Shown here: in pieces, positions 1 to 38,895 of the stretch
Numbering within the stretch: position 1 is the first letter of the stretch
How the letters are laid out: every line of letters starts with the position of its first letter
Source of the DNA: a virus
DNA: 38,895 bases
Virus record (IMG/VR): IMGVR_UViG_3300028388_001251
Location: 1-38,895 of that record
Reading direction: 5' to 3' (one strand)
The notes under the pieces: generated by a model
What the model was told of the DNA's origin: nothing
Seen by the model: the letters and a program-made list of their open reading frames with translations, nothing else
Database searches by the model: none
Translations under genes and position numbers: made by a program

Positions 1-6
1 CCAATC

Positions 7-14
7 GTCACAAA
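7..14. promoter_or_regulatory. Half of an early-region palindrome, cut by the window edge
   Basis: GTCACAAA is the right arm of the 21-bp palindrome found seven more times up to 7083. Bases 2-6 would be its spacer and base 1 (c) the last base of the left arm. The left arm lies outside the window, so this copy is inferred. Confidence 0.5.
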
Positions 15-32
15 CGGCTCTGTAGTGCGGGC

Positions 33-533
33 TGTGAAAGCGCGTTTGAGCCCCGACGGAGGGTAAAATCGCGCAAATCGCTAGACAAAATTGCTGCGCG
101 TAGTACCACTAGACAAAATTAGGGGTCAATTTTGTCTAGCCTCCGCCGTTGATTTATAAGGAGTTTTTTTTGAGCTAGACAAAAATCGCGATTTTTCGAG
201 GGTAGGTAAACATTTTTTTATACGCCGGTGTGGCCCCTCACCCCTCCGACAGACAAAAGAAAAAAGGCCCGAAAAGTCTATCCATATCGTTTGTCTAGTC
301 TAAAAAAAAGGAAAAACGCCCAGCTTCTCCCAGCAAATCAACAACTTACGAGCTAGACATAACAATCTACATTAAAAAATTTTTGTCTAGTAAATTTGAA
401 AACTCCTTGCAAATCAATGACTTGGCGCTAGACAAAATTCTCGATTTCCAAATATTTTTGTCTAGTAGCCCCCCGTCGGCGTTTGTCTAGCTTTGTCTAG
501 CCTGTCGGCTTGGTAGTCCCGTTGTGAAAGCGC
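33..533. repeat. Direct repeat TGTGAAAGCGC flanking the iteron array
   Basis: The 11-mer TGTGAAAGCGC occurs at 33-43 and again at 523-533, near the two ends of the CTAGACAAAA array. The surrounding bases also agree partly (GCTGTGAAAGCGC against GTTGTGAAAGCGC). It may mark the borders of the control region or be a second protein-binding site. No function can be read from sequence alone. Confidence 0.4.
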
Positions 534-550
534 CCGGCTACTAGACAAAA
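81..550. repeat. Iteron array of CTAGACAAAA repeats, candidate replication origin or multi-site operator
   Basis: Eleven near-identical copies of CTAGACAAAA lie here. Plus-orientation copies start at 81, 109, 175, 428 and 541. Inverted copies (TTTTGTCTAG or one mismatch) end at 139, 298, 390, 465, 490 and 500. Two decayed copies lie near 250 and 353. The copies at 109-120 and 128-139 form a perfect inverted repeat with a 7-base centre. A longer unit (CTCC, GCAAATCAA, ACTT, GCTAGAC) is present at 327-358 and 403-433 and partly inverted at 148-164. The stretch is AT-rich and has no gene. Arrays like this bind initiators or repressors; which one applies here is inference. Confidence 0.7.
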
Positions 551-594
551 TAGTTACTCACGCTTATACGCTGTCAGGTACTACTTATGCATAC

Positions 595-623
595 TTGACA
601 TAAGCATTGTACTGGTGTATAAT
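595..623 (+). promoter_or_regulatory. Consensus sigma-70 promoter
   Basis: TTGACA (595-600) and TATAAT (618-623) both match the consensus perfectly and are separated by the optimal 17 bases. Transcription should begin near 630 and run right into the leader and early genes. It is the only perfect promoter I noticed in the window. It sits at the end of the iteron array, as expected for an early promoter read by unmodified host RNA polymerase. Confidence 0.85.
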
Positions 624-639
624 GACCTCTCAGGTCATT
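621..639. promoter_or_regulatory. Perfect 19-bp palindromic operator over the early promoter
   Basis: AATGACCT-CTC-AGGTCATT has two exactly complementary 8-base arms. It begins inside the -10 box and covers the expected transcription start, the classic position for a repressor. The repressor is not identified. Alternatively the palindrome forms the 5' hairpin of the transcript. Confidence 0.6.
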
Positions 640-713
640 GATAATCATGACAGCCTCCAGCTACCCGCTCGGTAGCGCGGGGGTCGGCTAGAGCCAAGAC
701 AGGTAGCGGTACT

Positions 714-734
714 TTTGTGACAGGTGGTCACAAA
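714..734. promoter_or_regulatory. Early-region palindrome, copy 1
   Basis: TTTGTGAC-AGGTG-GTCACAAA, both arms perfect. It lies about 85 bases downstream of the predicted start of the main early promoter, inside the leader, not next to a gene start. Confidence 0.7.
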
Positions 735-943
735 CCCGGAAACAGGTTGGGGACGCGCCACGGCGCGGAGCACAGACGGCAGATCGCACATTCCCCCGCG
801 GTCGAAGAAGCCCAGCTCACCCCAGCTACTACCTGCAAGGCCAGCGTAGGCACAGCGCCCTGCGCACCGACCCCTGCCATCCGACGCGCATACGGCACGG
901 CACCACCTGATAGGACGGCTTCGCATCCGTCCGAAGCGTCACC

Positions 944-1017
944 GGTATCTGCACCGCTGTGTCACTGCCTTTTACAGGCACGTCGGCCGACAACCGACCA
1001 CAGATACCCCGACGTGC
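944..1017 (+). ncRNA. Candidate structured RNA element (possible pseudoknot)
   Basis: Two long perfect complementarities interlock. GGTATCTG (944-951) pairs with CAGATACC (1001-1008), and GCACGTCGG (978-986) pairs with CCGACGTGC (1009-1017). The right arms are adjacent, as in an H-type pseudoknot with stacked helices. Local hairpins TGCCT-TTTAC-AGGCA (966-980) and GTCGG/CCGAC (982-998) compete with the second helix, so the element could switch between two folds. No known riboswitch class is recognised. Confidence 0.45.
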
Positions 1018-1187
1018 ACCTTTGAGTGATAGCGCCCACCCGGAGTCTGCTGCACAGGATTACTTACCTGTACTGGCGGATTGCGGTAACCCACCGGCGC
1101 CGTACTGGGCTCTCGCAGATTCTGGTGCTGGCATCCGCATTGAAACGACGGCCTGAGGACCTTTACGTCCTGCTTACGCAATAGACG

Positions 1188-1208
1188 TTTGTGACACCAC
1201 GTCACAAA
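1188..1208. promoter_or_regulatory. Early-region palindrome, copy 2
   Basis: TTTGTGAC-ACCAC-GTCACAAA, perfect arms. It is about 210 bases upstream of the ATPase start, with the hairpin at 1286-1322 in between. Its centre is identical to that of copy 7 (7063-7083). Confidence 0.7.
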
Positions 1209-1285
1209 GCACACCGTCGGAGTATTCCTTGACCAACAACAAGTGGCACACAAGTCTGCGAACACTTAATAGATTCGATTACTAC

Positions 1286-1322
1286 AGCCCGGCCAGATGA
1301 ACCATATCTGCGTCGGGCTTTC
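1286..1322 (+). terminator. Terminator-like hairpin before the ATPase gene
   Basis: AGCCCG (1286-1291) pairs with CGGGCT (1314-1319), and inside it CAGAT (1294-1298) pairs with ATCTG (1306-1310). A short TTT run follows. It would end transcripts from the 595-623 promoter after about 0.7 kb, or act as an attenuator. The short T run makes termination efficiency uncertain. Confidence 0.5.
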
Positions 1323-1415
1323 CTGTATGTGCGTTAGGCGCACACTGACGAGGCCGTACTCAGGCCGAAACAGGGCCGACCAACTACTTATCAATAGCCC
1401 AAGGAGGGCACCAAC

Positions 1416-2504
1416 ATGTCTGACACATCAATCACTGACAACGGCATCCAGAAGATCAACGTCGACCAAATCTCAGACCAGCTCGAGCTGGCGTGGGCCG
1501 TCGGCTGGGCGACCATCCTCTGGGGACTGCCGGGCATCGGCAAGTCGGCTGGGGTAAAGGAATTCGCCCGGAAGATAGACGCCATCCTCGTCGACATCCG
1601 GCTGAGCATGTACCAGTCCGTCGACCTGCGTGGCTTGCCCGACCTCGACGCTGACCTACCCGTCACCGTGTGGAAGATGGCCGCGACCCTGCCCTTCAAG
1701 GGCAACCCGATGTTCGCTGAGGCAGAGAAGAACAACACGCCCATAGTGCTGTTCCTCGACGAGATTCTCCACGCCGTCGGGCCTGTGCAGGCCGCGTCGT
1801 TCCAACTGCTGCACCCCGAAGATCGTGGGGTGGGCGAGTTTGAGCTGATCGACTCCGTCATCGTGGTGGCTGCGTCCAACATGCGCACCCATCGCAGCGG
1901 CGCCGGTGAGATGTACTCGGCGCAGGCCAACCGCCTGATGCACTACGAGGTCATGTCCTCGCAACGTGGATTCCTCGTGCACGCTGAGCAGCGTGAGATG
2001 TCTCCCTACGTCATCGCGTTCCTCAACTTCCGCCCCGAGTACACCAACATGAGCGAGAAGGCCATCAAGGCCAACGCCAAGGCGTTCCCGACCGAGCGTG
2101 TGTGGGAGGGTGTGAGCGACGTGTTGCGTGTAGCGAAGAACCCGACCGTGCGTCGGCGGGGCCTCGCCTCCCTGCTGGGCACTGGCGTGGCGGCCGAGTT
2201 CGAGGCGTTCATCGAGATGTGCGAGGACCTGCCCAAGCCATCGCAGATCATCGCCGACCCCGAGGGCACCCCGGTGCCGGACATCACCCGCCGTGACGTG
2301 CTGTGCGCTACAGCAAACATGTGCGCCCGCAAGATTGACAACACGACAGCCGAGGCGTTCGTGACCTACCTGCGCCGGATGCCGATGGAGTACCAAGTGA
2401 TGGCGCTGGTCACCATCAACAACGCGCCCAAGACTGCGGGTCTGGTCATCACCAGCGATGCCGTGGGCGACTTCAACCATGAGCTGTCCGACCAGCTCTT
2501 CTGA
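1416..2504 (+). CDS. MoxR/CobS-like AAA+ ATPase
   Basis: This 362-residue protein is an AAA+ ATPase of the MoxR type, a chaperone-like motor that usually works with a partner carrying a VWA domain. Visible motifs are Walker A GLPGIGKS (37-44), Walker B VLFLDE (111-116), a sensor-1 asparagine in VVAASN (150-155) and a likely arginine finger near R173. The start is set by a strong AAGGAGG site nine bases ahead. The second gene downstream encodes a protein with a metallopeptidase-like and a VWA domain, the expected partner, so the three genes at 1416-4860 form a module. In phages such pairs are early genes of poorly known function; remodelling of a host or phage complex is a plausible role. The family call is firm, the target unknown. 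Confidence 0.88.
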   Translation: MSDTSITDNGIQKINVDQISDQLELAWAVGWATILWGLPGIGKSAGVKEFARKIDAILVDIRLSMYQSVDLRGLPDLDADLPVTVWKMAATLPFKGNPMFAEAEKNNTPIVLFLDEILHAVGPVQAASFQLLHPEDRGVGEFELIDSVIVVAASNMRTHRSGAGEMYSAQANRLMHYEVMSSQRGFLVHAEQREMSPYVIAFLNFRPEYTNMSEKAIKANAKAFPTERVWEGVSDVLRVAKNPTVRRRGLASLLGTGVAAEFEAFIEMCEDLPKPSQIIADPEGTPVPDITRRDVLCATANMCARKIDNTTAEAFVTYLRRMPMEYQVMALVTINNAPKTAGLVITSDAVGDFNHELSDQLF

Positions 2505-2519
2505 CCAACCCCCAACCCC

Positions 2520-2538
2520 GCCCCGTTTGTGACGGGGC
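2520..2538 (+). other. GCCCCGT/ACGGGGC hairpin overlapping palindrome copy 3
   Basis: GCCCCGT (2520-2526) pairs with ACGGGGC (2532-2538) around a 5-base loop. It shares bases with the palindrome at 2526-2546, so only one of the two hairpins can form at a time. It has no T run, so it is not a simple terminator. The same arrangement recurs at 4869-4896 and 5734-5762. Confidence 0.55.
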
Positions 2539-2546
2539 GTCACAAA
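2526..2546. promoter_or_regulatory. Early-region palindrome, copy 3
   Basis: TTTGTGAC-GGGGC-GTCACAAA, perfect arms. It lies between the ATPase stop and the next gene, ending 39 bases before the ATG at 2586, and is followed by CTACTTAC (2558-2565) and AAGGAGG. Confidence 0.75.
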
Positions 2547-2585
2547 GCAACACCCATCTACTTACGCCCAAGGAGGGCATATCAC

Positions 2586-3473
2586 ATGGCACAAGTCAGC
2601 CACATCCACACCGCTCAGTCAGCCACTCACACCAGCCCGCTGCGCCGCAGCGCCATGCTCGTGAAGGTCAGCGTGACCAAGCCCACCACCAGTCGGGCGA
2701 ACAAACGTGTCCGTGACGAGGTCGCGCGTGACAAGTCAGCCGACAGCGACAGCGTGTCGGTGCACAACCGCATCCTGTCCAAGAGTTTTACGCAGCCCCT
2801 CGATCAGGTCTGCGCCAAGGCGCGTCAGCTCCTCAACGAACGTGCGCTGCCGTGGGACGACGACGGCTGGCGTGTGCTCAAGAAAACCGACTTCATGCAG
2901 CTGAAGCAGGACATTGCCGCTATCGAGCAGGAGCTGAAGAACGCCGTGATGGCCCAGCTCTCCAACTACCCCTACGAGGTACAGCGGGCGAAACAACGTT
3001 TGGGCTCCATGTTCGACCCGAAGCACTACCCATCCACCGGAGAGATTCTCTCCAAGTACAGCATCACGCTGCGGCACCAGCCGTTCCCGGACGCGGAGGA
3101 CTACAGGGCCGACGTGGCAGACAACGTCGGGGCGGCCATCGCTCAGCAGGCGCGGGACGAGTACGCCGCGCAGTACACCGAGGGGCTCAACGATGTCGTG
3201 GCCGAGTTCGGAAAGCTGGCTGCCGATGCCGTGGAGCGCCTCGAAGGTGGGCGACTCACGTCGGTGCTCGACAATCTGGTCAGCATGGGCAACAAGCTCG
3301 ACAGCTTGAACCTGACCGGCGACCCCAAGGTGACGCGCCTGTCTGCCGAGGCACGTCGGCGCCTGACCAGCATCACCGACCGTCCGGCGCTCGCAAAGGA
3401 CAAGACTCTGCGCAAAGCAGCAGCCGAGGACGTGAAGTCCCTGATCGACGACTTCTCTGACATGTGGGCGTAA
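2586..3473 (+). CDS. Unknown protein of the MoxR-VWA module
   Basis: This 295-residue protein is not recognised. It is charged and mostly helical. It has a basic N-terminus (about 20-55), a long helical stretch around the AIEQELKNAVMAQL segment, and a second helical half ending in DDFSDMWA. No catalytic motif, signal peptide or membrane segment is visible. I chose the ATG at 2586, nine bases after AAGGAGG; an in-frame GTG at 2529 lies inside the palindrome and is unlikely. Its place between a MoxR-type ATPase and its VWA partner suggests it is the third part of that complex, perhaps an adaptor. That is inference from position. Confidence 0.8.
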   Translation: MAQVSHIHTAQSATHTSPLRRSAMLVKVSVTKPTTSRANKRVRDEVARDKSADSDSVSVHNRILSKSFTQPLDQVCAKARQLLNERALPWDDDGWRVLKKTDFMQLKQDIAAIEQELKNAVMAQLSNYPYEVQRAKQRLGSMFDPKHYPSTGEILSKYSITLRHQPFPDAEDYRADVADNVGAAIAQQARDEYAAQYTEGLNDVVAEFGKLAADAVERLEGGRLTSVLDNLVSMGNKLDSLNLTGDPKVTRLSAEARRRLTSITDRPALAKDKTLRKAAAEDVKSLIDDFSDMWA

Positions 3474-3482
3474 GCCCACTTT

Positions 3483-3503
3483 TCTGTGACACCTTGTCAC
3501 AAA
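3483..3503. promoter_or_regulatory. Early-region palindrome, copy 4
   Basis: TCTGTGAC-ACCTT-GTCACAAA, with one mismatch in the left arm. It starts 10 bases after the previous stop codon and ends 25 bases before the ATG at 3529. Unlike most copies it is not followed by CTACTTAC. Confidence 0.7.
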
Positions 3504-3528
3504 CCACTCACCCATAGAGGTAACAGCT

Positions 3529-4860
3529 ATGAAGTTCACACCCGCCGAGCCCACCTACGAGCAGCGCACCCAGATCAGCAAGGCGCTGGGCAGGCTCAGT
3601 CTGACCAACCGGTTCTACGCAGAGGTACTCGGGCGACTGCCCGTCTACTTCACCGAAGACGTAGGCACCGCCGGCACCGACGGCATAGCGTTCTACTTCT
3701 CTCCGAGTTTCATGGAGAGGTACGACATGACCTTGGAGCAGGCGATGTTCGTCATGGCCCACGAGGTCGAGCACGTGGTGCTTGAGCATCCTGCACGTCG
3801 GGGCAGCGCTGACCCGATGGACTACAACATCGCTGGCGACGAGCGCATCAACAACAACTTGTTCGCCGCAGGCATGAAAGGCCCGACCGACGAGAACGGC
3901 AAGTTCATGGGCTACGCAAGCTCCAAGTACGCCGACCAGTCATGGTCCACCGAGCTGATTTTTCGTGACCGCGAACAGAACAAGCCCACGCCTCCCCCTC
4001 CCCCGCCGGGAGGTGAGGGTGACTCCAGTGACGATGGTGGTGACCAAGGGCAAGGCCAAGGTGACGACGGCGCTGGGGATCAGTCCGGTACTACAGAGCC
4101 GGGCGGCCAGCCGACCACCATGCCCAACGGTGTGGAGGACATCTTCGCTGGTGACGTGATCCAGCCCACCGACGAGAACGGCAAGCCCCTGACCGGTGCC
4201 GACTTGGCTGAGGCGCACAACGCCGTCAAGGGAGCCATCCTGTCCGCGGCGGCGGCCACCCGTGCCATCGACCCCGGCCTGATCCCAGCGCATCTGCGCG
4301 GTCCACTGGCTGAGCTTGTCGAGCCCGAGGTCGACTGGGTGGAGGTCATGCGCCCCTACATGTCAGCCACAGCACAAGACGATGAGAGCTGGGACATGCT
4401 CGACCAGCGCATGATCTCCCGACGCATCGCCATGCCGAGGCTTCACTCGGTTCGCGCTGGCACCGTCGGCGTCATCGTCGACACGTCCGGGTCATGCCGT
4501 GCACACATCGGCCCATTCCTGTCCGAGCTGTGCGCTCTGGCGGCCGAGGTCGAGCCCGAGGGCATCCGTGTGATTTTCATCGACACCGAGGTCCAGCACG
4601 ACATCACGACCACGCCGGAGGACTTCGAGGCGGACCTGTCCGAGCTGATGGCCAACCCGCCCTACGGTGGCGGCACTGACCTGCGCCCGGCGTTCGACGT
4701 GCTGGCCGACGTCGACGATCTCGAGTGCGTCCTGTGCATGACCGACATGATGACGCCCTTCCCCGACGTCGACTATCTCCATGCCGATGACACGCTATTC
4801 CTCGACACCTACGGGCGCATCGACGCGCCCTTCGGCGAGAAGGTCCTCATCGGCCGATAG
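3529..4860 (+). CDS. Putative metallopeptidase and VWA-domain protein (DUF2201-like)
   Basis: A 443-residue two-domain protein. The N-terminal part has a zincin-like HEVEH motif (78-82), followed by HPARRG and an aspartate in the DYNIAGDERIN segment, the pattern of DUF2201-type putative metallopeptidases. A proline-, glycine- and aspartate-rich linker (about 150-190) leads to a VWA-like domain with a MIDAS motif DTSGS (318-322), a GGGTD loop and a later TDMM segment. VWA proteins of this kind pair with MoxR ATPases, and one is encoded 1 kb upstream. A likely role is protein complex remodelling or proteolysis early in infection; the substrate cannot be told. AGAGGT lies upstream of the ATG at 3529. 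Confidence 0.85.
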   Translation: MKFTPAEPTYEQRTQISKALGRLSLTNRFYAEVLGRLPVYFTEDVGTAGTDGIAFYFSPSFMERYDMTLEQAMFVMAHEVEHVVLEHPARRGSADPMDYNIAGDERINNNLFAAGMKGPTDENGKFMGYASSKYADQSWSTELIFRDREQNKPTPPPPPPGGEGDSSDDGGDQGQGQGDDGAGDQSGTTEPGGQPTTMPNGVEDIFAGDVIQPTDENGKPLTGADLAEAHNAVKGAILSAAAATRAIDPGLIPAHLRGPLAELVEPEVDWVEVMRPYMSATAQDDESWDMLDQRMISRRIAMPRLHSVRAGTVGVIVDTSGSCRAHIGPFLSELCALAAEVEPEGIRVIFIDTEVQHDITTTPEDFEADLSELMANPPYGGGTDLRPAFDVLADVDDLECVLCMTDMMTPFPDVDYLHADDTLFLDTYGRIDAPFGEKVLIGR

Positions 4861-4868
4861 CCCCTCCC

Positions 4869-4888
4869 GCCCCGTTTTGTGACGGGGC
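4869..4888 (+). other. GCCCCGT/ACGGGGC hairpin overlapping palindrome copy 5
   Basis: GCCCCGT (4869-4875) pairs with ACGGGGC (4882-4888) around a 6-base loop and competes with the palindrome at 4876-4896, as near 2520. Confidence 0.55.
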
Positions 4889-4896
4889 GTCACAAA
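4876..4896. promoter_or_regulatory. Early-region palindrome, copy 5
   Basis: TTTGTGAC-GGGGC-GTCACAAA, perfect arms. It ends 21 bases before the ATG at 4918, followed by CTACTTAC (4898-4905) and GGAG. There is no room for a separate promoter between the palindrome and the gene. Confidence 0.75.
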
Positions 4897-4917
4897 CCTA
4901 CTTACGGAGAACAAGTA

Positions 4918-5136
4918 ATGACCTACAGCACACAGCAGCCCATCGAGCGCGGCGCTGCCAGCATGCTGATCGAGCTGCGCGACGGCACGATCACGGTGCG
5001 CCACGGTACCGACAACACGTTGCTGGCAACCATCGAGCAGACGCCGCCCGGCTCGTGGCGGCGCATCTGCCAACTACTACATGACATGGGAGCGCGTATG
5101 ACGCCTACGCCGAGGAGACAGAACAATGAGCATTAA
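4918..5136 (+). CDS. Small unknown protein
   Basis: A 72-residue protein without recognisable domain. Its middle (LIELRDGTITVRHGTDNTLLATIE) looks like a run of short beta strands and its C-terminus is basic and polar. I chose the ATG at 4918 because GGAG lies 9 bases ahead; an in-frame GTG at 4879 falls inside the palindrome. The end overlaps the next gene by 11 bases, so the two are probably translationally coupled. Confidence 0.7.
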   Translation: MTYSTQQPIERGAASMLIELRDGTITVRHGTDNTLLATIEQTPPGSWRRICQLLHDMGARMTPTPRRQNNEH

Positions 5137-5689
5137 ATTAGAGGTAACTGTTTCAGAGGACCAGCTGATCGACGTATGCCGGCGCGAGCTGGCCATTGCG
5201 CCCAAGGCAGACGACTCGGGGTTCATCACTTGGCTTGGCGCGCACCTTGACGCCGAGAGTGTCGACCCGATGGAGGTGGCTGCCGAGCTGGTCGAGCACA
5301 TGAGTCTGGCCGACCGGCTGGAGGTTGCGCGCGTGAGAGATGAGCGCGCCTTCGACGTGCTGAGGGCGGCCGACCTTGATAACTCCGACGTTGTCTCGTT
5401 CGTCGCGCAAAGGCTCAGCACCGACGATCTTCTGGATTACGCCGACGCCCCGACTGACGATGTGGCTGACTGGTTGGAGGGAAGCCCCGACATGCAGGTG
5501 ATCCGTCGGGCTGACACCATCGCTGACCAGCTGGATGCTATCGGCCTGACCCCTGCCAAGCTCTGCAACTGGCTGCAGGCCAATCACCCCGACGTTCTGC
5601 CCAAGCAGAACAACGTCGCCGACGTGCCCACGTTGGCGCTCATTAAAGAGCTGATGGACCGTGCGTCCAAGGAGAATGACAATGCCTGA
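5126..5689 (+). CDS. Unknown acidic protein
   Basis: A 187-residue, strongly acidic, mostly helical protein rich in D, A, L and V. No motif, signal peptide or membrane segment is seen. It starts inside the end of the previous gene with GAGGAG ahead, and is followed by a 14-codon frame that overlaps its stop codon. It belongs to the early block, which in phages often holds host-takeover proteins; nothing in the sequence says more. Confidence 0.75.
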   Translation: MSIKLEVTVSEDQLIDVCRRELAIAPKADDSGFITWLGAHLDAESVDPMEVAAELVEHMSLADRLEVARVRDERAFDVLRAADLDNSDVVSFVAQRLSTDDLLDYADAPTDDVADWLEGSPDMQVIRRADTIADQLDAIGLTPAKLCNWLQANHPDVLPKQNNVADVPTLALIKELMDRASKENDNA

Positions 5690-5726
5690 GTATCGAGTGG
5701 GTGTGTACGAGCCGGAGGAAATCTAA
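5682..5726 (+). CDS. Possible 14-residue peptide
   Basis: ATG at 5682 opens a frame for MPEYRVGVYEPEEI, ending at TAA 5724-5726. AAGGAG (5669-5674) is well placed and the start overlaps the stop of the gene before by 8 bases, the coupling style of this phage. It ends just before palindrome copy 6. The length is too short to be sure it is a gene; it could act as a leader peptide. Confidence 0.3.
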   Translation: MPEYRVGVYEPEEI

Positions 5727-5733
5727 CAACCCC

Positions 5734-5754
5734 GCCCCGTCTTTGTGACGGGGC
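5734..5754 (+). other. GCCCCGTC/GACGGGGC hairpin overlapping palindrome copy 6
   Basis: GCCCCGTC (5734-5741) pairs with GACGGGGC (5747-5754) around a 5-base loop. The stem is one pair longer than at the other two sites. It excludes the palindrome hairpin at 5742-5762. Confidence 0.55.
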
Positions 5755-5762
5755 ATCACAAA
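5742..5762. promoter_or_regulatory. Early-region palindrome, copy 6
   Basis: TTTGTGAC-GGGGC-ATCACAAA, with one mismatch in the right arm. It ends 23 bases before the ATG at 5786 and is followed directly by CTACTTAC (5763-5770). Confidence 0.7.
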
Positions 5763-5785
5763 CTACTTACTGATAGGACTACCAC

Positions 5786-6625
5786 ATGCCTACGATAGAC
5801 AAGTTTACCAGAGAACAGGCCGAAGACCTGTTCTATAACGACAGCCACTACATCTACGACACGTATTGGAGCGACATGCGGGACGCCGCCGAGTACATCA
5901 TATGCGGCATGCTCGATGAGGATAAGTACAGTTGCCTAACCTACTTTTGCCGTCAGACCTTAAAGGCTGCCCCGCAGAAAGGAATCGACCACTCCCTTCG
6001 AAGGTTGGACCCGTGCATGGAAGAGGTCGGAGGTGGCATAGAAATATCTGGCTTTGACTTGGAGCTGGACAGAGTAAATCTCCCCAAGGCAGTGCCTTCC
6101 CTCCGCGCGCACGTCGGGCTCACTACAGCAGATTTGACAGTTCTAGCTGCTGCTGCTGCTTGCTTTGGTGCAGCCGTGTTGCCGACGTTCGAGGTCAGGG
6201 AGAATCACAGAAGCTCCCGTACTATAGAGATTGGGGGGTTGTTGCTGTCTAACCGACGAGCCGACCTGACCGACGAAGATGCGGCCACGATCAGAGATGA
6301 CATCAGGGAGGAGTACGAGGCAAGCGAGGAAGACCCGACGTACGCGGACAAGACCATCGAGCTGTTTCGTCTGCACGCCAAAGAGTTAGTGCCCACGCTA
6401 TGTGGCGCTAACCCGCACCACATGTTTCCCACAACGGTAGACTTATTCGAGCCGCTTATGCGTGTCATAGATAAGTTTGTTGTGTACTATACTGACTTCA
6501 TAGATAGCGTAGAGAGTGCGCTGGCTGCTGAGTCTGAGTATCTGCAATCGTTCGAGTGTTGGTATGAATCAATGCTTGCCAACGAGGTAGAGTTTGATGC
6601 CCCCGAAGGAGAGGACAATGAATGA
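5786..6625 (+). CDS. Unknown protein
   Basis: A 279-residue protein with no recognised domain. It is acidic and rich in aromatic residues (Y, F, W), with cysteines near 38, 46 and 51. A small-residue stretch around 115-135 (AAAAACFGAAV) could be a buried helix or a weak membrane segment. Codon use is noticeably more AT-rich than in the polymerase and ATPase genes, hinting at separate acquisition. The start follows AGGA and palindrome copy 6. The end overlaps the start of the next gene. Confidence 0.75.
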   Translation: MPTIDKFTREQAEDLFYNDSHYIYDTYWSDMRDAAEYIICGMLDEDKYSCLTYFCRQTLKAAPQKGIDHSLRRLDPCMEEVGGGIEISGFDLELDRVNLPKAVPSLRAHVGLTTADLTVLAAAAACFGAAVLPTFEVRENHRSSRTIEIGGLLLSNRRADLTDEDAATIRDDIREEYEASEEDPTYADKTIELFRLHAKELVPTLCGANPHHMFPTTVDLFEPLMRVIDKFVVYYTDFIDSVESALAAESEYLQSFECWYESMLANEVEFDAPEGEDNE

Positions 6626-6842
6626 CCAACCGCACCCACCTAACGATCTCGAGAACGTTATCCGACATCTACAGAAAGATGTCAGGTCTATTGCCAACCG
6701 ACTCAAGGCGCAGGAGCGTCGAGCAATTCGCGTTGAGACTCGCCTATGTAAACTTGCAGAAGCGCTTGGGCACGACGACGTTCTCGAGATCACACCTGAA
6801 AACGCCGCAGCTTATGCGGATGGTGGCCAAGGAACTCAGTGA
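6618..6842 (+). CDS. Small coiled-coil protein
   Basis: A 74-residue protein, charged, with a helical heptad-like stretch (LENVIRHLQKDVRSIANRLK). I chose ATG 6618, spaced about eight bases after AGGAG; an in-frame ATG at 6594 lies deeper in the previous gene. Another frame (ATG 6622) is also open here. In this frame G and C dominate codon position 1 and are scarce in position 2, as in true genes, while the other frame shows the reverse, so I favour this one. Function unknown. Confidence 0.55.
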   Translation: MNDQPHPPNDLENVIRHLQKDVRSIANRLKAQERRAIRVETRLCKLAEALGHDDVLEITPENAAAYADGGQGTQ

Positions 6843-7062
6843 CAGGAAGATCGTCGGCGCGTTCTATCGCTGCGGTAATGGCGAGGAGGAGGCTCGCTTA
6901 CGCAGTGTCTTGCTCAGTCTCGACGATGGGCTTTACACGTGCGACGTTGTGGGGAGTCGCGCTATGAAAGACATAGGCCCCCACAAAACAGTTGAACGCG
7001 CACAAGCGTTCTTACAAATCCAGTGGGGGTACCCACTGACTTATTCAGCACAAGAAATCTAG
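6814..7062 (+). CDS. Small unknown protein
   Basis: The frame is open from ATG 6622, but the segment before about 6815 is better explained by the gene at 6618-6842. I therefore place the start at ATG 6814 (ATG 6820 is also possible), giving 82 residues and a 29-base overlap with the previous gene. No clear ribosome binding site is visible, so expression may rely on translational coupling. A gene finder may prefer the 146-residue version from 6622. The protein is mixed alpha/beta with no recognised motif. Confidence 0.45.
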   Translation: MRMVAKELSDRKIVGAFYRCGNGEEEARLRSVLLSLDDGLYTCDVVGSRAMKDIGPHKTVERAQAFLQIQWGYPLTYSAQEI

Positions 7063-7083
7063 TTTGTGACACCACGTCACAAA
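7063..7083. promoter_or_regulatory. Early-region palindrome, copy 7
   Basis: TTTGTGAC-ACCAC-GTCACAAA, perfect arms, identical to copy 2 including the centre. It begins right after the preceding stop codon and ends 25 bases before the ATG at 7109, followed by TTACTTAC and AGGAG. It is the last copy in the window. Confidence 0.75.
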
Positions 7084-7108
7084 CCAACTTACTTACAGGA
7101 GCAACACC

Positions 7109-8092
7109 ATGTTTGGTAACTTCGATAGCGGCAACATTCCAAGCATCACTTCATTCGCCATGGCGAAGAAGTTTTACGAGACGACCACTCCAATAACCCG
7201 AGGCCCCAACAAGGGGCGCATACCCCTGCGCACAAACCGAGCAGACTCAGACACTTATTGGGTAGAGCGTGATGTACGTCGTCACGACCTGCTGCGCGAT
7301 AAGGACGAGCCTGTAGAGGCGTACGTGTTCAACATGTACCGCACCGAGATCATCGTCTATTACGCCGATGGTGTGATTGAAATCAGCGACTACGAGTCGC
7401 AGACCACTAGGAAGGTGCAGAACCGCCTCACACCCAACACCGTAAATATATACGGCGGTGCGCAGAACAAGTTTGTGGCCATCCCCGCAAATAAGTCAGC
7501 CTGCGCGACACTGATGGCTCCGTTCCTCCGCGGCCACTCCTTTGTGATGCCGTTCTACGGCAACATGTTTCTTGTACCCAACAAGGACGGCCGGTGGACA
7601 GTGATGAACCACGGCTACTACGTGCGCCTTGGTCGGACCATCCACGACCCGCTGCTCGCCAAGTACGTCCGCGCTGTGCAGAAGTCGTTACGTGCACTGA
7701 CCCGCATGGGTGGTGACCAGAGCAACGACCCGCTGTTCCTCGAGCACCTTCCCGGCGAAGGCCCGGGCTCAGGCTATTTCTACGACATGGGCGACTCCAT
7801 GCGTCGGGCGTCCCAGCACCTGTACAACCACATCGAGAAGACAGGCTGGAAAGAAGGCCAGCGTGTGCGCACCAGCGACTTGAACGCCCTGCTCCTGCCG
7901 ACTGACCACTACGGTCGGACCTTGTGCAGCTCGCTCATGGAGCGGTTCACTAGGGGTAGCGACCTGAAGGCCCTGCGCTTCTACGTGCAGGACGGCGCTA
8001 CGACCGAGTATTCAGCGGCGCACTGGGTCGTGGGTGAGAAAGAGCTGAACAGCCTGCAGGCTGCGATAGTTGAGTGCGAGGCGGCCGCATGA
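7109..8092 (+). CDS. Unknown 327-residue protein
   Basis: No domain is recognised. The N-terminal half (about 45-190) reads like a beta-rich globular domain with many Y, V and I residues; the C-terminal half is more helical. There is no signal peptide or membrane segment. AGGAG and palindrome copy 7 precede it, and its stop codon overlaps the start of a small membrane protein (ATGA). It is the last large gene of the early block, before the terminator at 8215. Confidence 0.75.
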   Translation: MFGNFDSGNIPSITSFAMAKKFYETTTPITRGPNKGRIPLRTNRADSDTYWVERDVRRHDLLRDKDEPVEAYVFNMYRTEIIVYYADGVIEISDYESQTTRKVQNRLTPNTVNIYGGAQNKFVAIPANKSACATLMAPFLRGHSFVMPFYGNMFLVPNKDGRWTVMNHGYYVRLGRTIHDPLLAKYVRAVQKSLRALTRMGGDQSNDPLFLEHLPGEGPGSGYFYDMGDSMRRASQHLYNHIEKTGWKEGQRVRTSDLNALLLPTDHYGRTLCSSLMERFTRGSDLKALRFYVQDGATTEYSAAHWVVGEKELNSLQAAIVECEAAA

Positions 8093-8193
8093 AGTGGTCC
8101 GACTTCGTCGACGCTGCGCTTAGCATGATAGGCGTTGTGGTTTTGCTTGCGGTTTTTTACCTGCTGGCCTACGCTTACACTGCACCGCAGTAG
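8089..8193 (+). CDS. Small single-span membrane protein
   Basis: A 34-residue frame overlapping the previous stop by ATGA. The peptide has a short polar N-terminus (MKWSDFVDAAL), then a strongly hydrophobic stretch MIGVVVLLAVFYLLAYAY, which is a convincing membrane helix, and a short tail. It ends 21 bases before a strong terminator. Such tiny membrane proteins in phage early regions may act on the host envelope. No family is recognised, and nearby genes do not suggest a holin. Confidence 0.55.
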   Translation: MKWSDFVDAALSMIGVVVLLAVFYLLAYAYTAPQ

Positions 8194-8214
8194 GTGCGGC
8201 TCCTATCAATACTT

Positions 8215-8238
8215 GCCCCACTTCGGTGGGGCTTTTTT
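8215..8238 (+). terminator. Rho-independent terminator with UUCG loop
   Basis: GCCCCAC (8215-8221), loop TTCG, GTGGGGC (8226-8232), then six T. A perfect 7-bp stem with an extra-stable tetraloop. It closes the early block. Confidence 0.92.
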
Positions 8239-8252
8239 ACTGAGGACTACTT

Positions 8253-8522
8253 ATGACTGACAAGCCCGAACCTCAACGAATTGATGTGCCCGGCATGGAC
8301 ACGCACGGCGCTATGGGTGAAGCACCGCCGGCGCAGCCCAAGAACGCGATCCCCGACTTCATCTTGAAGGAAGGCCAGCGGCAGGCCGCCGGTGGTGCTC
8401 ACTTCTACGGTGTGAAGCTGACCGACTGCACTCGAGAGGAGCTGTACGCTGCAGTGGTAGCCGCATGGTACGAGGCGCGCAAGGCACAGGAGGCGCTGGC
8501 TCAGGCGCAGTCCAATGCCTGA
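8253..8522 (+). CDS. Small unknown protein
   Basis: An 89-residue protein with a proline-rich first half and a helical, alanine-rich C-terminus (AAVVAAWYEARKAQEALAQAQ). GAGGA sits upstream, within the motif context CTACTTATG (8247-8255). It is the first gene after the terminator, so a promoter may lie nearby, but none matches consensus. The end overlaps the next start by 8 bases. Function unknown. Confidence 0.65.
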   Translation: MTDKPEPQRIDVPGMDTHGAMGEAPPAQPKNAIPDFILKEGQRQAAGGAHFYGVKLTDCTREELYAAVVAAWYEARKAQEALAQAQSNA

Positions 8523-8745
8523 GGAAGTTACTACAGAGCCGGGTGAGCTGCGGGGCCTGACGCTGGTTGCCGACGATCTCAATGTGCTGGCCCACTTCGC
8601 CGAGACAGGCGTGAGCCTTGTCCGAGCCCAGATGATGTCGGGAGCCGTGCCGGAGATTCACCTGTCCCAAGTCAACCATACCTGCAAGCGAGGCGACGCA
8701 GTCATCGAGAAAGTCAGGAAGTTTTTGGGGGTGGACGATGAGTGA
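8515..8745 (+). CDS. Small unknown protein
   Basis: A 76-residue acidic protein without recognised domain. It overlaps both neighbours by 8 bases (ATG inside the previous end, stop inside the next start), as in a tightly coupled operon of small accessory genes. Confidence 0.65.
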   Translation: MPEEVTTEPGELRGLTLVADDLNVLAHFAETGVSLVRAQMMSGAVPEIHLSQVNHTCKRGDAVIEKVRKFLGVDDE

Positions 8746-9040
8746 TAACTCTGAGCTGTACGGGGATGACTGCTTCCCCGGTACGCCATGCTTCGATGCA
8801 GCCGAACGCTTGAGCGCAGAACTAGAGCAGCAGCTTGTCGAGGTGCGGAAAGAGAACGAGGACCTCCACAATAGATACCACTTGCTAGCTACCGAAATGG
8901 TGTACGAAGGCAACTCTGTCCAGTATTGGAGAGACAAGGCGCTGGCGTACAAACGGTACGCGGGGATTGTGTCCCGGCTGAGAGAGATGCTGGCGGAAAT
9001 GGATAACGCCACAGCAGAGCAGGGAGGAGATAGTGAGTGA
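8738..9040 (+). CDS. Small coiled-coil protein
   Basis: A 100-residue protein. Residues about 20-55 (LSAELEQQLVEVRKENEDL) form a typical coiled coil and the C-terminus is helical and acidic. It ends with DSE at the shared junction AGTGAGTGATG, which also closes two later genes. Function unknown. Confidence 0.65.
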   Translation: MSDNSELYGDDCFPGTPCFDAAERLSAELEQQLVEVRKENEDLHNRYHLLATEMVYEGNSVQYWRDKALAYKRYAGIVSRLREMLAEMDNATAEQGGDSE

Positions 9041-9291
9041 TGAGCTACGAGCAAAGCAACGTTGGCTACGGACTGGTGCCGCACAAGCAAAACTGCCGCT
9101 GTGATGAGTGCGAGCGCGCACGCTTGCAGGGAGAAAACCGGAGGCTGAAGGAACAGCTTGCTGAGGCGCAGCGGGACACTGAGCGCCTAGAGTTTTTGAT
9201 ACGCGAAGGGTGGTATGAGTGCGAAAGTAGTGACTGGCGTAGTGAGATAGACGAGTCGATGACTACATCCTGCATGGGTGGGAGTGAGTGA
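9040..9291 (+). CDS. Small protein with Cys cluster and coiled coil
   Basis: An 83-residue protein. An N-terminal HKQNCRCDEC cluster could bind zinc or be part of a disulphide-rich patch; a helical charged stretch (RLQGENRRLKEQLAEAQRD) then forms a coiled coil. I start at ATG 9040, overlapping the preceding stop (ATGA); an in-frame GTG lies three bases earlier. It ends GGSE at the shared junction. Confidence 0.6.
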   Translation: MSYEQSNVGYGLVPHKQNCRCDECERARLQGENRRLKEQLAEAQRDTERLEFLIREGWYECESSDWRSEIDESMTTSCMGGSE

Positions 9292-9458
9292 TGAGCGCAA
9301 TGGACGGACAGATGAACGAGTTTGTAAAGCTGGCACAAGGCGAGCTGAAAGAGCTGCGGGCCGAGGTAGCTCGACTGACCAAGGAGAACAACACTCTCTG
9401 GAAACAAAACTACGAGCTGGCTAAAGCTGCCAAGAAGGGAGGCCAAACTCATGGATGA
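9291..9458 (+). CDS. 55-residue coiled-coil protein
   Basis: ATG 9291 overlaps the previous stop (ATGA). The peptide is nearly all one charged helix with leucine spacing (ELKELRAEVARLTKENNTL) and a basic tail. Its stop lies 8 bases inside the next gene. It resembles the two preceding small proteins in style, suggesting they may interact or share ancestry. Confidence 0.6.
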   Translation: MSAMDGQMNEFVKLAQGELKELRAEVARLTKENNTLWKQNYELAKAAKKGGQTHG

Positions 9459-9648
9459 AGAACACCAGTGCCCGCGCTGCTTCCGATACCTCCACAGCAA
9501 CGCAGATAACTACGAACTGGTCGGCTACTGGTCGCCTCCGCTTGCTTTCTATGGCATAGGCGCATCGGTGCCGCCGGATGCTGTTCCCGTCTACAGGAGA
9601 GTACCCGACGGGCGCTCGCATCAAGCCCTCGCGGGCGGGAGTGAGTGA
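9451..9648 (+). CDS. Small protein with CPRC motif
   Basis: A 65-residue protein beginning MDEEHQCPRCFRYL. The CPRC pair looks like half of a zinc ribbon; no second pair follows, so metal binding would need H14 or a partner. It ends GGSE at the third copy of the AGTGAGTGATG junction. Confidence 0.6.
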   Translation: MDEEHQCPRCFRYLHSNADNYELVGYWSPPLAFYGIGASVPPDAVPVYRRVPDGRSHQALAGGSE

Positions 9649-9932
9649 TGGGTAACTCCAATTTCATCATCGAAGATTCAAAGCCGCTACCACCAAAGCG
9701 CAAGCCGAAGTACCCCTTCGCTGCAATGGAGGTCGGCCAGTCGTTCCAGATACCCATCACGGACGCCGACGTGGAAGAGCATGGTGATGAGTCCACTGCA
9801 TTGGCCCGGGTGCGCAGTGCTGTTTCGTCCAGCGCCGCGGCGTTCAACCGTCAGGGTCTGGGCAGGAAGATCGTCGTACGAAAGACCGGCGAGCGCTCTC
9901 TGCGCTGCTGGTGTGTGCCGGCCGACTACTGA
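9648..9932 (+). CDS. Small conserved-type phage protein before the polymerase
   Basis: A 94-residue protein. A short polar N-terminus leads to the segment KYPFAAMEVGQSFQIP, then a helical stretch and a basic beta C-terminus (GRKIVVRKTGERSLRCWCV). Proteins of this shape occur near phage replication genes and may bind nucleic acid, judging by the basic C-terminus; that is inference. Start ATG 9648 overlaps the previous stop, and its own stop overlaps the polymerase start (TGATG). Confidence 0.65.
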   Translation: MGNSNFIIEDSKPLPPKRKPKYPFAAMEVGQSFQIPITDADVEEHGDESTALARVRSAVSSSAAAFNRQGLGRKIVVRKTGERSLRCWCVPADY

Positions 9933-12784
9933 TGGCATGGGAAGCGTTCGACGTCGAGACAGACGGCGAGCTGCGGGAGTACGCCCTGCAGCCGTGGCGA
10001 GTGAAGGACCGTCAAGCATGGCTGACCTCTTGGTCGGTGTCATCGAACGAAGGCAACCGGGTGACTTTCGCGCCGGAGCACCCTCGGGATACAGCCAACC
10101 TGTTGCGTCCTTTGGTAGAGCGTTGGCTCGACGAGAAGACCACCGTCTGCCTCTGGAACGGCGTGTTCGATGTGTCGTGGCTCTATGCCTATGGGTTCGC
10201 CGACTGGCTCACGCAGGTCAAGTGGCTCGACGGCATGCTGCTTTGGCGGCACATCGAGAACCAGCCGCAGTACGGGGTCGCCGCCGATAAGCGCACGTCG
10301 TTCGGGCTGAAGCGCGCCGTCGAACATTACCTGCCGCAGTACGCTGGCTATGAGGAAGGCGTTGATTTCAGTGGCAGCGACCCCCTGATGCTGCTGCACT
10401 ACAACGCGTGCGATACATGGTTCACCCGGGCGCTGACTCGTCACTTCTACCTCCAGCTGGAGAAAGAGCCCCGTCGGCTCAAGGCGGCGCTGATCGAGGC
10501 GCACAGCATCCCGCTGATAGCACGAACTGTTTACGAGGGGATGGAGATTGACCACGACGGTCTGGACTCCCTCGACGAGTACCTCCAGCAAACTGCCGCT
10601 GATCGGCTGGCCCAGCTGAAGCCTCATGGTGCCACTGACAAGGTGCTGGCATCGCCGAAGCAACTGTCGGAGCTGCTGTTCGAGGACTGGGGCCTGACCC
10701 CGCTCAAGCACGGCAAGACTGGCCCGAGTACCGACAAGGAAACGCTGGTTGAGCTGGCCCAGAAGGACGACCGGATGCTCCTGATCCACCAGTACCGTGA
10801 GGCCAAGGGCAACCACAAGAAGTTCTGCGTCAACGTGCGCGCCGCGGCTGAGTACAACAACGACGGTCGGGCACACCCCGAGGCCAAGGTGTTCGGCACG
10901 TACACTGGCCGGGTCACTTACGCGTCGGCGCAAGGCAGGAACAAGGATCGCCGGCAAACTGGTTGGGCGCTCCACCAGATGAAGCGTGACCCCGAGTACC
11001 GCCGACTGATCAAGGCCCCCAATGGCTACCAGATAGTGGAGCTGGATGCCGCAGGTCAGGAGTTCCGGTGGATGGCCGAGCTGTCCGGCGACCCGACAAT
11101 GCGAGCGCTGTGCCAGCCCGGCGAGGACCCTCACAGCTACATGGGTGCGCAGGTCGGCAACCTCGAGTACCGCGAAGTGCAGGAAGGCGCCGGCAAGGAC
11201 AAACACCTGAAGGCTATCCGACAGGTGGGCAAGGTGGCGAACCTGTGCGTCGCAGCAGATACGCTGGTGCTGACTGATCGAGGTTACACCCCAATCGTAG
11301 ATGTCACGCTGGCTGATCTGGTGTGGGACGGGGTTGAGTTTGTCCGACACGAGGGCGTTGTGTGCAGCGGTGTACGTCCGGTACTGCAGTATCGTGGCAT
11401 AATTGCTACGCCTGATCATCAGGTGTTGGTCAACGGACAATGGGTGAGCTTGGATGAAGCGGCAAGACATGGTTGGCAAATCGAATCCGCGCTGGGCACG
11501 GGATGGGCGTGTAAAGCGCGGGCAGTTGTTCGGATCATGGGAGGTGTTGTCCGACGAGCCGTTTCCGAAGCACGGAGCACTTTACGTTCTGGCTCGGTGC
11601 TCATGCTCGACCGAGCGGGAGGTGAGCCTGCGTTCTCTGGAGACAGGCAAGTCCAGTCAGTGCAAAAGCTGCGCTGTAAGGGGCAGGCACACCCGCACAG
11701 GACATCTGATCGTGAAGGATGCACGACTGAGGCGCCTGCAGAAGCGAACGAACGACTGGTTCCAGCGGTGCAACAACCCCAACTCTCAATCCTATCGCAA
11801 CTATGGGGCGCGTGGCATCGAGTGCCGTTTCGAGTCGGTCGCTGCTTGCGTGACCTATGTGTTGGAGAACTTACCCCACGACACCTATCTTGGCGTGGAC
11901 ATCGACAGGATCGACAACAACGGGCACTACGAACCCGGGAATCTGCGTCTGGTTTCTCGGGCGCAGAACCTGCGCAACACAAGGCGCACTACGCATGTGC
12001 TGTGGCGGGGCAGGCAAATACTTTTGCAGGACTGGGCGGAGAACCCCTACGCTCTGACCACAGCGGGGCGCTATGTCGCGCAGGGAATGACCGGCGAAGC
12101 GATTTTGCAGAAGGCTCGTCAGGCCGTGCAGGAGAAGCGCAAAGGCTGGACGCAGATTCAAGAACGGTTGAGCCAGTCTACGACATCGTAAACTGCGGCC
12201 CACGAACACGATTCGCAGCCAACGGAGTGATTGTCCACAACTCACTCCAGTTCCGCACCAGTGCGCCACGCCTGCTGTCGGCGGCGCGGGTCAACCACGG
12301 CATGATGGACATGACTCTGCCGAAGGCAACTCACATCCGCAACACCTACCTCCGGGCGTACCGGGGCGTGCCGGAGTATTGGCAGCGCCAGATCGCGTTC
12401 CTTACAGCCAACAACTATGTGAAAACGCTGGCAGGCAGGAAGGTGGTGGTTCCGCCCCGGCTGCAGTCAATGTTCGAGTGGTCGACGCAGTCTACGAGCA
12501 TCAACTTTCCTGTACAGGGCACCGGCGGCGATCAGAAGTACCTAGCCATGTCGGTCATCCGACCACTGCTGCTGCAGCTCGATGCGATCTTCCTGTTCGA
12601 CCTTCACGACGGCCTGTACTTCCTCGTCCCTGACGCTGCGGTCGACGAGTTCATCACGAAAGCCAAGTACCTGTTCGACAACCTGCCCTACGAAAAAGCG
12701 TGGGGCATCATCCCGAGTATCCCACTTCCGTGGGACGTAAAGGTAGGCCCCACTTGGGGCACTATGGAGGAGCTGGACCTATGA
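9932..12784 (+). CDS. Family A DNA polymerase interrupted by an intein
   Basis: Replicative DNA polymerase of the Pol I family, 950 residues as translated and 618 after removal of the 332-residue intein. The 3'-5' exonuclease domain is complete: D7-V-E9, D80 and Y157-N-A-C-D161 (DEDDy). Polymerase motif A is D372-A-A-G-Q-E-F-R379. Motif B reads R430, K434-V-A-N-L438, then the intein (439-770), then S771-L-Q-F. Motif C is H892-D893-G894, with glycine where most family members have glutamate. L438 aligns with E. coli Pol I Phe762, so this is a Leu762-type enzyme. No 5'-3' exonuclease domain. Activity should depend on protein splicing. The start overlaps the previous stop (TGATG). Forms the replication core with the primase-helicase at 18916. 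Confidence 0.93.
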   Translation: MAWEAFDVETDGELREYALQPWRVKDRQAWLTSWSVSSNEGNRVTFAPEHPRDTANLLRPLVERWLDEKTTVCLWNGVFDVSWLYAYGFADWLTQVKWLDGMLLWRHIENQPQYGVAADKRTSFGLKRAVEHYLPQYAGYEEGVDFSGSDPLMLLHYNACDTWFTRALTRHFYLQLEKEPRRLKAALIEAHSIPLIARTVYEGMEIDHDGLDSLDEYLQQTAADRLAQLKPHGATDKVLASPKQLSELLFEDWGLTPLKHGKTGPSTDKETLVELAQKDDRMLLIHQYREAKGNHKKFCVNVRAAAEYNNDGRAHPEAKVFGTYTGRVTYASAQGRNKDRRQTGWALHQMKRDPEYRRLIKAPNGYQIVELDAAGQEFRWMAELSGDPTMRALCQPGEDPHSYMGAQVGNLEYREVQEGAGKDKHLKAIRQVGKVANLCVAADTLVLTDRGYTPIVDVTLADLVWDGVEFVRHEGVVCSGVRPVLQYRGIIATPDHQVLVNGQWVSLDEAARHGWQIESALGTGWACKARAVVRIMGGVVRRAVSEARSTLRSGSVLMLDRAGGEPAFSGDRQVQSVQKLRCKGQAHPHRTSDREGCTTEAPAEANERLVPAVQQPQLSILSQLWGAWHRVPFRVGRCLRDLCVGELTPRHLSWRGHRQDRQQRALRTRESASGFSGAEPAQHKAHYACAVAGQANTFAGLGGEPLRSDHSGALCRAGNDRRSDFAEGSSGRAGEAQRLDADSRTVEPVYDIVNCGPRTRFAANGVIVHNSLQFRTSAPRLLSAARVNHGMMDMTLPKATHIRNTYLRAYRGVPEYWQRQIAFLTANNYVKTLAGRKVVVPPRLQSMFEWSTQSTSINFPVQGTGGDQKYLAMSVIRPLLLQLDAIFLFDLHDGLYFLVPDAAVDEFITKAKYLFDNLPYEKAWGIIPSIPLPWDVKVGPTWGTMEELDL
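11246..12241 (+). mobile_element. Intein in polymerase motif B, with a nested endonuclease gene
   Basis: The inserted 332 codons start with Cys (TGC 11246-11248) in CVAADTLVLTDRGYTPIVDV (block A), have a block B TPDHQVLV with its T and H, and end with block F/G VYDIV...ANGVIVHN, followed by extein Ser. All residues needed for splicing are present. The splice domains span only about the first 75 and last 27 residues. Between them the polymerase frame is open but reads as low-quality, R-, A- and G-rich sequence, because the true coding frame there is the HNH gene at 11454-12191, one base out of frame. The insertion falls just after the residue matching Pol I 762, a known intein hot spot in the catalytic centre. 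Confidence 0.9.
11454..12191 (+). CDS. HNH homing endonuclease nested out of frame in the intein
   Basis: A 245-residue protein in the +1 frame relative to the polymerase. It carries a treble-clef-like zinc site (C49, C51, C70, C73), the conserved RCNNPN...YRNYGARGI segment (105-121) typical of phage HNH homing endonucleases, an HNH core DIDRIDNNGHYEPGN (149-163) followed by a QN-x4-R helix, and a C-terminal NUMOD-like helix-turn-helix (LQDWAENPYALTTAGRY). It has its own ATG with a weak GGTGAG ahead and its own TAA, inside the codons for intein block F. The enzyme should cut intein-free polymerase genes and drive spread of the element. The shadow frame must stay open for the polymerase to be made. 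Confidence 0.88.
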   Translation: MKRQDMVGKSNPRWARDGRVKRGQLFGSWEVLSDEPFPKHGALYVLARCSCSTEREVSLRSLETGKSSQCKSCAVRGRHTRTGHLIVKDARLRRLQKRTNDWFQRCNNPNSQSYRNYGARGIECRFESVAACVTYVLENLPHDTYLGVDIDRIDNNGHYEPGNLRLVSRAQNLRNTRRTTHVLWRGRQILLQDWAENPYALTTAGRYVAQGMTGEAILQKARQAVQEKRKGWTQIQERLSQSTTS

Positions 12785-13194
12785 TGTATGAATGTATCGA
12801 CCCCAACGCACAGGCGCCGACGAGGGGGAGCGAAGGTGCTGCAGGGTTTGATCTGTATAGCGCCGAAGAGGTTGGCCTCATGCCCGGCGACCGGCACCTA
12901 GTCAGCACCGGGATCAAGGTAGCTATCGATTTCGGTTGGTACGGCCGCATCGCCCCCCGGTCGGGTCTGGCGCTGGGGAAAGGCATCGACGTGATGGGTG
13001 GAGTCGTTGACTCCGACTACCGCGGAATTGTTTACGTGCTGCTGATTAACCACAGCTCGGACTACCAGCTCTTCCCCGCCGGCACGAGGATCGCCCAGCT
13101 CGTCATTGAGAAGTGCTGGGTGGGTGAGTTGGAGCAGGGCACCGTTTGCGACACCGACCGGGGCGAGGGCGGCTTCGGGAGCACAGGGGAATGA
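12781..13194 (+). CDS. dut: dUTP diphosphatase (dUTPase)
   Basis: Hydrolyses dUTP to dUMP and pyrophosphate, keeping uracil out of phage DNA and supplying dTMP precursor. All five motifs of the trimeric family are present in 137 residues: AGFDLYS (21-27), PRSGLA (59-64), GGVVDSDYRG (73-82, with the catalytic Asp), GTRIAQLVI (101-109) and the C-terminal RGEGGFGSTG (127-136). The length is normal. ATG 12781 overlaps the polymerase stop codon (ATGA), so it is coupled to the polymerase. Confidence 0.95.
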   Translation: MMYECIDPNAQAPTRGSEGAAGFDLYSAEEVGLMPGDRHLVSTGIKVAIDFGWYGRIAPRSGLALGKGIDVMGGVVDSDYRGIVYVLLINHSSDYQLFPAGTRIAQLVIEKCWVGELEQGTVCDTDRGEGGFGSTGE

Positions 13195-13197
13195 CCT

Positions 13198-13365
13198 ATG
13201 TCAGCGTACCGCCGGTACGACCGCCGCAGGAACAGCTTTCAGCTGAGCACAGCCAAGTGCGCGCTCTGGCTGGCGGCAGCATTCACATGCGTCGCTACGT
13301 GCGCATACCAACCACTGCAAACAGGAGACTGCCATGCAGCAACTAAACCTGCCCTTCGAGACTGA
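13198..13365 (+). CDS. Small putative membrane protein
   Basis: A 55-residue frame starting three bases after the dUTPase stop, with AGGGGA at a good distance. It has an arginine-rich N-terminus (YRRYDRRRN), a hydrophobic, cysteine-containing segment (CALWLAAAFTCVATCAY) that could be a membrane helix or lipoprotein-like signal, and a short polar tail. It overlaps the next gene by 32 bases in another frame. Function unknown; being a real gene is likely but not certain. Confidence 0.45.
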   Translation: MSAYRRYDRRRNSFQLSTAKCALWLAAAFTCVATCAYQPLQTGDCHAATKPALRD

Positions 13366-13639
13366 CACCGACTACGCCAGCCTCCGAGAAGTTCTCGAAG
13401 GGGCGTACCAGCAGGCGTCGTCGGGCAAGGGCCGGGAGCGTCACGCCCGAGGCAACCCGTTCGAAGATCAGCACATGCAGACGATCAGTCAGCTGCTGGA
13501 CACCGACCGGGGCATGGCGTTTCAGGCTATCAAGAAGCTGACCGAAGGACTGGACATGGCTGACCCAGAGGCGCGTAAGCGTGAGCTGCTGGGCGCCATC
13601 AATTACATCGCAGGGATCGTGGTGTACCACGACCGATAG
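13334..13639 (+). CDS. Unknown small protein
   Basis: A 101-residue protein with a polar N-terminus and a helical C-terminal half (QTISQLLDTDRGMAFQAIKK). No motif is recognised with confidence. CAGGAG precedes ATG 13334. It sits between dUTPase and an exonuclease, so a role in nucleotide or nucleic acid metabolism is possible but only by position. Confidence 0.7.
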   Translation: MQQLNLPFETDTDYASLREVLEGAYQQASSGKGRERHARGNPFEDQHMQTISQLLDTDRGMAFQAIKKLTEGLDMADPEARKRELLGAINYIAGIVVYHDR

Positions 13640-13648
13640 GAGAACGGC

Positions 13649-14173
13649 ATGGCACAGAAAGACATAATGGTTGACCTCGAAACAATGGGTCAGCACGCAG
13701 GGGCTGCGATTGTGGCTATCGGTGCGGCGGAGTTTTCCGTCGATGGCGTGGGCGATCAGTTCTACGTGAACGTGGACTTGAATAGCTGCGTGGAGCACGG
13801 GCTCAACATCGACCCCAACACCCTGCTGTGGTGGATGCAGCAAAGCTCTGAAGCACGCTCGGCGATAACCAACCCGAGGCCCAAGGCTCTATCCCTGCCG
13901 GCGGCGCTCACTGCCTTCGACCGGTACGTCGGGCAAGGCGCGCGCATCTGGGGTAACGGTGCCGACTTCGACAACGCTATTCTCAGCGCAGCCTACAAGG
14001 CGGCGGCCATGCCGCAGCCGTGGGCGTTTTGGGACAACCGCTGCTACCGCACACTGAAAGGCTTGTTCCGTGACGTGCCAAAGCCAGAGCGCCAAGGCAC
14101 GCATCACAACGCGCTCGACGACGCGAAGTTCCAAGCCACCCACGCCGTCGCCATCCTACGGGCGATGAAGTAA
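13649..14173 (+). CDS. DEDDh 3'-5' exonuclease (Rv2179c-like)
   Basis: A 174-residue exonuclease of the RNase T/DEDD superfamily, closest in pattern to the Rv2179c-like phage group. Motif I is MVDLETMG (D9, E11), motif II is GNGADFDN (D106 or D108), and motif III is HHNALDDA (H153, D158), making it a DEDDh enzyme. Such enzymes remove nucleotides from 3' ends of DNA or RNA using two metal ions. The substrate in this phage is unknown; RNA turnover or trimming of DNA ends are both possible. A GGAG site lies ahead of the ATG. Confidence 0.85.
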   Translation: MAQKDIMVDLETMGQHAGAAIVAIGAAEFSVDGVGDQFYVNVDLNSCVEHGLNIDPNTLLWWMQQSSEARSAITNPRPKALSLPAALTAFDRYVGQGARIWGNGADFDNAILSAAYKAAAMPQPWAFWDNRCYRTLKGLFRDVPKPERQGTHHNALDDAKFQATHAVAILRAMK

Positions 14174-14182
14174 GGAGCCACT

Positions 14183-14440
14183 ATGCGATACTGCTTTCGC
14201 CCGAGAGGGCACGAGACACTGTTCCCGATCTTGGCCTACAACCCGAGCAAAAACGAGGTCCGATGTCAGGGGCCTCTGTGCAAGGTGATCATAAGCCTCG
14301 ACGAGGACCCTACGGCTGCACTCAACTGTGAACTGGTAATGGAGGACGGCACCGATGCCCAGCTCAAAGAACTACAAGCGCGACTCGAAGCAAGAGTACA
14401 AGACAGCGAAGGCGAGGGGGGAGAATGGTACGGGCTCTGA
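14183..14440 (+). CDS. Small unknown protein
   Basis: An 85-residue protein with cysteines at 4, 28 and 33 in a short beta-like N-terminus (VRCQGPLCKVI) and a charged helical C-terminus. AAGGAG is well placed before ATG 14183. The last 86 bases overlap the HNH gene in another frame. Function unknown. Confidence 0.65.
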   Translation: MRYCFRPRGHETLFPILAYNPSKNEVRCQGPLCKVIISLDEDPTAALNCELVMEDGTDAQLKELQARLEARVQDSEGEGGEWYGL

Positions 14441-14669
14441 TTCCTCCGACGCCAAACGGAAAAGGGCTCGTCGGGCTGTAAACGCCGAGCGCAAGGCTAA
14501 GGGGTTGCCCCCGCTGAGGTCCGACCAGCATGTGGACCACAAGAAGCCCATAAGCAAGGGCGGGAGCAACGACCGCTCCAACCTGCGGATCACATCCGAG
14601 TCGAAGAACACGTCCTATGCACGCAACAAGGACGGCTCGATCAAAAAGAAGAGGAGCAAGAAAGGATGA
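14355..14669 (+). CDS. HNH endonuclease
   Basis: A 104-residue basic protein. The N-terminal half is lysine- and arginine-rich; the C-terminal half has the HNH core DQHVDHKKPISKGGSNDRSN (58-77) followed by LRITSESKNTSYARNK, with metal-binding His, the central Asn of SNDRSNL and a final Asn. Small HNH enzymes like this nick or cut DNA and serve in phage packaging, recombination or as mobile nucleases. It lies among replication genes, not next to a terminase. GGAGG precedes the ATG. Stop overlaps the next start. Confidence 0.82.
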   Translation: MPSSKNYKRDSKQEYKTAKARGENGTGSDSSDAKRKRARRAVNAERKAKGLPPLRSDQHVDHKKPISKGGSNDRSNLRITSESKNTSYARNKDGSIKKKRSKKG

Positions 14670-14941
14670 CCAAGAAACTGAGCTTCAGCGTGGCGCTTGA
14701 CCAAATCAAGCAGGGGCGCCGCATGGCACGTGAGGGCTGGAACGGCAAGGACATGTTCATCTTTCTCGTGCCGGGCAGCACCTTCGTCGTGAACCGCCCC
14801 CCGCTGTTGGGCATCTACCCCGAGGGCACCGAGATCAACTACCACTCGCACATCGACATGCGCACGGCGGACGGGCAGATCGTGCCGTGGGTCGCCAGCC
14901 AGACTGACCTGCTGGCCGATGACTGGGTGATCGCCTCATGA
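14666..14941 (+). CDS. Tad2-like anti-Thoeris protein (DUF2829)
   Basis: A 91-residue protein with the layout of the DUF2829 family, now called Tad2. It has a helical N-terminus FSVALDQIKQGRRMAREGWNG, the segment MFIFLVPGSTFVVNR, HIDMRTADGQIVPWVASQTD and the ending LLADDWVI. Tad2 proteins bind and sequester the cyclic ADP-ribose-type signal made by the bacterial Thoeris defence system, blocking it from activating its effector. That function is known for family members, inferred here. It overlaps the next gene's start (ATGA). Confidence 0.88.
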   Translation: MTKKLSFSVALDQIKQGRRMAREGWNGKDMFIFLVPGSTFVVNRPPLLGIYPEGTEINYHSHIDMRTADGQIVPWVASQTDLLADDWVIAS

Positions 14942-15600
14942 GTCGGTGCCATTCCTACAGCTCGATCTCTACGTTCGAGAACTGCCCCCATCGCTACTAC
15001 CGCACCAAGGTGCTGAAGGACATCAAGGACGACTTCTCAGGGGAGGCGGCGACGTGGGGCAACGACGTGCACAAGGCGCTCGAGAATTATCTGAGGGACG
15101 GTGCGCCCTTGGGAGAGCGCTTCCAGCAGTACGCCCACTACGCCGAACGACTTGCTCAGATTGAGGGTGACCGGCATATCGAGCGTCGGCTGGCCATCAC
15201 TGAGGGCGGCGACCCCTGCACGTTCTTCGACAAGACGGCGGCGTACCGCGGCGTGCTCGACTACATGGTGCTGCGCCCGGGGGGCACCGAGGCGATCCTC
15301 ATCGACCACAAGACTGGCAAGGTCCGGCCGACGAAGCAGCTGCACTTCAACGCCCTACTGGTGTTCCACTGTTTTCCGTCGGTGGAGATTCTCCGGGCGG
15401 CGTTCTTCTGGCTGCCGGCCAACAGCTATACCAAGCACGAGTTCCACCGTGACGAGCTGGACGCACTGTGGCAGACGTTCGATGCCACCCTGTCGCACTT
15501 GGACGACTGCGAGCGCACGAATGACTGGCCGAAGAAGAAGTCAGGCTTGTGCGGGTGGTGCCCCGTACACGATTGTGAGAACTACAACCCAAAGGAGTAA
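14938..15600 (+). CDS. Cas4/RecB-like PD-(D/E)XK nuclease
   Basis: A 220-residue nuclease of the PD-(D/E)XK superfamily. Visible are the N-terminal YSSISTFENCPHRYY, H45 in GNDVHKALE, D108 in RGVLDYM, and D123-H-K125 in LIDHKTGK. Cysteines C16, C205, C208 and C213 (GLCGWCPVHDC) match the iron-sulphur cluster of Cas4 and AddB-type nucleases. Such enzymes act as DNA exonucleases that process ends for recombination. A second nuclease (15603) and a helicase (15955) follow, suggesting a recombination or DNA-processing set. Confidence 0.88.
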   Translation: MSRCHSYSSISTFENCPHRYYRTKVLKDIKDDFSGEAATWGNDVHKALENYLRDGAPLGERFQQYAHYAERLAQIEGDRHIERRLAITEGGDPCTFFDKTAAYRGVLDYMVLRPGGTEAILIDHKTGKVRPTKQLHFNALLVFHCFPSVEILRAAFFWLPANSYTKHEFHRDELDALWQTFDATLSHLDDCERTNDWPKKKSGLCGWCPVHDCENYNPKE

Positions 15601-15602
15601 CG

Positions 15603-15977
15603 ATGTCCGAAAAGCTACGCGGTCGCATAGAGGAGATCGTAAACAGGGCGACTATACATAACGAAGCGGGGGTTAAGAGGGTAGTGAGGCGCGTGCTGGA
15701 CAAGGCTCGCGCCTTTTCTTTCATGCCTCCAGCTAACTCGTACGGTAAGTCTGGCATCAGCGACATCATAGCCCTCAAGTATGGCAAGGTGGTGTTTATA
15801 GAGACCAAGTACGGGTACAATAAGCCCACCACAAACCAGCTCGTGTTTGGCGAGCAAGTGTCGAACCAAGGTGGCGCAGTGTTCGTTGTCATAAACGAAC
15901 GCAATCTAGTAGACGCGCTATACTATGTGGTTCTGTATTGGGAGACTGGCATTTATGAAGGCGATACAGGGGTATAA
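15603..15977 (+). CDS. VRR-NUC-like nuclease
   Basis: A 124-residue protein with the compact core of a VRR-NUC PD-(D/E)XK nuclease: G51-I-S-D54, then FIETK (E67, K69) and Q79 in TNQLVFGEQV, followed by a beta strand AVFVV. Stand-alone phage members are thought to act on branched DNA such as Holliday junctions. The N-terminal 40 residues are helical and basic, fit for DNA binding. Codon use is more AT-rich than in neighbours. It overlaps the helicase gene by 23 bases. Confidence 0.75.
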   Translation: MSEKLRGRIEEIVNRATIHNEAGVKRVVRRVLDKARAFSFMPPANSYGKSGISDIIALKYGKVVFIETKYGYNKPTTNQLVFGEQVSNQGGAVFVVINERNLVDALYYVVLYWETGIYEGDTGV

Positions 15978-17355
15978 CTGGCCCGGGCCTTGGAAACCGT
16001 TTGACCACCAAAAAGTAACCACAGACTTTATCCTCCGTAAGCGTCGGTGCTTTGTCCTCAACGAGATGGGCACAGGCAAAACAGCAAGCGTGCTATGGGG
16101 TATAGACCGGCTGCTGCAAGCCAAGAAGATCAAGAAAACGCTAATCATTGCTCCACTGTCTACGCTAGAGCGCGTCTGGTACGACGAGTCATTCAAGCTG
16201 CTCACCCACCGTCGGAGTGTTCTGCTGTACGGCAGCGCCGCCAAGCGCAAAAAGCTGTACGAGAGTGATTGGGAGATAGGCATCATCAACTTCGACGGGG
16301 TGAAGGTCCTCTATGATTTGATCCGCAACGACCCCGACCTCGATCACCTAGTGGTCGACGAAGCCACCGCCTACCGCAACTCACAGACCAATCGGTGGAA
16401 GGCGTTTTCTGCGCTGGCGGCGAAGGTCCGCTGGCTGTGGATGCTGACCGGCACGCCGTGTCCTCAAGAGCCGGCCGACGCGTGGGCGCTGGCCAAGCTG
16501 ATCGGCAACCCCGAGTGCCCCAAGTTCTTCGGCACCTTCCGACGGCGCACCATGTTCGAGGTAGGGGACCACCAGTGGCTGCCGCGGAAAGACGGGTACC
16601 AGCAAGCGTTCAAGCTGCTGCAGCCAGCCATCAGGTTCCGCAAAGAGGACTGCATCGACCTGCCGCCGATGACCTTCCAGAGCTGGGAGGTCGGCATGAC
16701 CAAGCAGCAGGCCCGGGCCTACAAGGACATGCAGAAGGCGATGCGCATTGAGTTCGCTGAACAGGGTGACAAGTTGCCCGCAGTGAACGCGGCCGACAAG
16801 GTGAACAAGCTCCGGCAGATCGCGTGCGGCGTGGTGAAGGACACCAACACCGGTGAGTACGTCGGCCTGCCCATGCAGCCGCGCGTCGACGCCGTGCTGT
16901 CGGCCATCGAGATGGCTGCGGCGAAGGTCATTGTCGTGGTGCCTTTCAAGGGCGCGATCTACGAGCTGGAGCGGCAGCTGCGCAAGCACCACAAGTGCGG
17001 CGTACTGAACGGCGACGTGCCGGCAGGCAAGCGCGGCCAGATCATCCGCGAGTTCTGCGAAACAGATTCCCCCCACGTGCTGCTGGTGCACCCGAAGGTG
17101 ATGGCCCACGGCCTGACCCTGACGGTCGCCGACACGATGGTGTTCTACGCACCTATCTACAGCAACGAAGAGTCCCAGCAGGTGATCCAGCGGATCAACC
17201 GCCCGGGGCAAACCCGCTCCATGACAGTCATCCAGCTCGCTGCAACGGCGCTGGAGTGGAGCATTTACGACCGCGTGGAAAAGCGGGCACAGGGAGAGCA
17301 GGAGTTGCTGGACCTATACCGAAACGCGGCAGAAGAAAAACTTGACGCGGCCTAA
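15955..17355 (+). CDS. SNF2-type superfamily 2 helicase
   Basis: A 466-residue ATP-dependent DNA translocase. Motif I NEMGTGKT (36-43), motif II VVDEA (133-137, with DEA in place of DEAH), motif III LTGTP (164-168) and motif VI QRINRPGQ (about 410-417) identify the SNF2/Rad54-like group. Such phage proteins remodel DNA or drive branch migration, and this one follows two nucleases. I start at ATG 15955 with GGGAG ahead; an in-frame ATG 30 bases earlier lies deeper in the previous gene. A weak hairpin (17347-17364) follows the stop. Confidence 0.9.
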   Translation: MKAIQGYNWPGPWKPFDHQKVTTDFILRKRRCFVLNEMGTGKTASVLWGIDRLLQAKKIKKTLIIAPLSTLERVWYDESFKLLTHRRSVLLYGSAAKRKKLYESDWEIGIINFDGVKVLYDLIRNDPDLDHLVVDEATAYRNSQTNRWKAFSALAAKVRWLWMLTGTPCPQEPADAWALAKLIGNPECPKFFGTFRRRTMFEVGDHQWLPRKDGYQQAFKLLQPAIRFRKEDCIDLPPMTFQSWEVGMTKQQARAYKDMQKAMRIEFAEQGDKLPAVNAADKVNKLRQIACGVVKDTNTGEYVGLPMQPRVDAVLSAIEMAAAKVIVVVPFKGAIYELERQLRKHHKCGVLNGDVPAGKRGQIIREFCETDSPHVLLVHPKVMAHGLTLTVADTMVFYAPIYSNEESQQVIQRINRPGQTRSMTVIQLAATALEWSIYDRVEKRAQGEQELLDLYRNAAEEKLDAA

Positions 17356-17396
17356 TTTAGCCGCTAATTTATCAACTTCCAGATAGGAGAGCAGTC

Positions 17397-17777
17397 ATGC
17401 AAATGGACCGCATGGTCCGGGTTTACCGCAAGATTCGGGAAGCCCGGGCAGAACTCAAGGCCGAGTTCGACGAGAAAGACAAGGAGTTCAAGGAGAAGCT
17501 GAAGACGCTCGAAGAGGCGTTCATGGCTCAGATGAACGAGATCGGGTCCGACTCGATCAAGACGCCCGACGGGGTTGTGTTCCGTCAGGTCACGACCAAG
17601 GCGTCTATCGCAGACGCGTCGGCGTTCTTCCCTTGGGTACGGGATCACGACGCGTTCGACATGCTTCAGAAGCGAGTCACCATCAAAGCAGTGACCGACT
17701 TCATCGAAGATAACGGCGAGGCCCCTCCGGGCATTTCCGTGCACCGCGAACACGAAATACGTGTACGAAAGTCTTAA
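17397..17777 (+). CDS. Conserved-type coiled-coil phage protein
   Basis: A 126-residue protein. Residues 1-50 form a charged coiled coil (EARAELKAEFDEKDKEF); the rest has a compact region around SDSIKTPDGVVFRQVTTKASI and DAFDMLQKRV, ending in PPGISVHREHEIRVRKS. Proteins with this shape occur next to phage ssDNA-binding or recombination genes; here it precedes the candidate ssDNA-binding protein. No catalytic motif. AGGAGAG precedes the ATG. Confidence 0.75.
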   Translation: MQMDRMVRVYRKIREARAELKAEFDEKDKEFKEKLKTLEEAFMAQMNEIGSDSIKTPDGVVFRQVTTKASIADASAFFPWVRDHDAFDMLQKRVTIKAVTDFIEDNGEAPPGISVHREHEIRVRKS

Positions 17778-17794
17778 CTACAAGGAACGAGACT

Positions 17795-18856
17795 ATGAGT
17801 AAGGAAGTAGCATTGTTTGAAGGTCAGGCCCTCCCCGCCCACCTGCAGGACTTCGGTGATGGCGACGCCAATATCGAGAGCGGGTCGAAGATCAACGCCT
17901 TGTCGACTCGAGGCAAGGTGTTCCGCGTAGTGTATGAGGGCGAGGAGAAGCCCATCACGAGGTACAACGAGGAGACCGGTGATCGGGAGCCGGTGAGCAC
18001 AGTCAGCGTGATCGTCATCAACCAAGGCCCCTTTGGCGCACGTCGGCTGTTCGAAGGGGCGTACAGCGCAGACAACAGCAGCGCGCCCATGTGCTTCTCT
18101 CTGGACGGCAAGGTGCCCGACGCAGCCTCTGACCGGCCGCAGGCGCGGTCCTGCGCGGAGTGCCCTCACGCTGTGAAGGGCAGCAAGGTAACGCCGAATG
18201 GCACGCTGACGACTGCCTGTCAGCTCCAGCGTCGCCTGTCTGTGGTCCCATCCACGAAGCCTGAGTCCCCGGCCCTGCTGCTGTCCCTCGCCGCCACGTC
18301 GGCGTACGACCCGGACACGAAGGGCGCAGAGAACGGGTGGATGGCATGGCGCCAGTACCTCGACTTCCTTAACGCCCGCGGCGTGCGCCACACGGCCCAG
18401 CTGGTCACTAAGCTGCGCTTCGATCCCAACCCTGAGTACCCCAAGCTGCTCTTTAAGGCCGAGCGGTTTCTCACAGAGGACGAGGCGAAGGTCATTGCGG
18501 AACGCATCAAGTCCGACGAAGTGAACGCCATGCTGTTCCCTGACCCGGACGCCAAGGCCCCTGAGCCTGTTGCCGAGCCTGCTCAGGTCGAGGAAGAGGA
18601 TGCACCGATCAAGCCTGCGTCTGCTGCGTCCGACGATGACGAGCAGTGGGGTGACGAGGAGGAGGTGCCCAAGCCTGCGCCCAAGAAGAAGGCTGCGCCC
18701 CGGCGCAAGGCACCTGCCAAGAAGGCAGCCGCGGACGATGGTGAGGACGACACCCCCGCGCGCAAGACTGTGGCTGCCGGCAAGGCCACCAAGACCGAGG
18801 CCCCTGCAGCAGAGAAGTCTGCCGTCGATGACCTGCTCGACGATTGGGATGCCTGA
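17795..18856 (+). CDS. Candidate ssDNA-binding protein with zinc site and acidic tail
   Basis: A 353-residue protein. Residues 1-240 form a globular part with four cysteines (C100, C120, C123, C142) spaced like a structural zinc site. The last 100 residues are low complexity: an acidic stretch, then lysine-, alanine- and proline-rich segments (PKKKAAPRRKAPAKKAA) and the end DDLLDDWDA, acidic with a hydrophobic core like the tails of ssDNA-binding proteins that recruit partners. Its place between nucleases and primase-helicase fits that role. I recognise no exact family; the ssDNA-binding role is inference. A terminator follows. Confidence 0.65.
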   Translation: MSKEVALFEGQALPAHLQDFGDGDANIESGSKINALSTRGKVFRVVYEGEEKPITRYNEETGDREPVSTVSVIVINQGPFGARRLFEGAYSADNSSAPMCFSLDGKVPDAASDRPQARSCAECPHAVKGSKVTPNGTLTTACQLQRRLSVVPSTKPESPALLLSLAATSAYDPDTKGAENGWMAWRQYLDFLNARGVRHTAQLVTKLRFDPNPEYPKLLFKAERFLTEDEAKVIAERIKSDEVNAMLFPDPDAKAPEPVAEPAQVEEEDAPIKPASAASDDDEQWGDEEEVPKPAPKKKAAPRRKAPAKKAAADDGEDDTPARKTVAAGKATKTEAPAAEKSAVDDLLDDWDA

Positions 18857-18879
18857 TACTCTGACCAGCCGCCCCGCAC

Positions 18880-18904
18880 CCCCCGCTCCGGCGGGGGTCT
18901 TTTT
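18880..18904 (+). terminator. Rho-independent terminator
   Basis: CCCCCGC (18880-18886), loop TCCG, GCGGGGG (18891-18897), then TCTTTTT. Strong GC stem with a T run. It lies 24 bases after the candidate ssDNA-binding gene and 12 bases before the primase-helicase start, so it should lower transcription of the latter or give the former a separate, more abundant message. Confidence 0.9.
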
Positions 18905-18915
18905 CGAGGTCTCGC

Positions 18916-21825
18916 ATGGATACAATAAGTTTCCTGCGTCGGGTGTGGCCAGAGGACGGGTATTACTGCCTAGCTAAGCCGCACCCCGACGGGTACTTCA
19001 CGCATCGCTCATTTGGCTCCATCCAAGAAGCGCACGACGCGGCGCTCGCAATGGACTCGATGCAGTTCGATGTCTATTTCACAATCGCTGCTCTCAAGCA
19101 GCCCAAGGTTTTTGACCCGGCCAAGAACGATGGCAAGGGCGGGTACCGCTACCGCACCAAGGCAAACATAAGCTCCCTCAAGGCTGTCTTTTTCGAGGCC
19201 GACGTACTGCGCCCCGACGAGTTGGAAGAGGCGTCGGAAGCTGAGCTTGCGCGCAAGTACACATCCCGGGAAGAAGCTCTCAGTAGCACCAAGAAGTTCT
19301 GCGCACAGCTGGGGTGGCCCACGCCGACGGTTGTCTCATCAGGCTGGGGGTTTCACTTCTACTGGATGCTGGACACCGCCGTGGATCCGGCTGGGTACGA
19401 GGTACTGGTTCGCAAGCTCAAGCTGCTGGCCAAGCACTTCAAGTACAAGCTGGACCAGAGCGCCCTCGACATCTCCCGGGTGTTCCGCGTCCCCGGCACC
19501 CACAATTACAAAGTCGCCGACGACCCCCGGCCGGTGCGCATCCTGAAGGAAGGGTCGGCGAGAAGCTACGAGGAACTGCTTGCAGCGGTAGACCGCACGC
19601 TGGAGGAGCGCAACATCCACGTCGGAGACATCACTCCGCGTGAGCACCTGCCCGACTATCTCAACTATGGCGAGAGCAACGTCCTCGACGGCATGGAGCC
19701 CGCCAAGCTGCGGCCCATCCTCAAGGGCTGCGGTGCCATGCGCGAAGTGGTTGAGCGTCCCGACGAGGTTGCCTACCACACGTGGTACCGAACGCTGCAG
19801 GTGGTTCGTCACTGCAAAAACGGCGAGGACCTGATCCACAAAGTGTCGGCGCTGTCGAGCGACTACAGCGAAGAAGAAACCGACAAGATGATCCGCTCGC
19901 TGACGGAGAAAGACATCCCTCCGACGTTGTGCGACACCTTCGCCAAGGACAGCGACGCGTGCGCTGCGTGCCCTCACAGGCACAAGATACGGACGCCCGC
20001 TACCTTGGGCCGCCCCAAGTCCGACGTGCAGCAGCAGACCACTCTAGCGCTTCAGGCGGCTGTTGGTGCGATACCCCCGCCTCCGTTCCCTTACACCATC
20101 GACCCGGCGCAAGGCGTCTGGGAGCAGGTCAAGGACAAGGAGGACGTGATCGACATGCTGATCCTCCACTACCCCCTTCAGCCAGTAGGCCGGGCGGTCA
20201 GTGATTTCGAGGGCGGCGAGGACATGATGATCTGGGAGACAGCCACTCCCTGCGACGGGGTGCAGCGGGTCAAGATGCAGACCTCCACCCTGCTCAACCG
20301 CATGAAGTTCGTGGAAGTGCTAGGCAGCGCCGGCATCGTGCTGGAGCTGGACATGGTGCCTCGGGTGCAGAAGTACATGGCGCGGTACCAGAGGCTGGTG
20401 CAGCAGATGCTCCCCCGCCAGCTCGAGTACGTCCAGATGGGATGGGTCAAGGCCGGCGACAAGTTCATCCTCGACAACAGGGAGCTGAGTGTCACCGGCG
20501 AGAAGGACTGCCTCACCCAGAACCGGAACCGGGTAGTGCGGGCCGCGGTGTGTGAGGGCGACCTGAGCAAGTGGCAGGCTGCAGCCAATCACTTCATCAC
20601 TGAGGGCTTTGCGCCGCATTACTTCGCCCTGCTGGTCGGCTTCGCAGCGCCGCTGTTCCGGTTCACGAGCCAAGTCGGCGGGGTGGTGAACATGCTGGGC
20701 CGCTCCGGTGCGGGTAAGTCGACCATGCAGAAGGTGGTCAACTCGATCTGGGGCCATCCGACGCACCTGATGCTGCCGGCCGACAGCAAGTCGTCGACGT
20801 TCAACGCCAAGATCAGCGTGCTGAACATGATGAACAGTCTGCCGGTGTGCGCCGAGGAGATCACGCAGGCCAACCAGCAAGAGGTCGGCGATCTGGCGTT
20901 CACGGTCAGTCTGGGCATTGAGAAGCTCCGGGCCAATCGGGACGGCGAAGTGCGTGACGAGAAAGGCGGGTGGCGAACCATCATGCTCTCCAGCTCCAAC
21001 ACGTCGCTGATCGAGCTGGTCCATGGCTCCGCCGGGGGCGAGGCGAAGGCGTTCCGCATCTTCGAGTACGAGCTACCGTTCGTCGACGCTTACAGCCCTG
21101 CCTACTTCCGCACTGCGGTGGAGGACGTCATCACCGAGAACTATGGGGTGGCGGGCAAGCAGTACATCAAACACGTGCTAGCGAATCAGGACCGTGTGAA
21201 GGCGCTGGTCAAGACCAAGGTTACCGAAGCCGAGAGTCGATTCTCTCTCGACAAGGACGAGCGCATCTACGCGGCGATCATCGGCACTGTCTGCGCTGCG
21301 CAGCAACTCGTGTCAGAGAGCGGCGTGCTGGGTGTAGCCAATGGGCTGGAGAAGTTTATCGAGGGCGCGCTATCCAGACTGAGAGACTCGGCCGCGGAAG
21401 CTCGCACCAGCGCGATAGACATCCTTGGGGACTACCTCGCCGATAGCACCCGCAACATGCTGGTAATGGATGGCGACAAGACTGGCGAGTTCCCTATCCA
21501 AGAGCCGATGGGGGCGCTGAACATCCGGTACGAGAGGCACAGAGGAGAGATTGCGCTAAGCATCAAGCCTTTCAAGGACTACTGCCTAGAGCGCCACTTT
21601 CAGGGGGGGTACCAAGAGATACTGCGGGATTTGCGGAGTCTGAAAGTGATGAGGCCGGGGTACCACCGACGCACACTGGCCAAGGGAACAAAGCTGGCAG
21701 GGACGCAAAGTCGTGTGCTGCTGGTCGATGCCGAAGCATCCGCGTTCTCTGGTAGCTTGAAAGCTGTGGTCACCCAGATCGACATTTCAAACACGGACCC
21801 GCAATTTAACAGAGGAGAGAGGTGA
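18916..21825 (+). CDS. AEP-type primase and helicase fusion
   Basis: A 969-residue replication protein. The N-terminal part resembles archaeo-eukaryotic primases: FFEADV (E94, D96), SGWGFHFYW (H147), a later aspartate in LDIS (D185) and the RVPGTHNYK segment (191-199). A zinc-ribbon-like group C339, C349, C352 with nearby histidines follows. The C-terminal half is a P-loop helicase with GRSGAGKS (595-602), a Walker B-like CAEEI and a motif around IMLSSSN. It should prime and unwind DNA for the family A polymerase. Activity is inferred from motifs. ATG 18916 has GAGGT ahead and lies just after a terminator. Confidence 0.85.
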   Translation: MDTISFLRRVWPEDGYYCLAKPHPDGYFTHRSFGSIQEAHDAALAMDSMQFDVYFTIAALKQPKVFDPAKNDGKGGYRYRTKANISSLKAVFFEADVLRPDELEEASEAELARKYTSREEALSSTKKFCAQLGWPTPTVVSSGWGFHFYWMLDTAVDPAGYEVLVRKLKLLAKHFKYKLDQSALDISRVFRVPGTHNYKVADDPRPVRILKEGSARSYEELLAAVDRTLEERNIHVGDITPREHLPDYLNYGESNVLDGMEPAKLRPILKGCGAMREVVERPDEVAYHTWYRTLQVVRHCKNGEDLIHKVSALSSDYSEEETDKMIRSLTEKDIPPTLCDTFAKDSDACAACPHRHKIRTPATLGRPKSDVQQQTTLALQAAVGAIPPPPFPYTIDPAQGVWEQVKDKEDVIDMLILHYPLQPVGRAVSDFEGGEDMMIWETATPCDGVQRVKMQTSTLLNRMKFVEVLGSAGIVLELDMVPRVQKYMARYQRLVQQMLPRQLEYVQMGWVKAGDKFILDNRELSVTGEKDCLTQNRNRVVRAAVCEGDLSKWQAAANHFITEGFAPHYFALLVGFAAPLFRFTSQVGGVVNMLGRSGAGKSTMQKVVNSIWGHPTHLMLPADSKSSTFNAKISVLNMMNSLPVCAEEITQANQQEVGDLAFTVSLGIEKLRANRDGEVRDEKGGWRTIMLSSSNTSLIELVHGSAGGEAKAFRIFEYELPFVDAYSPAYFRTAVEDVITENYGVAGKQYIKHVLANQDRVKALVKTKVTEAESRFSLDKDERIYAAIIGTVCAAQQLVSESGVLGVANGLEKFIEGALSRLRDSAAEARTSAIDILGDYLADSTRNMLVMDGDKTGEFPIQEPMGALNIRYERHRGEIALSIKPFKDYCLERHFQGGYQEILRDLRSLKVMRPGYHRRTLAKGTKLAGTQSRVLLVDAEASAFSGSLKAVVTQIDISNTDPQFNRGER

Positions 21826-22409
21826 TGTCGTACTTGGCAGAACTTTCCAAGCTGGTGGACCACGGCAGAAACCGTGACCAGATAAAGGCCAGCAAGCAAG
21901 AGCAAGCTCTATATAGGGAGTTTGTGGGTAACCTACTGCACAAAGCTGTCTGGGTTACCTACGGCAGAGACGCCCGCCCGAAAGATATTATCGTGCAGAA
22001 CGTCCCGACCAACAAAGACGACGTCCCCAGATGTCGGATAGACATCACGGTGTCACCCACAATGATGGCGCCAGCGAACAGGGTGTTTGCTCTAGCTCGC
22101 AGAATATGGCGTAATAGCCGCTCTGAGATTACGCGAGCCGAGTTTGATAACAAGCTCGATATAGTCGCCACCAAAGCCACAATGGGCGCGCAATTAGGCC
22201 GCCACACAACAAGGTCCCCAGAGCTTTACCACACCATCCCGATGGCGGGGGACCCTGACAAGTTCTGGGTGCAGCAGCGAGTGCGGATCATCCCGTTACG
22301 GCATCTGCTCCTAGTTGGGAACGCAGTAGAGCACAGTCTAATACCAGAGAAGGTGCGATCTGCGGTAATGGAACTATGTAAGGAGAATGGAAATGCAAGA
22401 CTATACTGA
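21825..22409 (+). CDS. Unknown protein
   Basis: A 194-residue protein with no recognised domain. It is basic, with a helical N-terminus and a central mixed region containing CRIDITVSPTMMAPANRVFALARRIW. Codon use is slightly AT-richer than in the primase. Start ATG 21825 overlaps the previous stop (TGATG) after GAGGAGAGAGG. Placed at the end of the replication block. Confidence 0.75.
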   Translation: MSYLAELSKLVDHGRNRDQIKASKQEQALYREFVGNLLHKAVWVTYGRDARPKDIIVQNVPTNKDDVPRCRIDITVSPTMMAPANRVFALARRIWRNSRSEITRAEFDNKLDIVATKATMGAQLGRHTTRSPELYHTIPMAGDPDKFWVQQRVRIIPLRHLLLVGNAVEHSLIPEKVRSAVMELCKENGNARLY

Positions 22410-22692
22410 CCTGCCCGACGAAGTACGCGCCCAGCTGCGCGTCGGCAACCGCACGAAAGACAGTGCTGCTGTGCTGATCTACTCCGTACTCAGCGACGAG
22501 CCAATGACCCTGAACGACGTGATTGTTGCTGTGTGGCGCAAGCACGAGCAGGTGCTGAAGCGCTCTACGGCGATGGCGTCCATCGCTACGCTGCGCAAGG
22601 AAGGCGCAGTGGGCCGCACTGAGCGGGGGAGCTACATCATCCCCGCGGAAGAGGCTGAAGAAGTCGATGACTACACCGACGAAGCTGCCTAA
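22393..22692 (+). CDS. Putative winged-helix DNA-binding protein
   Basis: A 99-residue protein. Residues about 20-75 (SAAVLIYSVLSDEPMTLNDV ... ASIATLRKEGAVGRTERGSY) look like a winged helix: helix, helix, recognition helix and a beta hairpin. The ends are acidic. This could be a transcription regulator at the end of the rightward genes, acting perhaps on late expression. ATG 22393 has AAGGAG seven bases ahead; an ATG at 22387 is too close to it. Last gene of the plus-strand block. Confidence 0.6.
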   Translation: MQDYTDLPDEVRAQLRVGNRTKDSAAVLIYSVLSDEPMTLNDVIVAVWRKHEQVLKRSTAMASIATLRKEGAVGRTERGSYIIPAEEAEEVDDYTDEAA

Positions 22693-22698
22693 CCATCA

Positions 22699-22726
22699 GG
22701 GGGCCTGCGTTACTGCGTAGGCCCCC
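22699..22726. terminator. Hairpin between convergent blocks
   Basis: GGGGGCCT (22699-22706) pairs with AGGCCCCC (22719-22726) around a 12-base loop. It lies seven bases after the last plus-strand stop and covers the last codons of the minus-strand 2221-aa gene. No T run on either side, so it may be a weak bidirectional terminator. Confidence 0.5.
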
Positions 22727-25700
22727 ACACATCAATTCCGTACATCTCTGCAAGCTCCGTCGTGAGATCGCGGTTCCGACTCGTCGTACTCATCCCGCCA
22801 ACAGATTTCCTCGCCTCCACGCGCTTCCTGCGCACGAACCTATACAGCTCCGAATACGCGCTTGGCCTCAAGCCTGCGTCACGTTGGTTCTGCTGTAGCT
22901 CTTTCCACTGATCCATCACATCAGCCTGACGGCGCACGTCGTTGGTCTGAGACGCCTCCCAATAAGCCCTCTTGAGCAGCGTGGCCTTGTTGCCACTCGC
23001 CATCTCAATCTTGTCCTTGTGAGTGCGCAGATCGTAGAACTCGCTCGTGCGCGTCGGCGTGAAGCCGATCTTCTTGAGAGACAGCTCCATGTCCTCGAAC
23101 TTCTCCCGGGGGATCATGGTCAGCCGGCTGTCGTTGACGAGCCCCTCGCGGTCCATCAGCGATCCGATGATCAGGTTACGGATACCAAGCGGAGACAGGC
23201 TGGCTATGCCCTTCGCCAGATCGTGGTGCGAACCAGTGGTCTGGTAGTCACTCAGGTAGCCGACGCCCTTGGCCATATCCTGCGCCATAGAGACTGACGG
23301 CCCGAGCGACCCAACCACTATCTCGCTGACCATGTCCTGCGGCTCTCTCGACCGCACGTTGTAGATGCTGCCGAGCAACTGCTCCACGAAGTTGATGCCG
23401 ATCCGTCGGCTGACGTCGATGCCCAGCACGCCTCCGATCACCCCGCGAGTAGTGATGCTGGCCATGTCATGTCCGAGCACACGCACCAGTGTCGCCTCCG
23501 GCGTGACGTCCAGCGCCTTCGCCTCGTCATCGTCATCCCCTGCCTTGGCCATCATCGCCAGAGCGGTCGTGAGGAACGGCACAGATAGCGAGCCGGACAG
23601 GGCGGCCGACGAGCCCACCGTGTAGAGGAACGCCTTGCGCTGGTAGAGAGCCTTCTCGAACGTGACGTAGGTGTCGGGGTGCAGCTCGCTGTTGTATATC
23701 TGCTGCAAGAGATCGATCTGCTGGGGCGCCATCTCCAGCTCCGCCGAACGCTCCATGTACTTCGCAAGGTGCTCGCGCACCAGCGCAAGCTCGTTATCGG
23801 TCAGCCAGTTCTCACCGCTGAGCCAGCCGGAAATCTCCCTTGTGTTGACCGGGGCCTTCATCTTGGCCAGCAGGTCCGCGGGCAGCTTGATGCTATTCTC
23901 CTTGTCAGTGAACAGCTGGTACGCCGCATCACTCATTCGTGGCTTCTTCCAGCCCTCCGACGCGCTCGAGTAGAGAAGCTCTGCGGTGACGATGGCGATT
24001 TTTTTGAACTGCAGGATGTTCCGCAGCACCGGGCTACGGAAAGGCATCGACGCGTTGCCGTACGAGTAGTCACCGTGTGTCTTGTACGTGACGACCTCCG
24101 CGTAATCGATTGCCTTGCGCTTGATCTCTGCTTGCTTTTCCGTCTCAAACGACTTGAGGGGGCGGCCCCGGGTCAGCTTTTCGACGCGCAGGTTGTAGGC
24201 CGCCAGTGAGGCTGACATCCGGTTGATCAGTTCCACCGAGCGCGCCGCGTGGTACAGCTTGGCCATACCCCACTGCGTCTTCGACGATGCGATGCCCATC
24301 AGGAACGAACTGTTCTCCCCCAGCGACCCAAAGTCATGGCTCATGCCGACGTCGAGTACGTTCCTCTCCTGCAGGGTGGTGAACATCTCCCGCACATCGT
24401 CGGGGAACTCCTCGAAGGTAATCTCTTGTCGGCCCCTGCCCAGCTTCGTCTGGACGACCGGCTTCAGGGCAGCAAACGCTTTCGCCAGCTCCGAGTACGC
24501 ACTTGTCCCGAACTCTCCTGACATGTACGGCGCGGTCATCACCCACGACTGGGTAAGCTGGAGTATGTAGTAGCTGGGGTTGCTCAGCAGATACCAGAGA
24601 GACTGCACACCCATAGCGGTGCGCGCCGTCTCTTCGGCGAAGCCTTGACCATCATCGAACGGGTTGTCGAGCCGACGGACCAGCTCGTTGTACTGGCTGC
24701 CCACGCGGTCACGGTCGACCTTCGTGAACCTGCCGATCTCTTCACGCATCCGCTGCAGAGCAGTCAGTCGCTTGGGCGCGCTCTGGGCCGAAGCCAGTGC
24801 ATACCCGAAATGGCGCACGTGCTCGAGGGTGTTGTCGAGCACCTGACTGCGGACCACACCGCCGATGTTTTCCTTGCGGAGCCCGGTCGTGACCTCAGTG
24901 CTTTGGCTTCCCATGTCGGCGAGAACCTGACGCATCTGTGCACGCAGCGCATCACTGAGCTTTGCCGCCCGACCTGCGTTATCCGCACCGCGCTTTACCT
25001 CGGCCTCGAAGCTGACCAACAGTGCCTGCAACTGCTCTGCATCAAGCGTGGACTGTGCCGTACGCGCAATGTCTGGCTTCCAATCGCCGTAGCCCCACGC
25101 CGGGTCTTCCTCATACTGCTTCGCTGCAGCCATCGCTTCCGCGCGAGTCTTGTAGCGTGACGACTTGAAGTGCTGGTGGTCTTTCTCTAGCTGGCGCAGC
25201 TCTTTGGTGTAGACGCCTCCCCGACCGCCCTCGAACTCGAGAGCCTTCATCTCGACCTCACGGAAGTACGGGCTCTTGGCGATCACGGCGAACTCACCAA
25301 CTCGAGACTGAGGTACATAGGCGCCCTTCGCGTTGATGTTGTGCTGAGCCATGATGGCTTGGACAGATTTCGCATAGTCGGCGAACAGCGCCCCGGGGTC
25401 TGCCGTCTGCTCCTCAAGTATGAGGAACAACTGCTTCGCGTTCTCCAGCTTCATGTTCGTCCGGGCAGCCAAGACCTCAGCGGTAGTCTCGAACGTCATG
25501 CGCATCGCCGTTTTCTGGTCGGCGTCCAGCTGGTCCATCCTCCACGAGCTGATGTTCAGCTCCTTCGGGTTGACCGGCCGCGTCTCAAACTCCCACTCCG
25601 ACGGGGGGTCGTTCGGGTTTGCTATGAAGAACTCCACCGATTTCTCGAGAGCGTAGGGGACCTTGCTGTCCTCAGAGCTGGAGTAGTGGACCAGCGCGTC

Positions 25701-28700
25701 TGTCAGGCCGTCGCGCTGCGCCTGCGTCAGGTGGTGCAGAGACTCGCCCAGCGTGTTGTTCTTCTGCTGCCACGAGTTGGCGAGGTGCTGGGCTTCGGTG
25801 AACGCTTCGATGAGCATCCGGGTAGATGGCACCATCTTGGCCATGTCGCGCAGCATCGTCGTAGTGAAGCCCAGCGCGTTGTGCATGCGCACGCCAAGGT
25901 TCGTGGTAGTGCCGTTGATACGGTTTATGGCAGAAAGCTCAGGCTCGTTCGCCATGATGCTCTCCGTCGGCTGATTGGCCGGGCCGACCAGCCTTGACCG
26001 CACGTCGTCACTGAGCGACAGGTCGCCGTTGACTTTGCCTGCCATCACGAAGCCCTGCGCCGGCTTGATGTAGTCGCGGATGATTTGCGCATCGGTCAGT
26101 GTCTTGCCGGTGAGATCGGCCCAGAACGCACGGATCATGTTCAGGACACGGTCCAGCATGCCCTCGCTCTGCAGGGCCTCTGCCCTCGCTGCGAGGAACT
26201 CTTCCGCGGCCATCCGACGGTCATTCTTCTTGGACATGTCGAGCCCGTAACGCACGGCAAACTCAGTCACGTCCTTCGTGCGGCGCGCAGCAAGGTCATC
26301 GAGGATGGGCAGCAACTGGTTGCCGAACACAGACCGCAGGCCGAAGTGACCTACGACTTCGTGGTACAGGGTGGTGGCAACGTCCGTTGTGGTGCTGAGT
26401 TGCTCCCGCACGAGGAACACCTCACCCCGGTAGAACACACCCGCCGGCGACTGCCCCGTGCCATCGTCAGCCAACGCGTCGCGCACTGCCTGCGGCACAT
26501 CCTTGGAGTCGAGATTCTCAACCACCACGATGCCCGGCACGTTCTCCCACGTGCCGACCACTTCTTCAATGGTGTCCGCTACGGCGTCCCCATCCAGAGA
26601 ACTGAGTGGCTGGTCTGTAAGCCTAGCTCTGGGGTCAGCCGAGCTAGGTTGCCCGTCTGACCCTTCGGGCTTTTTTGGGGGCGGCCTCCGCGATGACTCG
26701 CGCCTTCGCAGCACCTCGTCTCTCACGCTCTGCTCGGCCATATCTGCCTCTGCGGCCGCCGCGTCGGCTTCGGCGTCTCTCATCTGCTTCAGCGCAGACT
26801 GCCTGATCCTCACCATCTGATCTCGTATCTTGGCGGGAGTGTCGCCGACCTTGCGGATGGGGCCGCGAGCCTTGGCCAAGACCTTCGCCAGAGATAGGTC
26901 GGGGTTCTCCCGCTGAATCACCCGCATCCTCGCGTACTGGTCCATGTAGGGCTCAAGCTGCTCCTCGACAGCCACTGCCAGCGCGGCACGCACCCGATCT
27001 GTAGCGGACTCAGTGCTGCTGCCGACGGTCGGGGCATCCAGCGAGCGCTTGGTCAGCGCCCTCACCTTGTTCAACGGCAGCTTGGCCAGCCGCGCCAACT
27101 GCTCCAGCGTGGCGGTGCCTGTGTTCATCGCCTCCTCGAGAGCCAGCAGCTGCTCGAAAGACTGGTTCCCCAGATTGTCCACAGCTCGCTCAGAGAACGC
27201 TTCAGCCAGCACACGGCGAGCGCCAACAGAACGGCGCAAGAGCGACACAGAAGCGTCGGCAGGGTCTCCGGCCGGCATCTCGCCCTCAATCCCAAGCTGG
27301 CGGGCTACAGGGCCTTCGGGCTGCGCTTCAGGTATCGCCGACGAGGGGGGTGGCTCGCCGCCGGGCTCTTGCAGGAGACTCATCTGCCCTTGCGGGTCTT
27401 CGACCACGCCCTCACGGATCAACCGCTCTTGCTCAGCCTCAGCAGTGGCGCGCCGCGTCTGCTCGGTAAGCTGATTGGCCAGAATCTCCGGCTCGATGTC
27501 GAGCTGCGCGTCGTTATTGGGGTTTGTGGCTGCAGGGATGTCGAGCGCTGGGTCAGTGAGCCGCGCCGCGAAAGGCTCACGCGCGACCCCGGCGGCCTGA
27601 CCACCGGCCTCCGCCAGCATGTCCAGCTGCCCACCCTGATCGTCGATGACGCCCTGATCGACCAGCTCCTGTGTCTCCATCTCGCGCGCAGCCCTAGCCT
27701 CGGCGTCTGCCCGGGCCTTCTCCCGCAGAGCATCGTTGGTGACCTTGCGTGCCGACTTGAGCGCCGCCAGCTGCATGGAGAGGTCTTTGCGCTCCGCGTC
27801 CCAGCGCGCGCGGCGGGTAACGTCGCCGTCCCCGACGATCTCAATGCGGCGGTTCAGCGTGTTCACCTGCGCCTCAACCTTGTCCACAGCCTTGTCCAGC
27901 AGCTTGGATGTCCACTTTGAGTTGAGGTTCGGCAGCTGTTTGGCCGGCAGGCCAGTGGCGATAGAAAGGATGCGCCGCGCCGAGTTGCGCACGTCGCTAT
28001 CCCCCGAATAGGTCATCGCGGAGAGCTTCTCGAACGTGTCATGCCACGAGTTTTGCTTCGCGCCCATGCGGGCCATGAACTTGCGGAGCCCGGCGCGGCC
28101 TCTAGGGATGCTCCCCAGATCAGCCATCGCTCGCTCGGTTGCGATTCTAGCCAACTCAGGGTCGGCGTTAACGCCCTCCCCGCCTGCAGCTACCTGCTCA
28201 GCCATAAACCGCGCGACGGTCTCGTACGCCTGCTGGTCGGCCTTGGGCACTGAGTTGCGCCGCGCCTCACGGTTTGCACGCCCTTGGTTCCCCGACGTGG
28301 CTTCGATCTCACCATCTACGGACCACCCGGTGCCCGGGGCGTCCCCATCATCTTCGTTGGCAGCGACGCGCGCTGTGTCGCTCATATCTTTCCGGTCAGA
28401 GCCGGGGGCGCGAGTGTCGCCGGGCGTTTGCCGGCCGCCTTTGGCGAGGCCCAGCGAGCCACCAGCTGCAGCGCCCATGATCGCGCCAATAGTGAACGCC
28501 TGCCCGACGCTCTCGTTCGGGGTGTTCGGGGTGCCGGCGTTGATCGCAGCTGTCTCAATCGCTTCCTGCGAGCCTTCCTCGAGGCCCTCGCCTGCAAGGC
28601 CGCGGAGCGTCGCACCTGTGCGCCCACCACTCCACTCTGCTGTCTCTCTGACCGCCGTGGAGCCTGCTTTCGCAGCTGCCTTGTTGGAGAAGTAGCGAGC

Positions 28701-29375
28701 CATGAATGATTCAGGGTCGAACTTGCCAGCGACGCGCGCGCCACCAAGGCCCAGCGCAGCTCCTGCCACACCAGCCGGGATGCCTAGCAGTCGAGCCGAG
28801 TAGTCGTCGGGGTTGTCCTTTGCGATCTGACCAGCCACATTACCGGCGATCACACCACCTTCTACCGCCGCGGCCCGCCCTGCCGCAGTCGGAAGCGCCC
28901 TAGACACCGCGCCAACCTTGCCCAGCGCTGATGCAGCCTTACCCACCGGCCCGATGCTACCGGCCGCCTCACCCAGAATGTTGGGTAGAAACGCGGGGTT
29001 CTGGGCTACAGCACCTAGCGTGCTGCCGACGTTCTCGCCGAAGCTCGCGTCGGAGTCCCACGCCCCCATGACATTCTCTCGGGCCTGCTGGGTTGTGGCG
29101 CTCTGGCTGTCCCGCAGAGTGTCCGAGATGCTGCCCAGCCCTTGGTAGAGCCCTCCAGCCAACCCGTCGTTCATATCAGCCCCGAACAGGGAGCTGAGGC
29201 CAACTACGCCTTGGGCAGTGTTAGCGACACCAACGCCGACGCTCTTGAGCGTATCGGAGATCGGGCTGTACCCTTCGTCATCACTGGTGGCGCCACTGCC
29301 GTACCCGCCGCCCGGGCGGGCGCCAGTGCCCAGCATCATCGGGCGGTAGGGGGTGTTCTCGTCAACTGGGGGCAT
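22710..29375 (-). CDS. Giant internal virion (polyvalent, PLxRFG-like) protein
   Basis: A 2221-residue protein, probably packaged in the head and injected with the DNA. The first 300 residues are rich in G and A with hydrophobic helices, suited to membrane insertion. A long helical and charged region follows. Around 1005-1014 is HEVVGHFGLR, a zincin-like motif seen in large polyvalent phage proteins. YVPQSRVGEF near 1340-1350 and the C-terminal part resemble PLxRFG-type proteins. Start: ATG 29375, six bases after a perfect AGGAGG; an upstream in-frame ATG at 29420 lacks such a site. It overlaps the previous gene by 14 bases. Role in ejection is inferred; enzyme activity is untested. Confidence 0.8.
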   Translation of the reverse strand: MPPVDENTPYRPMMLGTGARPGGGYGSGATSDDEGYSPISDTLKSVGVGVANTAQGVVGLSSLFGADMNDGLAGGLYQGLGSISDTLRDSQSATTQQARENVMGAWDSDASFGENVGSTLGAVAQNPAFLPNILGEAAGSIGPVGKAASALGKVGAVSRALPTAAGRAAAVEGGVIAGNVAGQIAKDNPDDYSARLLGIPAGVAGAALGLGGARVAGKFDPESFMARYFSNKAAAKAGSTAVRETAEWSGGRTGATLRGLAGEGLEEGSQEAIETAAINAGTPNTPNESVGQAFTIGAIMGAAAGGSLGLAKGGRQTPGDTRAPGSDRKDMSDTARVAANEDDGDAPGTGWSVDGEIEATSGNQGRANREARRNSVPKADQQAYETVARFMAEQVAAGGEGVNADPELARIATERAMADLGSIPRGRAGLRKFMARMGAKQNSWHDTFEKLSAMTYSGDSDVRNSARRILSIATGLPAKQLPNLNSKWTSKLLDKAVDKVEAQVNTLNRRIEIVGDGDVTRRARWDAERKDLSMQLAALKSARKVTNDALREKARADAEARAAREMETQELVDQGVIDDQGGQLDMLAEAGGQAAGVAREPFAARLTDPALDIPAATNPNNDAQLDIEPEILANQLTEQTRRATAEAEQERLIREGVVEDPQGQMSLLQEPGGEPPPSSAIPEAQPEGPVARQLGIEGEMPAGDPADASVSLLRRSVGARRVLAEAFSERAVDNLGNQSFEQLLALEEAMNTGTATLEQLARLAKLPLNKVRALTKRSLDAPTVGSSTESATDRVRAALAVAVEEQLEPYMDQYARMRVIQRENPDLSLAKVLAKARGPIRKVGDTPAKIRDQMVRIRQSALKQMRDAEADAAAAEADMAEQSVRDEVLRRRESSRRPPPKKPEGSDGQPSSADPRARLTDQPLSSLDGDAVADTIEEVVGTWENVPGIVVVENLDSKDVPQAVRDALADDGTGQSPAGVFYRGEVFLVREQLSTTTDVATTLYHEVVGHFGLRSVFGNQLLPILDDLAARRTKDVTEFAVRYGLDMSKKNDRRMAAEEFLAARAEALQSEGMLDRVLNMIRAFWADLTGKTLTDAQIIRDYIKPAQGFVMAGKVNGDLSLSDDVRSRLVGPANQPTESIMANEPELSAINRINGTTTNLGVRMHNALGFTTTMLRDMAKMVPSTRMLIEAFTEAQHLANSWQQKNNTLGESLHHLTQAQRDGLTDALVHYSSSEDSKVPYALEKSVEFFIANPNDPPSEWEFETRPVNPKELNISSWRMDQLDADQKTAMRMTFETTAEVLAARTNMKLENAKQLFLILEEQTADPGALFADYAKSVQAIMAQHNINAKGAYVPQSRVGEFAVIAKSPYFREVEMKALEFEGGRGGVYTKELRQLEKDHQHFKSSRYKTRAEAMAAAKQYEEDPAWGYGDWKPDIARTAQSTLDAEQLQALLVSFEAEVKRGADNAGRAAKLSDALRAQMRQVLADMGSQSTEVTTGLRKENIGGVVRSQVLDNTLEHVRHFGYALASAQSAPKRLTALQRMREEIGRFTKVDRDRVGSQYNELVRRLDNPFDDGQGFAEETARTAMGVQSLWYLLSNPSYYILQLTQSWVMTAPYMSGEFGTSAYSELAKAFAALKPVVQTKLGRGRQEITFEEFPDDVREMFTTLQERNVLDVGMSHDFGSLGENSSFLMGIASSKTQWGMAKLYHAARSVELINRMSASLAAYNLRVEKLTRGRPLKSFETEKQAEIKRKAIDYAEVVTYKTHGDYSYGNASMPFRSPVLRNILQFKKIAIVTAELLYSSASEGWKKPRMSDAAYQLFTDKENSIKLPADLLAKMKAPVNTREISGWLSGENWLTDNELALVREHLAKYMERSAELEMAPQQIDLLQQIYNSELHPDTYVTFEKALYQRKAFLYTVGSSAALSGSLSVPFLTTALAMMAKAGDDDDEAKALDVTPEATLVRVLGHDMASITTRGVIGGVLGIDVSRRIGINFVEQLLGSIYNVRSREPQDMVSEIVVGSLGPSVSMAQDMAKGVGYLSDYQTTGSHHDLAKGIASLSPLGIRNLIIGSLMDREGLVNDSRLTMIPREKFEDMELSLKKIGFTPTRTSEFYDLRTHKDKIEMASGNKATLLKRAYWEASQTNDVRRQADVMDQWKELQQNQRDAGLRPSAYSELYRFVRRKRVEARKSVGGMSTTSRNRDLTTELAEMYGIDVWGPTQ

Positions 29376-31323
29376 ACTGAGCCTCCTGTGGAGCGGGCTG
29401 GCCGACGCCTTGGCCGCCACCCCGGGCTTTCTCGATCAGCTTCTGCAGCTTTTCAGTGCCGTAGAACATGACCACGTCTTTCGGCATGACGAACTCGCCA
29501 CTGTCCAGCGCAGCAGGCTGCTGCCCGTCGATCATGGCCGGGATAGAGTCAGTCGGAGCGTTCGGGTCTGTGTCTGTAACCATCTTGCCATCCACCTGCG
29601 GCCCCATGAGCCCAGCAAGCGCACCTTCGGCTCCGCCATCAAAGTCAGGCACCACCCCGCCCTCGGCCATGCCGTACACCTGTCGGCTGGCCTGCGCGTT
29701 GGGCTGCATCTGAGGCATCCCGGGCTGGGGCGCTGCCGACTGGGTCTGAGGAGCCATTGTGGCGAACTGCTCGAAAGGAACAGGGCTCAGGTTCATCTGC
29801 CGGGCAGCTTCGACGTACTGCTGGTAGTTCTGTATCGAGGCCACGTTCTGCTGGGGCGGCGGAACCAGCCCCCCTGCGGCGAACGGAATCTCTGGTGCTG
29901 CACCCTCAGCCATCTGCATGGTCCGCGACAGTCCTGTCAGGCTATTCTCTGTGCTGTTGGCCGCCCGAACTGAGAACACTCGCAGCACCTCCAGCATCTG
30001 CCTCAACATTCTATCTTCCGGCGTCTTGCCCTCAGCTGTGCGCTGCCTCTGCTCCGGCGTCAGCTCAGTCGGGTCCTCGACCCCCATAGCAGCCAAAGAG
30101 TTGATCAGGCGCTTGCGAGCGAGAGCCGGGTCGTTGCCGCTCTGGGCTACGAGCACATCGACCTCTTCGTTGAGCATGTTGTAGTGCTGGTGCTCTGCTT
30201 GGTTCATGTCCTCAGAGTAGGGGTTGTAGTGCTGCCCGAACTTCTCGACGTTCATCGCCTTGAAGATGGCGTCGGCCTTCATGTTGTTGAGCGCGCCCCG
30301 ACCAGACATCAGCTCCTGCGCAAGGTCCATGTTGCCGGCCATCTGCGTGTTGGCCAGCTGACCTTGGTTGGCTAGAAACTGTCGCGCAAGTGCACCTTGG
30401 TTGGCTGCATCCTGCCGCTGCACGTCGTACCGCCCCGCTAAATCTGTGGCATCTAGCCGACCTTGGTTGGCCAGAGCCTGCTGCTGCAGGTCGGTCACGC
30501 TATCGACGTCGGTGCCGTACATGCCTTCGCTGTTGTTGTAGAGCGAGGTCAATGCATCGTTGAGCTGCCCGGCGCGGGTGACGTAGGCTCGCAGACCTGC
30601 CGCGGTCAGGGTCTCGCCGTTCACCGACAGGCTGTTGATGATCTCGTTGATGCCGGCCAACTCTTCCTGAGCGCGGCGCACCGCTGGGGGCAGGGCAAGC
30701 CGCGCCCCCGGGCGCTCTGGTGCGGACAGAGCCATCGGTACTCGGGCACCACTGATACGCCCTGCGGCGTCAGCGTTGGACATGCCGTTGGTGGTGCCGA
30801 TAGGCGGGTTCGGCGCGTTGCTGGGGCTCACGTAGCGCGTCGGCTGCTGAGGCGTCTCGGGCAGGTTGTAGAGCGTGCCGACAGTAGAGGGTCCGACGTT
30901 GCCGACCGGTTGGCCTCGATTGGGGAAGTTGTCGAGAGAGGTCAGCGGCAGCTCCCGGTAGGGGGAGGTCGACGGTTGCGGTGCGGGCAGCTGCGGAGCC
31001 GAGATATTCGGAACCTGCGCAGGCATGGACGGCGGGTTGCGCGGGTTGTTCACGTTCGGGGTCACCCGTACTTCGCTGCGCATCCCTTCCTTCGGCGCCG
31101 GAGCAGGCGCGGCCGGAGAGGAGTCTCCGCCGTAGTACCGCCCTTTGTCGCGGCGAGCTTCTGCGTAGTTGCCCTTCATGTGGCGGCCTATCGCGCTGAC
31201 CACACCACCAACAGCGTTCCCCAGACTATTGTCGGAGCGCAGGGAGCCGCGCGACACGTCCCCGATGCTGCGAGGCGGCCTATCTTCTTGCGTGCCCGAC
31301 TGTGCCTGCTTGAGTGCGCTCAT
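29362..31323 (-). CDS. Virion-associated protein with NQG repeats
   Basis: A 653-residue protein, rich in P, Q and N. The N-terminal 200 residues are proline-rich and probably disordered. Around 285-340 there are short repeats built on ANQG (LANQGRLDATDLAG, AANQGALARQF, LANQGQLANTQMAG). The C-terminus carries the segment DSIPAMIDGQQPAALDSGEF, VMPKDVVMFYGTEKLQ, common in podovirus structural proteins that sit next to the large internal protein. GAGGTAGG precedes ATG 31323. Exact virion place (internal, or tail tube) is unknown. Confidence 0.7.
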   Translation of the reverse strand: MSALKQAQSGTQEDRPPRSIGDVSRGSLRSDNSLGNAVGGVVSAIGRHMKGNYAEARRDKGRYYGGDSSPAAPAPAPKEGMRSEVRVTPNVNNPRNPPSMPAQVPNISAPQLPAPQPSTSPYRELPLTSLDNFPNRGQPVGNVGPSTVGTLYNLPETPQQPTRYVSPSNAPNPPIGTTNGMSNADAAGRISGARVPMALSAPERPGARLALPPAVRRAQEELAGINEIINSLSVNGETLTAAGLRAYVTRAGQLNDALTSLYNNSEGMYGTDVDSVTDLQQQALANQGRLDATDLAGRYDVQRQDAANQGALARQFLANQGQLANTQMAGNMDLAQELMSGRGALNNMKADAIFKAMNVEKFGQHYNPYSEDMNQAEHQHYNMLNEEVDVLVAQSGNDPALARKRLINSLAAMGVEDPTELTPEQRQRTAEGKTPEDRMLRQMLEVLRVFSVRAANSTENSLTGLSRTMQMAEGAAPEIPFAAGGLVPPPQQNVASIQNYQQYVEAARQMNLSPVPFEQFATMAPQTQSAAPQPGMPQMQPNAQASRQVYGMAEGGVVPDFDGGAEGALAGLMGPQVDGKMVTDTDPNAPTDSIPAMIDGQQPAALDSGEFVMPKDVVMFYGTEKLQKLIEKARGGGQGVGQPAPQEAQYAPS

Positions 31324-31331
31324 GTCCTACC

Positions 31332-31961
31332 TCACGTCCAGTTCCGCGGCTGCGCCTGCGGGTTGTCCCCCATCGCGCGCCGCGTAAATTCTATCTTGGC
31401 CTGCCGCAAGTGCAGCCCCCACTCACCGTAGAAATCTTTGGCTGCAATCGTCTGCGAGCCGTCAGGGTCGTTGTTCCGCAGCGCCCGGTACGCCGCCCAG
31501 AGACACAGCAAATAGGCCCACTCGTCGTCCAGAGGGATCACTGCGTCGATGTCCAGCGTCTCAGGGGTCACCGCACGCTCAAGCTCCAACGTGTACACAT
31601 CGTCGGGCTGAGGGTAAACCCGTATGTTGCGCTGGCTGGTGTCGGTGCTATACGCCAGCGGTCGGCCAGAGAAGCCGACGGGGGCTTTGGCGCGGCGGGT
31701 GTACGGGGCCAAGTACCGGCCATCGCACAGAATTTCACGTAGGAAAATCGTGTTCTCGGGAAGGGCGTAAAGCCGAGTCCCGGCCACTGTGTTCAGTGTC
31801 TCCAGCGTATCCACGTAGCAATGGGTGGTCCTCGCAAAACGCTTGTGAGCGTCGTTGAGCCCCATCACTAGAAGATCATCCTCGAAGAGCTGAGGAGAAG
31901 GCACGTCCCGCAACACGTGGTTGCGGAGGTGCTCCACCAGATCAATGACCGGAGTCGGCAT
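31332..31961 (-). CDS. Head-tail adaptor protein
   Basis: A 209-residue protein with the pattern of podovirus head-to-tail connectors such as T7 gp11-type: an N-terminal helical LLVMGLNDAHKRFAR, the strand region DTLETLNTVAGTRLYALPENTIFLREILCDGR, and a C-terminal helical part DDEWAYLLCLWAAYRALR. It should bind beneath the portal and link head to tail. Overall length and order (after the capsid gene) fit. GAGGAGAG lies before ATG 31961. Confidence 0.75.
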   Translation of the reverse strand: MPTPVIDLVEHLRNHVLRDVPSPQLFEDDLLVMGLNDAHKRFARTTHCYVDTLETLNTVAGTRLYALPENTIFLREILCDGRYLAPYTRRAKAPVGFSGRPLAYSTDTSQRNIRVYPQPDDVYTLELERAVTPETLDIDAVIPLDDEWAYLLCLWAAYRALRNNDPDGSQTIAAKDFYGEWGLHLRQAKIEFTRRAMGDNPQAQPRNWT

Positions 31962-31973
31962 CGCGCTCTCCTC

Positions 31974-32192
31974 TTACTTGGCCGCAGGCTTAGCTGCAGG
32001 CTTGGGCTCAGTTTCGGCAGGCTTGGGCTCAGTTTCGGCAGGCTTGGGCGCAGTTTCAGCCCCTGCGCCATCGCCGACGGTGGGCATGTCTGCCTCGTCT
32101 GCGGTATCGAACTCAGTATAGCCCTTGAGGCCCTTCAGCTGCTCGGCCGGCAAGAAAAGTTTGCCGTTCTTGTCTCGAAGCATTTTCGCCAT
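31974..32192 (-). CDS. Small protein with TEPKPAE repeats
   Basis: A 72-residue protein. The first half (MAKMLRDKNGKLFLPAEQLKG) is folded-looking; the second half is a low-complexity tail of repeats KPAETEP followed by KPAAKPAAK, encoded by a 21-bp tandem repeat. GGAGGAAA precedes ATG 32192. Placed between the capsid terminator and the adaptor gene. It could be a minor head protein; function unknown. Confidence 0.65.
   Translation of the reverse strand: MAKMLRDKNGKLFLPAEQLKGLKGYTEFDTADEADMPTVGDGAGAETAPKPAETEPKPAETEPKPAAKPAAK
31999..32061. repeat. Three 21-bp tandem repeats
   Basis: Copies at 31999-32019 and 32020-32040 are identical; the third (32041-32061) differs at a few bases. Because the unit is seven codons, copy number can change without shifting the frame. 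It encodes the TEPKPAE repeats. Confidence 0.85.
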
Positions 32193-32210
32193 GATCTTTC
32201 CTCCAGAATC

Positions 32211-32234
32211 AAAAAGGGGGGCACGAGGCCCCCC
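32211..32234 (-). terminator. Rho-independent terminator after the major capsid gene
   Basis: On the minus strand, GGGGGGC, a 5-base loop and GCCCCCC are followed by five T. On plus the T run is 32211-32215 (A) and the stem 32216-32222/32228-32234. It lies 28 bases past the capsid stop, so capsid message ends here in part, giving more capsid than adaptor and downstream proteins. Confidence 0.92.
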
Positions 32235-32261
32235 AGAATTACCCGCGGCTAAGCGGAGTCT

Positions 32262-33218
32262 TTACTGCACGTAGGCAACGCACATCGCCTCGGGCTTGAT
32301 CATCTGGTAGCCGTAGACGACGAGCCCGCGCATGAGATTACCAAAAGTGCTGGTAGAGCGCAGCGTTTCCGTCTTGGTCATTTGCGTCGCGAACGTCGCC
32401 GCATCCTTGTGACCTGCGAGGAAGACCGTACCCCACGCAGGGGCAGTCCCTGCGTTACGAGGGAGCAGGTTGCTGGTGTACACCGTGAACCGGTCGATAC
32501 GACCGACCATACCGTTGCGCAGCGGCGAAGTGCCGTCGCCCGTCAGGCTGGCGTCCTTGATGTCGGACATCTTCAGCAGCGTGGTTGCCCAGAAAGGCAG
32601 CACGAGGAAGCGGCCCGTCTCAGGGACGTTCTGCTCATCCAGCACCTGCCCCATGTAGAGGATGGTGTCGAGGATGTTGGTCTTGTCGATGGCCAGCGCC
32701 GCGGCAGTCGTGCCCAGATCGACGTTGCCGCTGATCCGACCGGCAGTATCGCCAGTGTTCGCCGCGTCGACGTTGGCGGGCAAGAACGCCAGAACCTCGG
32801 TATCGAGGCTGATCTTGAGCTGCTCGGACGAATCTTCAGCCCACAGGTTCATCTGATCGATGTCCTGCTGCTTGGCGATCACGTCGTCGATAGCCGTCTG
32901 GTAGTACAGGCCCTTGTCGATCAGCAGCTCGATGACCGGCGCCTCGGGGAACTCAGTCTCCAGCTGCTGGCCAATCTCGTACTGCTTGATAGACACCGAA
33001 GGCATGGTGCGAATGATTACCTTGTCGCCGTAGCTGGCAATCTCGCCCTCGTAATCGGTGTTCGTGATCTGAGGCAGCACCGACCCGTCGTAGTATTTCT
33101 CGACGAGTTTGGTAGACCAGATTTCAGGGATGAAAGTCCCAGAGTAACTGGTGGGGTGTGCACCTAACGCACCGGGGTAACCCGACGCGGGGTTACTCGC
33201 ACTAATTGGATATGGCAT
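32262..33218 (-). CDS. Major capsid protein
   Basis: A 318-residue coat protein. It has a typical phage capsid start (SGTFIPEIWSTKLVEKYYDGSVLPQITNTDYEGE), followed by GDKVIIRTMPSVSI, a long helix-rich centre (DIDQMNLWAEDSSEQLKISLDTEVLAFL), and the C-terminal part with FLAGHKDAATFATQM, RSTSTFGNLMRGLVVYGYQMIKPEAM. It is preceded by a scaffold gene and ends before a strong terminator, as expected for the most abundant virion protein. GAGGTAA lies before ATG 33218. The HK97-fold is assumed from the family, not visible directly. Confidence 0.92.
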   Translation of the reverse strand: MPYPISASNPASGYPGALGAHPTSYSGTFIPEIWSTKLVEKYYDGSVLPQITNTDYEGEIASYGDKVIIRTMPSVSIKQYEIGQQLETEFPEAPVIELLIDKGLYYQTAIDDVIAKQQDIDQMNLWAEDSSEQLKISLDTEVLAFLPANVDAANTGDTAGRISGNVDLGTTAAALAIDKTNILDTILYMGQVLDEQNVPETGRFLVLPFWATTLLKMSDIKDASLTGDGTSPLRNGMVGRIDRFTVYTSNLLPRNAGTAPAWGTVFLAGHKDAATFATQMTKTETLRSTSTFGNLMRGLVVYGYQMIKPEAMCVAYVQ

Positions 33219-33223
33219 TTCAA

Positions 33224-34237
33224 TTACCTCGCGTAGTCAACGCGCCCTTCTTTTTGGGCCGCGAAAATATCTCGTTGGAGTTCGTCGAACTCTTTTTGAC
33301 TGTAGCTTCGTCGGTTACTGAAAACCTGTGCGATCTCCGTGCGCGTCCACATCTTCTTTTCCGTGGAGCTAGATGGAGTGCTGGTCCTACCTTTCGATGG
33401 TGCTACCTTTTCCTCAAGTGATCGGCTTGCGCTAGGCGCTGGTGCCTCGGCAGGAGAGTCTGTGCTCCCCCCGGTCGGCTGGCCCGCAACCGCCAGATAC
33501 ATCTCGAACAATTCGGCAATGGCTGAAGCATCAAACTTCTGCATTGCAGTGCGTGCGATTTCAACACGAGTTGTTGAGGAGTTCAACCACTGTGTGAACA
33601 ATGGGTCTTGATCTAGGTCACGCCAGTTAGGAACCCGCTCAGTCAGCCGACTCTCGAACCGCTCCTTGCGAGTCTCTGTCGTGGATGCGTGCGTCTCACG
33701 GCTGACGCTCTCGAGCTGGGCAATGCGGTTGCCGAAGTCCCCGACCTCCCGCTGAACAATGCGCTGCACCATGTCGACAAGGTCATCGCCAAAGTCCTCG
33801 CGGTCCCTCGCCTCGACGCTGTTCTGAGGCTCTTGAGTGGGCTGCTCTGCCGCGGGCTCCGGGGCCTGCTGCATCTGCGCTAGCAAAGTGTTCAACCGCT
33901 GGTTCTCGTCGTCCTTCTGCCGGATCATGCCTTGCAGAGTGCGGTACCGCTGGTTCACTTCTTCCAGCTCGCGCCTGAGCTGGGCAACTGAGTCCTCAGC
34001 GGGAGGCACTTCCGGTTCGCGGGGCTCCTGCGCCCCTCCGGTCTGCAGCACAGTTACATTGGGGTCGTCGGTCTGCCCTTCGGCAGGGGGTTGTTCGCCT
34101 TCGCCAGCCTGCTGTGCGGCCTCAGAGTCATCCGACTGTTGCTGCTGGGCCTGAGCTTCTTGCTCCTCGGCCTGACGCTGTGCATACAGCTCGTCGATCT
34201 CTTTGGCGCGCTGCTTAATCTGTCGCGGTGTGGCCAT
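33224..34237 (-). CDS. Capsid scaffolding protein
   Basis: A 337-residue, highly charged protein with long coiled-coil stretches (DSVAQLRRELEEVNQRYRT, QKDDENQRLNTLLAQM), low-complexity Q- and E-rich segments and a basic C-terminal end. This composition and the place between portal and major capsid genes are standard for scaffold proteins, which guide capsid assembly and are then lost. No protease motif is seen, so it is likely released rather than cut. GAGGTAA precedes ATG 34237. Confidence 0.82.
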   Translation of the reverse strand: MATPRQIKQRAKEIDELYAQRQAEEQEAQAQQQQSDDSEAAQQAGEGEQPPAEGQTDDPNVTVLQTGGAQEPREPEVPPAEDSVAQLRRELEEVNQRYRTLQGMIRQKDDENQRLNTLLAQMQQAPEPAAEQPTQEPQNSVEARDREDFGDDLVDMVQRIVQREVGDFGNRIAQLESVSRETHASTTETRKERFESRLTERVPNWRDLDQDPLFTQWLNSSTTRVEIARTAMQKFDASAIAELFEMYLAVAGQPTGGSTDSPAEAPAPSASRSLEEKVAPSKGRTSTPSSSTEKKMWTRTEIAQVFSNRRSYSQKEFDELQRDIFAAQKEGRVDYAR

Positions 34238-34240
34238 GTA

Positions 34241-34444
34241 TTACCTCGGGTCGTGGGTGATGTGTTTTTGTAGTGCTCTGACTACCTTGATGGAGCCTTG
34301 TAACTCGCTGACATTGGTCTGGTCTTTCTCCGTTATCAGCTTGTCTATGTAATCTTGCTCCACCGCACTCAAATACTCAACTACCTTGTTGTACTGCCGC
34401 AGCAACATAAGCTGGTCTAGCTGGGCCTTATCAGGTTGCTTCAT
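34241..34444 (-). CDS. Small protein between portal and scaffold
   Basis: A 67-residue helical protein (DQLMLLRQYNKVVEYLSAVEQDYIDKLI). Small proteins in this position are common in podovirus morphogenesis clusters; their role is not settled. Its start codon overlaps the portal stop (ATGA), so it is coupled to the portal gene. Confidence 0.65.
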   Translation of the reverse strand: MKQPDKAQLDQLMLLRQYNKVVEYLSAVEQDYIDKLITEKDQTNVSELQGSIKVVRALQKHITHDPR

Positions 34445-36498
34445 CCCATCATCCCCGACGGGCTGGCGCTATCCGCGGCCTGCGCGCCGTTTGCGAGCTG
34501 GTCCCCTCCCCCCACAGGGGCGGCGGGCTGCTGAGGCTGGGCCGGAGGCTGCCCGGGCTGCTGAGGCTGGGCCGGAGGCTGCCCGGGCTGCTGAGCCATC
34601 TGCGGAGCGATCTGAGACTCCGGCGGCACGATCTTGTTGACGTCCATGCCCAGCCCCTTGGCGATCTCGCGGAGGACCGACGCCCTTCCTTGCGGGCCGA
34701 CGATCTGGCTGTCGACAGGGTTGTTCGTGATCTGGAGAAACTCGTTGCGGCGCATGCGCAAGGTCTCGAGCTGCATCAGGCTGGCCACACCACGCACCAT
34801 GACCTGCGAGTCGCCTTTGATGCTGTCATCATCGGAGTAGATCATGTTGTGGTCAAACAGCTGCGTAAGCAAAGGCCCCATGACCTTGTTGTCGATGCCT
34901 TGGACGATAGACTTCAGACCCTTGTTCGCGCCATCGAGCAGCATCGACAGCCCAGTGGCTGTGCGACCGGGGCCAGACACCTTGTCCGAACCACTCATGT
35001 ACCGAGGAATCAGCGAGAAGTCATCGGCCAGTGCGTAGAACTTCTCCAGCACCATGAGTAGCTCCTGCACGTTGGTGTTCGGCTGGAAGAAGTCAATCGG
35101 CTTCTCGGTCTTGTTGCTGAACTGCCCGTCGATCACCTGCCATATCTTCCACGGGTACATGTTGGTGATGTCTTCGCCAGCCGGCAGCCGGTCTGTGTTG
35201 ACCACTGCTTGTGGGCCAGAGGCAATCGCCATGTTGTTGCACAGCGAGCGGATCGCGGCATTGCTCACACCCTGAACGTCGGCCAGCACATCGTGCATGC
35301 TGTAGCCCCAGAACTCCCCGGGGATGTTCTCGTAGCAGTCCTTGTAATACGGCCGACGTCCCAGAGGGTCATCGTTGAGCACCGCCTTGATGACGTAGTG
35401 GTCGATCAGGTAAACGGTTGCCTCGTAATACTGCTGCTCGTCCGAAATGCCCTCCATGCCCCACTCTTTGAGGTCCCGGCCAACCACCGGGCCGTGGAAG
35501 ATCAGCATGTCGATCAGCCCACTCCGCGGGGAGTCGCGGTGGGAGTCATGGTCAGGGCCAAGGTCAGCCTCGGAAACCCAGCGGTAGCCGCCGTCTGCCG
35601 ACCGGTCAAGCACAGAACGAATCGCAGCCTCGCTGTAGCCGTCCACCCCGATCAGGGCATACAGGTCTGAGTTGGTGAGCGTGCTGTACTCAATCAGGTA
35701 GCCGTCCTGCGGGTTGTCGACGCCGGGAGCCGGGAAGATGTTGTTCGGGTCGACCGCCTCAAAATCCATGACGACCCGACGCTGAACCTCTGGGATGTAG
35801 ACGCCATCGACCTCAGACCATGTGACACGATCCTTGTGCCGGAAGATCGGCCCCTTGAGCACAGCGCCCGGGTAGGTCACGTAGTACGCGAGGAAGTCTG
35901 CGAACGCCGTAGCGAAGCCTCCCTCCTCCAGCTGGTCGGCAATCAGCGCCTCCATGCGCTCGGCCCGGCGCTCAGCCAAGTCCTTCTTGCGCAGCCGCTC
36001 CATGTCGAGCCGGTCACCCATCATTTGCGCTGCCGAGCTGGGGTCTACGTTCTGGCCTGTCGCAGCCATCTGCGCGAGGGTGTAACTGATCTCCTCCTTC
36101 AGCCGTTCGAGGTCCTCTTCTGGCAAGTCCGGGGACGGGGTAGCCCCGATAGACCACGGCCTCTCACCGTCGGCGAGGAAAACGTCCTTCAGCCACGACT
36201 CGAGCACCCGACTCTTGTTGGCTATGATGCGAGCATACTCAGTAGAAGCGCCGGTCTTCTGAATCTCGGCCAGCTTCTGCGGGGTGTACTCTCCGCGGCG
36301 AGCGTAAGCTGCCTCTCGGAAACGACCCTCAGACTCGCGCTTGTGGTCGCGCGCTTCGTGCCAGCAGTCACGAACGTACCGGGCTAGGCGCTCAATGAAC
36401 TCTTCGGGGTACGCCGCGGTATCCGACGTATCTGCATCTTGCTCTGCCAGCACTTCCTGCGGAGACGCCAGCTTCACCAACCCAATCGCACTCGCCAT
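34441..36498 (-). CDS. Portal protein
   Basis: A 685-residue portal protein, the ring at one capsid vertex through which DNA enters and leaves. Seen are an N-terminal helical part with EFIERLARYVRDCWHEARDH, the region STEYARIIANKSRVLESWLK, the central FLAYYVTYPGAVLKGPIFRH segment, and GEFWGYSMHDVLADVQGVSN near 400. The C-terminus is Q- and P-rich (QQPGQPPAQPQQPGQPP), built by a 30-bp tandem repeat. Order portal, small protein, scaffold, capsid is typical. AAAGAGA precedes the ATG. Confidence 0.92.
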   Translation of the reverse strand: MASAIGLVKLASPQEVLAEQDADTSDTAAYPEEFIERLARYVRDCWHEARDHKRESEGRFREAAYARRGEYTPQKLAEIQKTGASTEYARIIANKSRVLESWLKDVFLADGERPWSIGATPSPDLPEEDLERLKEEISYTLAQMAATGQNVDPSSAAQMMGDRLDMERLRKKDLAERRAERMEALIADQLEEGGFATAFADFLAYYVTYPGAVLKGPIFRHKDRVTWSEVDGVYIPEVQRRVVMDFEAVDPNNIFPAPGVDNPQDGYLIEYSTLTNSDLYALIGVDGYSEAAIRSVLDRSADGGYRWVSEADLGPDHDSHRDSPRSGLIDMLIFHGPVVGRDLKEWGMEGISDEQQYYEATVYLIDHYVIKAVLNDDPLGRRPYYKDCYENIPGEFWGYSMHDVLADVQGVSNAAIRSLCNNMAIASGPQAVVNTDRLPAGEDITNMYPWKIWQVIDGQFSNKTEKPIDFFQPNTNVQELLMVLEKFYALADDFSLIPRYMSGSDKVSGPGRTATGLSMLLDGANKGLKSIVQGIDNKVMGPLLTQLFDHNMIYSDDDSIKGDSQVMVRGVASLMQLETLRMRRNEFLQITNNPVDSQIVGPQGRASVLREIAKGLGMDVNKIVPPESQIAPQMAQQPGQPPAQPQQPGQPPAQPQQPAAPVGGGDQLANGAQAADSASPSGMMG
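34531..34590. repeat. Two perfect 30-bp tandem repeats in the portal gene
   Basis: Bases 34531-34560 and 34561-34590 are identical. They encode ten residues each of the Q- and P-rich C-terminal tail of the portal protein. An expandable, in-frame repeat. Confidence 0.9.
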
Positions 36499-36504
36499 AT
36501 CTCT

Positions 36505-38520
36505 TTACCCTGTTGTCGCTGGCTTAACTACGTAGCTACAGTCCTTCGAGAACTGCTTGCGGTCTTGCACGGATGCTGACACCTGCCCGGACTCGTTTCC
36601 AGATACTCGATGTGATGCACTACCGCTGGCACCCAACGAACTCTGGAAGATCGACGACGCTGACTGTGACAACGCACCTGCAGCACGCAGCTGTGCCTCC
36701 TGATACGCTACATCCAATCTCGCTGTTTGCACAGCTGTATCTGCTGCAAGCCCATCCTCTGCAGTCTTGAGCTGCGCATCTGCTATGGCGATACTGTTCT
36801 GCGCATCGCGGAAGTCAATGTTGGCTGCATTATACTGCCCGGCGTAACGCGCACCTTCCGCACTTGCCCGGCCATAGTCACGAGCGACAGAGTCGGATGC
36901 ACTAAGCGCTCGAAGCACATTTGTCAGGTAGTCTCTCTGCGTGCTCACAGCGGCTCGAAAGCTCTGCAGCTCCGCGTCCATGGCACCTGTGCTGGCAGCT
37001 AGATATTGGCGGTACGCCGACGTGCGATCACCCTCCATAGCCCAAAGCCTACGGTACGCATCAAACTTCTCTTGGTTGACCGCCACCTGCGACGCGGACA
37101 CAGCGACCTCACTCTCGTAGGCTTGGGTCGAGGAGTCGAACCACTCGTAGTATTTGCTGTATGCGCCAATCGCCTCTTTGAAAGATGCGATGTTCTGCTG
37201 GGCGACACCAAGATTCGCCACAACACCCCGCAGCTGTGACTCGTAGACCTCTAGCGGCAGCACCTGCTGCTCTGCGTCCAGCGCCCGCACCTGCGATGCA
37301 ATGCGCAGGGTTCTAGCGTCGGCAGAGAACATATCGGTCTGCGCCTTGAACCGCGCCAACGCCGCGTTGGTGTATTCAATCTCCCCGGAGATCGCTTCGT
37401 TCTGCTGGGCGACTGCTCGAACGTATTGGTTGTACGCCCGGACTTGTTCCGAGACTATCTGCTCCTGCGCACGATAGTTCGACAGCACCATGTTGTACGC
37501 AGCTTCTGCGAGCTTGAGGTTGTAAGCGTAAACCTTGATGTTCTGCCGGATGTAGCGCATGAACAGCGCGAAGTGGTACCGCTCGATCTTGACCGACTCG
37601 GCGATGGCGTTTACTACTACCTCCTGAGACTTTTCGTAGACCTCATTGCGGACCGTCTCAATCGCGTCCTCTCGTTCACGAGCCTCGTTCTCGTAGACAT
37701 CAATCTGCGCTGCCTCTGCTGGGCCAAAAGAGTCTGAGAAGTTCCGCTTGGCCGCGTCTTCCATAATGGCGTCAATGGCTTTTTTGACATCACGATCTAC
37801 CCTAGAAGTGTCTCCGCGGTACAGCTCGCCCTGCAGGGGTATCCACTGATCCAGCAGACCCGATCCCTGCATCAGGCCATGTATGTGAGCACGCAGCGCA
37901 GCGTCGTCCTCGTACCGCAGCTCTGGCTGGAAATCGAGCCGCTCCACATCGACCTCAAGACTCTCCGGCAGCAGGTCGCTGACGTCCAGAGGGCTGAGGT
38001 CTGTCGCCTGAAAAGACTCGGGGATGATAGTGGGCAGCGCCGGCCTCTCCCCCATCACAATCTTCGGGGGCTTCACGTACAGGTCGCTAGGGGGGTCTGG
38101 GATCGTAACGCCGGCGATAGTGGGGTAATCCAAAGGAGGCGACGGCGCCCTCGCGTCCCCGGCCAACTCCGGGCCTTCTGAAGTCTGGTACGTGATGTCA
38201 GGGATCGGTGCCGAGTCAAACTCGTAGTCGATGACCGACTGGACAGCCTTGTACGTCGCCGCTTCCAGTGTGGGTAGCCCCCCTGAAAGAGCAGGGGGTG
38301 TGCCCGGGGCGAAGTTGGGCTCCTCCAGCGAAGCCTCCGCCTGATCAGGCGTGTCGATCTCGAAGACCACCGAACCAATCTCCGGTGCGGGGACCTTCGC
38401 CACCCCCTTTATCTCCTCACGCATCTCACCCGCCGCACGAATCTTGTTGTACAGCGGGCTGCCCTCGCTCAGCGCGAAGTTTGCGACGCCTGCGTAAAGA
38501 TACTGTAAGCAGTCAGCCAT
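36505..38520 (-). CDS. Unknown helical structural protein
   Basis: A 671-residue protein. The first 200 residues are rich in P, D and E and probably extended; from about 250 to 600 it is a long run of helices with heptad-like spacing and many A, Q, Y and E residues (EIEYTNAALARFKAQTDMFS). The end is rich in serine and glycine. No catalytic motif or membrane segment. Its place directly before the portal gene, in the same direction, argues for a virion or assembly role, for example a tail or internal helical protein. GAGGT lies ahead of ATG 38520. Confidence 0.72.
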   Translation of the reverse strand: MADCLQYLYAGVANFALSEGSPLYNKIRAAGEMREEIKGVAKVPAPEIGSVVFEIDTPDQAEASLEEPNFAPGTPPALSGGLPTLEAATYKAVQSVIDYEFDSAPIPDITYQTSEGPELAGDARAPSPPLDYPTIAGVTIPDPPSDLYVKPPKIVMGERPALPTIIPESFQATDLSPLDVSDLLPESLEVDVERLDFQPELRYEDDAALRAHIHGLMQGSGLLDQWIPLQGELYRGDTSRVDRDVKKAIDAIMEDAAKRNFSDSFGPAEAAQIDVYENEAREREDAIETVRNEVYEKSQEVVVNAIAESVKIERYHFALFMRYIRQNIKVYAYNLKLAEAAYNMVLSNYRAQEQIVSEQVRAYNQYVRAVAQQNEAISGEIEYTNAALARFKAQTDMFSADARTLRIASQVRALDAEQQVLPLEVYESQLRGVVANLGVAQQNIASFKEAIGAYSKYYEWFDSSTQAYESEVAVSASQVAVNQEKFDAYRRLWAMEGDRTSAYRQYLAASTGAMDAELQSFRAAVSTQRDYLTNVLRALSASDSVARDYGRASAEGARYAGQYNAANIDFRDAQNSIAIADAQLKTAEDGLAADTAVQTARLDVAYQEAQLRAAGALSQSASSIFQSSLGASGSASHRVSGNESGQVSASVQDRKQFSKDCSYVVKPATTG

Positions 38521-38531
38521 AGGTCATTACC

Positions 38532-38882
38532 TCAACTCGGTGTGGTCGCCGCTTCCCACTCAGTGCGGTGCGAATTGCTGGCCCGCTTGGTGACGTCGTC
38601 GGCGTACGATACGCGGCGGCTGATCTGCGAAGAGAAATCGACGTTGGCCCGCGCGTCAAGGCCCACACTCGCACGGTACCGCGAAAGCTCGCCAGATGTG
38701 CGCGCGGCATCGGAGCTACCTACCATGCGGTACAGCCCCTCGTACGCACTGATGAGCTGACTCCTGTACTGCTGCGCCAGCCGAACCGCCTGCATTGCCG
38801 ACCGCCCCATCTCAGCGTAAGACGCAGCTGTCGAGCGGTTCATCCGGGCCTTGCTCGCGTTGATCTGAGTCCCGTCTTCCAT
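38532..38882 (-). CDS. Unknown structural-cluster protein, perhaps truncated at the window edge
   Basis: A 116-residue helical protein with many S, A and R residues (NRSTAASYAEMGRSAMQAVR). It starts at the ATG whose first base is 38882, but the frame remains open to the window edge and GGAG sits directly against this ATG, too close for a good ribosome binding site. The true start may lie beyond 38895. It has the same alanine- and serine-rich helical style as the next gene. Function unknown. Confidence 0.55.
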   Translation of the reverse strand: MEDGTQINASKARMNRSTAASYAEMGRSAMQAVRLAQQYRSQLISAYEGLYRMVGSSDAARTSGELSRYRASVGLDARANVDFSSQISRRVSYADDVTKRASNSHRTEWEAATTPS

Positions 38883-38895
38883 CTCCGCGGAATAA

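Follow-up and report, generated by a model that had tools for sequence, protein, structure and literature searches.

Lineage-Specific Palindromes Ahead of Early Genes as Candidate Operators in a Family of Environmental Phages

A 21-letter palindrome, TTTGTGAC-N5-GTCACAAA, is present at seven sites in the early region of a virus contig of 38,895 bases (the window, the whole stretch of DNA that was analyzed), and related phages carry palindromes of other sequences at the starts of the same orthologous genes. With slightly better than even confidence, we infer that these dyads are double-stranded DNA operators of a homodimeric and most likely phage-encoded regulator that would block the elongation of early transcripts and co-evolve with its sites.

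Palindromes and genes of the window

The window was scanned for the palindrome with a tolerance of up to 3 mismatches. All seven of the sites listed in a first-pass annotation were recovered (Table 1). In 100 dinucleotide-preserving shuffles, the scan found 0.11 sites on average and never more than 1. All sites of the window fall within positions 714–7083. No further site appears in the window at ≤3 mismatches, in agreement with the earlier statement that the palindrome occurs nowhere else, but only five of the copies are perfect, and those at 3483 and 5742 have one mismatch each. The half copy that had been noted at 7–14 is indeed a right arm, although it is better read as the remainder of a full eighth copy truncated by the contig end, because base 1 is the C that ends a left arm and bases 2–6 correspond to the spacer.

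The measured distances bear out the placement described earlier for copies 3–7, between a stop codon and a ribosome binding site and 21–39 nt from the ATG. Among the called genes, the preceding stop is 0–52 nt upstream of these copies; copy 6 also follows, at a distance of 15 nt, an uncalled 14-codon frame that stops at 5726. Copies 1 and 2 are located inside a long gene-free leader, downstream of the consensus promoter. The sole Rfam match in the window is a hammerhead at 1320–1376, away from the palindromes.

Table 1. Positions of the palindromes, promoter and genes in the early region of the window.
Feature	Position	Strand	Basis or remark
Eighth palindrome, right part, cut by the contig end (C-caatc-GTCACAAA)	1..14	+	inferred from sequence and spacing
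Sigma-70 consensus promoter TTGACA-N17-TATAAT	595..623	+	extended ATACTTGACATAAG common to window and relative G001
Palindrome copy 1, perfect	714..734	.	scan; in leader, 118 bp past the -35 box
Palindrome copy 2, perfect	1188..1208	.	scan; in leader
MoxR-like AAA+ ATPase gene	1416..2504	+	phrog_1297, E 2e-68
Palindrome copy 3	2526..2546	.	scan; ATG 2586 39 nt on
295-aa protein, unknown function	2586..3473	+	comparison with relatives
Palindrome copy 4, one mismatch (TCTGTGAC)	3483..3503	.	scan; ATG 3529 25 nt on
Metallopeptidase-like/VWA gene (DUF2201)	3529..4860	+	
Palindrome copy 5, perfect	4876..4896	.	scan; ATG 4918 21 nt on
72-aa ORF after copy 5	4918..5136	+	
Palindrome copy 6, one mismatch (ATCACAAA)	5742..5762	.	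scan; ATG 5786 23 nt on
279-aa ORF, unknown function	5786..6625	+	
Palindrome copy 7, perfect	7063..7083	.	scan; abuts stop codon; ATG 7109 25 nt on
327-aa protein	7109..8092	+	family in 21/30 compared loci

The early genes on the plus strand also encode DNA polymerase A, dUTPase, exonucleases, a SNF2 helicase and a primase-helicase. The portal, the major head protein and a giant protein of 2,236 aa are encoded on the minus strand. By portal, the RHph_TM group of Rhizobium phages is closest among cultured relatives (37% identity), followed at a greater distance by HMO-2011-like phages; by primase, the closest is Pseudomonas phage Rollin. The 295-aa protein is found in most of the palindrome-bearing relatives and is absent from phage RHph_TM3_14A. 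A nucleotide search of phage records gave no matches. The window palindrome is absent from the cultured relatives that were checked.

Related phages and replacement of the sites as a set

Viral contigs were scanned for the window arms at gaps of 3–9. Many single-copy matches were obtained, most of which are probably fortuitous in so large a collection, together with a few multi-copy contigs. Seven multi-copy contigs were fetched whole, and the homology of each to the window phage is evident from MoxR, DUF2201, the 295-aa protein, the polymerase, SNF2, the primase, the portal or the giant protein. The sites in these seven phages are found exclusively in the early region, with 0 among the structural genes, on contigs that are possibly incomplete and with heuristic gene calls. 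Many of the sites lie ~16–40 nt ahead of an RBS-ATG on the early-gene strand, and the median distance to the start codon is 27 nt. The gap is 3, 4 or 5 and is near-constant inside each phage; relative G001, for example, has N5 six times and N4 once.

A profile search with MoxR provided 28 viral loci, some of them near-duplicates. For each locus, dyads with identical 7-bp arms at one gap were counted de novo, and at least three copies were required. Such a dyad was detected in 24 of the 28 loci, and the maximum in shuffled sequences was 1 (eight shuffles per locus). The arms are usually specific to a lineage and include TTTGTGAC, GGTGTTAC, GGTGTCAC, TTTGTTAG, TTTGATAC, GTTGGGAC, CGAGTCAA, TGTCACGA-N7 and TTTGACT-N7. 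Two similar loci carry ATTTTGT-N11-ACAAAAT, with the start codon contained in the right arm. The dyads measure 19–27 bp across the family, and the gap is near-constant within a lineage and ranges from 3 to 7 between lineages.

At 15 loci, a local palindrome is found 19–36 nt 5' of the MoxR start, with seven unlike arm sequences. The position ahead of this orthologous gene has thus been kept while the sequence has been swapped as a set, which suggests that a control protein has evolved together with its DNA sites. The family, with ~10 different site sequences and several of these at orthologous positions, constitutes a natural experiment in how a dozen dispersed sites shift in step with a DNA-binding specificity. 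The set of site sequences is large enough for a co-variation hunt for the regulator.

Duplex DNA, RNA stems and the proposed block to elongation

The palindromes could instead act in the mRNA, as had been suggested initially, where a protein of the phage or host would recognize or cleave the stem and thereby tune translation, stability or processing for each early gene. The short distance to the start codon and the identical transcribed position before first and internal genes are consistent with this reading, and in-context folding predicts the palindromic stem for 64 of 76 sites. The check for covariation that the first-pass annotation had proposed was carried out. Symmetric arm changes are abundant among the relatives (for example, TTTGTTAC in G004 and CTTGTGAC in G006), but these are equally compatible with a DNA dyad and with an RNA stem and are not decisive alone.

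In a selected RNA stem, G-U pairs are expected to be favored. Mismatched arm pairs were tallied over 21 lineages, with the pairs read in the mRNA sense. The A-C type occupies 39 cells and the G-U type 17, or 22 and 13, respectively, when each combination of lineage, position and type is counted once; lineages and copies are non-independent, so these counts provide a direction and not a precise probability. At the eight loci of the GGTGTTAC, GGTGTCAC and TTTGTTAG types (55 sites), the spacer is A-Y-N-R-T, with 53–55 of the 55 sites in agreement at each position. Spacer positions 2 and 4 are T/A at 31 sites, T/G at 12 and C/A at 9; the two positions vary independently, each half-site having its own Y. 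This symmetric center cannot pair in RNA because positions 2 and 4 are often non-complementary and are too close across a one-base loop. In the window copies at 2526, 4876 and 5742, a competing GCCCCG/CGGGGC hairpin reduces the predicted probability of the palindromic stem to ~0. The arms are fixed and the centers or loops variable, the inverse of most RNA-protein sites, and no Rfam match falls on a palindrome. The lack of a G-U bias, the symmetric center, the three stemless copies, the fixed arms and a gap that is kept within a phage and differs between phages together favor a dimer that recognizes the site as duplex DNA, and an RNA hairpin is thus disfavored and regarded as unlikely.

In several phages, sigma-70 promoters were recognized 64–118 bp ahead of a site, as measured from the -35 box; the sites are also repeated before internal genes. 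No -10 box was seen within the dyads or at a fixed distance after them. An earlier suggestion of operators placed over promoters inside the palindrome is therefore retained for the operators and dropped for the internal promoters. Conventional local regulation, in which the dyad binds an activator or repressor of weak gene-adjacent promoters and elongation is unaffected, would account for dyads of a form typical for dimeric regulators and for those sites that follow a promoter. It is nevertheless improbable, as there is no conserved -10 box, the start codon is just 16–40 nt away, and the recognizable promoters are not overlapped by sites.

The sites are probably dispersed operators that act as transcription roadblocks. 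Host RNA polymerase would transcribe the early operon from a small number of sigma-70 promoters upstream, and a homodimer of the regulator would occupy the palindrome just 5' of the RBS of each early gene and stop elongation. A block at this position would attenuate or shut off the early genes singly and leave the preceding gene whole. The regulator and the entire operator set would co-evolve, resulting in a half-site and a half-site spacing particular to each lineage. Two observations sit less easily with operators. The half-site spacing is not the same in all phages and varies slightly even inside a few of them, which is odd for a rigid dimer. The distance of ~20–35 nt to the start codon is kept even in roomier leaders, a possible sign of coupling to translation.

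Candidates for the regulator were sought among the early genes. Among ~190 small early ORFs, no repressor, ParB or HTH family was detected by Pfam scans; HTH_3 gave a match solely in G004 and a sub-threshold one in G002. DUF7303 (9645–9932 in the window) is present in all six of the whole-fetched palindrome phages that also carry MoxR and replication genes and is absent from RHph_TM3_14A, Rollin, HMO-2011 and CRP-1, the last two examined as 50-kb pieces. The AlphaFold model of DUF7303 has a pLDDT of 88 and no significant PDB fold match, and DUF7303 is therefore not claimed as the regulator. A host regulator was also considered; no multi-copy regulon appears among the matches listed from 119 bacterial stretches, and a single conserved host factor is hard to reconcile with site sequences that differ by lineage.

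Tentatively, this whole family of apparently lytic environmental phages may share a regulator-operator system that operates with no recognized repressor or lysogeny genes, in which the recognition sequence and spacing shift per lineage at the same orthologous gene starts and the DNA-binding protein falls outside the known families. The sites also raise the question of why phages with no recognized lysogeny genes retain such a system.

Sites for replication, partition or nucleoid organization (parS-like), with no role in gene regulation, are very unlikely. Multiple copies do occur near an iteron-like leader, and RHph_TM3_14A has a different dyad throughout its genome, coding regions included. 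The present sites, however, are linked to gene starts and to particular orthologous genes. ParB_N and integrase were not found in eight phage records, some of them fragments, in searches with positive controls (10 of 14 genomes for ParB_N), and in the absence of an element-encoded ParB, partition sites of the parS or plasmid type were rejected. The GTTACCT-N4-AGGTAAC dyads of RHph_TM3_14A were likewise rejected as the same system, because they occur genome-wide, also in coding DNA, with none before its MoxR gene.

DNA-hairpin promoters for a virion RNA polymerase, in the style of phage N4, would suit palindromes that precede early genes, and the minus-strand giant protein resembles the N-terminal part of the PHROG "virion RNA polymerase" (E 1.4e-9), but this reading is largely refuted and was rejected on profile and motif evidence: no RNA polymerase in the PDB matches the giant protein or its 8-sequence profile, ordered polymerase motifs were not found in it, no phage-encoded single-subunit virion RNA polymerase was thereby recognized, and the region is served by ordinary sigma-70 promoters. 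A Pfam RNA_pol search gave no matches, and its controls were equally empty.

Comparison with known dyad systems

To our knowledge, start-proximal dyad arrays have been known for >10 years in a few actinobacteriophage clusters with no function assigned. The closest published counterparts are found in clusters EG, O, K and A, and the accounts cited below, in the portions compared here, describe no demonstrated dimeric regulator at start-proximal dyads.

The stoperators of cluster A phages are, in the accounts cited, dispersed sites with a genome-specific consensus that tracks the regulator, and the cluster A repressor terminates elongation (PMC6550527, PMC9283540). A genome-specific set of sites within a phage family is likewise found here. 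The stoperators are described as asymmetric, oriented sites of a monomeric repressor in temperate phages (PMC6550527, PMC9283540), whereas the present sites are symmetric dyads of 19–27 bp and not asymmetric sites mostly in one orientation. Integrase and ParB_N, the latter as a marker of parABS, were not found in the eight phage records (some of them fragments), and no repressor family was found in the early ORFs. On these two grounds, the site and the genes, the present system falls outside the stoperator family.

The ESAS of cluster K, as described in the sections cited, are imperfect inverted repeats before non-structural gene starts with a subcluster-dependent consensus, in which they resemble the present sites; they differ by their imperfect 17-bp arms and a linked 13-bp SAS, and they contain SigA-like promoter boxes (PMC3203893, PMC11373665). 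In the present dyads, neither sigma-70-like boxes within the repeat nor a linked SAS was recognized.

More than 30 dyads of 17 bp, TGTTCGG-N3-CCGAACA, are reported for mycobacteriophages of cluster O (PMC4351075). As here, the arms are invariant and the center variable, and the authors propose sites of a dimeric regulator. According to the portion cited, about one-third of them are intragenic, and the dyads as a whole are not closely linked to start sites (PMC4351075). They differ in this from the present sites and are closer to the GTTACCT dyads of RHph_TM3_14A.

In Microbacterium phages of cluster EG, the part of the report cited describes 8–10 short dyads of the form GATCAACC-NN-GGTTGATC (PMC7302621). 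These are located, as here, in short intergenic gaps at one genome end, typically 14–22 bp before start codons (PMC7302621); their sequence is different, and by organization the phages are unrelated to the present ones. One sequence serves the whole of cluster EG (PMC7302621), in contrast to one per lineage in the present family. The feature characteristic of cluster EG, repeated identical dyads that are intergenic and shortly before the starts of non-structural genes, is found in the present phages.

A hammerhead candidate and repeats in the leader

A candidate hammerhead ribozyme is located in the leader, the long non-coding stretch before the MoxR-like AAA+ ATPase gene, 40 nt upstream of the ATG. 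The Rfam match scores 40 bits (E 4.4e-6), which is below the gathering score of 48.5 for RF00008. The core appears intact, with CUGACGA, GAAAC and the cleavage triplet GUA. The same position is occupied by a palindrome in many relatives, and a core-motif scan of all loci compared detected one further hammerhead core, in L107. The leader also contains an array of TTTGTCTAG/CTAGACAAA repeats that is iteron-like and possibly marks a replication origin. This array is not repeated in the relatives examined.

Features of the window and of the related virus contig G002
Feature	Position	Strand	Remarks
Type III hammerhead ribozyme candidate	1320-1376	+	Rfam RF00008
TTTGTCTAG/CTAGACAAA repeats, eleven copies	81-549	both orientations	AT-rich leader
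Second GCCCCG/CGGGGC hairpin at three palindromes	2519-2540, 4868-4890, 5733-5757
DNA polymerase A gene, split by insertion	9911-12784	+
Tad2-like protein, Thoeris anti-defence	14666-14941	+	Pfam E 5.5e-25
tRNA-SeC call	37120-37213	-	ARAGORN; within ORF 36505-38520
TTTGCTAC-gccgc-GTAGCAAA dyads, three in tandem	G002 oriented 57357-57493		58-bp period

Alternative hairpins and other genes

At three palindromes, CGGGGC in or adjoining the spacer is complementary to GCCCCG upstream, giving a second hairpin that is mutually exclusive with the palindrome hairpin. The insertion in DNA polymerase A, which begins CVAADTLVLTDRGYTPI and ends IVHN-S, seems to be an intein. The Tad2-like protein is 78% identical to its counterpart in the homologous virus contig G004. 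The tRNA-SeC call is probably false.

Dyads in related phages

The tandem dyads of G002 adjoin TTTGTGAC copies and are a second site type within one phage. The dyad of loci L264 and L265 is GATTTTGT-N11-ACAAAATG, with the ribosome-binding site in its centre and the start codon in its right arm. Approximately 50 GTTACCT-N3/4-AGGTAAC-like dyads are distributed genome-wide, coding DNA included, in Rhizobium phage RHph_TM3_14A (MN988472), and these resemble the dyads of cluster O mycobacteriophages.

Follow-up and report, generated by a model that had tools for sequence, protein, structure and literature searches.

In phage P4, the alpha protein unites primase, helicase and origin binding, and the iterons of ori and crr are present in both orientations. 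The plasmid origins of pSC101 and R6K gamma combine initiator repeats with an AT-rich unwinding element and an IHF site, their repeats being mostly direct and phased and their function relying on host DnaA and helicase. In SaPIbov1 and SCCmec, short words within a gene-free, AT-rich block are paired with Rep and Cch, helicases with a C-terminal winged helix that follow the logic of a self-loading initiator, and the SaPI origin adjoins its rep gene. PMC7581432 relates the DUF927 protein Cch to SaPIbov1 Rep, an initiator of replication, and states that the C-terminal domain of SaPI Rep recognises its own iteron origin. PMC5043065 describes how, at established origins, iterons act together with IHF and an AT-rich unwinding element. 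Iteron origins and SaPI/SCC initiators are not new in themselves; the candidate origin described here differs from SaPI replicons in that a primase is fused on, the initiator gene lies at a distance, an IHF-type box is built in and the setting is a phage. Among the open-licence papers that our searches returned, we found none describing this origin. We infer, with a probability of roughly 0.78, that a repeat array at the left end of a viral record is an iteron replication origin that would be recognised by a fused primase-helicase with the help of host IHF.

The window, that is, the whole stretch of DNA analysed, is an entire IMG/VR record of 38,895 bp that carries no end repeats. Judged by its proteins, the virus is a podovirus whose relatives include Rhizobium phage RHph_TM27A and Pseudomonas phage Rollin, both cultured, and, at a greater distance, HMO-2011: the portal shares 37% identity with that of RHph_TM27A and 25% with that of HMO-2011, and the primase-helicase is 27% identical over its full length to a Rollin protein. 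Since the genomes of RHph_TM27A, Rollin and HMO-2011 measure 55-61 kb, and since a search of the window recognised no terminase gene, the window is probably a fragment of a larger genome. Its rightward early genes encode a MoxR-type ATPase, a DUF2201 protein, a family-A polymerase, exonucleases, a helicase and the primase-helicase, and converge with leftward structural genes for the portal, the capsid and a 2236-aa inner protein.

The array spans 81-550 and holds 12 exact copies of CTAGACA, six on each strand (10-mer starts at 81, 109, 175, 353, 428 and 541 on the plus strand and at 130, 289, 381, 456, 481 and 491 on the minus strand), with 11 exact copies of CTAGACAAA and 8 of CTAGACAAAA. A 13th, degenerate site (ACAGACAAAA) is located at 249 (+), and outside the array CTAGACA occurs a single time in 38,895 bp, at 28,900. 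The 11 copies of the 9-mer compare with a maximum of three in 2000 simulations of the array region under a first-order Markov model. Perfect inverted repeats of 15 bp (456-470/536-550), 14 bp (80-93/127-140) and 12 bp (109-120/128-139) are embedded in the array, as is a composite unit of ~66 bp that is duplicated at 327-392 and 403-467 with an offset of 75-76. Each composite copy comprises a AAATCAAYRACTT box of the IHF type, a gap of 3-4 bp, a CTAGACA word and, 28 bp further on, an inverted word; in the first copy the box AAATCAACAACTTA is followed by CTAGACATAA and an inverted CTAGACAAAA, in the second the box AAATCAATGACTTG by CTAGACAAAA and again an inverted CTAGACAAAA. The iterons are unevenly spaced and show no helical phasing. 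The AT-richest core, 351-400 (78% AT), is a candidate unwinding element. GC content is 0.417 over the whole array, near the 0.406 of the lowest 470-bp stretch, whereas the window has a median of 0.61 and the genome a value of 0.60. No open frame exceeds 63 aa in the array and Rfam returned no match; 45 bp beyond its end lies a perfect sigma-70 early promoter (TTGACA-17-TATAAT, 595-623, +). An earlier note on this DNA had described about eleven good copies in both orientations within 470 bases, perfect inverted repeats among them, a longer repeating composite unit and a gene-free position upstream of the early promoter, and our counts agree with it on all these points.

The promoter also introduces the main rival explanation, namely that the array is an operator or enhancer at which a phage or host regulator, together with IHF, represses or activates the promoter at 595-623, with no replication start there; such a function could coexist with an origin. 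IHF serves promoters as well as origins, and the array ends 45 bp before this one; the promoter, however, is already a perfect consensus, and together with the comparative evidence below this leads us to regard a purely regulatory role as unlikely. Between the promoter and the first clear gene runs a GC-rich leader of nearly 800 nt (624-1415), in which neither a convincing gene nor an Rfam match was found.

Since nothing near-identical to the window was found, with no near DNA match among phages, relatives were gathered through alignments of the ATPase and the primase-helicase. The motif search in relatives suggested by the earlier note yielded corresponding blocks in diverged genomes, although with a drifting word. 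These blocks are gene-free, AT-rich and upstream of early genes, with repeats in both orientations, and repeats, the box or both were recorded in L029, G001, G002, TM27A, Rollin, G010, G011, G012, G016 and L196. What persists is the gene-free position, the AT-richness, the mixed orientation and usually the box; what changes is the word (CTAGTCCAA, CTATCCAA and others), which is often coupled to the box AAGTCATTGATTT and an AT tract. The clearest relative block is that of L029 (ATPase 35% identical), where six variants of TAAGTCATTGAAAAC-6 nt-ACTAGTCCAA, the left three in forward and the right three in reverse orientation, are surrounded by palindromes and a promoter-like site; G002 shares this composite and adds CACTATCCAAAT. 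The word reads ACTATCCAAA in G001 and L034 and GTTGGATA in L032, and in G011 and G012 the words CACTATCCCACATATCCAAC and TGTCCACT, respectively, are inverted around an AT core. Rollin, G010 and G016 form a closer set with palindromic words of their own in 10 to 15 copies: 10 of AAAAGGTAG plus TAAGTGGTTGATTTTC..ATAGACAAAA in Rollin, 15 of ACGTATAC in G010, and 10 of ATTACCCA plus TAAGTGCTTGATTTCATTGGTACTAGACAAATAG in G016. Rollin and G016 retain one box, after which comes ATAGACAAAA or ACTAGACAAAT, and TM27A has two boxes within a 770-bp AT-rich gap; the blocks are situated at about 61.26-0.5 kb in Rollin and at about 19.36-20.12 kb in the TM27A record. The IHF-type box is absent from L030 and L032, and G018 (45.8 kb, helicase present) shows no clear array. 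Rollin's AAAAGGTAG is missing from 11 relatives, and two of these have different words, so the words are lineage-specific. In L041, five 56-bp tandem repeats (AAGGTCTAACCAAGAAGT...) were seen at 1729-1990, outside the origin-like block and about 1.5 kb before it.

The comparison bears directly on the rival explanations. For an operator or enhancer speak a gene beside the G001 array that reads, by eye, as an XRE-type regulator, and the palindromes at gene starts, which are dispersed sites used in this phage group. Against it, the distance between array and promoter varies among relatives (about 45 to 340 bp), the neighbourhood of the block contains no conserved gene for a dedicated binding protein, and the AT tract found in most of the relatives' blocks is left unexplained. 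Arrays of many sites in both orientations with IHF are also known from some centromeres and cos sites, and in L029 a few kb separate the array from late genes whose sizes approximate those of portal and terminase genes, so that a ParB-like or terminase-like protein might use the repeats for partition or DNA capture during packaging. Yet early genes intervene between the L029 array and the leftward late genes, no ParA/ParB-type partition genes were recognised among the scanned proteins of the window (a fragment lacking its left flank), and neither function needs an AT core, which makes a centromere or packaging site very improbable. The GC-skew check that the earlier note had proposed fits an origin in one respect, the cumulative minimum in G001, G002, TM27A and Rollin lying no more than about 3 kb from the block, but is confounded in another: these minima coincide with the divergence of early and late transcription, so replication and transcription are not separated by them.

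We turn to the box. Two exact IHF-consensus sites, AATCAACAACTTA (336-348, +) and AATCAATGACTTG (412-424, +), each separated by 3-4 bp from a CTAGACA word, are predicted IHF-binding sites, and they are the only exact matches to the consensus WATCAANNNNTTR in the 38.9-kb window. Among 2000 simulated versions of the window block, none contained two such sites. When extended, the site at 412-424 gives AAGTCATTGATTT (minus strand), which is common to G001 and G002. Few exact matches occur in these GC-rich genomes, and most of those seen fall inside the block: 2/2 in the window, 1/1 each in the G002 and G001 loci and the Rollin stretch, and 1/2 in the L029 locus; in the whole records of other relatives, matches to the consensus occur outside the block too. 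The middle four bases of the box are often TGAC, a conservation beyond what IHF requires, and the box may therefore be part of the iteron or initiator site, instead of or besides being an IHF site. Relative to the iteron, the box of the window is inverted in orientation compared with the relatives. Short repeats in both orientations accompanied by IHF sites also resemble a lambda-type attP with its arm-type integrase sites; no PF00589 integrase, however, was present in the records of 12 relatives, most of them 49-65 kb long, or recognised in the window, itself a fragment, and we consider an attachment site scarcely credible.

The earlier note had envisaged a possibly new binding protein for the array, and the most likely candidate is the fused primase-helicase encoded at 18916-21825 (+, 969 aa), an AEP primase joined to a DUF927 helicase of the SaPIbov1 Rep/Cch type with a C-terminal winged helix, which we propose as the initiator. 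Residues 1-226 match AEP primases (cyanophage S-2L PrimPol, Z 17.8), and the model of residues 387-962 aligns with SCCmec Cch (Z 29.8) and SaPIbov1 Rep (Z 29.2). Profile matches to 8tch (SaPI Rep, E 8e-32) and 5dgk (Cch, E 9e-25) likewise identify the helicase as homologous to Rep and Cch. The winged helix (C-terminal domain, residues 805-969) is itself Rep/Cch-like: folded alone from 15 relatives, it matched best SaPIbov1 Rep (8tch, Z 9.9), Cch (5dgk, 9.3) and the pCW3 oriT-bound accessory protein (9.3), with the next match at 4.6. A Foldseek search with the isolated domain gave no E below 0.001, although the finer aligner did recover Rep and Cch. In the C-terminal region, G002 and L029, which both have the word CACTAGTCCAA, share 48% identity as against 38% for G001 and L029, whereas the helicase cores of both pairs are 54% identical. 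Sharing of the word may thus track C-terminal similarity in G002 and L029, a pattern in the sequences that is suggestive only.

Set beside the known systems, the locus shares with SaPIbov1 and SCCmec the homologous helicase and winged helix, the short words in a gene-free AT-rich block and the logic of a self-loading initiator. It differs in that the helicase has an AEP primase as fusion partner, the array itself contains IHF-consensus sites, the words are of the CTAGACAAA type and the locus belongs to a podovirus rather than to a staphylococcal island. Moreover, unlike the SaPI origin, the array lies by the early promoter, 18 kb from the initiator gene. With P4 alpha it has in common the one-protein logic and the repeats in both orientations, but the two proteins are not known to belong to the same family, and we claim no homology. 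In contrast to pSC101 and R6K gamma, whose three components it resembles, the window combines unphased repeats in both orientations with a helicase of the phage's own. HMO-2011, CRP-1 and phiM6 have portal homologues (about 25% identity) and early and late genes on opposite strands, but primase and helicase are annotated as separate genes in HMO-2011 and CRP-1 and as a primase/helicase in phiM6, and none of the three is among the listed matches of the fused protein. In these three genomes (the first 50 kb of CRP-1), a mixed-orientation array of comparable density was not detected; the box test is uninformative there because the genomes are AT-rich.

The locus thus displays a repeat excess over chance, an AT-rich element, a block retained in relatives and accessory IHF-consensus matches, as expected of an iteron origin. 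These parts add up to a probable origin, with words that flank an AT core, a predicted architectural protein, an early promoter alongside and a putatively self-loading helicase-primase. Of the alternatives raised in the earlier note, replication is accordingly better supported than a repressor or partition complex, and position, architecture, AT tract, IHF-consensus sites and primase-helicase together mark the array as a probable origin. In the mechanism that we envisage, transcription from 595-623 would supply the replication genes, and the C-terminal winged helix of the primase-helicase would bind CTAGACAAA iterons on either side of the AT core. Host IHF would bend the DNA at 336-348 and 412-424, the core (about 351-400) would melt, helicase hexamers would load themselves, and the fused primase would prime. 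The phage family-A DNA polymerase (9911-12784, +), the proposed replicase, would then extend, probably bidirectionally. An insert of about 330 aa interrupts that polymerase, and a weak, sub-threshold match to an intein N-terminus was seen at the insert.

More tentatively, and at slightly less than even odds, the locus may exemplify a distinct origin class, that of a widespread group of podoviruses with almost no cultured members, in which a bipartite iteron (box TAAGTCATTGATTTC plus a CTAGACAAA/CTAGTCCAA/CTATCCAA word) is arranged around an AT core and recognised by a fusion of AEP primase and SaPI Rep-like helicase, winged helix and word drifting together between species. If true, phages known almost only from metagenomes would gain an origin, a likely initiator and a recognition word, and their replication would be linked to the SaPI/SCC initiator helicases. 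The relatives would moreover provide a natural series of word and winged-helix pairs from which a recognition code could be derived and tested. DNA sequence is sufficient to find the motif: an IMG/VR scan with the motif as sole query (box plus ACTA) returned ten contigs, among them L196, which is absent from the loci returned by protein searches. Downstream of its motif, L196 has, in the same order, homologues of three early genes that are consecutive in the window, namely the MoxR-type AAA+ ATPase (1416-2504, +), an unknown 314-aa protein (2529-3473, +) and the DUF2201 metallopeptidase/VWA-like protein (3529-4860, +); PHROGs label the third 'HNH endonuclease', without agreement from Pfam. L195 has a portal homologue, and L191, L192, L194 and L197-L200 showed no match to window proteins. 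The pattern AAGTCATTGA-N-ACTAGTC occurred in 26 contigs and clustered only in L161 (the contig of L029), L163 (that of G002) and L175, the remainder fitting chance expectation (about 50 by a rough estimate). Neither box nor palindromes were found in L222-L227, ATPase relatives in bacterial genomes. An inverted-pair pattern of CTAGACAAAA, also run against IMG/VR, was discarded, its two contigs (L009 and L010) having no resemblance to the window.

Several further features of the window were recorded. Seven palindromes of the form TTTGTGAC-N5-GTCACAAA are dispersed over the early region, at 714, 1188, 2526, 3483, 4876, 5742 and 7063, with a half site at 7-14; five are perfect, two have one mismatch, and five precede the start of an early gene by a few tens of bases. 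Among relatives there are corresponding sets in which sequence and loop drift (TGTGACACGTGTCACA 11 times in L029, 15 copies in L030, seven in L031, GTTACGCCGGCGTAAC 10 times in L035 and TTTGTTAC-N3-GTAACAAA five times in G002), and a dispersed operator and a hairpin promoter for a phage RNA polymerase are candidate readings of these elements. The 2236-aa protein (22710-29420, -) has PHROG matches to DarB-like antirestriction proteins and virion RNA polymerase, and a search of PDB sequences gave no match. An ARAGORN tRNA-Sec call at 37120-37213 (-) falls within a long ORF on the same strand and is probably a false positive. Finally, a Tad2-like (Thoeris anti-defence) protein is encoded at 14666-14941 (+) and is 78% identical to its G002 copy, which lies on the opposite strand; since the other proteins common to the two are far less alike, the gene was probably exchanged recently.

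Follow-up and report, generated by a model that had tools for sequence, protein, structure and literature searches.

A candidate structured RNA and a predicted type III hammerhead ribozyme ahead of the early operon of a Rhizobium phage TM3_14A-like podovirus

Introduction

What is the role of a 0.7 kb stretch without coding signal that separates a consensus promoter from the first gene of an early phage operon? We addressed this question for a locus of the IMG/VR virus record IMGVR_UViG_3300028388_001251, using the whole 38.9 kb stretch of DNA (38,895 nucleotides, hereafter the window). A first-pass annotation, made without database searches, had proposed that the promoter drives an independent non-coding RNA that ends at an intrinsic terminator and resembles the large GOLLD and ROOL RNAs in size and setting, with no motif seen that would place it in either class. 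The features on which our analyses rest are collected in Table 1.

Table 1. Features of the early locus, in window coordinates
Feature	Position	Strand	Basis or remark
Repeat cluster CTAGACAAA/TTTGTCTAG, 12 copies, six per orientation	81..549	.	just upstream of promoter
Sigma-70 promoter TTGACA-17-TATAAT within ACTTGACATAAG	595..623	+	12/12 positions match
Candidate structured non-coding RNA, ~698 nt after predicted cleavage	630..1327	+	fold controls, helix count, codon test
5' domain closed by long-range helix 680-687/867-874 (GGGGTCGG/CCGACCCC), inner helix 700-706/829-835	680..874	+	in minimum-energy folds
Palindrome/hairpin TTTGTGAC-N5-GTCACAAA, first copy inside RNA	714..734	+
Predicted pseudoknot, perfect helices 944-951/1001-1008 (8 bp) and 978-986/1009-1017 (9 bp)	944..1017	+
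Palindrome/hairpin TTTGTGAC-N5-GTCACAAA, second copy inside RNA	1188..1208	+
14-pair 3' hairpin, then only TTT	1286..1319	+
Predicted type III hammerhead ribozyme	1321..1375	+	RF00008 match, unforced minimum-energy fold
Hammerhead stem III 1321-1326/1370-1375; stem I 1328-1334/1338-1344; stem II 1352-1355/1363-1366		+
Hammerhead core CUGACGA 1345-1351; GAAA 1367-1370; GUA triplet 1325-1327		+
Ribosome-binding hairpin GCCC-AAGGA-GGGC	1397..1409	+	repeated before next gene, 2566-2578
MoxR/AAA ATPase (phrog_1297), first early-operon gene	1416..2504	+

Results

The phage and its relatives

The window is a podovirus fragment. Its capsid protein and the one of Rhizobium phage RHph_TM3_14A share 47% identity, and the same gene order is found in both: ATPase, DUF2201 metallopeptidase, DNA polymerase (polA), exonuclease, SNF2 helicase and DUF927 primase. 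Judging by these genes, the phage is a Rhizobium-phage-TM3_14A-like podovirus. An N4-like label, prompted by the ATPase, was dropped, as the capsid and gene order point to the TM3_14A group. Closer relatives were found among the IMG/VR contigs, namely L139/L172 and L161, with 37% identity in the ATPase and 43-52% in the polymerase.

A consensus promoter ahead of a stretch without coding signal

The sigma-70 promoter recognized in the first-pass annotation is indeed perfect, and no other perfect match exists in the window. Transcription is expected to start near position 630. Since this single strong promoter lies before the RNA region, transcripts of the ATPase operon should run through that region, with weaker promoters, or promoters to the left of the window, as possible additional sources. 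The first-pass annotation had held that transcripts merely reading through into the ATPase mRNA would speak against a distinct RNA. Read-through is expected here, the only strong promoter serving the operon, and therefore does not refute the RNA.

With a codon model trained on 16 genes of the window, the ORFs on both strands of the 630-1320 region yielded log-odds between -0.05 and -0.33, compared with +0.07 to +0.34 for the 16 genes. The GC content of the region is flat over the three codon positions, while most genes show values of ~0.6/0.4/0.8; overall, its GC content resembles that of the rest of the genome. Furthermore, a search with the 717-1025 ORF returned no related sequence, and on this ground and that of codon usage we rejected conserved coding in this stretch. 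These results agree with the earlier view that it holds no credible gene.

Strand-specific, long-range structure

We compared the predicted folding energy of the region (691 nt) with those of shuffled sequences. The + strand gave a z-score of -4.56 (-3.2 in another run) and the reverse complement -1.13, and 18 control stretches of 690 nt each ranged from -1.63 to +1.76. Folding of local 150-nt windows is mostly ordinary, so the structure signal is a long-range one. Seven perfect helices of at least 8 bp are found within spans of 250 nt, compared with 1.8 +/- 1.3 in shuffled sequences; two of the seven are repeated palindromes. The predicted pseudoknot is the best of the window on the + strand and was equalled in 27 of 5000 shuffles of the region. 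By themselves, the fold z-scores represent moderate evidence, and the fold is modelled on one sequence. The coding test and the fold controls together lend good support to a non-coding RNA unit of about 0.7 kb with long-range pairing, as first annotated, and the 'many hairpins' of that description were not borne out by the local windows.

Repeats and palindromes in and around the RNA region

The CTAGACAAA/TTTGTCTAG repeats all lie in the cluster upstream of the promoter (12 copies, 11 of them exact), with 13 matches in the window where 3.8 are expected by chance. The cluster occupies an AT-rich stretch just before the promoter and might represent an origin or a regulator array. The repeats are likely protein-binding or origin-type sites, outside the RNA.

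The TTTGTGAC-N5-GTCACAAA palindrome occurs in seven copies in the window, for 0.1 expected. Beyond the two copies inside the RNA, it is found in gaps between early genes at 2526-2546, 3483-3503, 4876-4896, 5742-5762 and 7063-7083, with a partial copy at 7-15. The same palindrome is present in L139 (six copies with one constant centre) and L142 (five copies with another constant centre), and L161 has a version with a shorter spacer. In this phage group, it probably serves as a site resembling an operator or stoperator.

These elements raise the question of whether the region might act as DNA, i.e. as an origin, a regulator-binding array or a packaging signal, with an incidental RNA fold. The dense upstream repeats and the two shared palindromes inside the region would fit such a role. 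In addition, two of the seven palindrome copies are altered in one arm with no compensating change in the other, which is what a protein-binding DNA site would be expected to show. Strand-specific structure, a genome-like GC content and a ribozyme placed exactly at the boundary all argue against a DNA-level role, which we regard as very improbable.

A strong hairpin that makes a poor terminator

The region ends with the 14-pair hairpin, which was initially described as a hairpin with a T run at 1286-1322. The hairpin is strong, as stated, but the run consists of TTT followed by CCTGT (tail UUUCCUGU/TTTCCTGT), and our terminator scan did not list it. Of the two components of an intrinsic terminator, a GC-rich hairpin and a U tract, the former is thus present and the latter absent, making this a weak terminator at best.

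The strength of the hairpin is what favours an independent non-coding RNA ending by termination at 1286-1322. Against it stand the short T run and the result of the terminator scan. Moreover, no other strong promoter is available for the ATPase operon, and a ribozyme located past a working terminator would rarely be transcribed. Termination at this site therefore appears extremely unlikely, and that part of the first-pass annotation, the 3' end, did not stand. The hairpin is more likely a 3'-end protector of a released RNA.

A predicted type III hammerhead next to the hairpin

Directly downstream of the hairpin, we identified a feature that the first-pass annotation had overlooked, a type III hammerhead. 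A search of positions 1-1500 against Rfam at a relaxed threshold matched 1320-1376 to RF00008 with a score of 40 bits and an E value of 8e-7 for these 1.5 kb, the covariance model being aligned over its full length (positions 1-54 of 54). No conserved core base is missing, an NUH triplet precedes stem I, and the three stems surround the core, with stems I and II closed by loops and stem III open. Furthermore, the ribozyme fold is the unforced minimum-energy structure of both 1320-1376 (-21.9 kcal/mol) and 1286-1400. Cleavage is predicted at the GUA triplet, between A1327 and U1328, 88 nt before the ATPase start codon, and the hammerhead ends 40 nt before that codon.

The score is lower than the Rfam gathering score of 48.5. 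However, seven other type III hammerheads of phage contigs with intact cores score between 31 and 45 bits and all fall short of 48.5 as well, so this value is a database cut-off that fails to set phage members apart, and not a structural criterion. The GUA triplet, in place of the commoner GUC, is found in 7 of the 27 type III phage hammerheads that we parsed from an IMG/VR pattern scan.

In the global fold of 630-1415, other pairings rival the ribozyme and are favoured by 2.8 kcal/mol. In addition, 1149-1160 could pair with 1356-1367, which includes a strand of stem II. The upstream RNA might thus sense a ligand or a protein and control cleavage through such a pairing. Eleven of the 12 positions are complementary, with a duplex energy of -18.6 kcal/mol, and the hammerhead does not dominate the global ensemble. 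Nevertheless, this anti-ribozyme pairing has a probability of only ~0.01 in the ensemble, and by a rough estimate such a match has a ~10% chance of occurring at random across the whole hammerhead. A regulated ribozyme of this kind seems very unlikely to us.

No second ribozyme was detected by the Rfam searches at the 5' end of the RNA, where it would enable excision or circularization. Tandem hammerheads, two or three in number, do exist in other phage contigs: L117 (reverse strand, 1916, 2387 and 3881), L034 (reverse strand, 3860 and 4169) and L049. In some of them, stem III directly abuts the next start codon, and the pairs could excise short RNAs.

Comparison with related phages and RNA families

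RHph_TM3_14A, L139/L172 and L161 share the gene content and order of the window, and L139 and L161 also share its promoter type and palindromes. Unlike the window, none of these relatives has the RNA unit or a convincing hammerhead. In L139 and L161, the promoter, with TTGACATAAG, lies 83 nt before the ATPase gene and is followed by the TTTGTGAC/GTCACAAA palindrome, with no insert; ACTTGACATAAG or CTTGACATAAG is found again at these promoters. In L171, a promoter-like site precedes the ATPase gene by 24 nt. Given the 83-nt distance and the lack of an insert in L139 and L161, the present phage carries the RNA unit as an extra element. It appears that either the RNA and its ribozyme were inserted between a promoter and a gene that are both older, or the relatives have lost the unit. 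Hammerheads were also sought in 18 other related or motif-sharing records; the sole hammerhead-like match, in L139, is weak (12.8 bits, E 0.28), and the rest gave none.

We found no homologues of the RNA in named phages, plasmids, the genomes of the relatives or the fetched loci, beyond the short palindromes, in searches that may have lacked near-identical records. The IMG/VR scans covered selected patterns and peptides only; those with the pseudoknot, or with the core and stem II of this hammerhead, gave no match. Given this outcome, the RNA sequence could be poorly constrained. Long ORF-poor stretches before a hammerhead also occur in L019, L109, L035, L024, L073, L078, L117 and L082, and those that we read hold coding genes between cistrons or unrelated AT-rich sequence. 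Among the matches listed, none of at least 13 nt antisense to other phage mRNAs was found except the shared palindrome.

The Infernal search of Rfam suggested in the first-pass annotation retrieved the type III hammerhead and no large-RNA family. In the whole window, searched with 4227 families, the hammerhead has an E value of 2e-5 and is accompanied by a single further match, weak and snoRNA-like (E 0.41); no GOLLD or ROOL match was obtained at the gathering threshold. At E values up to 5, positions 1-1500 match no family besides the hammerhead. GOLLD and ROOL are large phage RNAs found near tRNA islands (PMC12286853). Like them, the present RNA is large, structured and predicted to be pseudoknotted, these RNAs ranging from hundreds of nucleotides to over 800 nt (PMC12286853). 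It differs from them by the lack of an Rfam match and of a credible tRNA nearby, by its position as the first element of an early operon, by its predicted release by a hammerhead and by the lack of detected homologues, so membership of either class is not supported. The sole tRNA call in the window, an ARAGORN selenocysteine tRNA at 37120-37213, lies inside a long ORF on the same strand (36505-38520) and is probably false.

Discussion

We propose, with a probability of roughly 60%, that a single early transcript is cut by the hammerhead into a stable, probably trans-acting RNA and a protected operon mRNA. Transcription from the promoter would yield one RNA starting with the structured 0.7 kb, followed by the ATPase-to-replication operon. 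The hammerhead would cut the nascent transcript after A1327. The 5' product would be a ~698-nt RNA with a 5' stem-loop, internal long-range helices, the pseudoknot and the strong 3' hairpin, ending with an 8-nt tail past the hairpin and a 2',3'-cyclic phosphate, and is expected to resist 3' exonucleases. The 3' product would be the operon mRNA with an 88-nt leader, similar to those of L139 and L161 (about 77 nt from the assumed start site). It would retain most of the hammerhead and begin with a 5'-OH immediately at a 7-bp hairpin, an end structure that should withstand decay pathways acting from the 5' end. One strong early promoter would thus generate two separately stable products, an abundant non-coding RNA and a protected mRNA. 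In this model, self-cleavage by the hammerhead explains the 3' end of the RNA better than an intrinsic terminator does.

Alternatively, the 0.7 kb might be a long cis-acting leader that controls transcription or translation of the ATPase genes, with the hammerhead trimming the 5' end of the mRNA and the severed leader being waste. A precedent is found in the haloviruses HF1 and HF2, whose hammerhead lies 13 nt before the start codon of an early helicase gene, with the 5' end of the mRNA mapped within three nucleotides of the cut; it trims that early mRNA with no known upstream RNA product (PMC3088659). Hammerheads in other phage contigs are also commonly located ~35-60 nt before a gene and just after another. 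Nevertheless, L139 and L161 do without such a leader, the 5' product seems to be shielded by the 14-pair hairpin that immediately precedes the cut, and the structure spans the whole 690 nt. We deem a mere leader unlikely, though not remote. We favour a trans-acting role for the released RNA because it matches no known family, is located early and would have protected ends.

The HF1/HF2 ribozyme likewise lies in an early operon leader, a short distance ahead of the first gene (helicase there, ATPase here), but no large structured upstream non-coding RNA was described in that system and its ribozyme is a salt-adapted core variant (PMC3088659). The present hammerhead shares with RF00008 type III members the core, the stems, including the open stem III, and the NUH triplet, and phage examples score alike; its triplet and its score set it apart. 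Other hammerheads are found in viroid-like RNA or between two coding genes, for instance separating adjacent genes of one transcript in L117, whereas this one is flanked by a non-coding RNA on one side and an mRNA on the other. Phage leaders with hammerheads are already known; one that would release a large orphan RNA looks new.

Hammerheads are common in phages, where their roles are mostly unexplained. A location exactly at the junction of a large structured RNA with an early mRNA suggests a concrete, testable role, in which one cut would both mature the RNA and set the 5' end of the mRNA. The RNA might also represent a new class of large phage RNAs, both its ends being predicted to the nucleotide or nearly so. 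More tentatively, and as a reading that we consider less likely than not, an RNA of this class might be produced before any other during infection, and probably in the largest amount, with an in-line hammerhead performing its maturation; a single promoter would then provide a trans-acting RNA as well as the mRNA for early replication.

Other features of the window

Two successive genes, the ATPase gene and the next one, are each preceded by a GCCC/GGGC hairpin whose loop contains the ribosome-binding sequence AAGGA. Such start hairpins recall the start-associated repeats of some actinobacterial phages.

The DNA polymerase (9911-12784) harbours an insert of ~325 residues (about 447-771), which starts with NLC-VAADTLVLTDRG, ends with VIVHN-S and is missing at that place from several relatives. 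The insert seems to be an intein; a Pfam search of the polymerase detected no intein domain. Lastly, short tandem repeats are present at 31996-32058 (21 nt units) and, within the portal gene, at 34524-34583 (30 nt units).

Follow-up and report, generated by a model that had tools for sequence, protein, structure and literature searches.

The customary picture of a mobile intein is that of a single protein with two functions. The polA locus considered here lies in the window, which is an entire virus record of IMG/VR with a length of 38,895 bases, and it raises the question of whether splicing and endonuclease functions can instead be held by two overlapping genes, and, if so, whether this is a local peculiarity or the rule of a wider group of inteins.

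The polA intein of the window

The window polA gene is one continuous frame, running from the ATG at 9932 to the stop at 12784 without an internal stop and straight through an intein (table 1). The insertion point lies in polymerase motif B (GKVANL^SLQFRTS). Blocks A, B, F and G are all present, together with C1, TxxH, a terminal HN and a +1 residue of the C/S/T type. The N-block follows the pattern C1 ...VLT..GY..I.DV... (CVAADTLVLTDRGYTPIVDV), and further blocks in the polymerase frame read ATPDHQVLV (the block with TPDHQVLV) and VYDIVNCGPRTRFAANGVIVHN^S. The penultimate His, substituted in some relatives, is kept in the window, and the Pfam intein match for the insert falls under the cut-off. 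The host site is conserved and has intein-free homologues, with L176 and L177 continuous across the insertion point (GGKFGNLSCQYRI, CGKFCNLSYQYRV). A protein search of viral contigs with the C-extein returned two relatives only, both intein-free, and megablast of the window polA against named phages gave no close DNA relative. The product predicted after splicing has 618 aa (950-332).

Table 1. Features of the polA locus, in window positions.
Feature	Position	Strand	Remarks
polA (family A DNA polymerase)	9932..12784	+	950-aa precursor; Pfam DNA_pol_A E=4e-41
Intein	11246..12241	+	332 aa, Cys1 to Asn, +1 residue Ser; contiguous
Hint domain, N-terminal half (blocks A-B)	11246..11497	+	AlphaFold2 pLDDT ~97 (residues 1-80); alignment A1
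Shine-Dalgarno-like GGTGA	11443..11447	+	6 nt before HNH ATG 11454
Nested HNH-type endonuclease gene	11454..12191	+	245 aa, ATG to TAA; phrog_374 E=6.5e-30; AlphaFold2 mean pLDDT 91.5
Dual-read linker	11498..12145	+	splice frame open, predicted unstructured (AlphaFold2 pLDDT <50); HNH frame encodes the nuclease domain
Hint domain, C-terminal half (blocks F and G)	12146..12241	+	AlphaFold2 pLDDT ~95; alignment A2

The nested HNH gene begins 208 nt from C1 and is therefore +1 relative to the intein frame (208 mod 3 = 1). Its TAA stop (12189-12191) sits within ATC GTA AAC, the codons for I-V-N of block F, and its last ~13 codons, stop included, overlap the C-terminal splice half. On all these points the original prediction proves correct: it had placed the intein and its splice blocks in the polymerase frame at the coordinates of table 1, had seen a complete 245-aa HNH gene with its own ATG and TAA one base out of frame, had located its stop in the codons of block F, and had given the spliced length that the arithmetic yields.

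The HNH protein has conserved Cys residues (Cys pairs) and DRIDNNGHYEPGNLR, an HNH-type motif, and no Pfam or NCBIfam match was obtained with it. Foldseek of its model against the PDB gave no solved relative, and a PDB sequence search with the protein found a weak match to I-HmuI only (E=0.3). Because no solved structure resembles the model, the nuclease label is taken from PHROG profiles and the conserved motifs. Elsewhere in the window another short HNH-like ORF (DHKKPISKGGSNDRSNLRI), at 14355-14669, runs in a different frame across the end of the ORF at 14183-14440.

The two readings of this DNA were also modelled. AlphaFold2, run on the intein frame with a 51-sequence alignment, predicts confident structure at residues 1-80 and 301-332 (table 1) and mostly pLDDT <50 at residues 86-300. 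The top Foldseek matches of this model are nearly all mini-inteins (prob 1.00), consistent with a predicted Hint fold. In the model of the HNH frame of the same DNA, disorder is confined to residues 1-16, and the modelled end of the structured intein N part roughly coincides with the start of the structured HNH part.

Distribution of the nested layout

The original prediction proposed a tblastn search for the same layout in other phage polA inteins, and it is readily found. With the HNH protein as query, matches in named phages fall within genes labelled 'DNA polymerase', and HNH is out of frame inside an intein in every named phage examined (SO-1, EP23, Pubbukkers, EBPR siphovirus 2, Vibrio 97.13, a Streptococcus phage and a Gardnerella phage). 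Among 80 viral contigs retrieved through the HNH protein, ~30 have HNH nested in an open ORF of 600-1366 aa, nearly all of these with intein blocks; the remainder mostly have a free-standing HNH gene with the alternative frames closed.

Two collections of family members were assembled. A scan for the splicing domain, blind to HNH, confirmed at least 581 stretches, and the best 80 of these at least 581, together with profile searches, make up a first set of at least 92 distinct full inteins, in which HNH is at +1 in 67, at +2 in 25 and in frame in none; at least 11 distinct mini-inteins or remnants accompany them. The second set comes from bacterial genomes, scanned with A5, an alignment narrower than the broad A1, and from further named phages (APSE-1, APSE-2, Caulobacter RW, Shewanella SFCi1 and Pseudomonas MR14). 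It holds 59 distinct inteins, 58 at +1, one at +2 and again none in frame. In total, at least 151 distinct inteins from viral contigs, bacterial genomes and named phages have HNH out of frame and none has it in frame, duplicates having been dropped within each set and not across the two. Three in-frame candidates, L047, L078 and L079, are HNH loci with long same-frame ORFs and proved to have no intein or polymerase domain; neither in the window nor in any family member found does the endonuclease share the frame of the splicing domain.

The inteins sit in polA (at several different sites), in SF2 helicases and in one DnaB-like gene, and few members belong to actinobacteriophages. The position of the HNH gene is constant across the family, between blocks B and F; the layout is clustered on the tree, with offsets that differ between clades. 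Several of the records inspected, among them EP23, Pubbukkers, APSE-2 and Caulobacter RW, carry no annotation of the HNH gene. An out-of-frame nested HNH is thus the normal arrangement in a large and widespread family of phage inteins, and the suggestion that the arrangement might be rare does not hold.

Some members have a much reduced insert. Mini-inteins of 111-169 aa occupy sites where sister inteins have ~310 aa (L126/L113 and L165; L128 and L124; L145 and Javan422, with partial HNH), and they look like secondary losses of HNH. Two inteins per polymerase gene were observed in L143, L158 and L160, one with a nested HNH (or remnant) and one a mini-intein. In L096 (1925-5413), a helicase-family ORF with a nested intein has a Hom_end_hint domain (Pfam PF05203) upstream.

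Constraint on two reading frames

Dependence between the frames was measured by synonymous-codon shuffling of the HNH gene, which keeps the protein and the codon use and destroys inter-frame dependence. No stop occurs in the splice frame over the window HNH gene, where 7.05 (sd 2.1) are expected (P=5e-5, 20,000 shuffles), while the third frame, taken as control, has 9 against 7.2. The same holds for the first family set (splice frame 0 against 848; third frame 1336 against 1284) and for the second (0 against 626; 895 against 854). Both sets together have 0 stops in the splice frame where the shuffles predict ~1473, a count over related members and so not one of independent trials, although the P value given above for the window alone is unaffected by this; entry into the full sets required both splice blocks in one ORF, which leaves split forms outside by definition. 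In 35 free-standing HNH genes, used as controls, the alternative frames are about at expectation (226 against 217 and 392 against 449).

The distribution of variation tells the two ends of the intein from its middle. Among close relatives, differences in the N splice block fall mainly on third codon positions of the splice frame (0.26, against 0.06-0.07 elsewhere), and those in the HNH region on third codon positions of the HNH frame (0.24, against 0.07-0.10). A comparison with L250 (3498-4493 of an alphaproteobacterial MAG contig), an intein of about equal length at the window's polA site, gives identities of 58% for HNH, 32% for the splice-frame linker, 66% for the splice N block and 80% for the C block. 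Both patterns point to protein-level selection that acts on the HNH frame in mid-intein and, towards either end, on the splice frame, the splice frame of the linker being held mainly against stops. Some 200 codons or more are under two-frame constraint, one frame encoding a folded enzyme and the other only stop-free. Stop depletion, codon-position variation and the models of both frames therefore bear out two readings offered for this locus at the outset, an open polymerase frame that serves as a low-quality linker and a constraint acting on both frames.

Four other explanations of the locus can be weighed against these data. The one that survives best, though we regard it as improbable, takes HNH for a dead passenger, a decayed and no longer expressed free-standing endonuclease trapped in the intein, with its own frame open by chance. 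Decay does occur in the family: the L250 HNH frame contains a TAA while its intein frame is open, HNH is truncated in L002, and there are the several mini-inteins. Against this, the window gene is intact and retains its Shine-Dalgarno sequence and motifs, protein-level conservation in mid-intein falls on the HNH frame, and HNH is uninterrupted in most members (in two pieces in 1 of 106 intein rows).

Somewhat less probable still is a programmed frameshift that fuses HNH to the intein, which would make it a conventional large intein translated with a change of frame. In 54 of 91 family members, against a background of 7% at random positions, a Shine-Dalgarno match of at least 5 nt stands at the proper distance upstream of the first start codon (ATG or GTG) in the HNH frame, and the longest matches reach AAGGAGGT, in L009 and L124. 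This enrichment argues for internal initiation of HNH and against a fusion, as do the gene's own start and own stop across the family. To reach the C half, moreover, translation would need two shifts, one in and one back, and yet the splice frame is kept open; HNH offsets vary between clades, and mini-inteins retain the splice frame only.

Phage polymerase genes are well known for group I introns that carry HNH genes. An intron of this kind with an intronic HNH gene, the open polymerase frame being incidental, is nevertheless a very remote explanation of the insert. It draws on the note 'type I self-splicing intron' in the Sodalis phage SO-1 gp38/gp39 record (L001), but, despite this label, the SO-1 insert is an intein inside which HNH lies nested out of frame. 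No Rfam match was found at E<=1 in the window, nor did five relatives, SO-1 among them, give any at gathering score. The complete intein blocks, with conserved C1, TxxH and HN^S/C, also speak against an intron, as do an open frame under selection and the predicted Hint structure. Finally, indels from assembly or sequencing that moved an in-frame HNH out of frame, the outcome that the original prediction had named as fatal to its reading and a conceivable one for a single metagenome-derived record, have next to no chance of being the cause, since the layout recurs in at least 151 distinct inteins, taken from isolates as well as from complete genomes and metagenomes, and a stop-free splice frame is unlike the outcome of random indels.

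Mechanism, origin and related systems

The reading that we favour, and hold to be very probable, is a two-gene homing intein, with splicing and endonuclease functions in two overlapping genes and not in one fused protein. The precursor made from the polymerase frame would consist of the Hint N-half, a long unstructured linker and the C-half, and would splice in cis out of polA motif B. The HNH endonuclease would be translated separately, from its own Shine-Dalgarno sequence and ATG within the polA mRNA, and the free protein may cut intein-free polA alleles of co-infecting phages or prophages. Repair after cleavage would then copy the entire intein. Splicing and homing would in this way be kept genetically apart on shared bases, phage-wide.

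As to origin, the original prediction envisaged a mini-intein invaded by a free-standing HNH gene. As a recent local event this is not supported, since the layout is shared family-wide, tree-clustered, old and inherited, and since the mini-inteins look like secondary losses; an ancient original invasion is the likeliest ultimate origin. We put forward that a complete free-standing HNH gene with its own stop entered an intein. Given that stop, insertion in frame would truncate an essential polymerase, and only an out-of-frame, stop-free reading would be tolerated; the absence of any in-frame case fits such a rule. This suggests a concrete way for a free-standing endonuclease gene to enter an intein with the host gene surviving. 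Later fates can be seen as well: deletion of HNH yields a mini-intein, and a nonsense mutation in HNH spares the intein.

Comparison with known systems sets the family apart in several respects. Large bifunctional inteins, with an in-frame LAGLIDADG or, in some, HNH endonuclease, likewise have Hint blocks, an endonuclease between B and F and, presumably in the present family too, homing mobility. In the window family, by contrast, the endonuclease has a gene to itself, complete with start and stop codons and read in a different frame, what is inserted in the splice frame is predicted to be an unstructured linker, and in-frame cases are absent. The ShiLan domain and the Pacc40 insertion are out-of-frame HNH genes in phage methylase genes; no splicing domain was detected there, and by the authors' expectation the insert is retained in the protein (PMC11855218). 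They share with the window family an out-of-frame HNH gene in an open host frame and a disjunct distribution, but the window HNH gene is enclosed by a complete Hint domain, which places it outside the ShiLan type.

The architecture of the window intein can also be recognized in deposited records. In that of APSE-1 (NC_000935.1), the DNA polymerase P45 has an annotated nested HNH gene, P46, and both APSE-1 P45/P46 and SO-1 gp38/gp39 were deposited as overlapping genes, at polA insertion sites other than that of the window intein. A 2025 preprint by Gosselin, Arsenault and Gogarten concerns actinobacteriophage inteins of 'non-canonical architecture' (10.1101/2025.01.02.630785, cited in PMC11855218); its title and the sentence citing it, on overlapping reading frames, suggest that it may cover related cases. 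A full-text literature search, within a reach that included neither this preprint nor Dassa et al. 2009, found no paper on inteins with out-of-frame endonucleases. Nested HNH genes were, however, on record before, in the APSE-1 and SO-1 entries.

The layout is not confined to one intein lineage. Terminase large-subunit genes in L254 (2121-4553), L257 (1576-4062) and L260 (1382-3832) contain an unrelated intein (ESHDDL^C...HN^C) in which an unrelated HNH_3/NUMOD3 endonuclease gene is nested at +2. The synonymous shuffle of L254 alone is not significant (0 stops against 1.3 expected, P=0.20), and the case for this intein lies in the arrangement itself and in finding it again in L257 and L260. 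These terminase inteins, with their unrelated HNH_3, indicate that the layout probably arose at least twice.

Split forms of the polA-type family complete the picture. In L012, L021, L031 and L132 (first intein) the intein is split with HNH between the halves: the IntN ORF stops ~110 aa past C1, HNH is read at +1, and IntC, in the third frame, may start at an ATG just upstream of VYDx. Such forms could have arisen through breaks in the linker. Fractured genes, in which a free-standing endonuclease gene lies between the halves of a split intein, go back to Dassa et al. 2009, as cited in PMC6892783, and PolB of phage MIJ3 has such a split arrangement (PMC6892783). The four loci, with a separate endonuclease between IntN and IntC in two ORFs, resemble published forms of this kind such as MIJ3 PolB, whereas the window and at least 150 others have one uninterrupted host and intein frame, with splicing predicted in cis. 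A broader proposition, which in our judgement could fall either way, is that of a large intein class in which the endonuclease is always overlapping and independently translated, never fused, under a rule set by the invader's stop codon; it would have arisen at least twice (the polA/helicase family, and the unrelated terminase intein with its unrelated HNH_3), and its breakdown would be one route to split inteins with an intervening endonuclease gene. Nested, decayed, deleted and split forms would then offer a natural series for the homing cycle and for the birth of split inteins. One more split polA intein was observed, in L157 (~3292-3980), where the gap has no HNH but a short separate ORF, and where a nested HNH intein follows downstream in the same gene.
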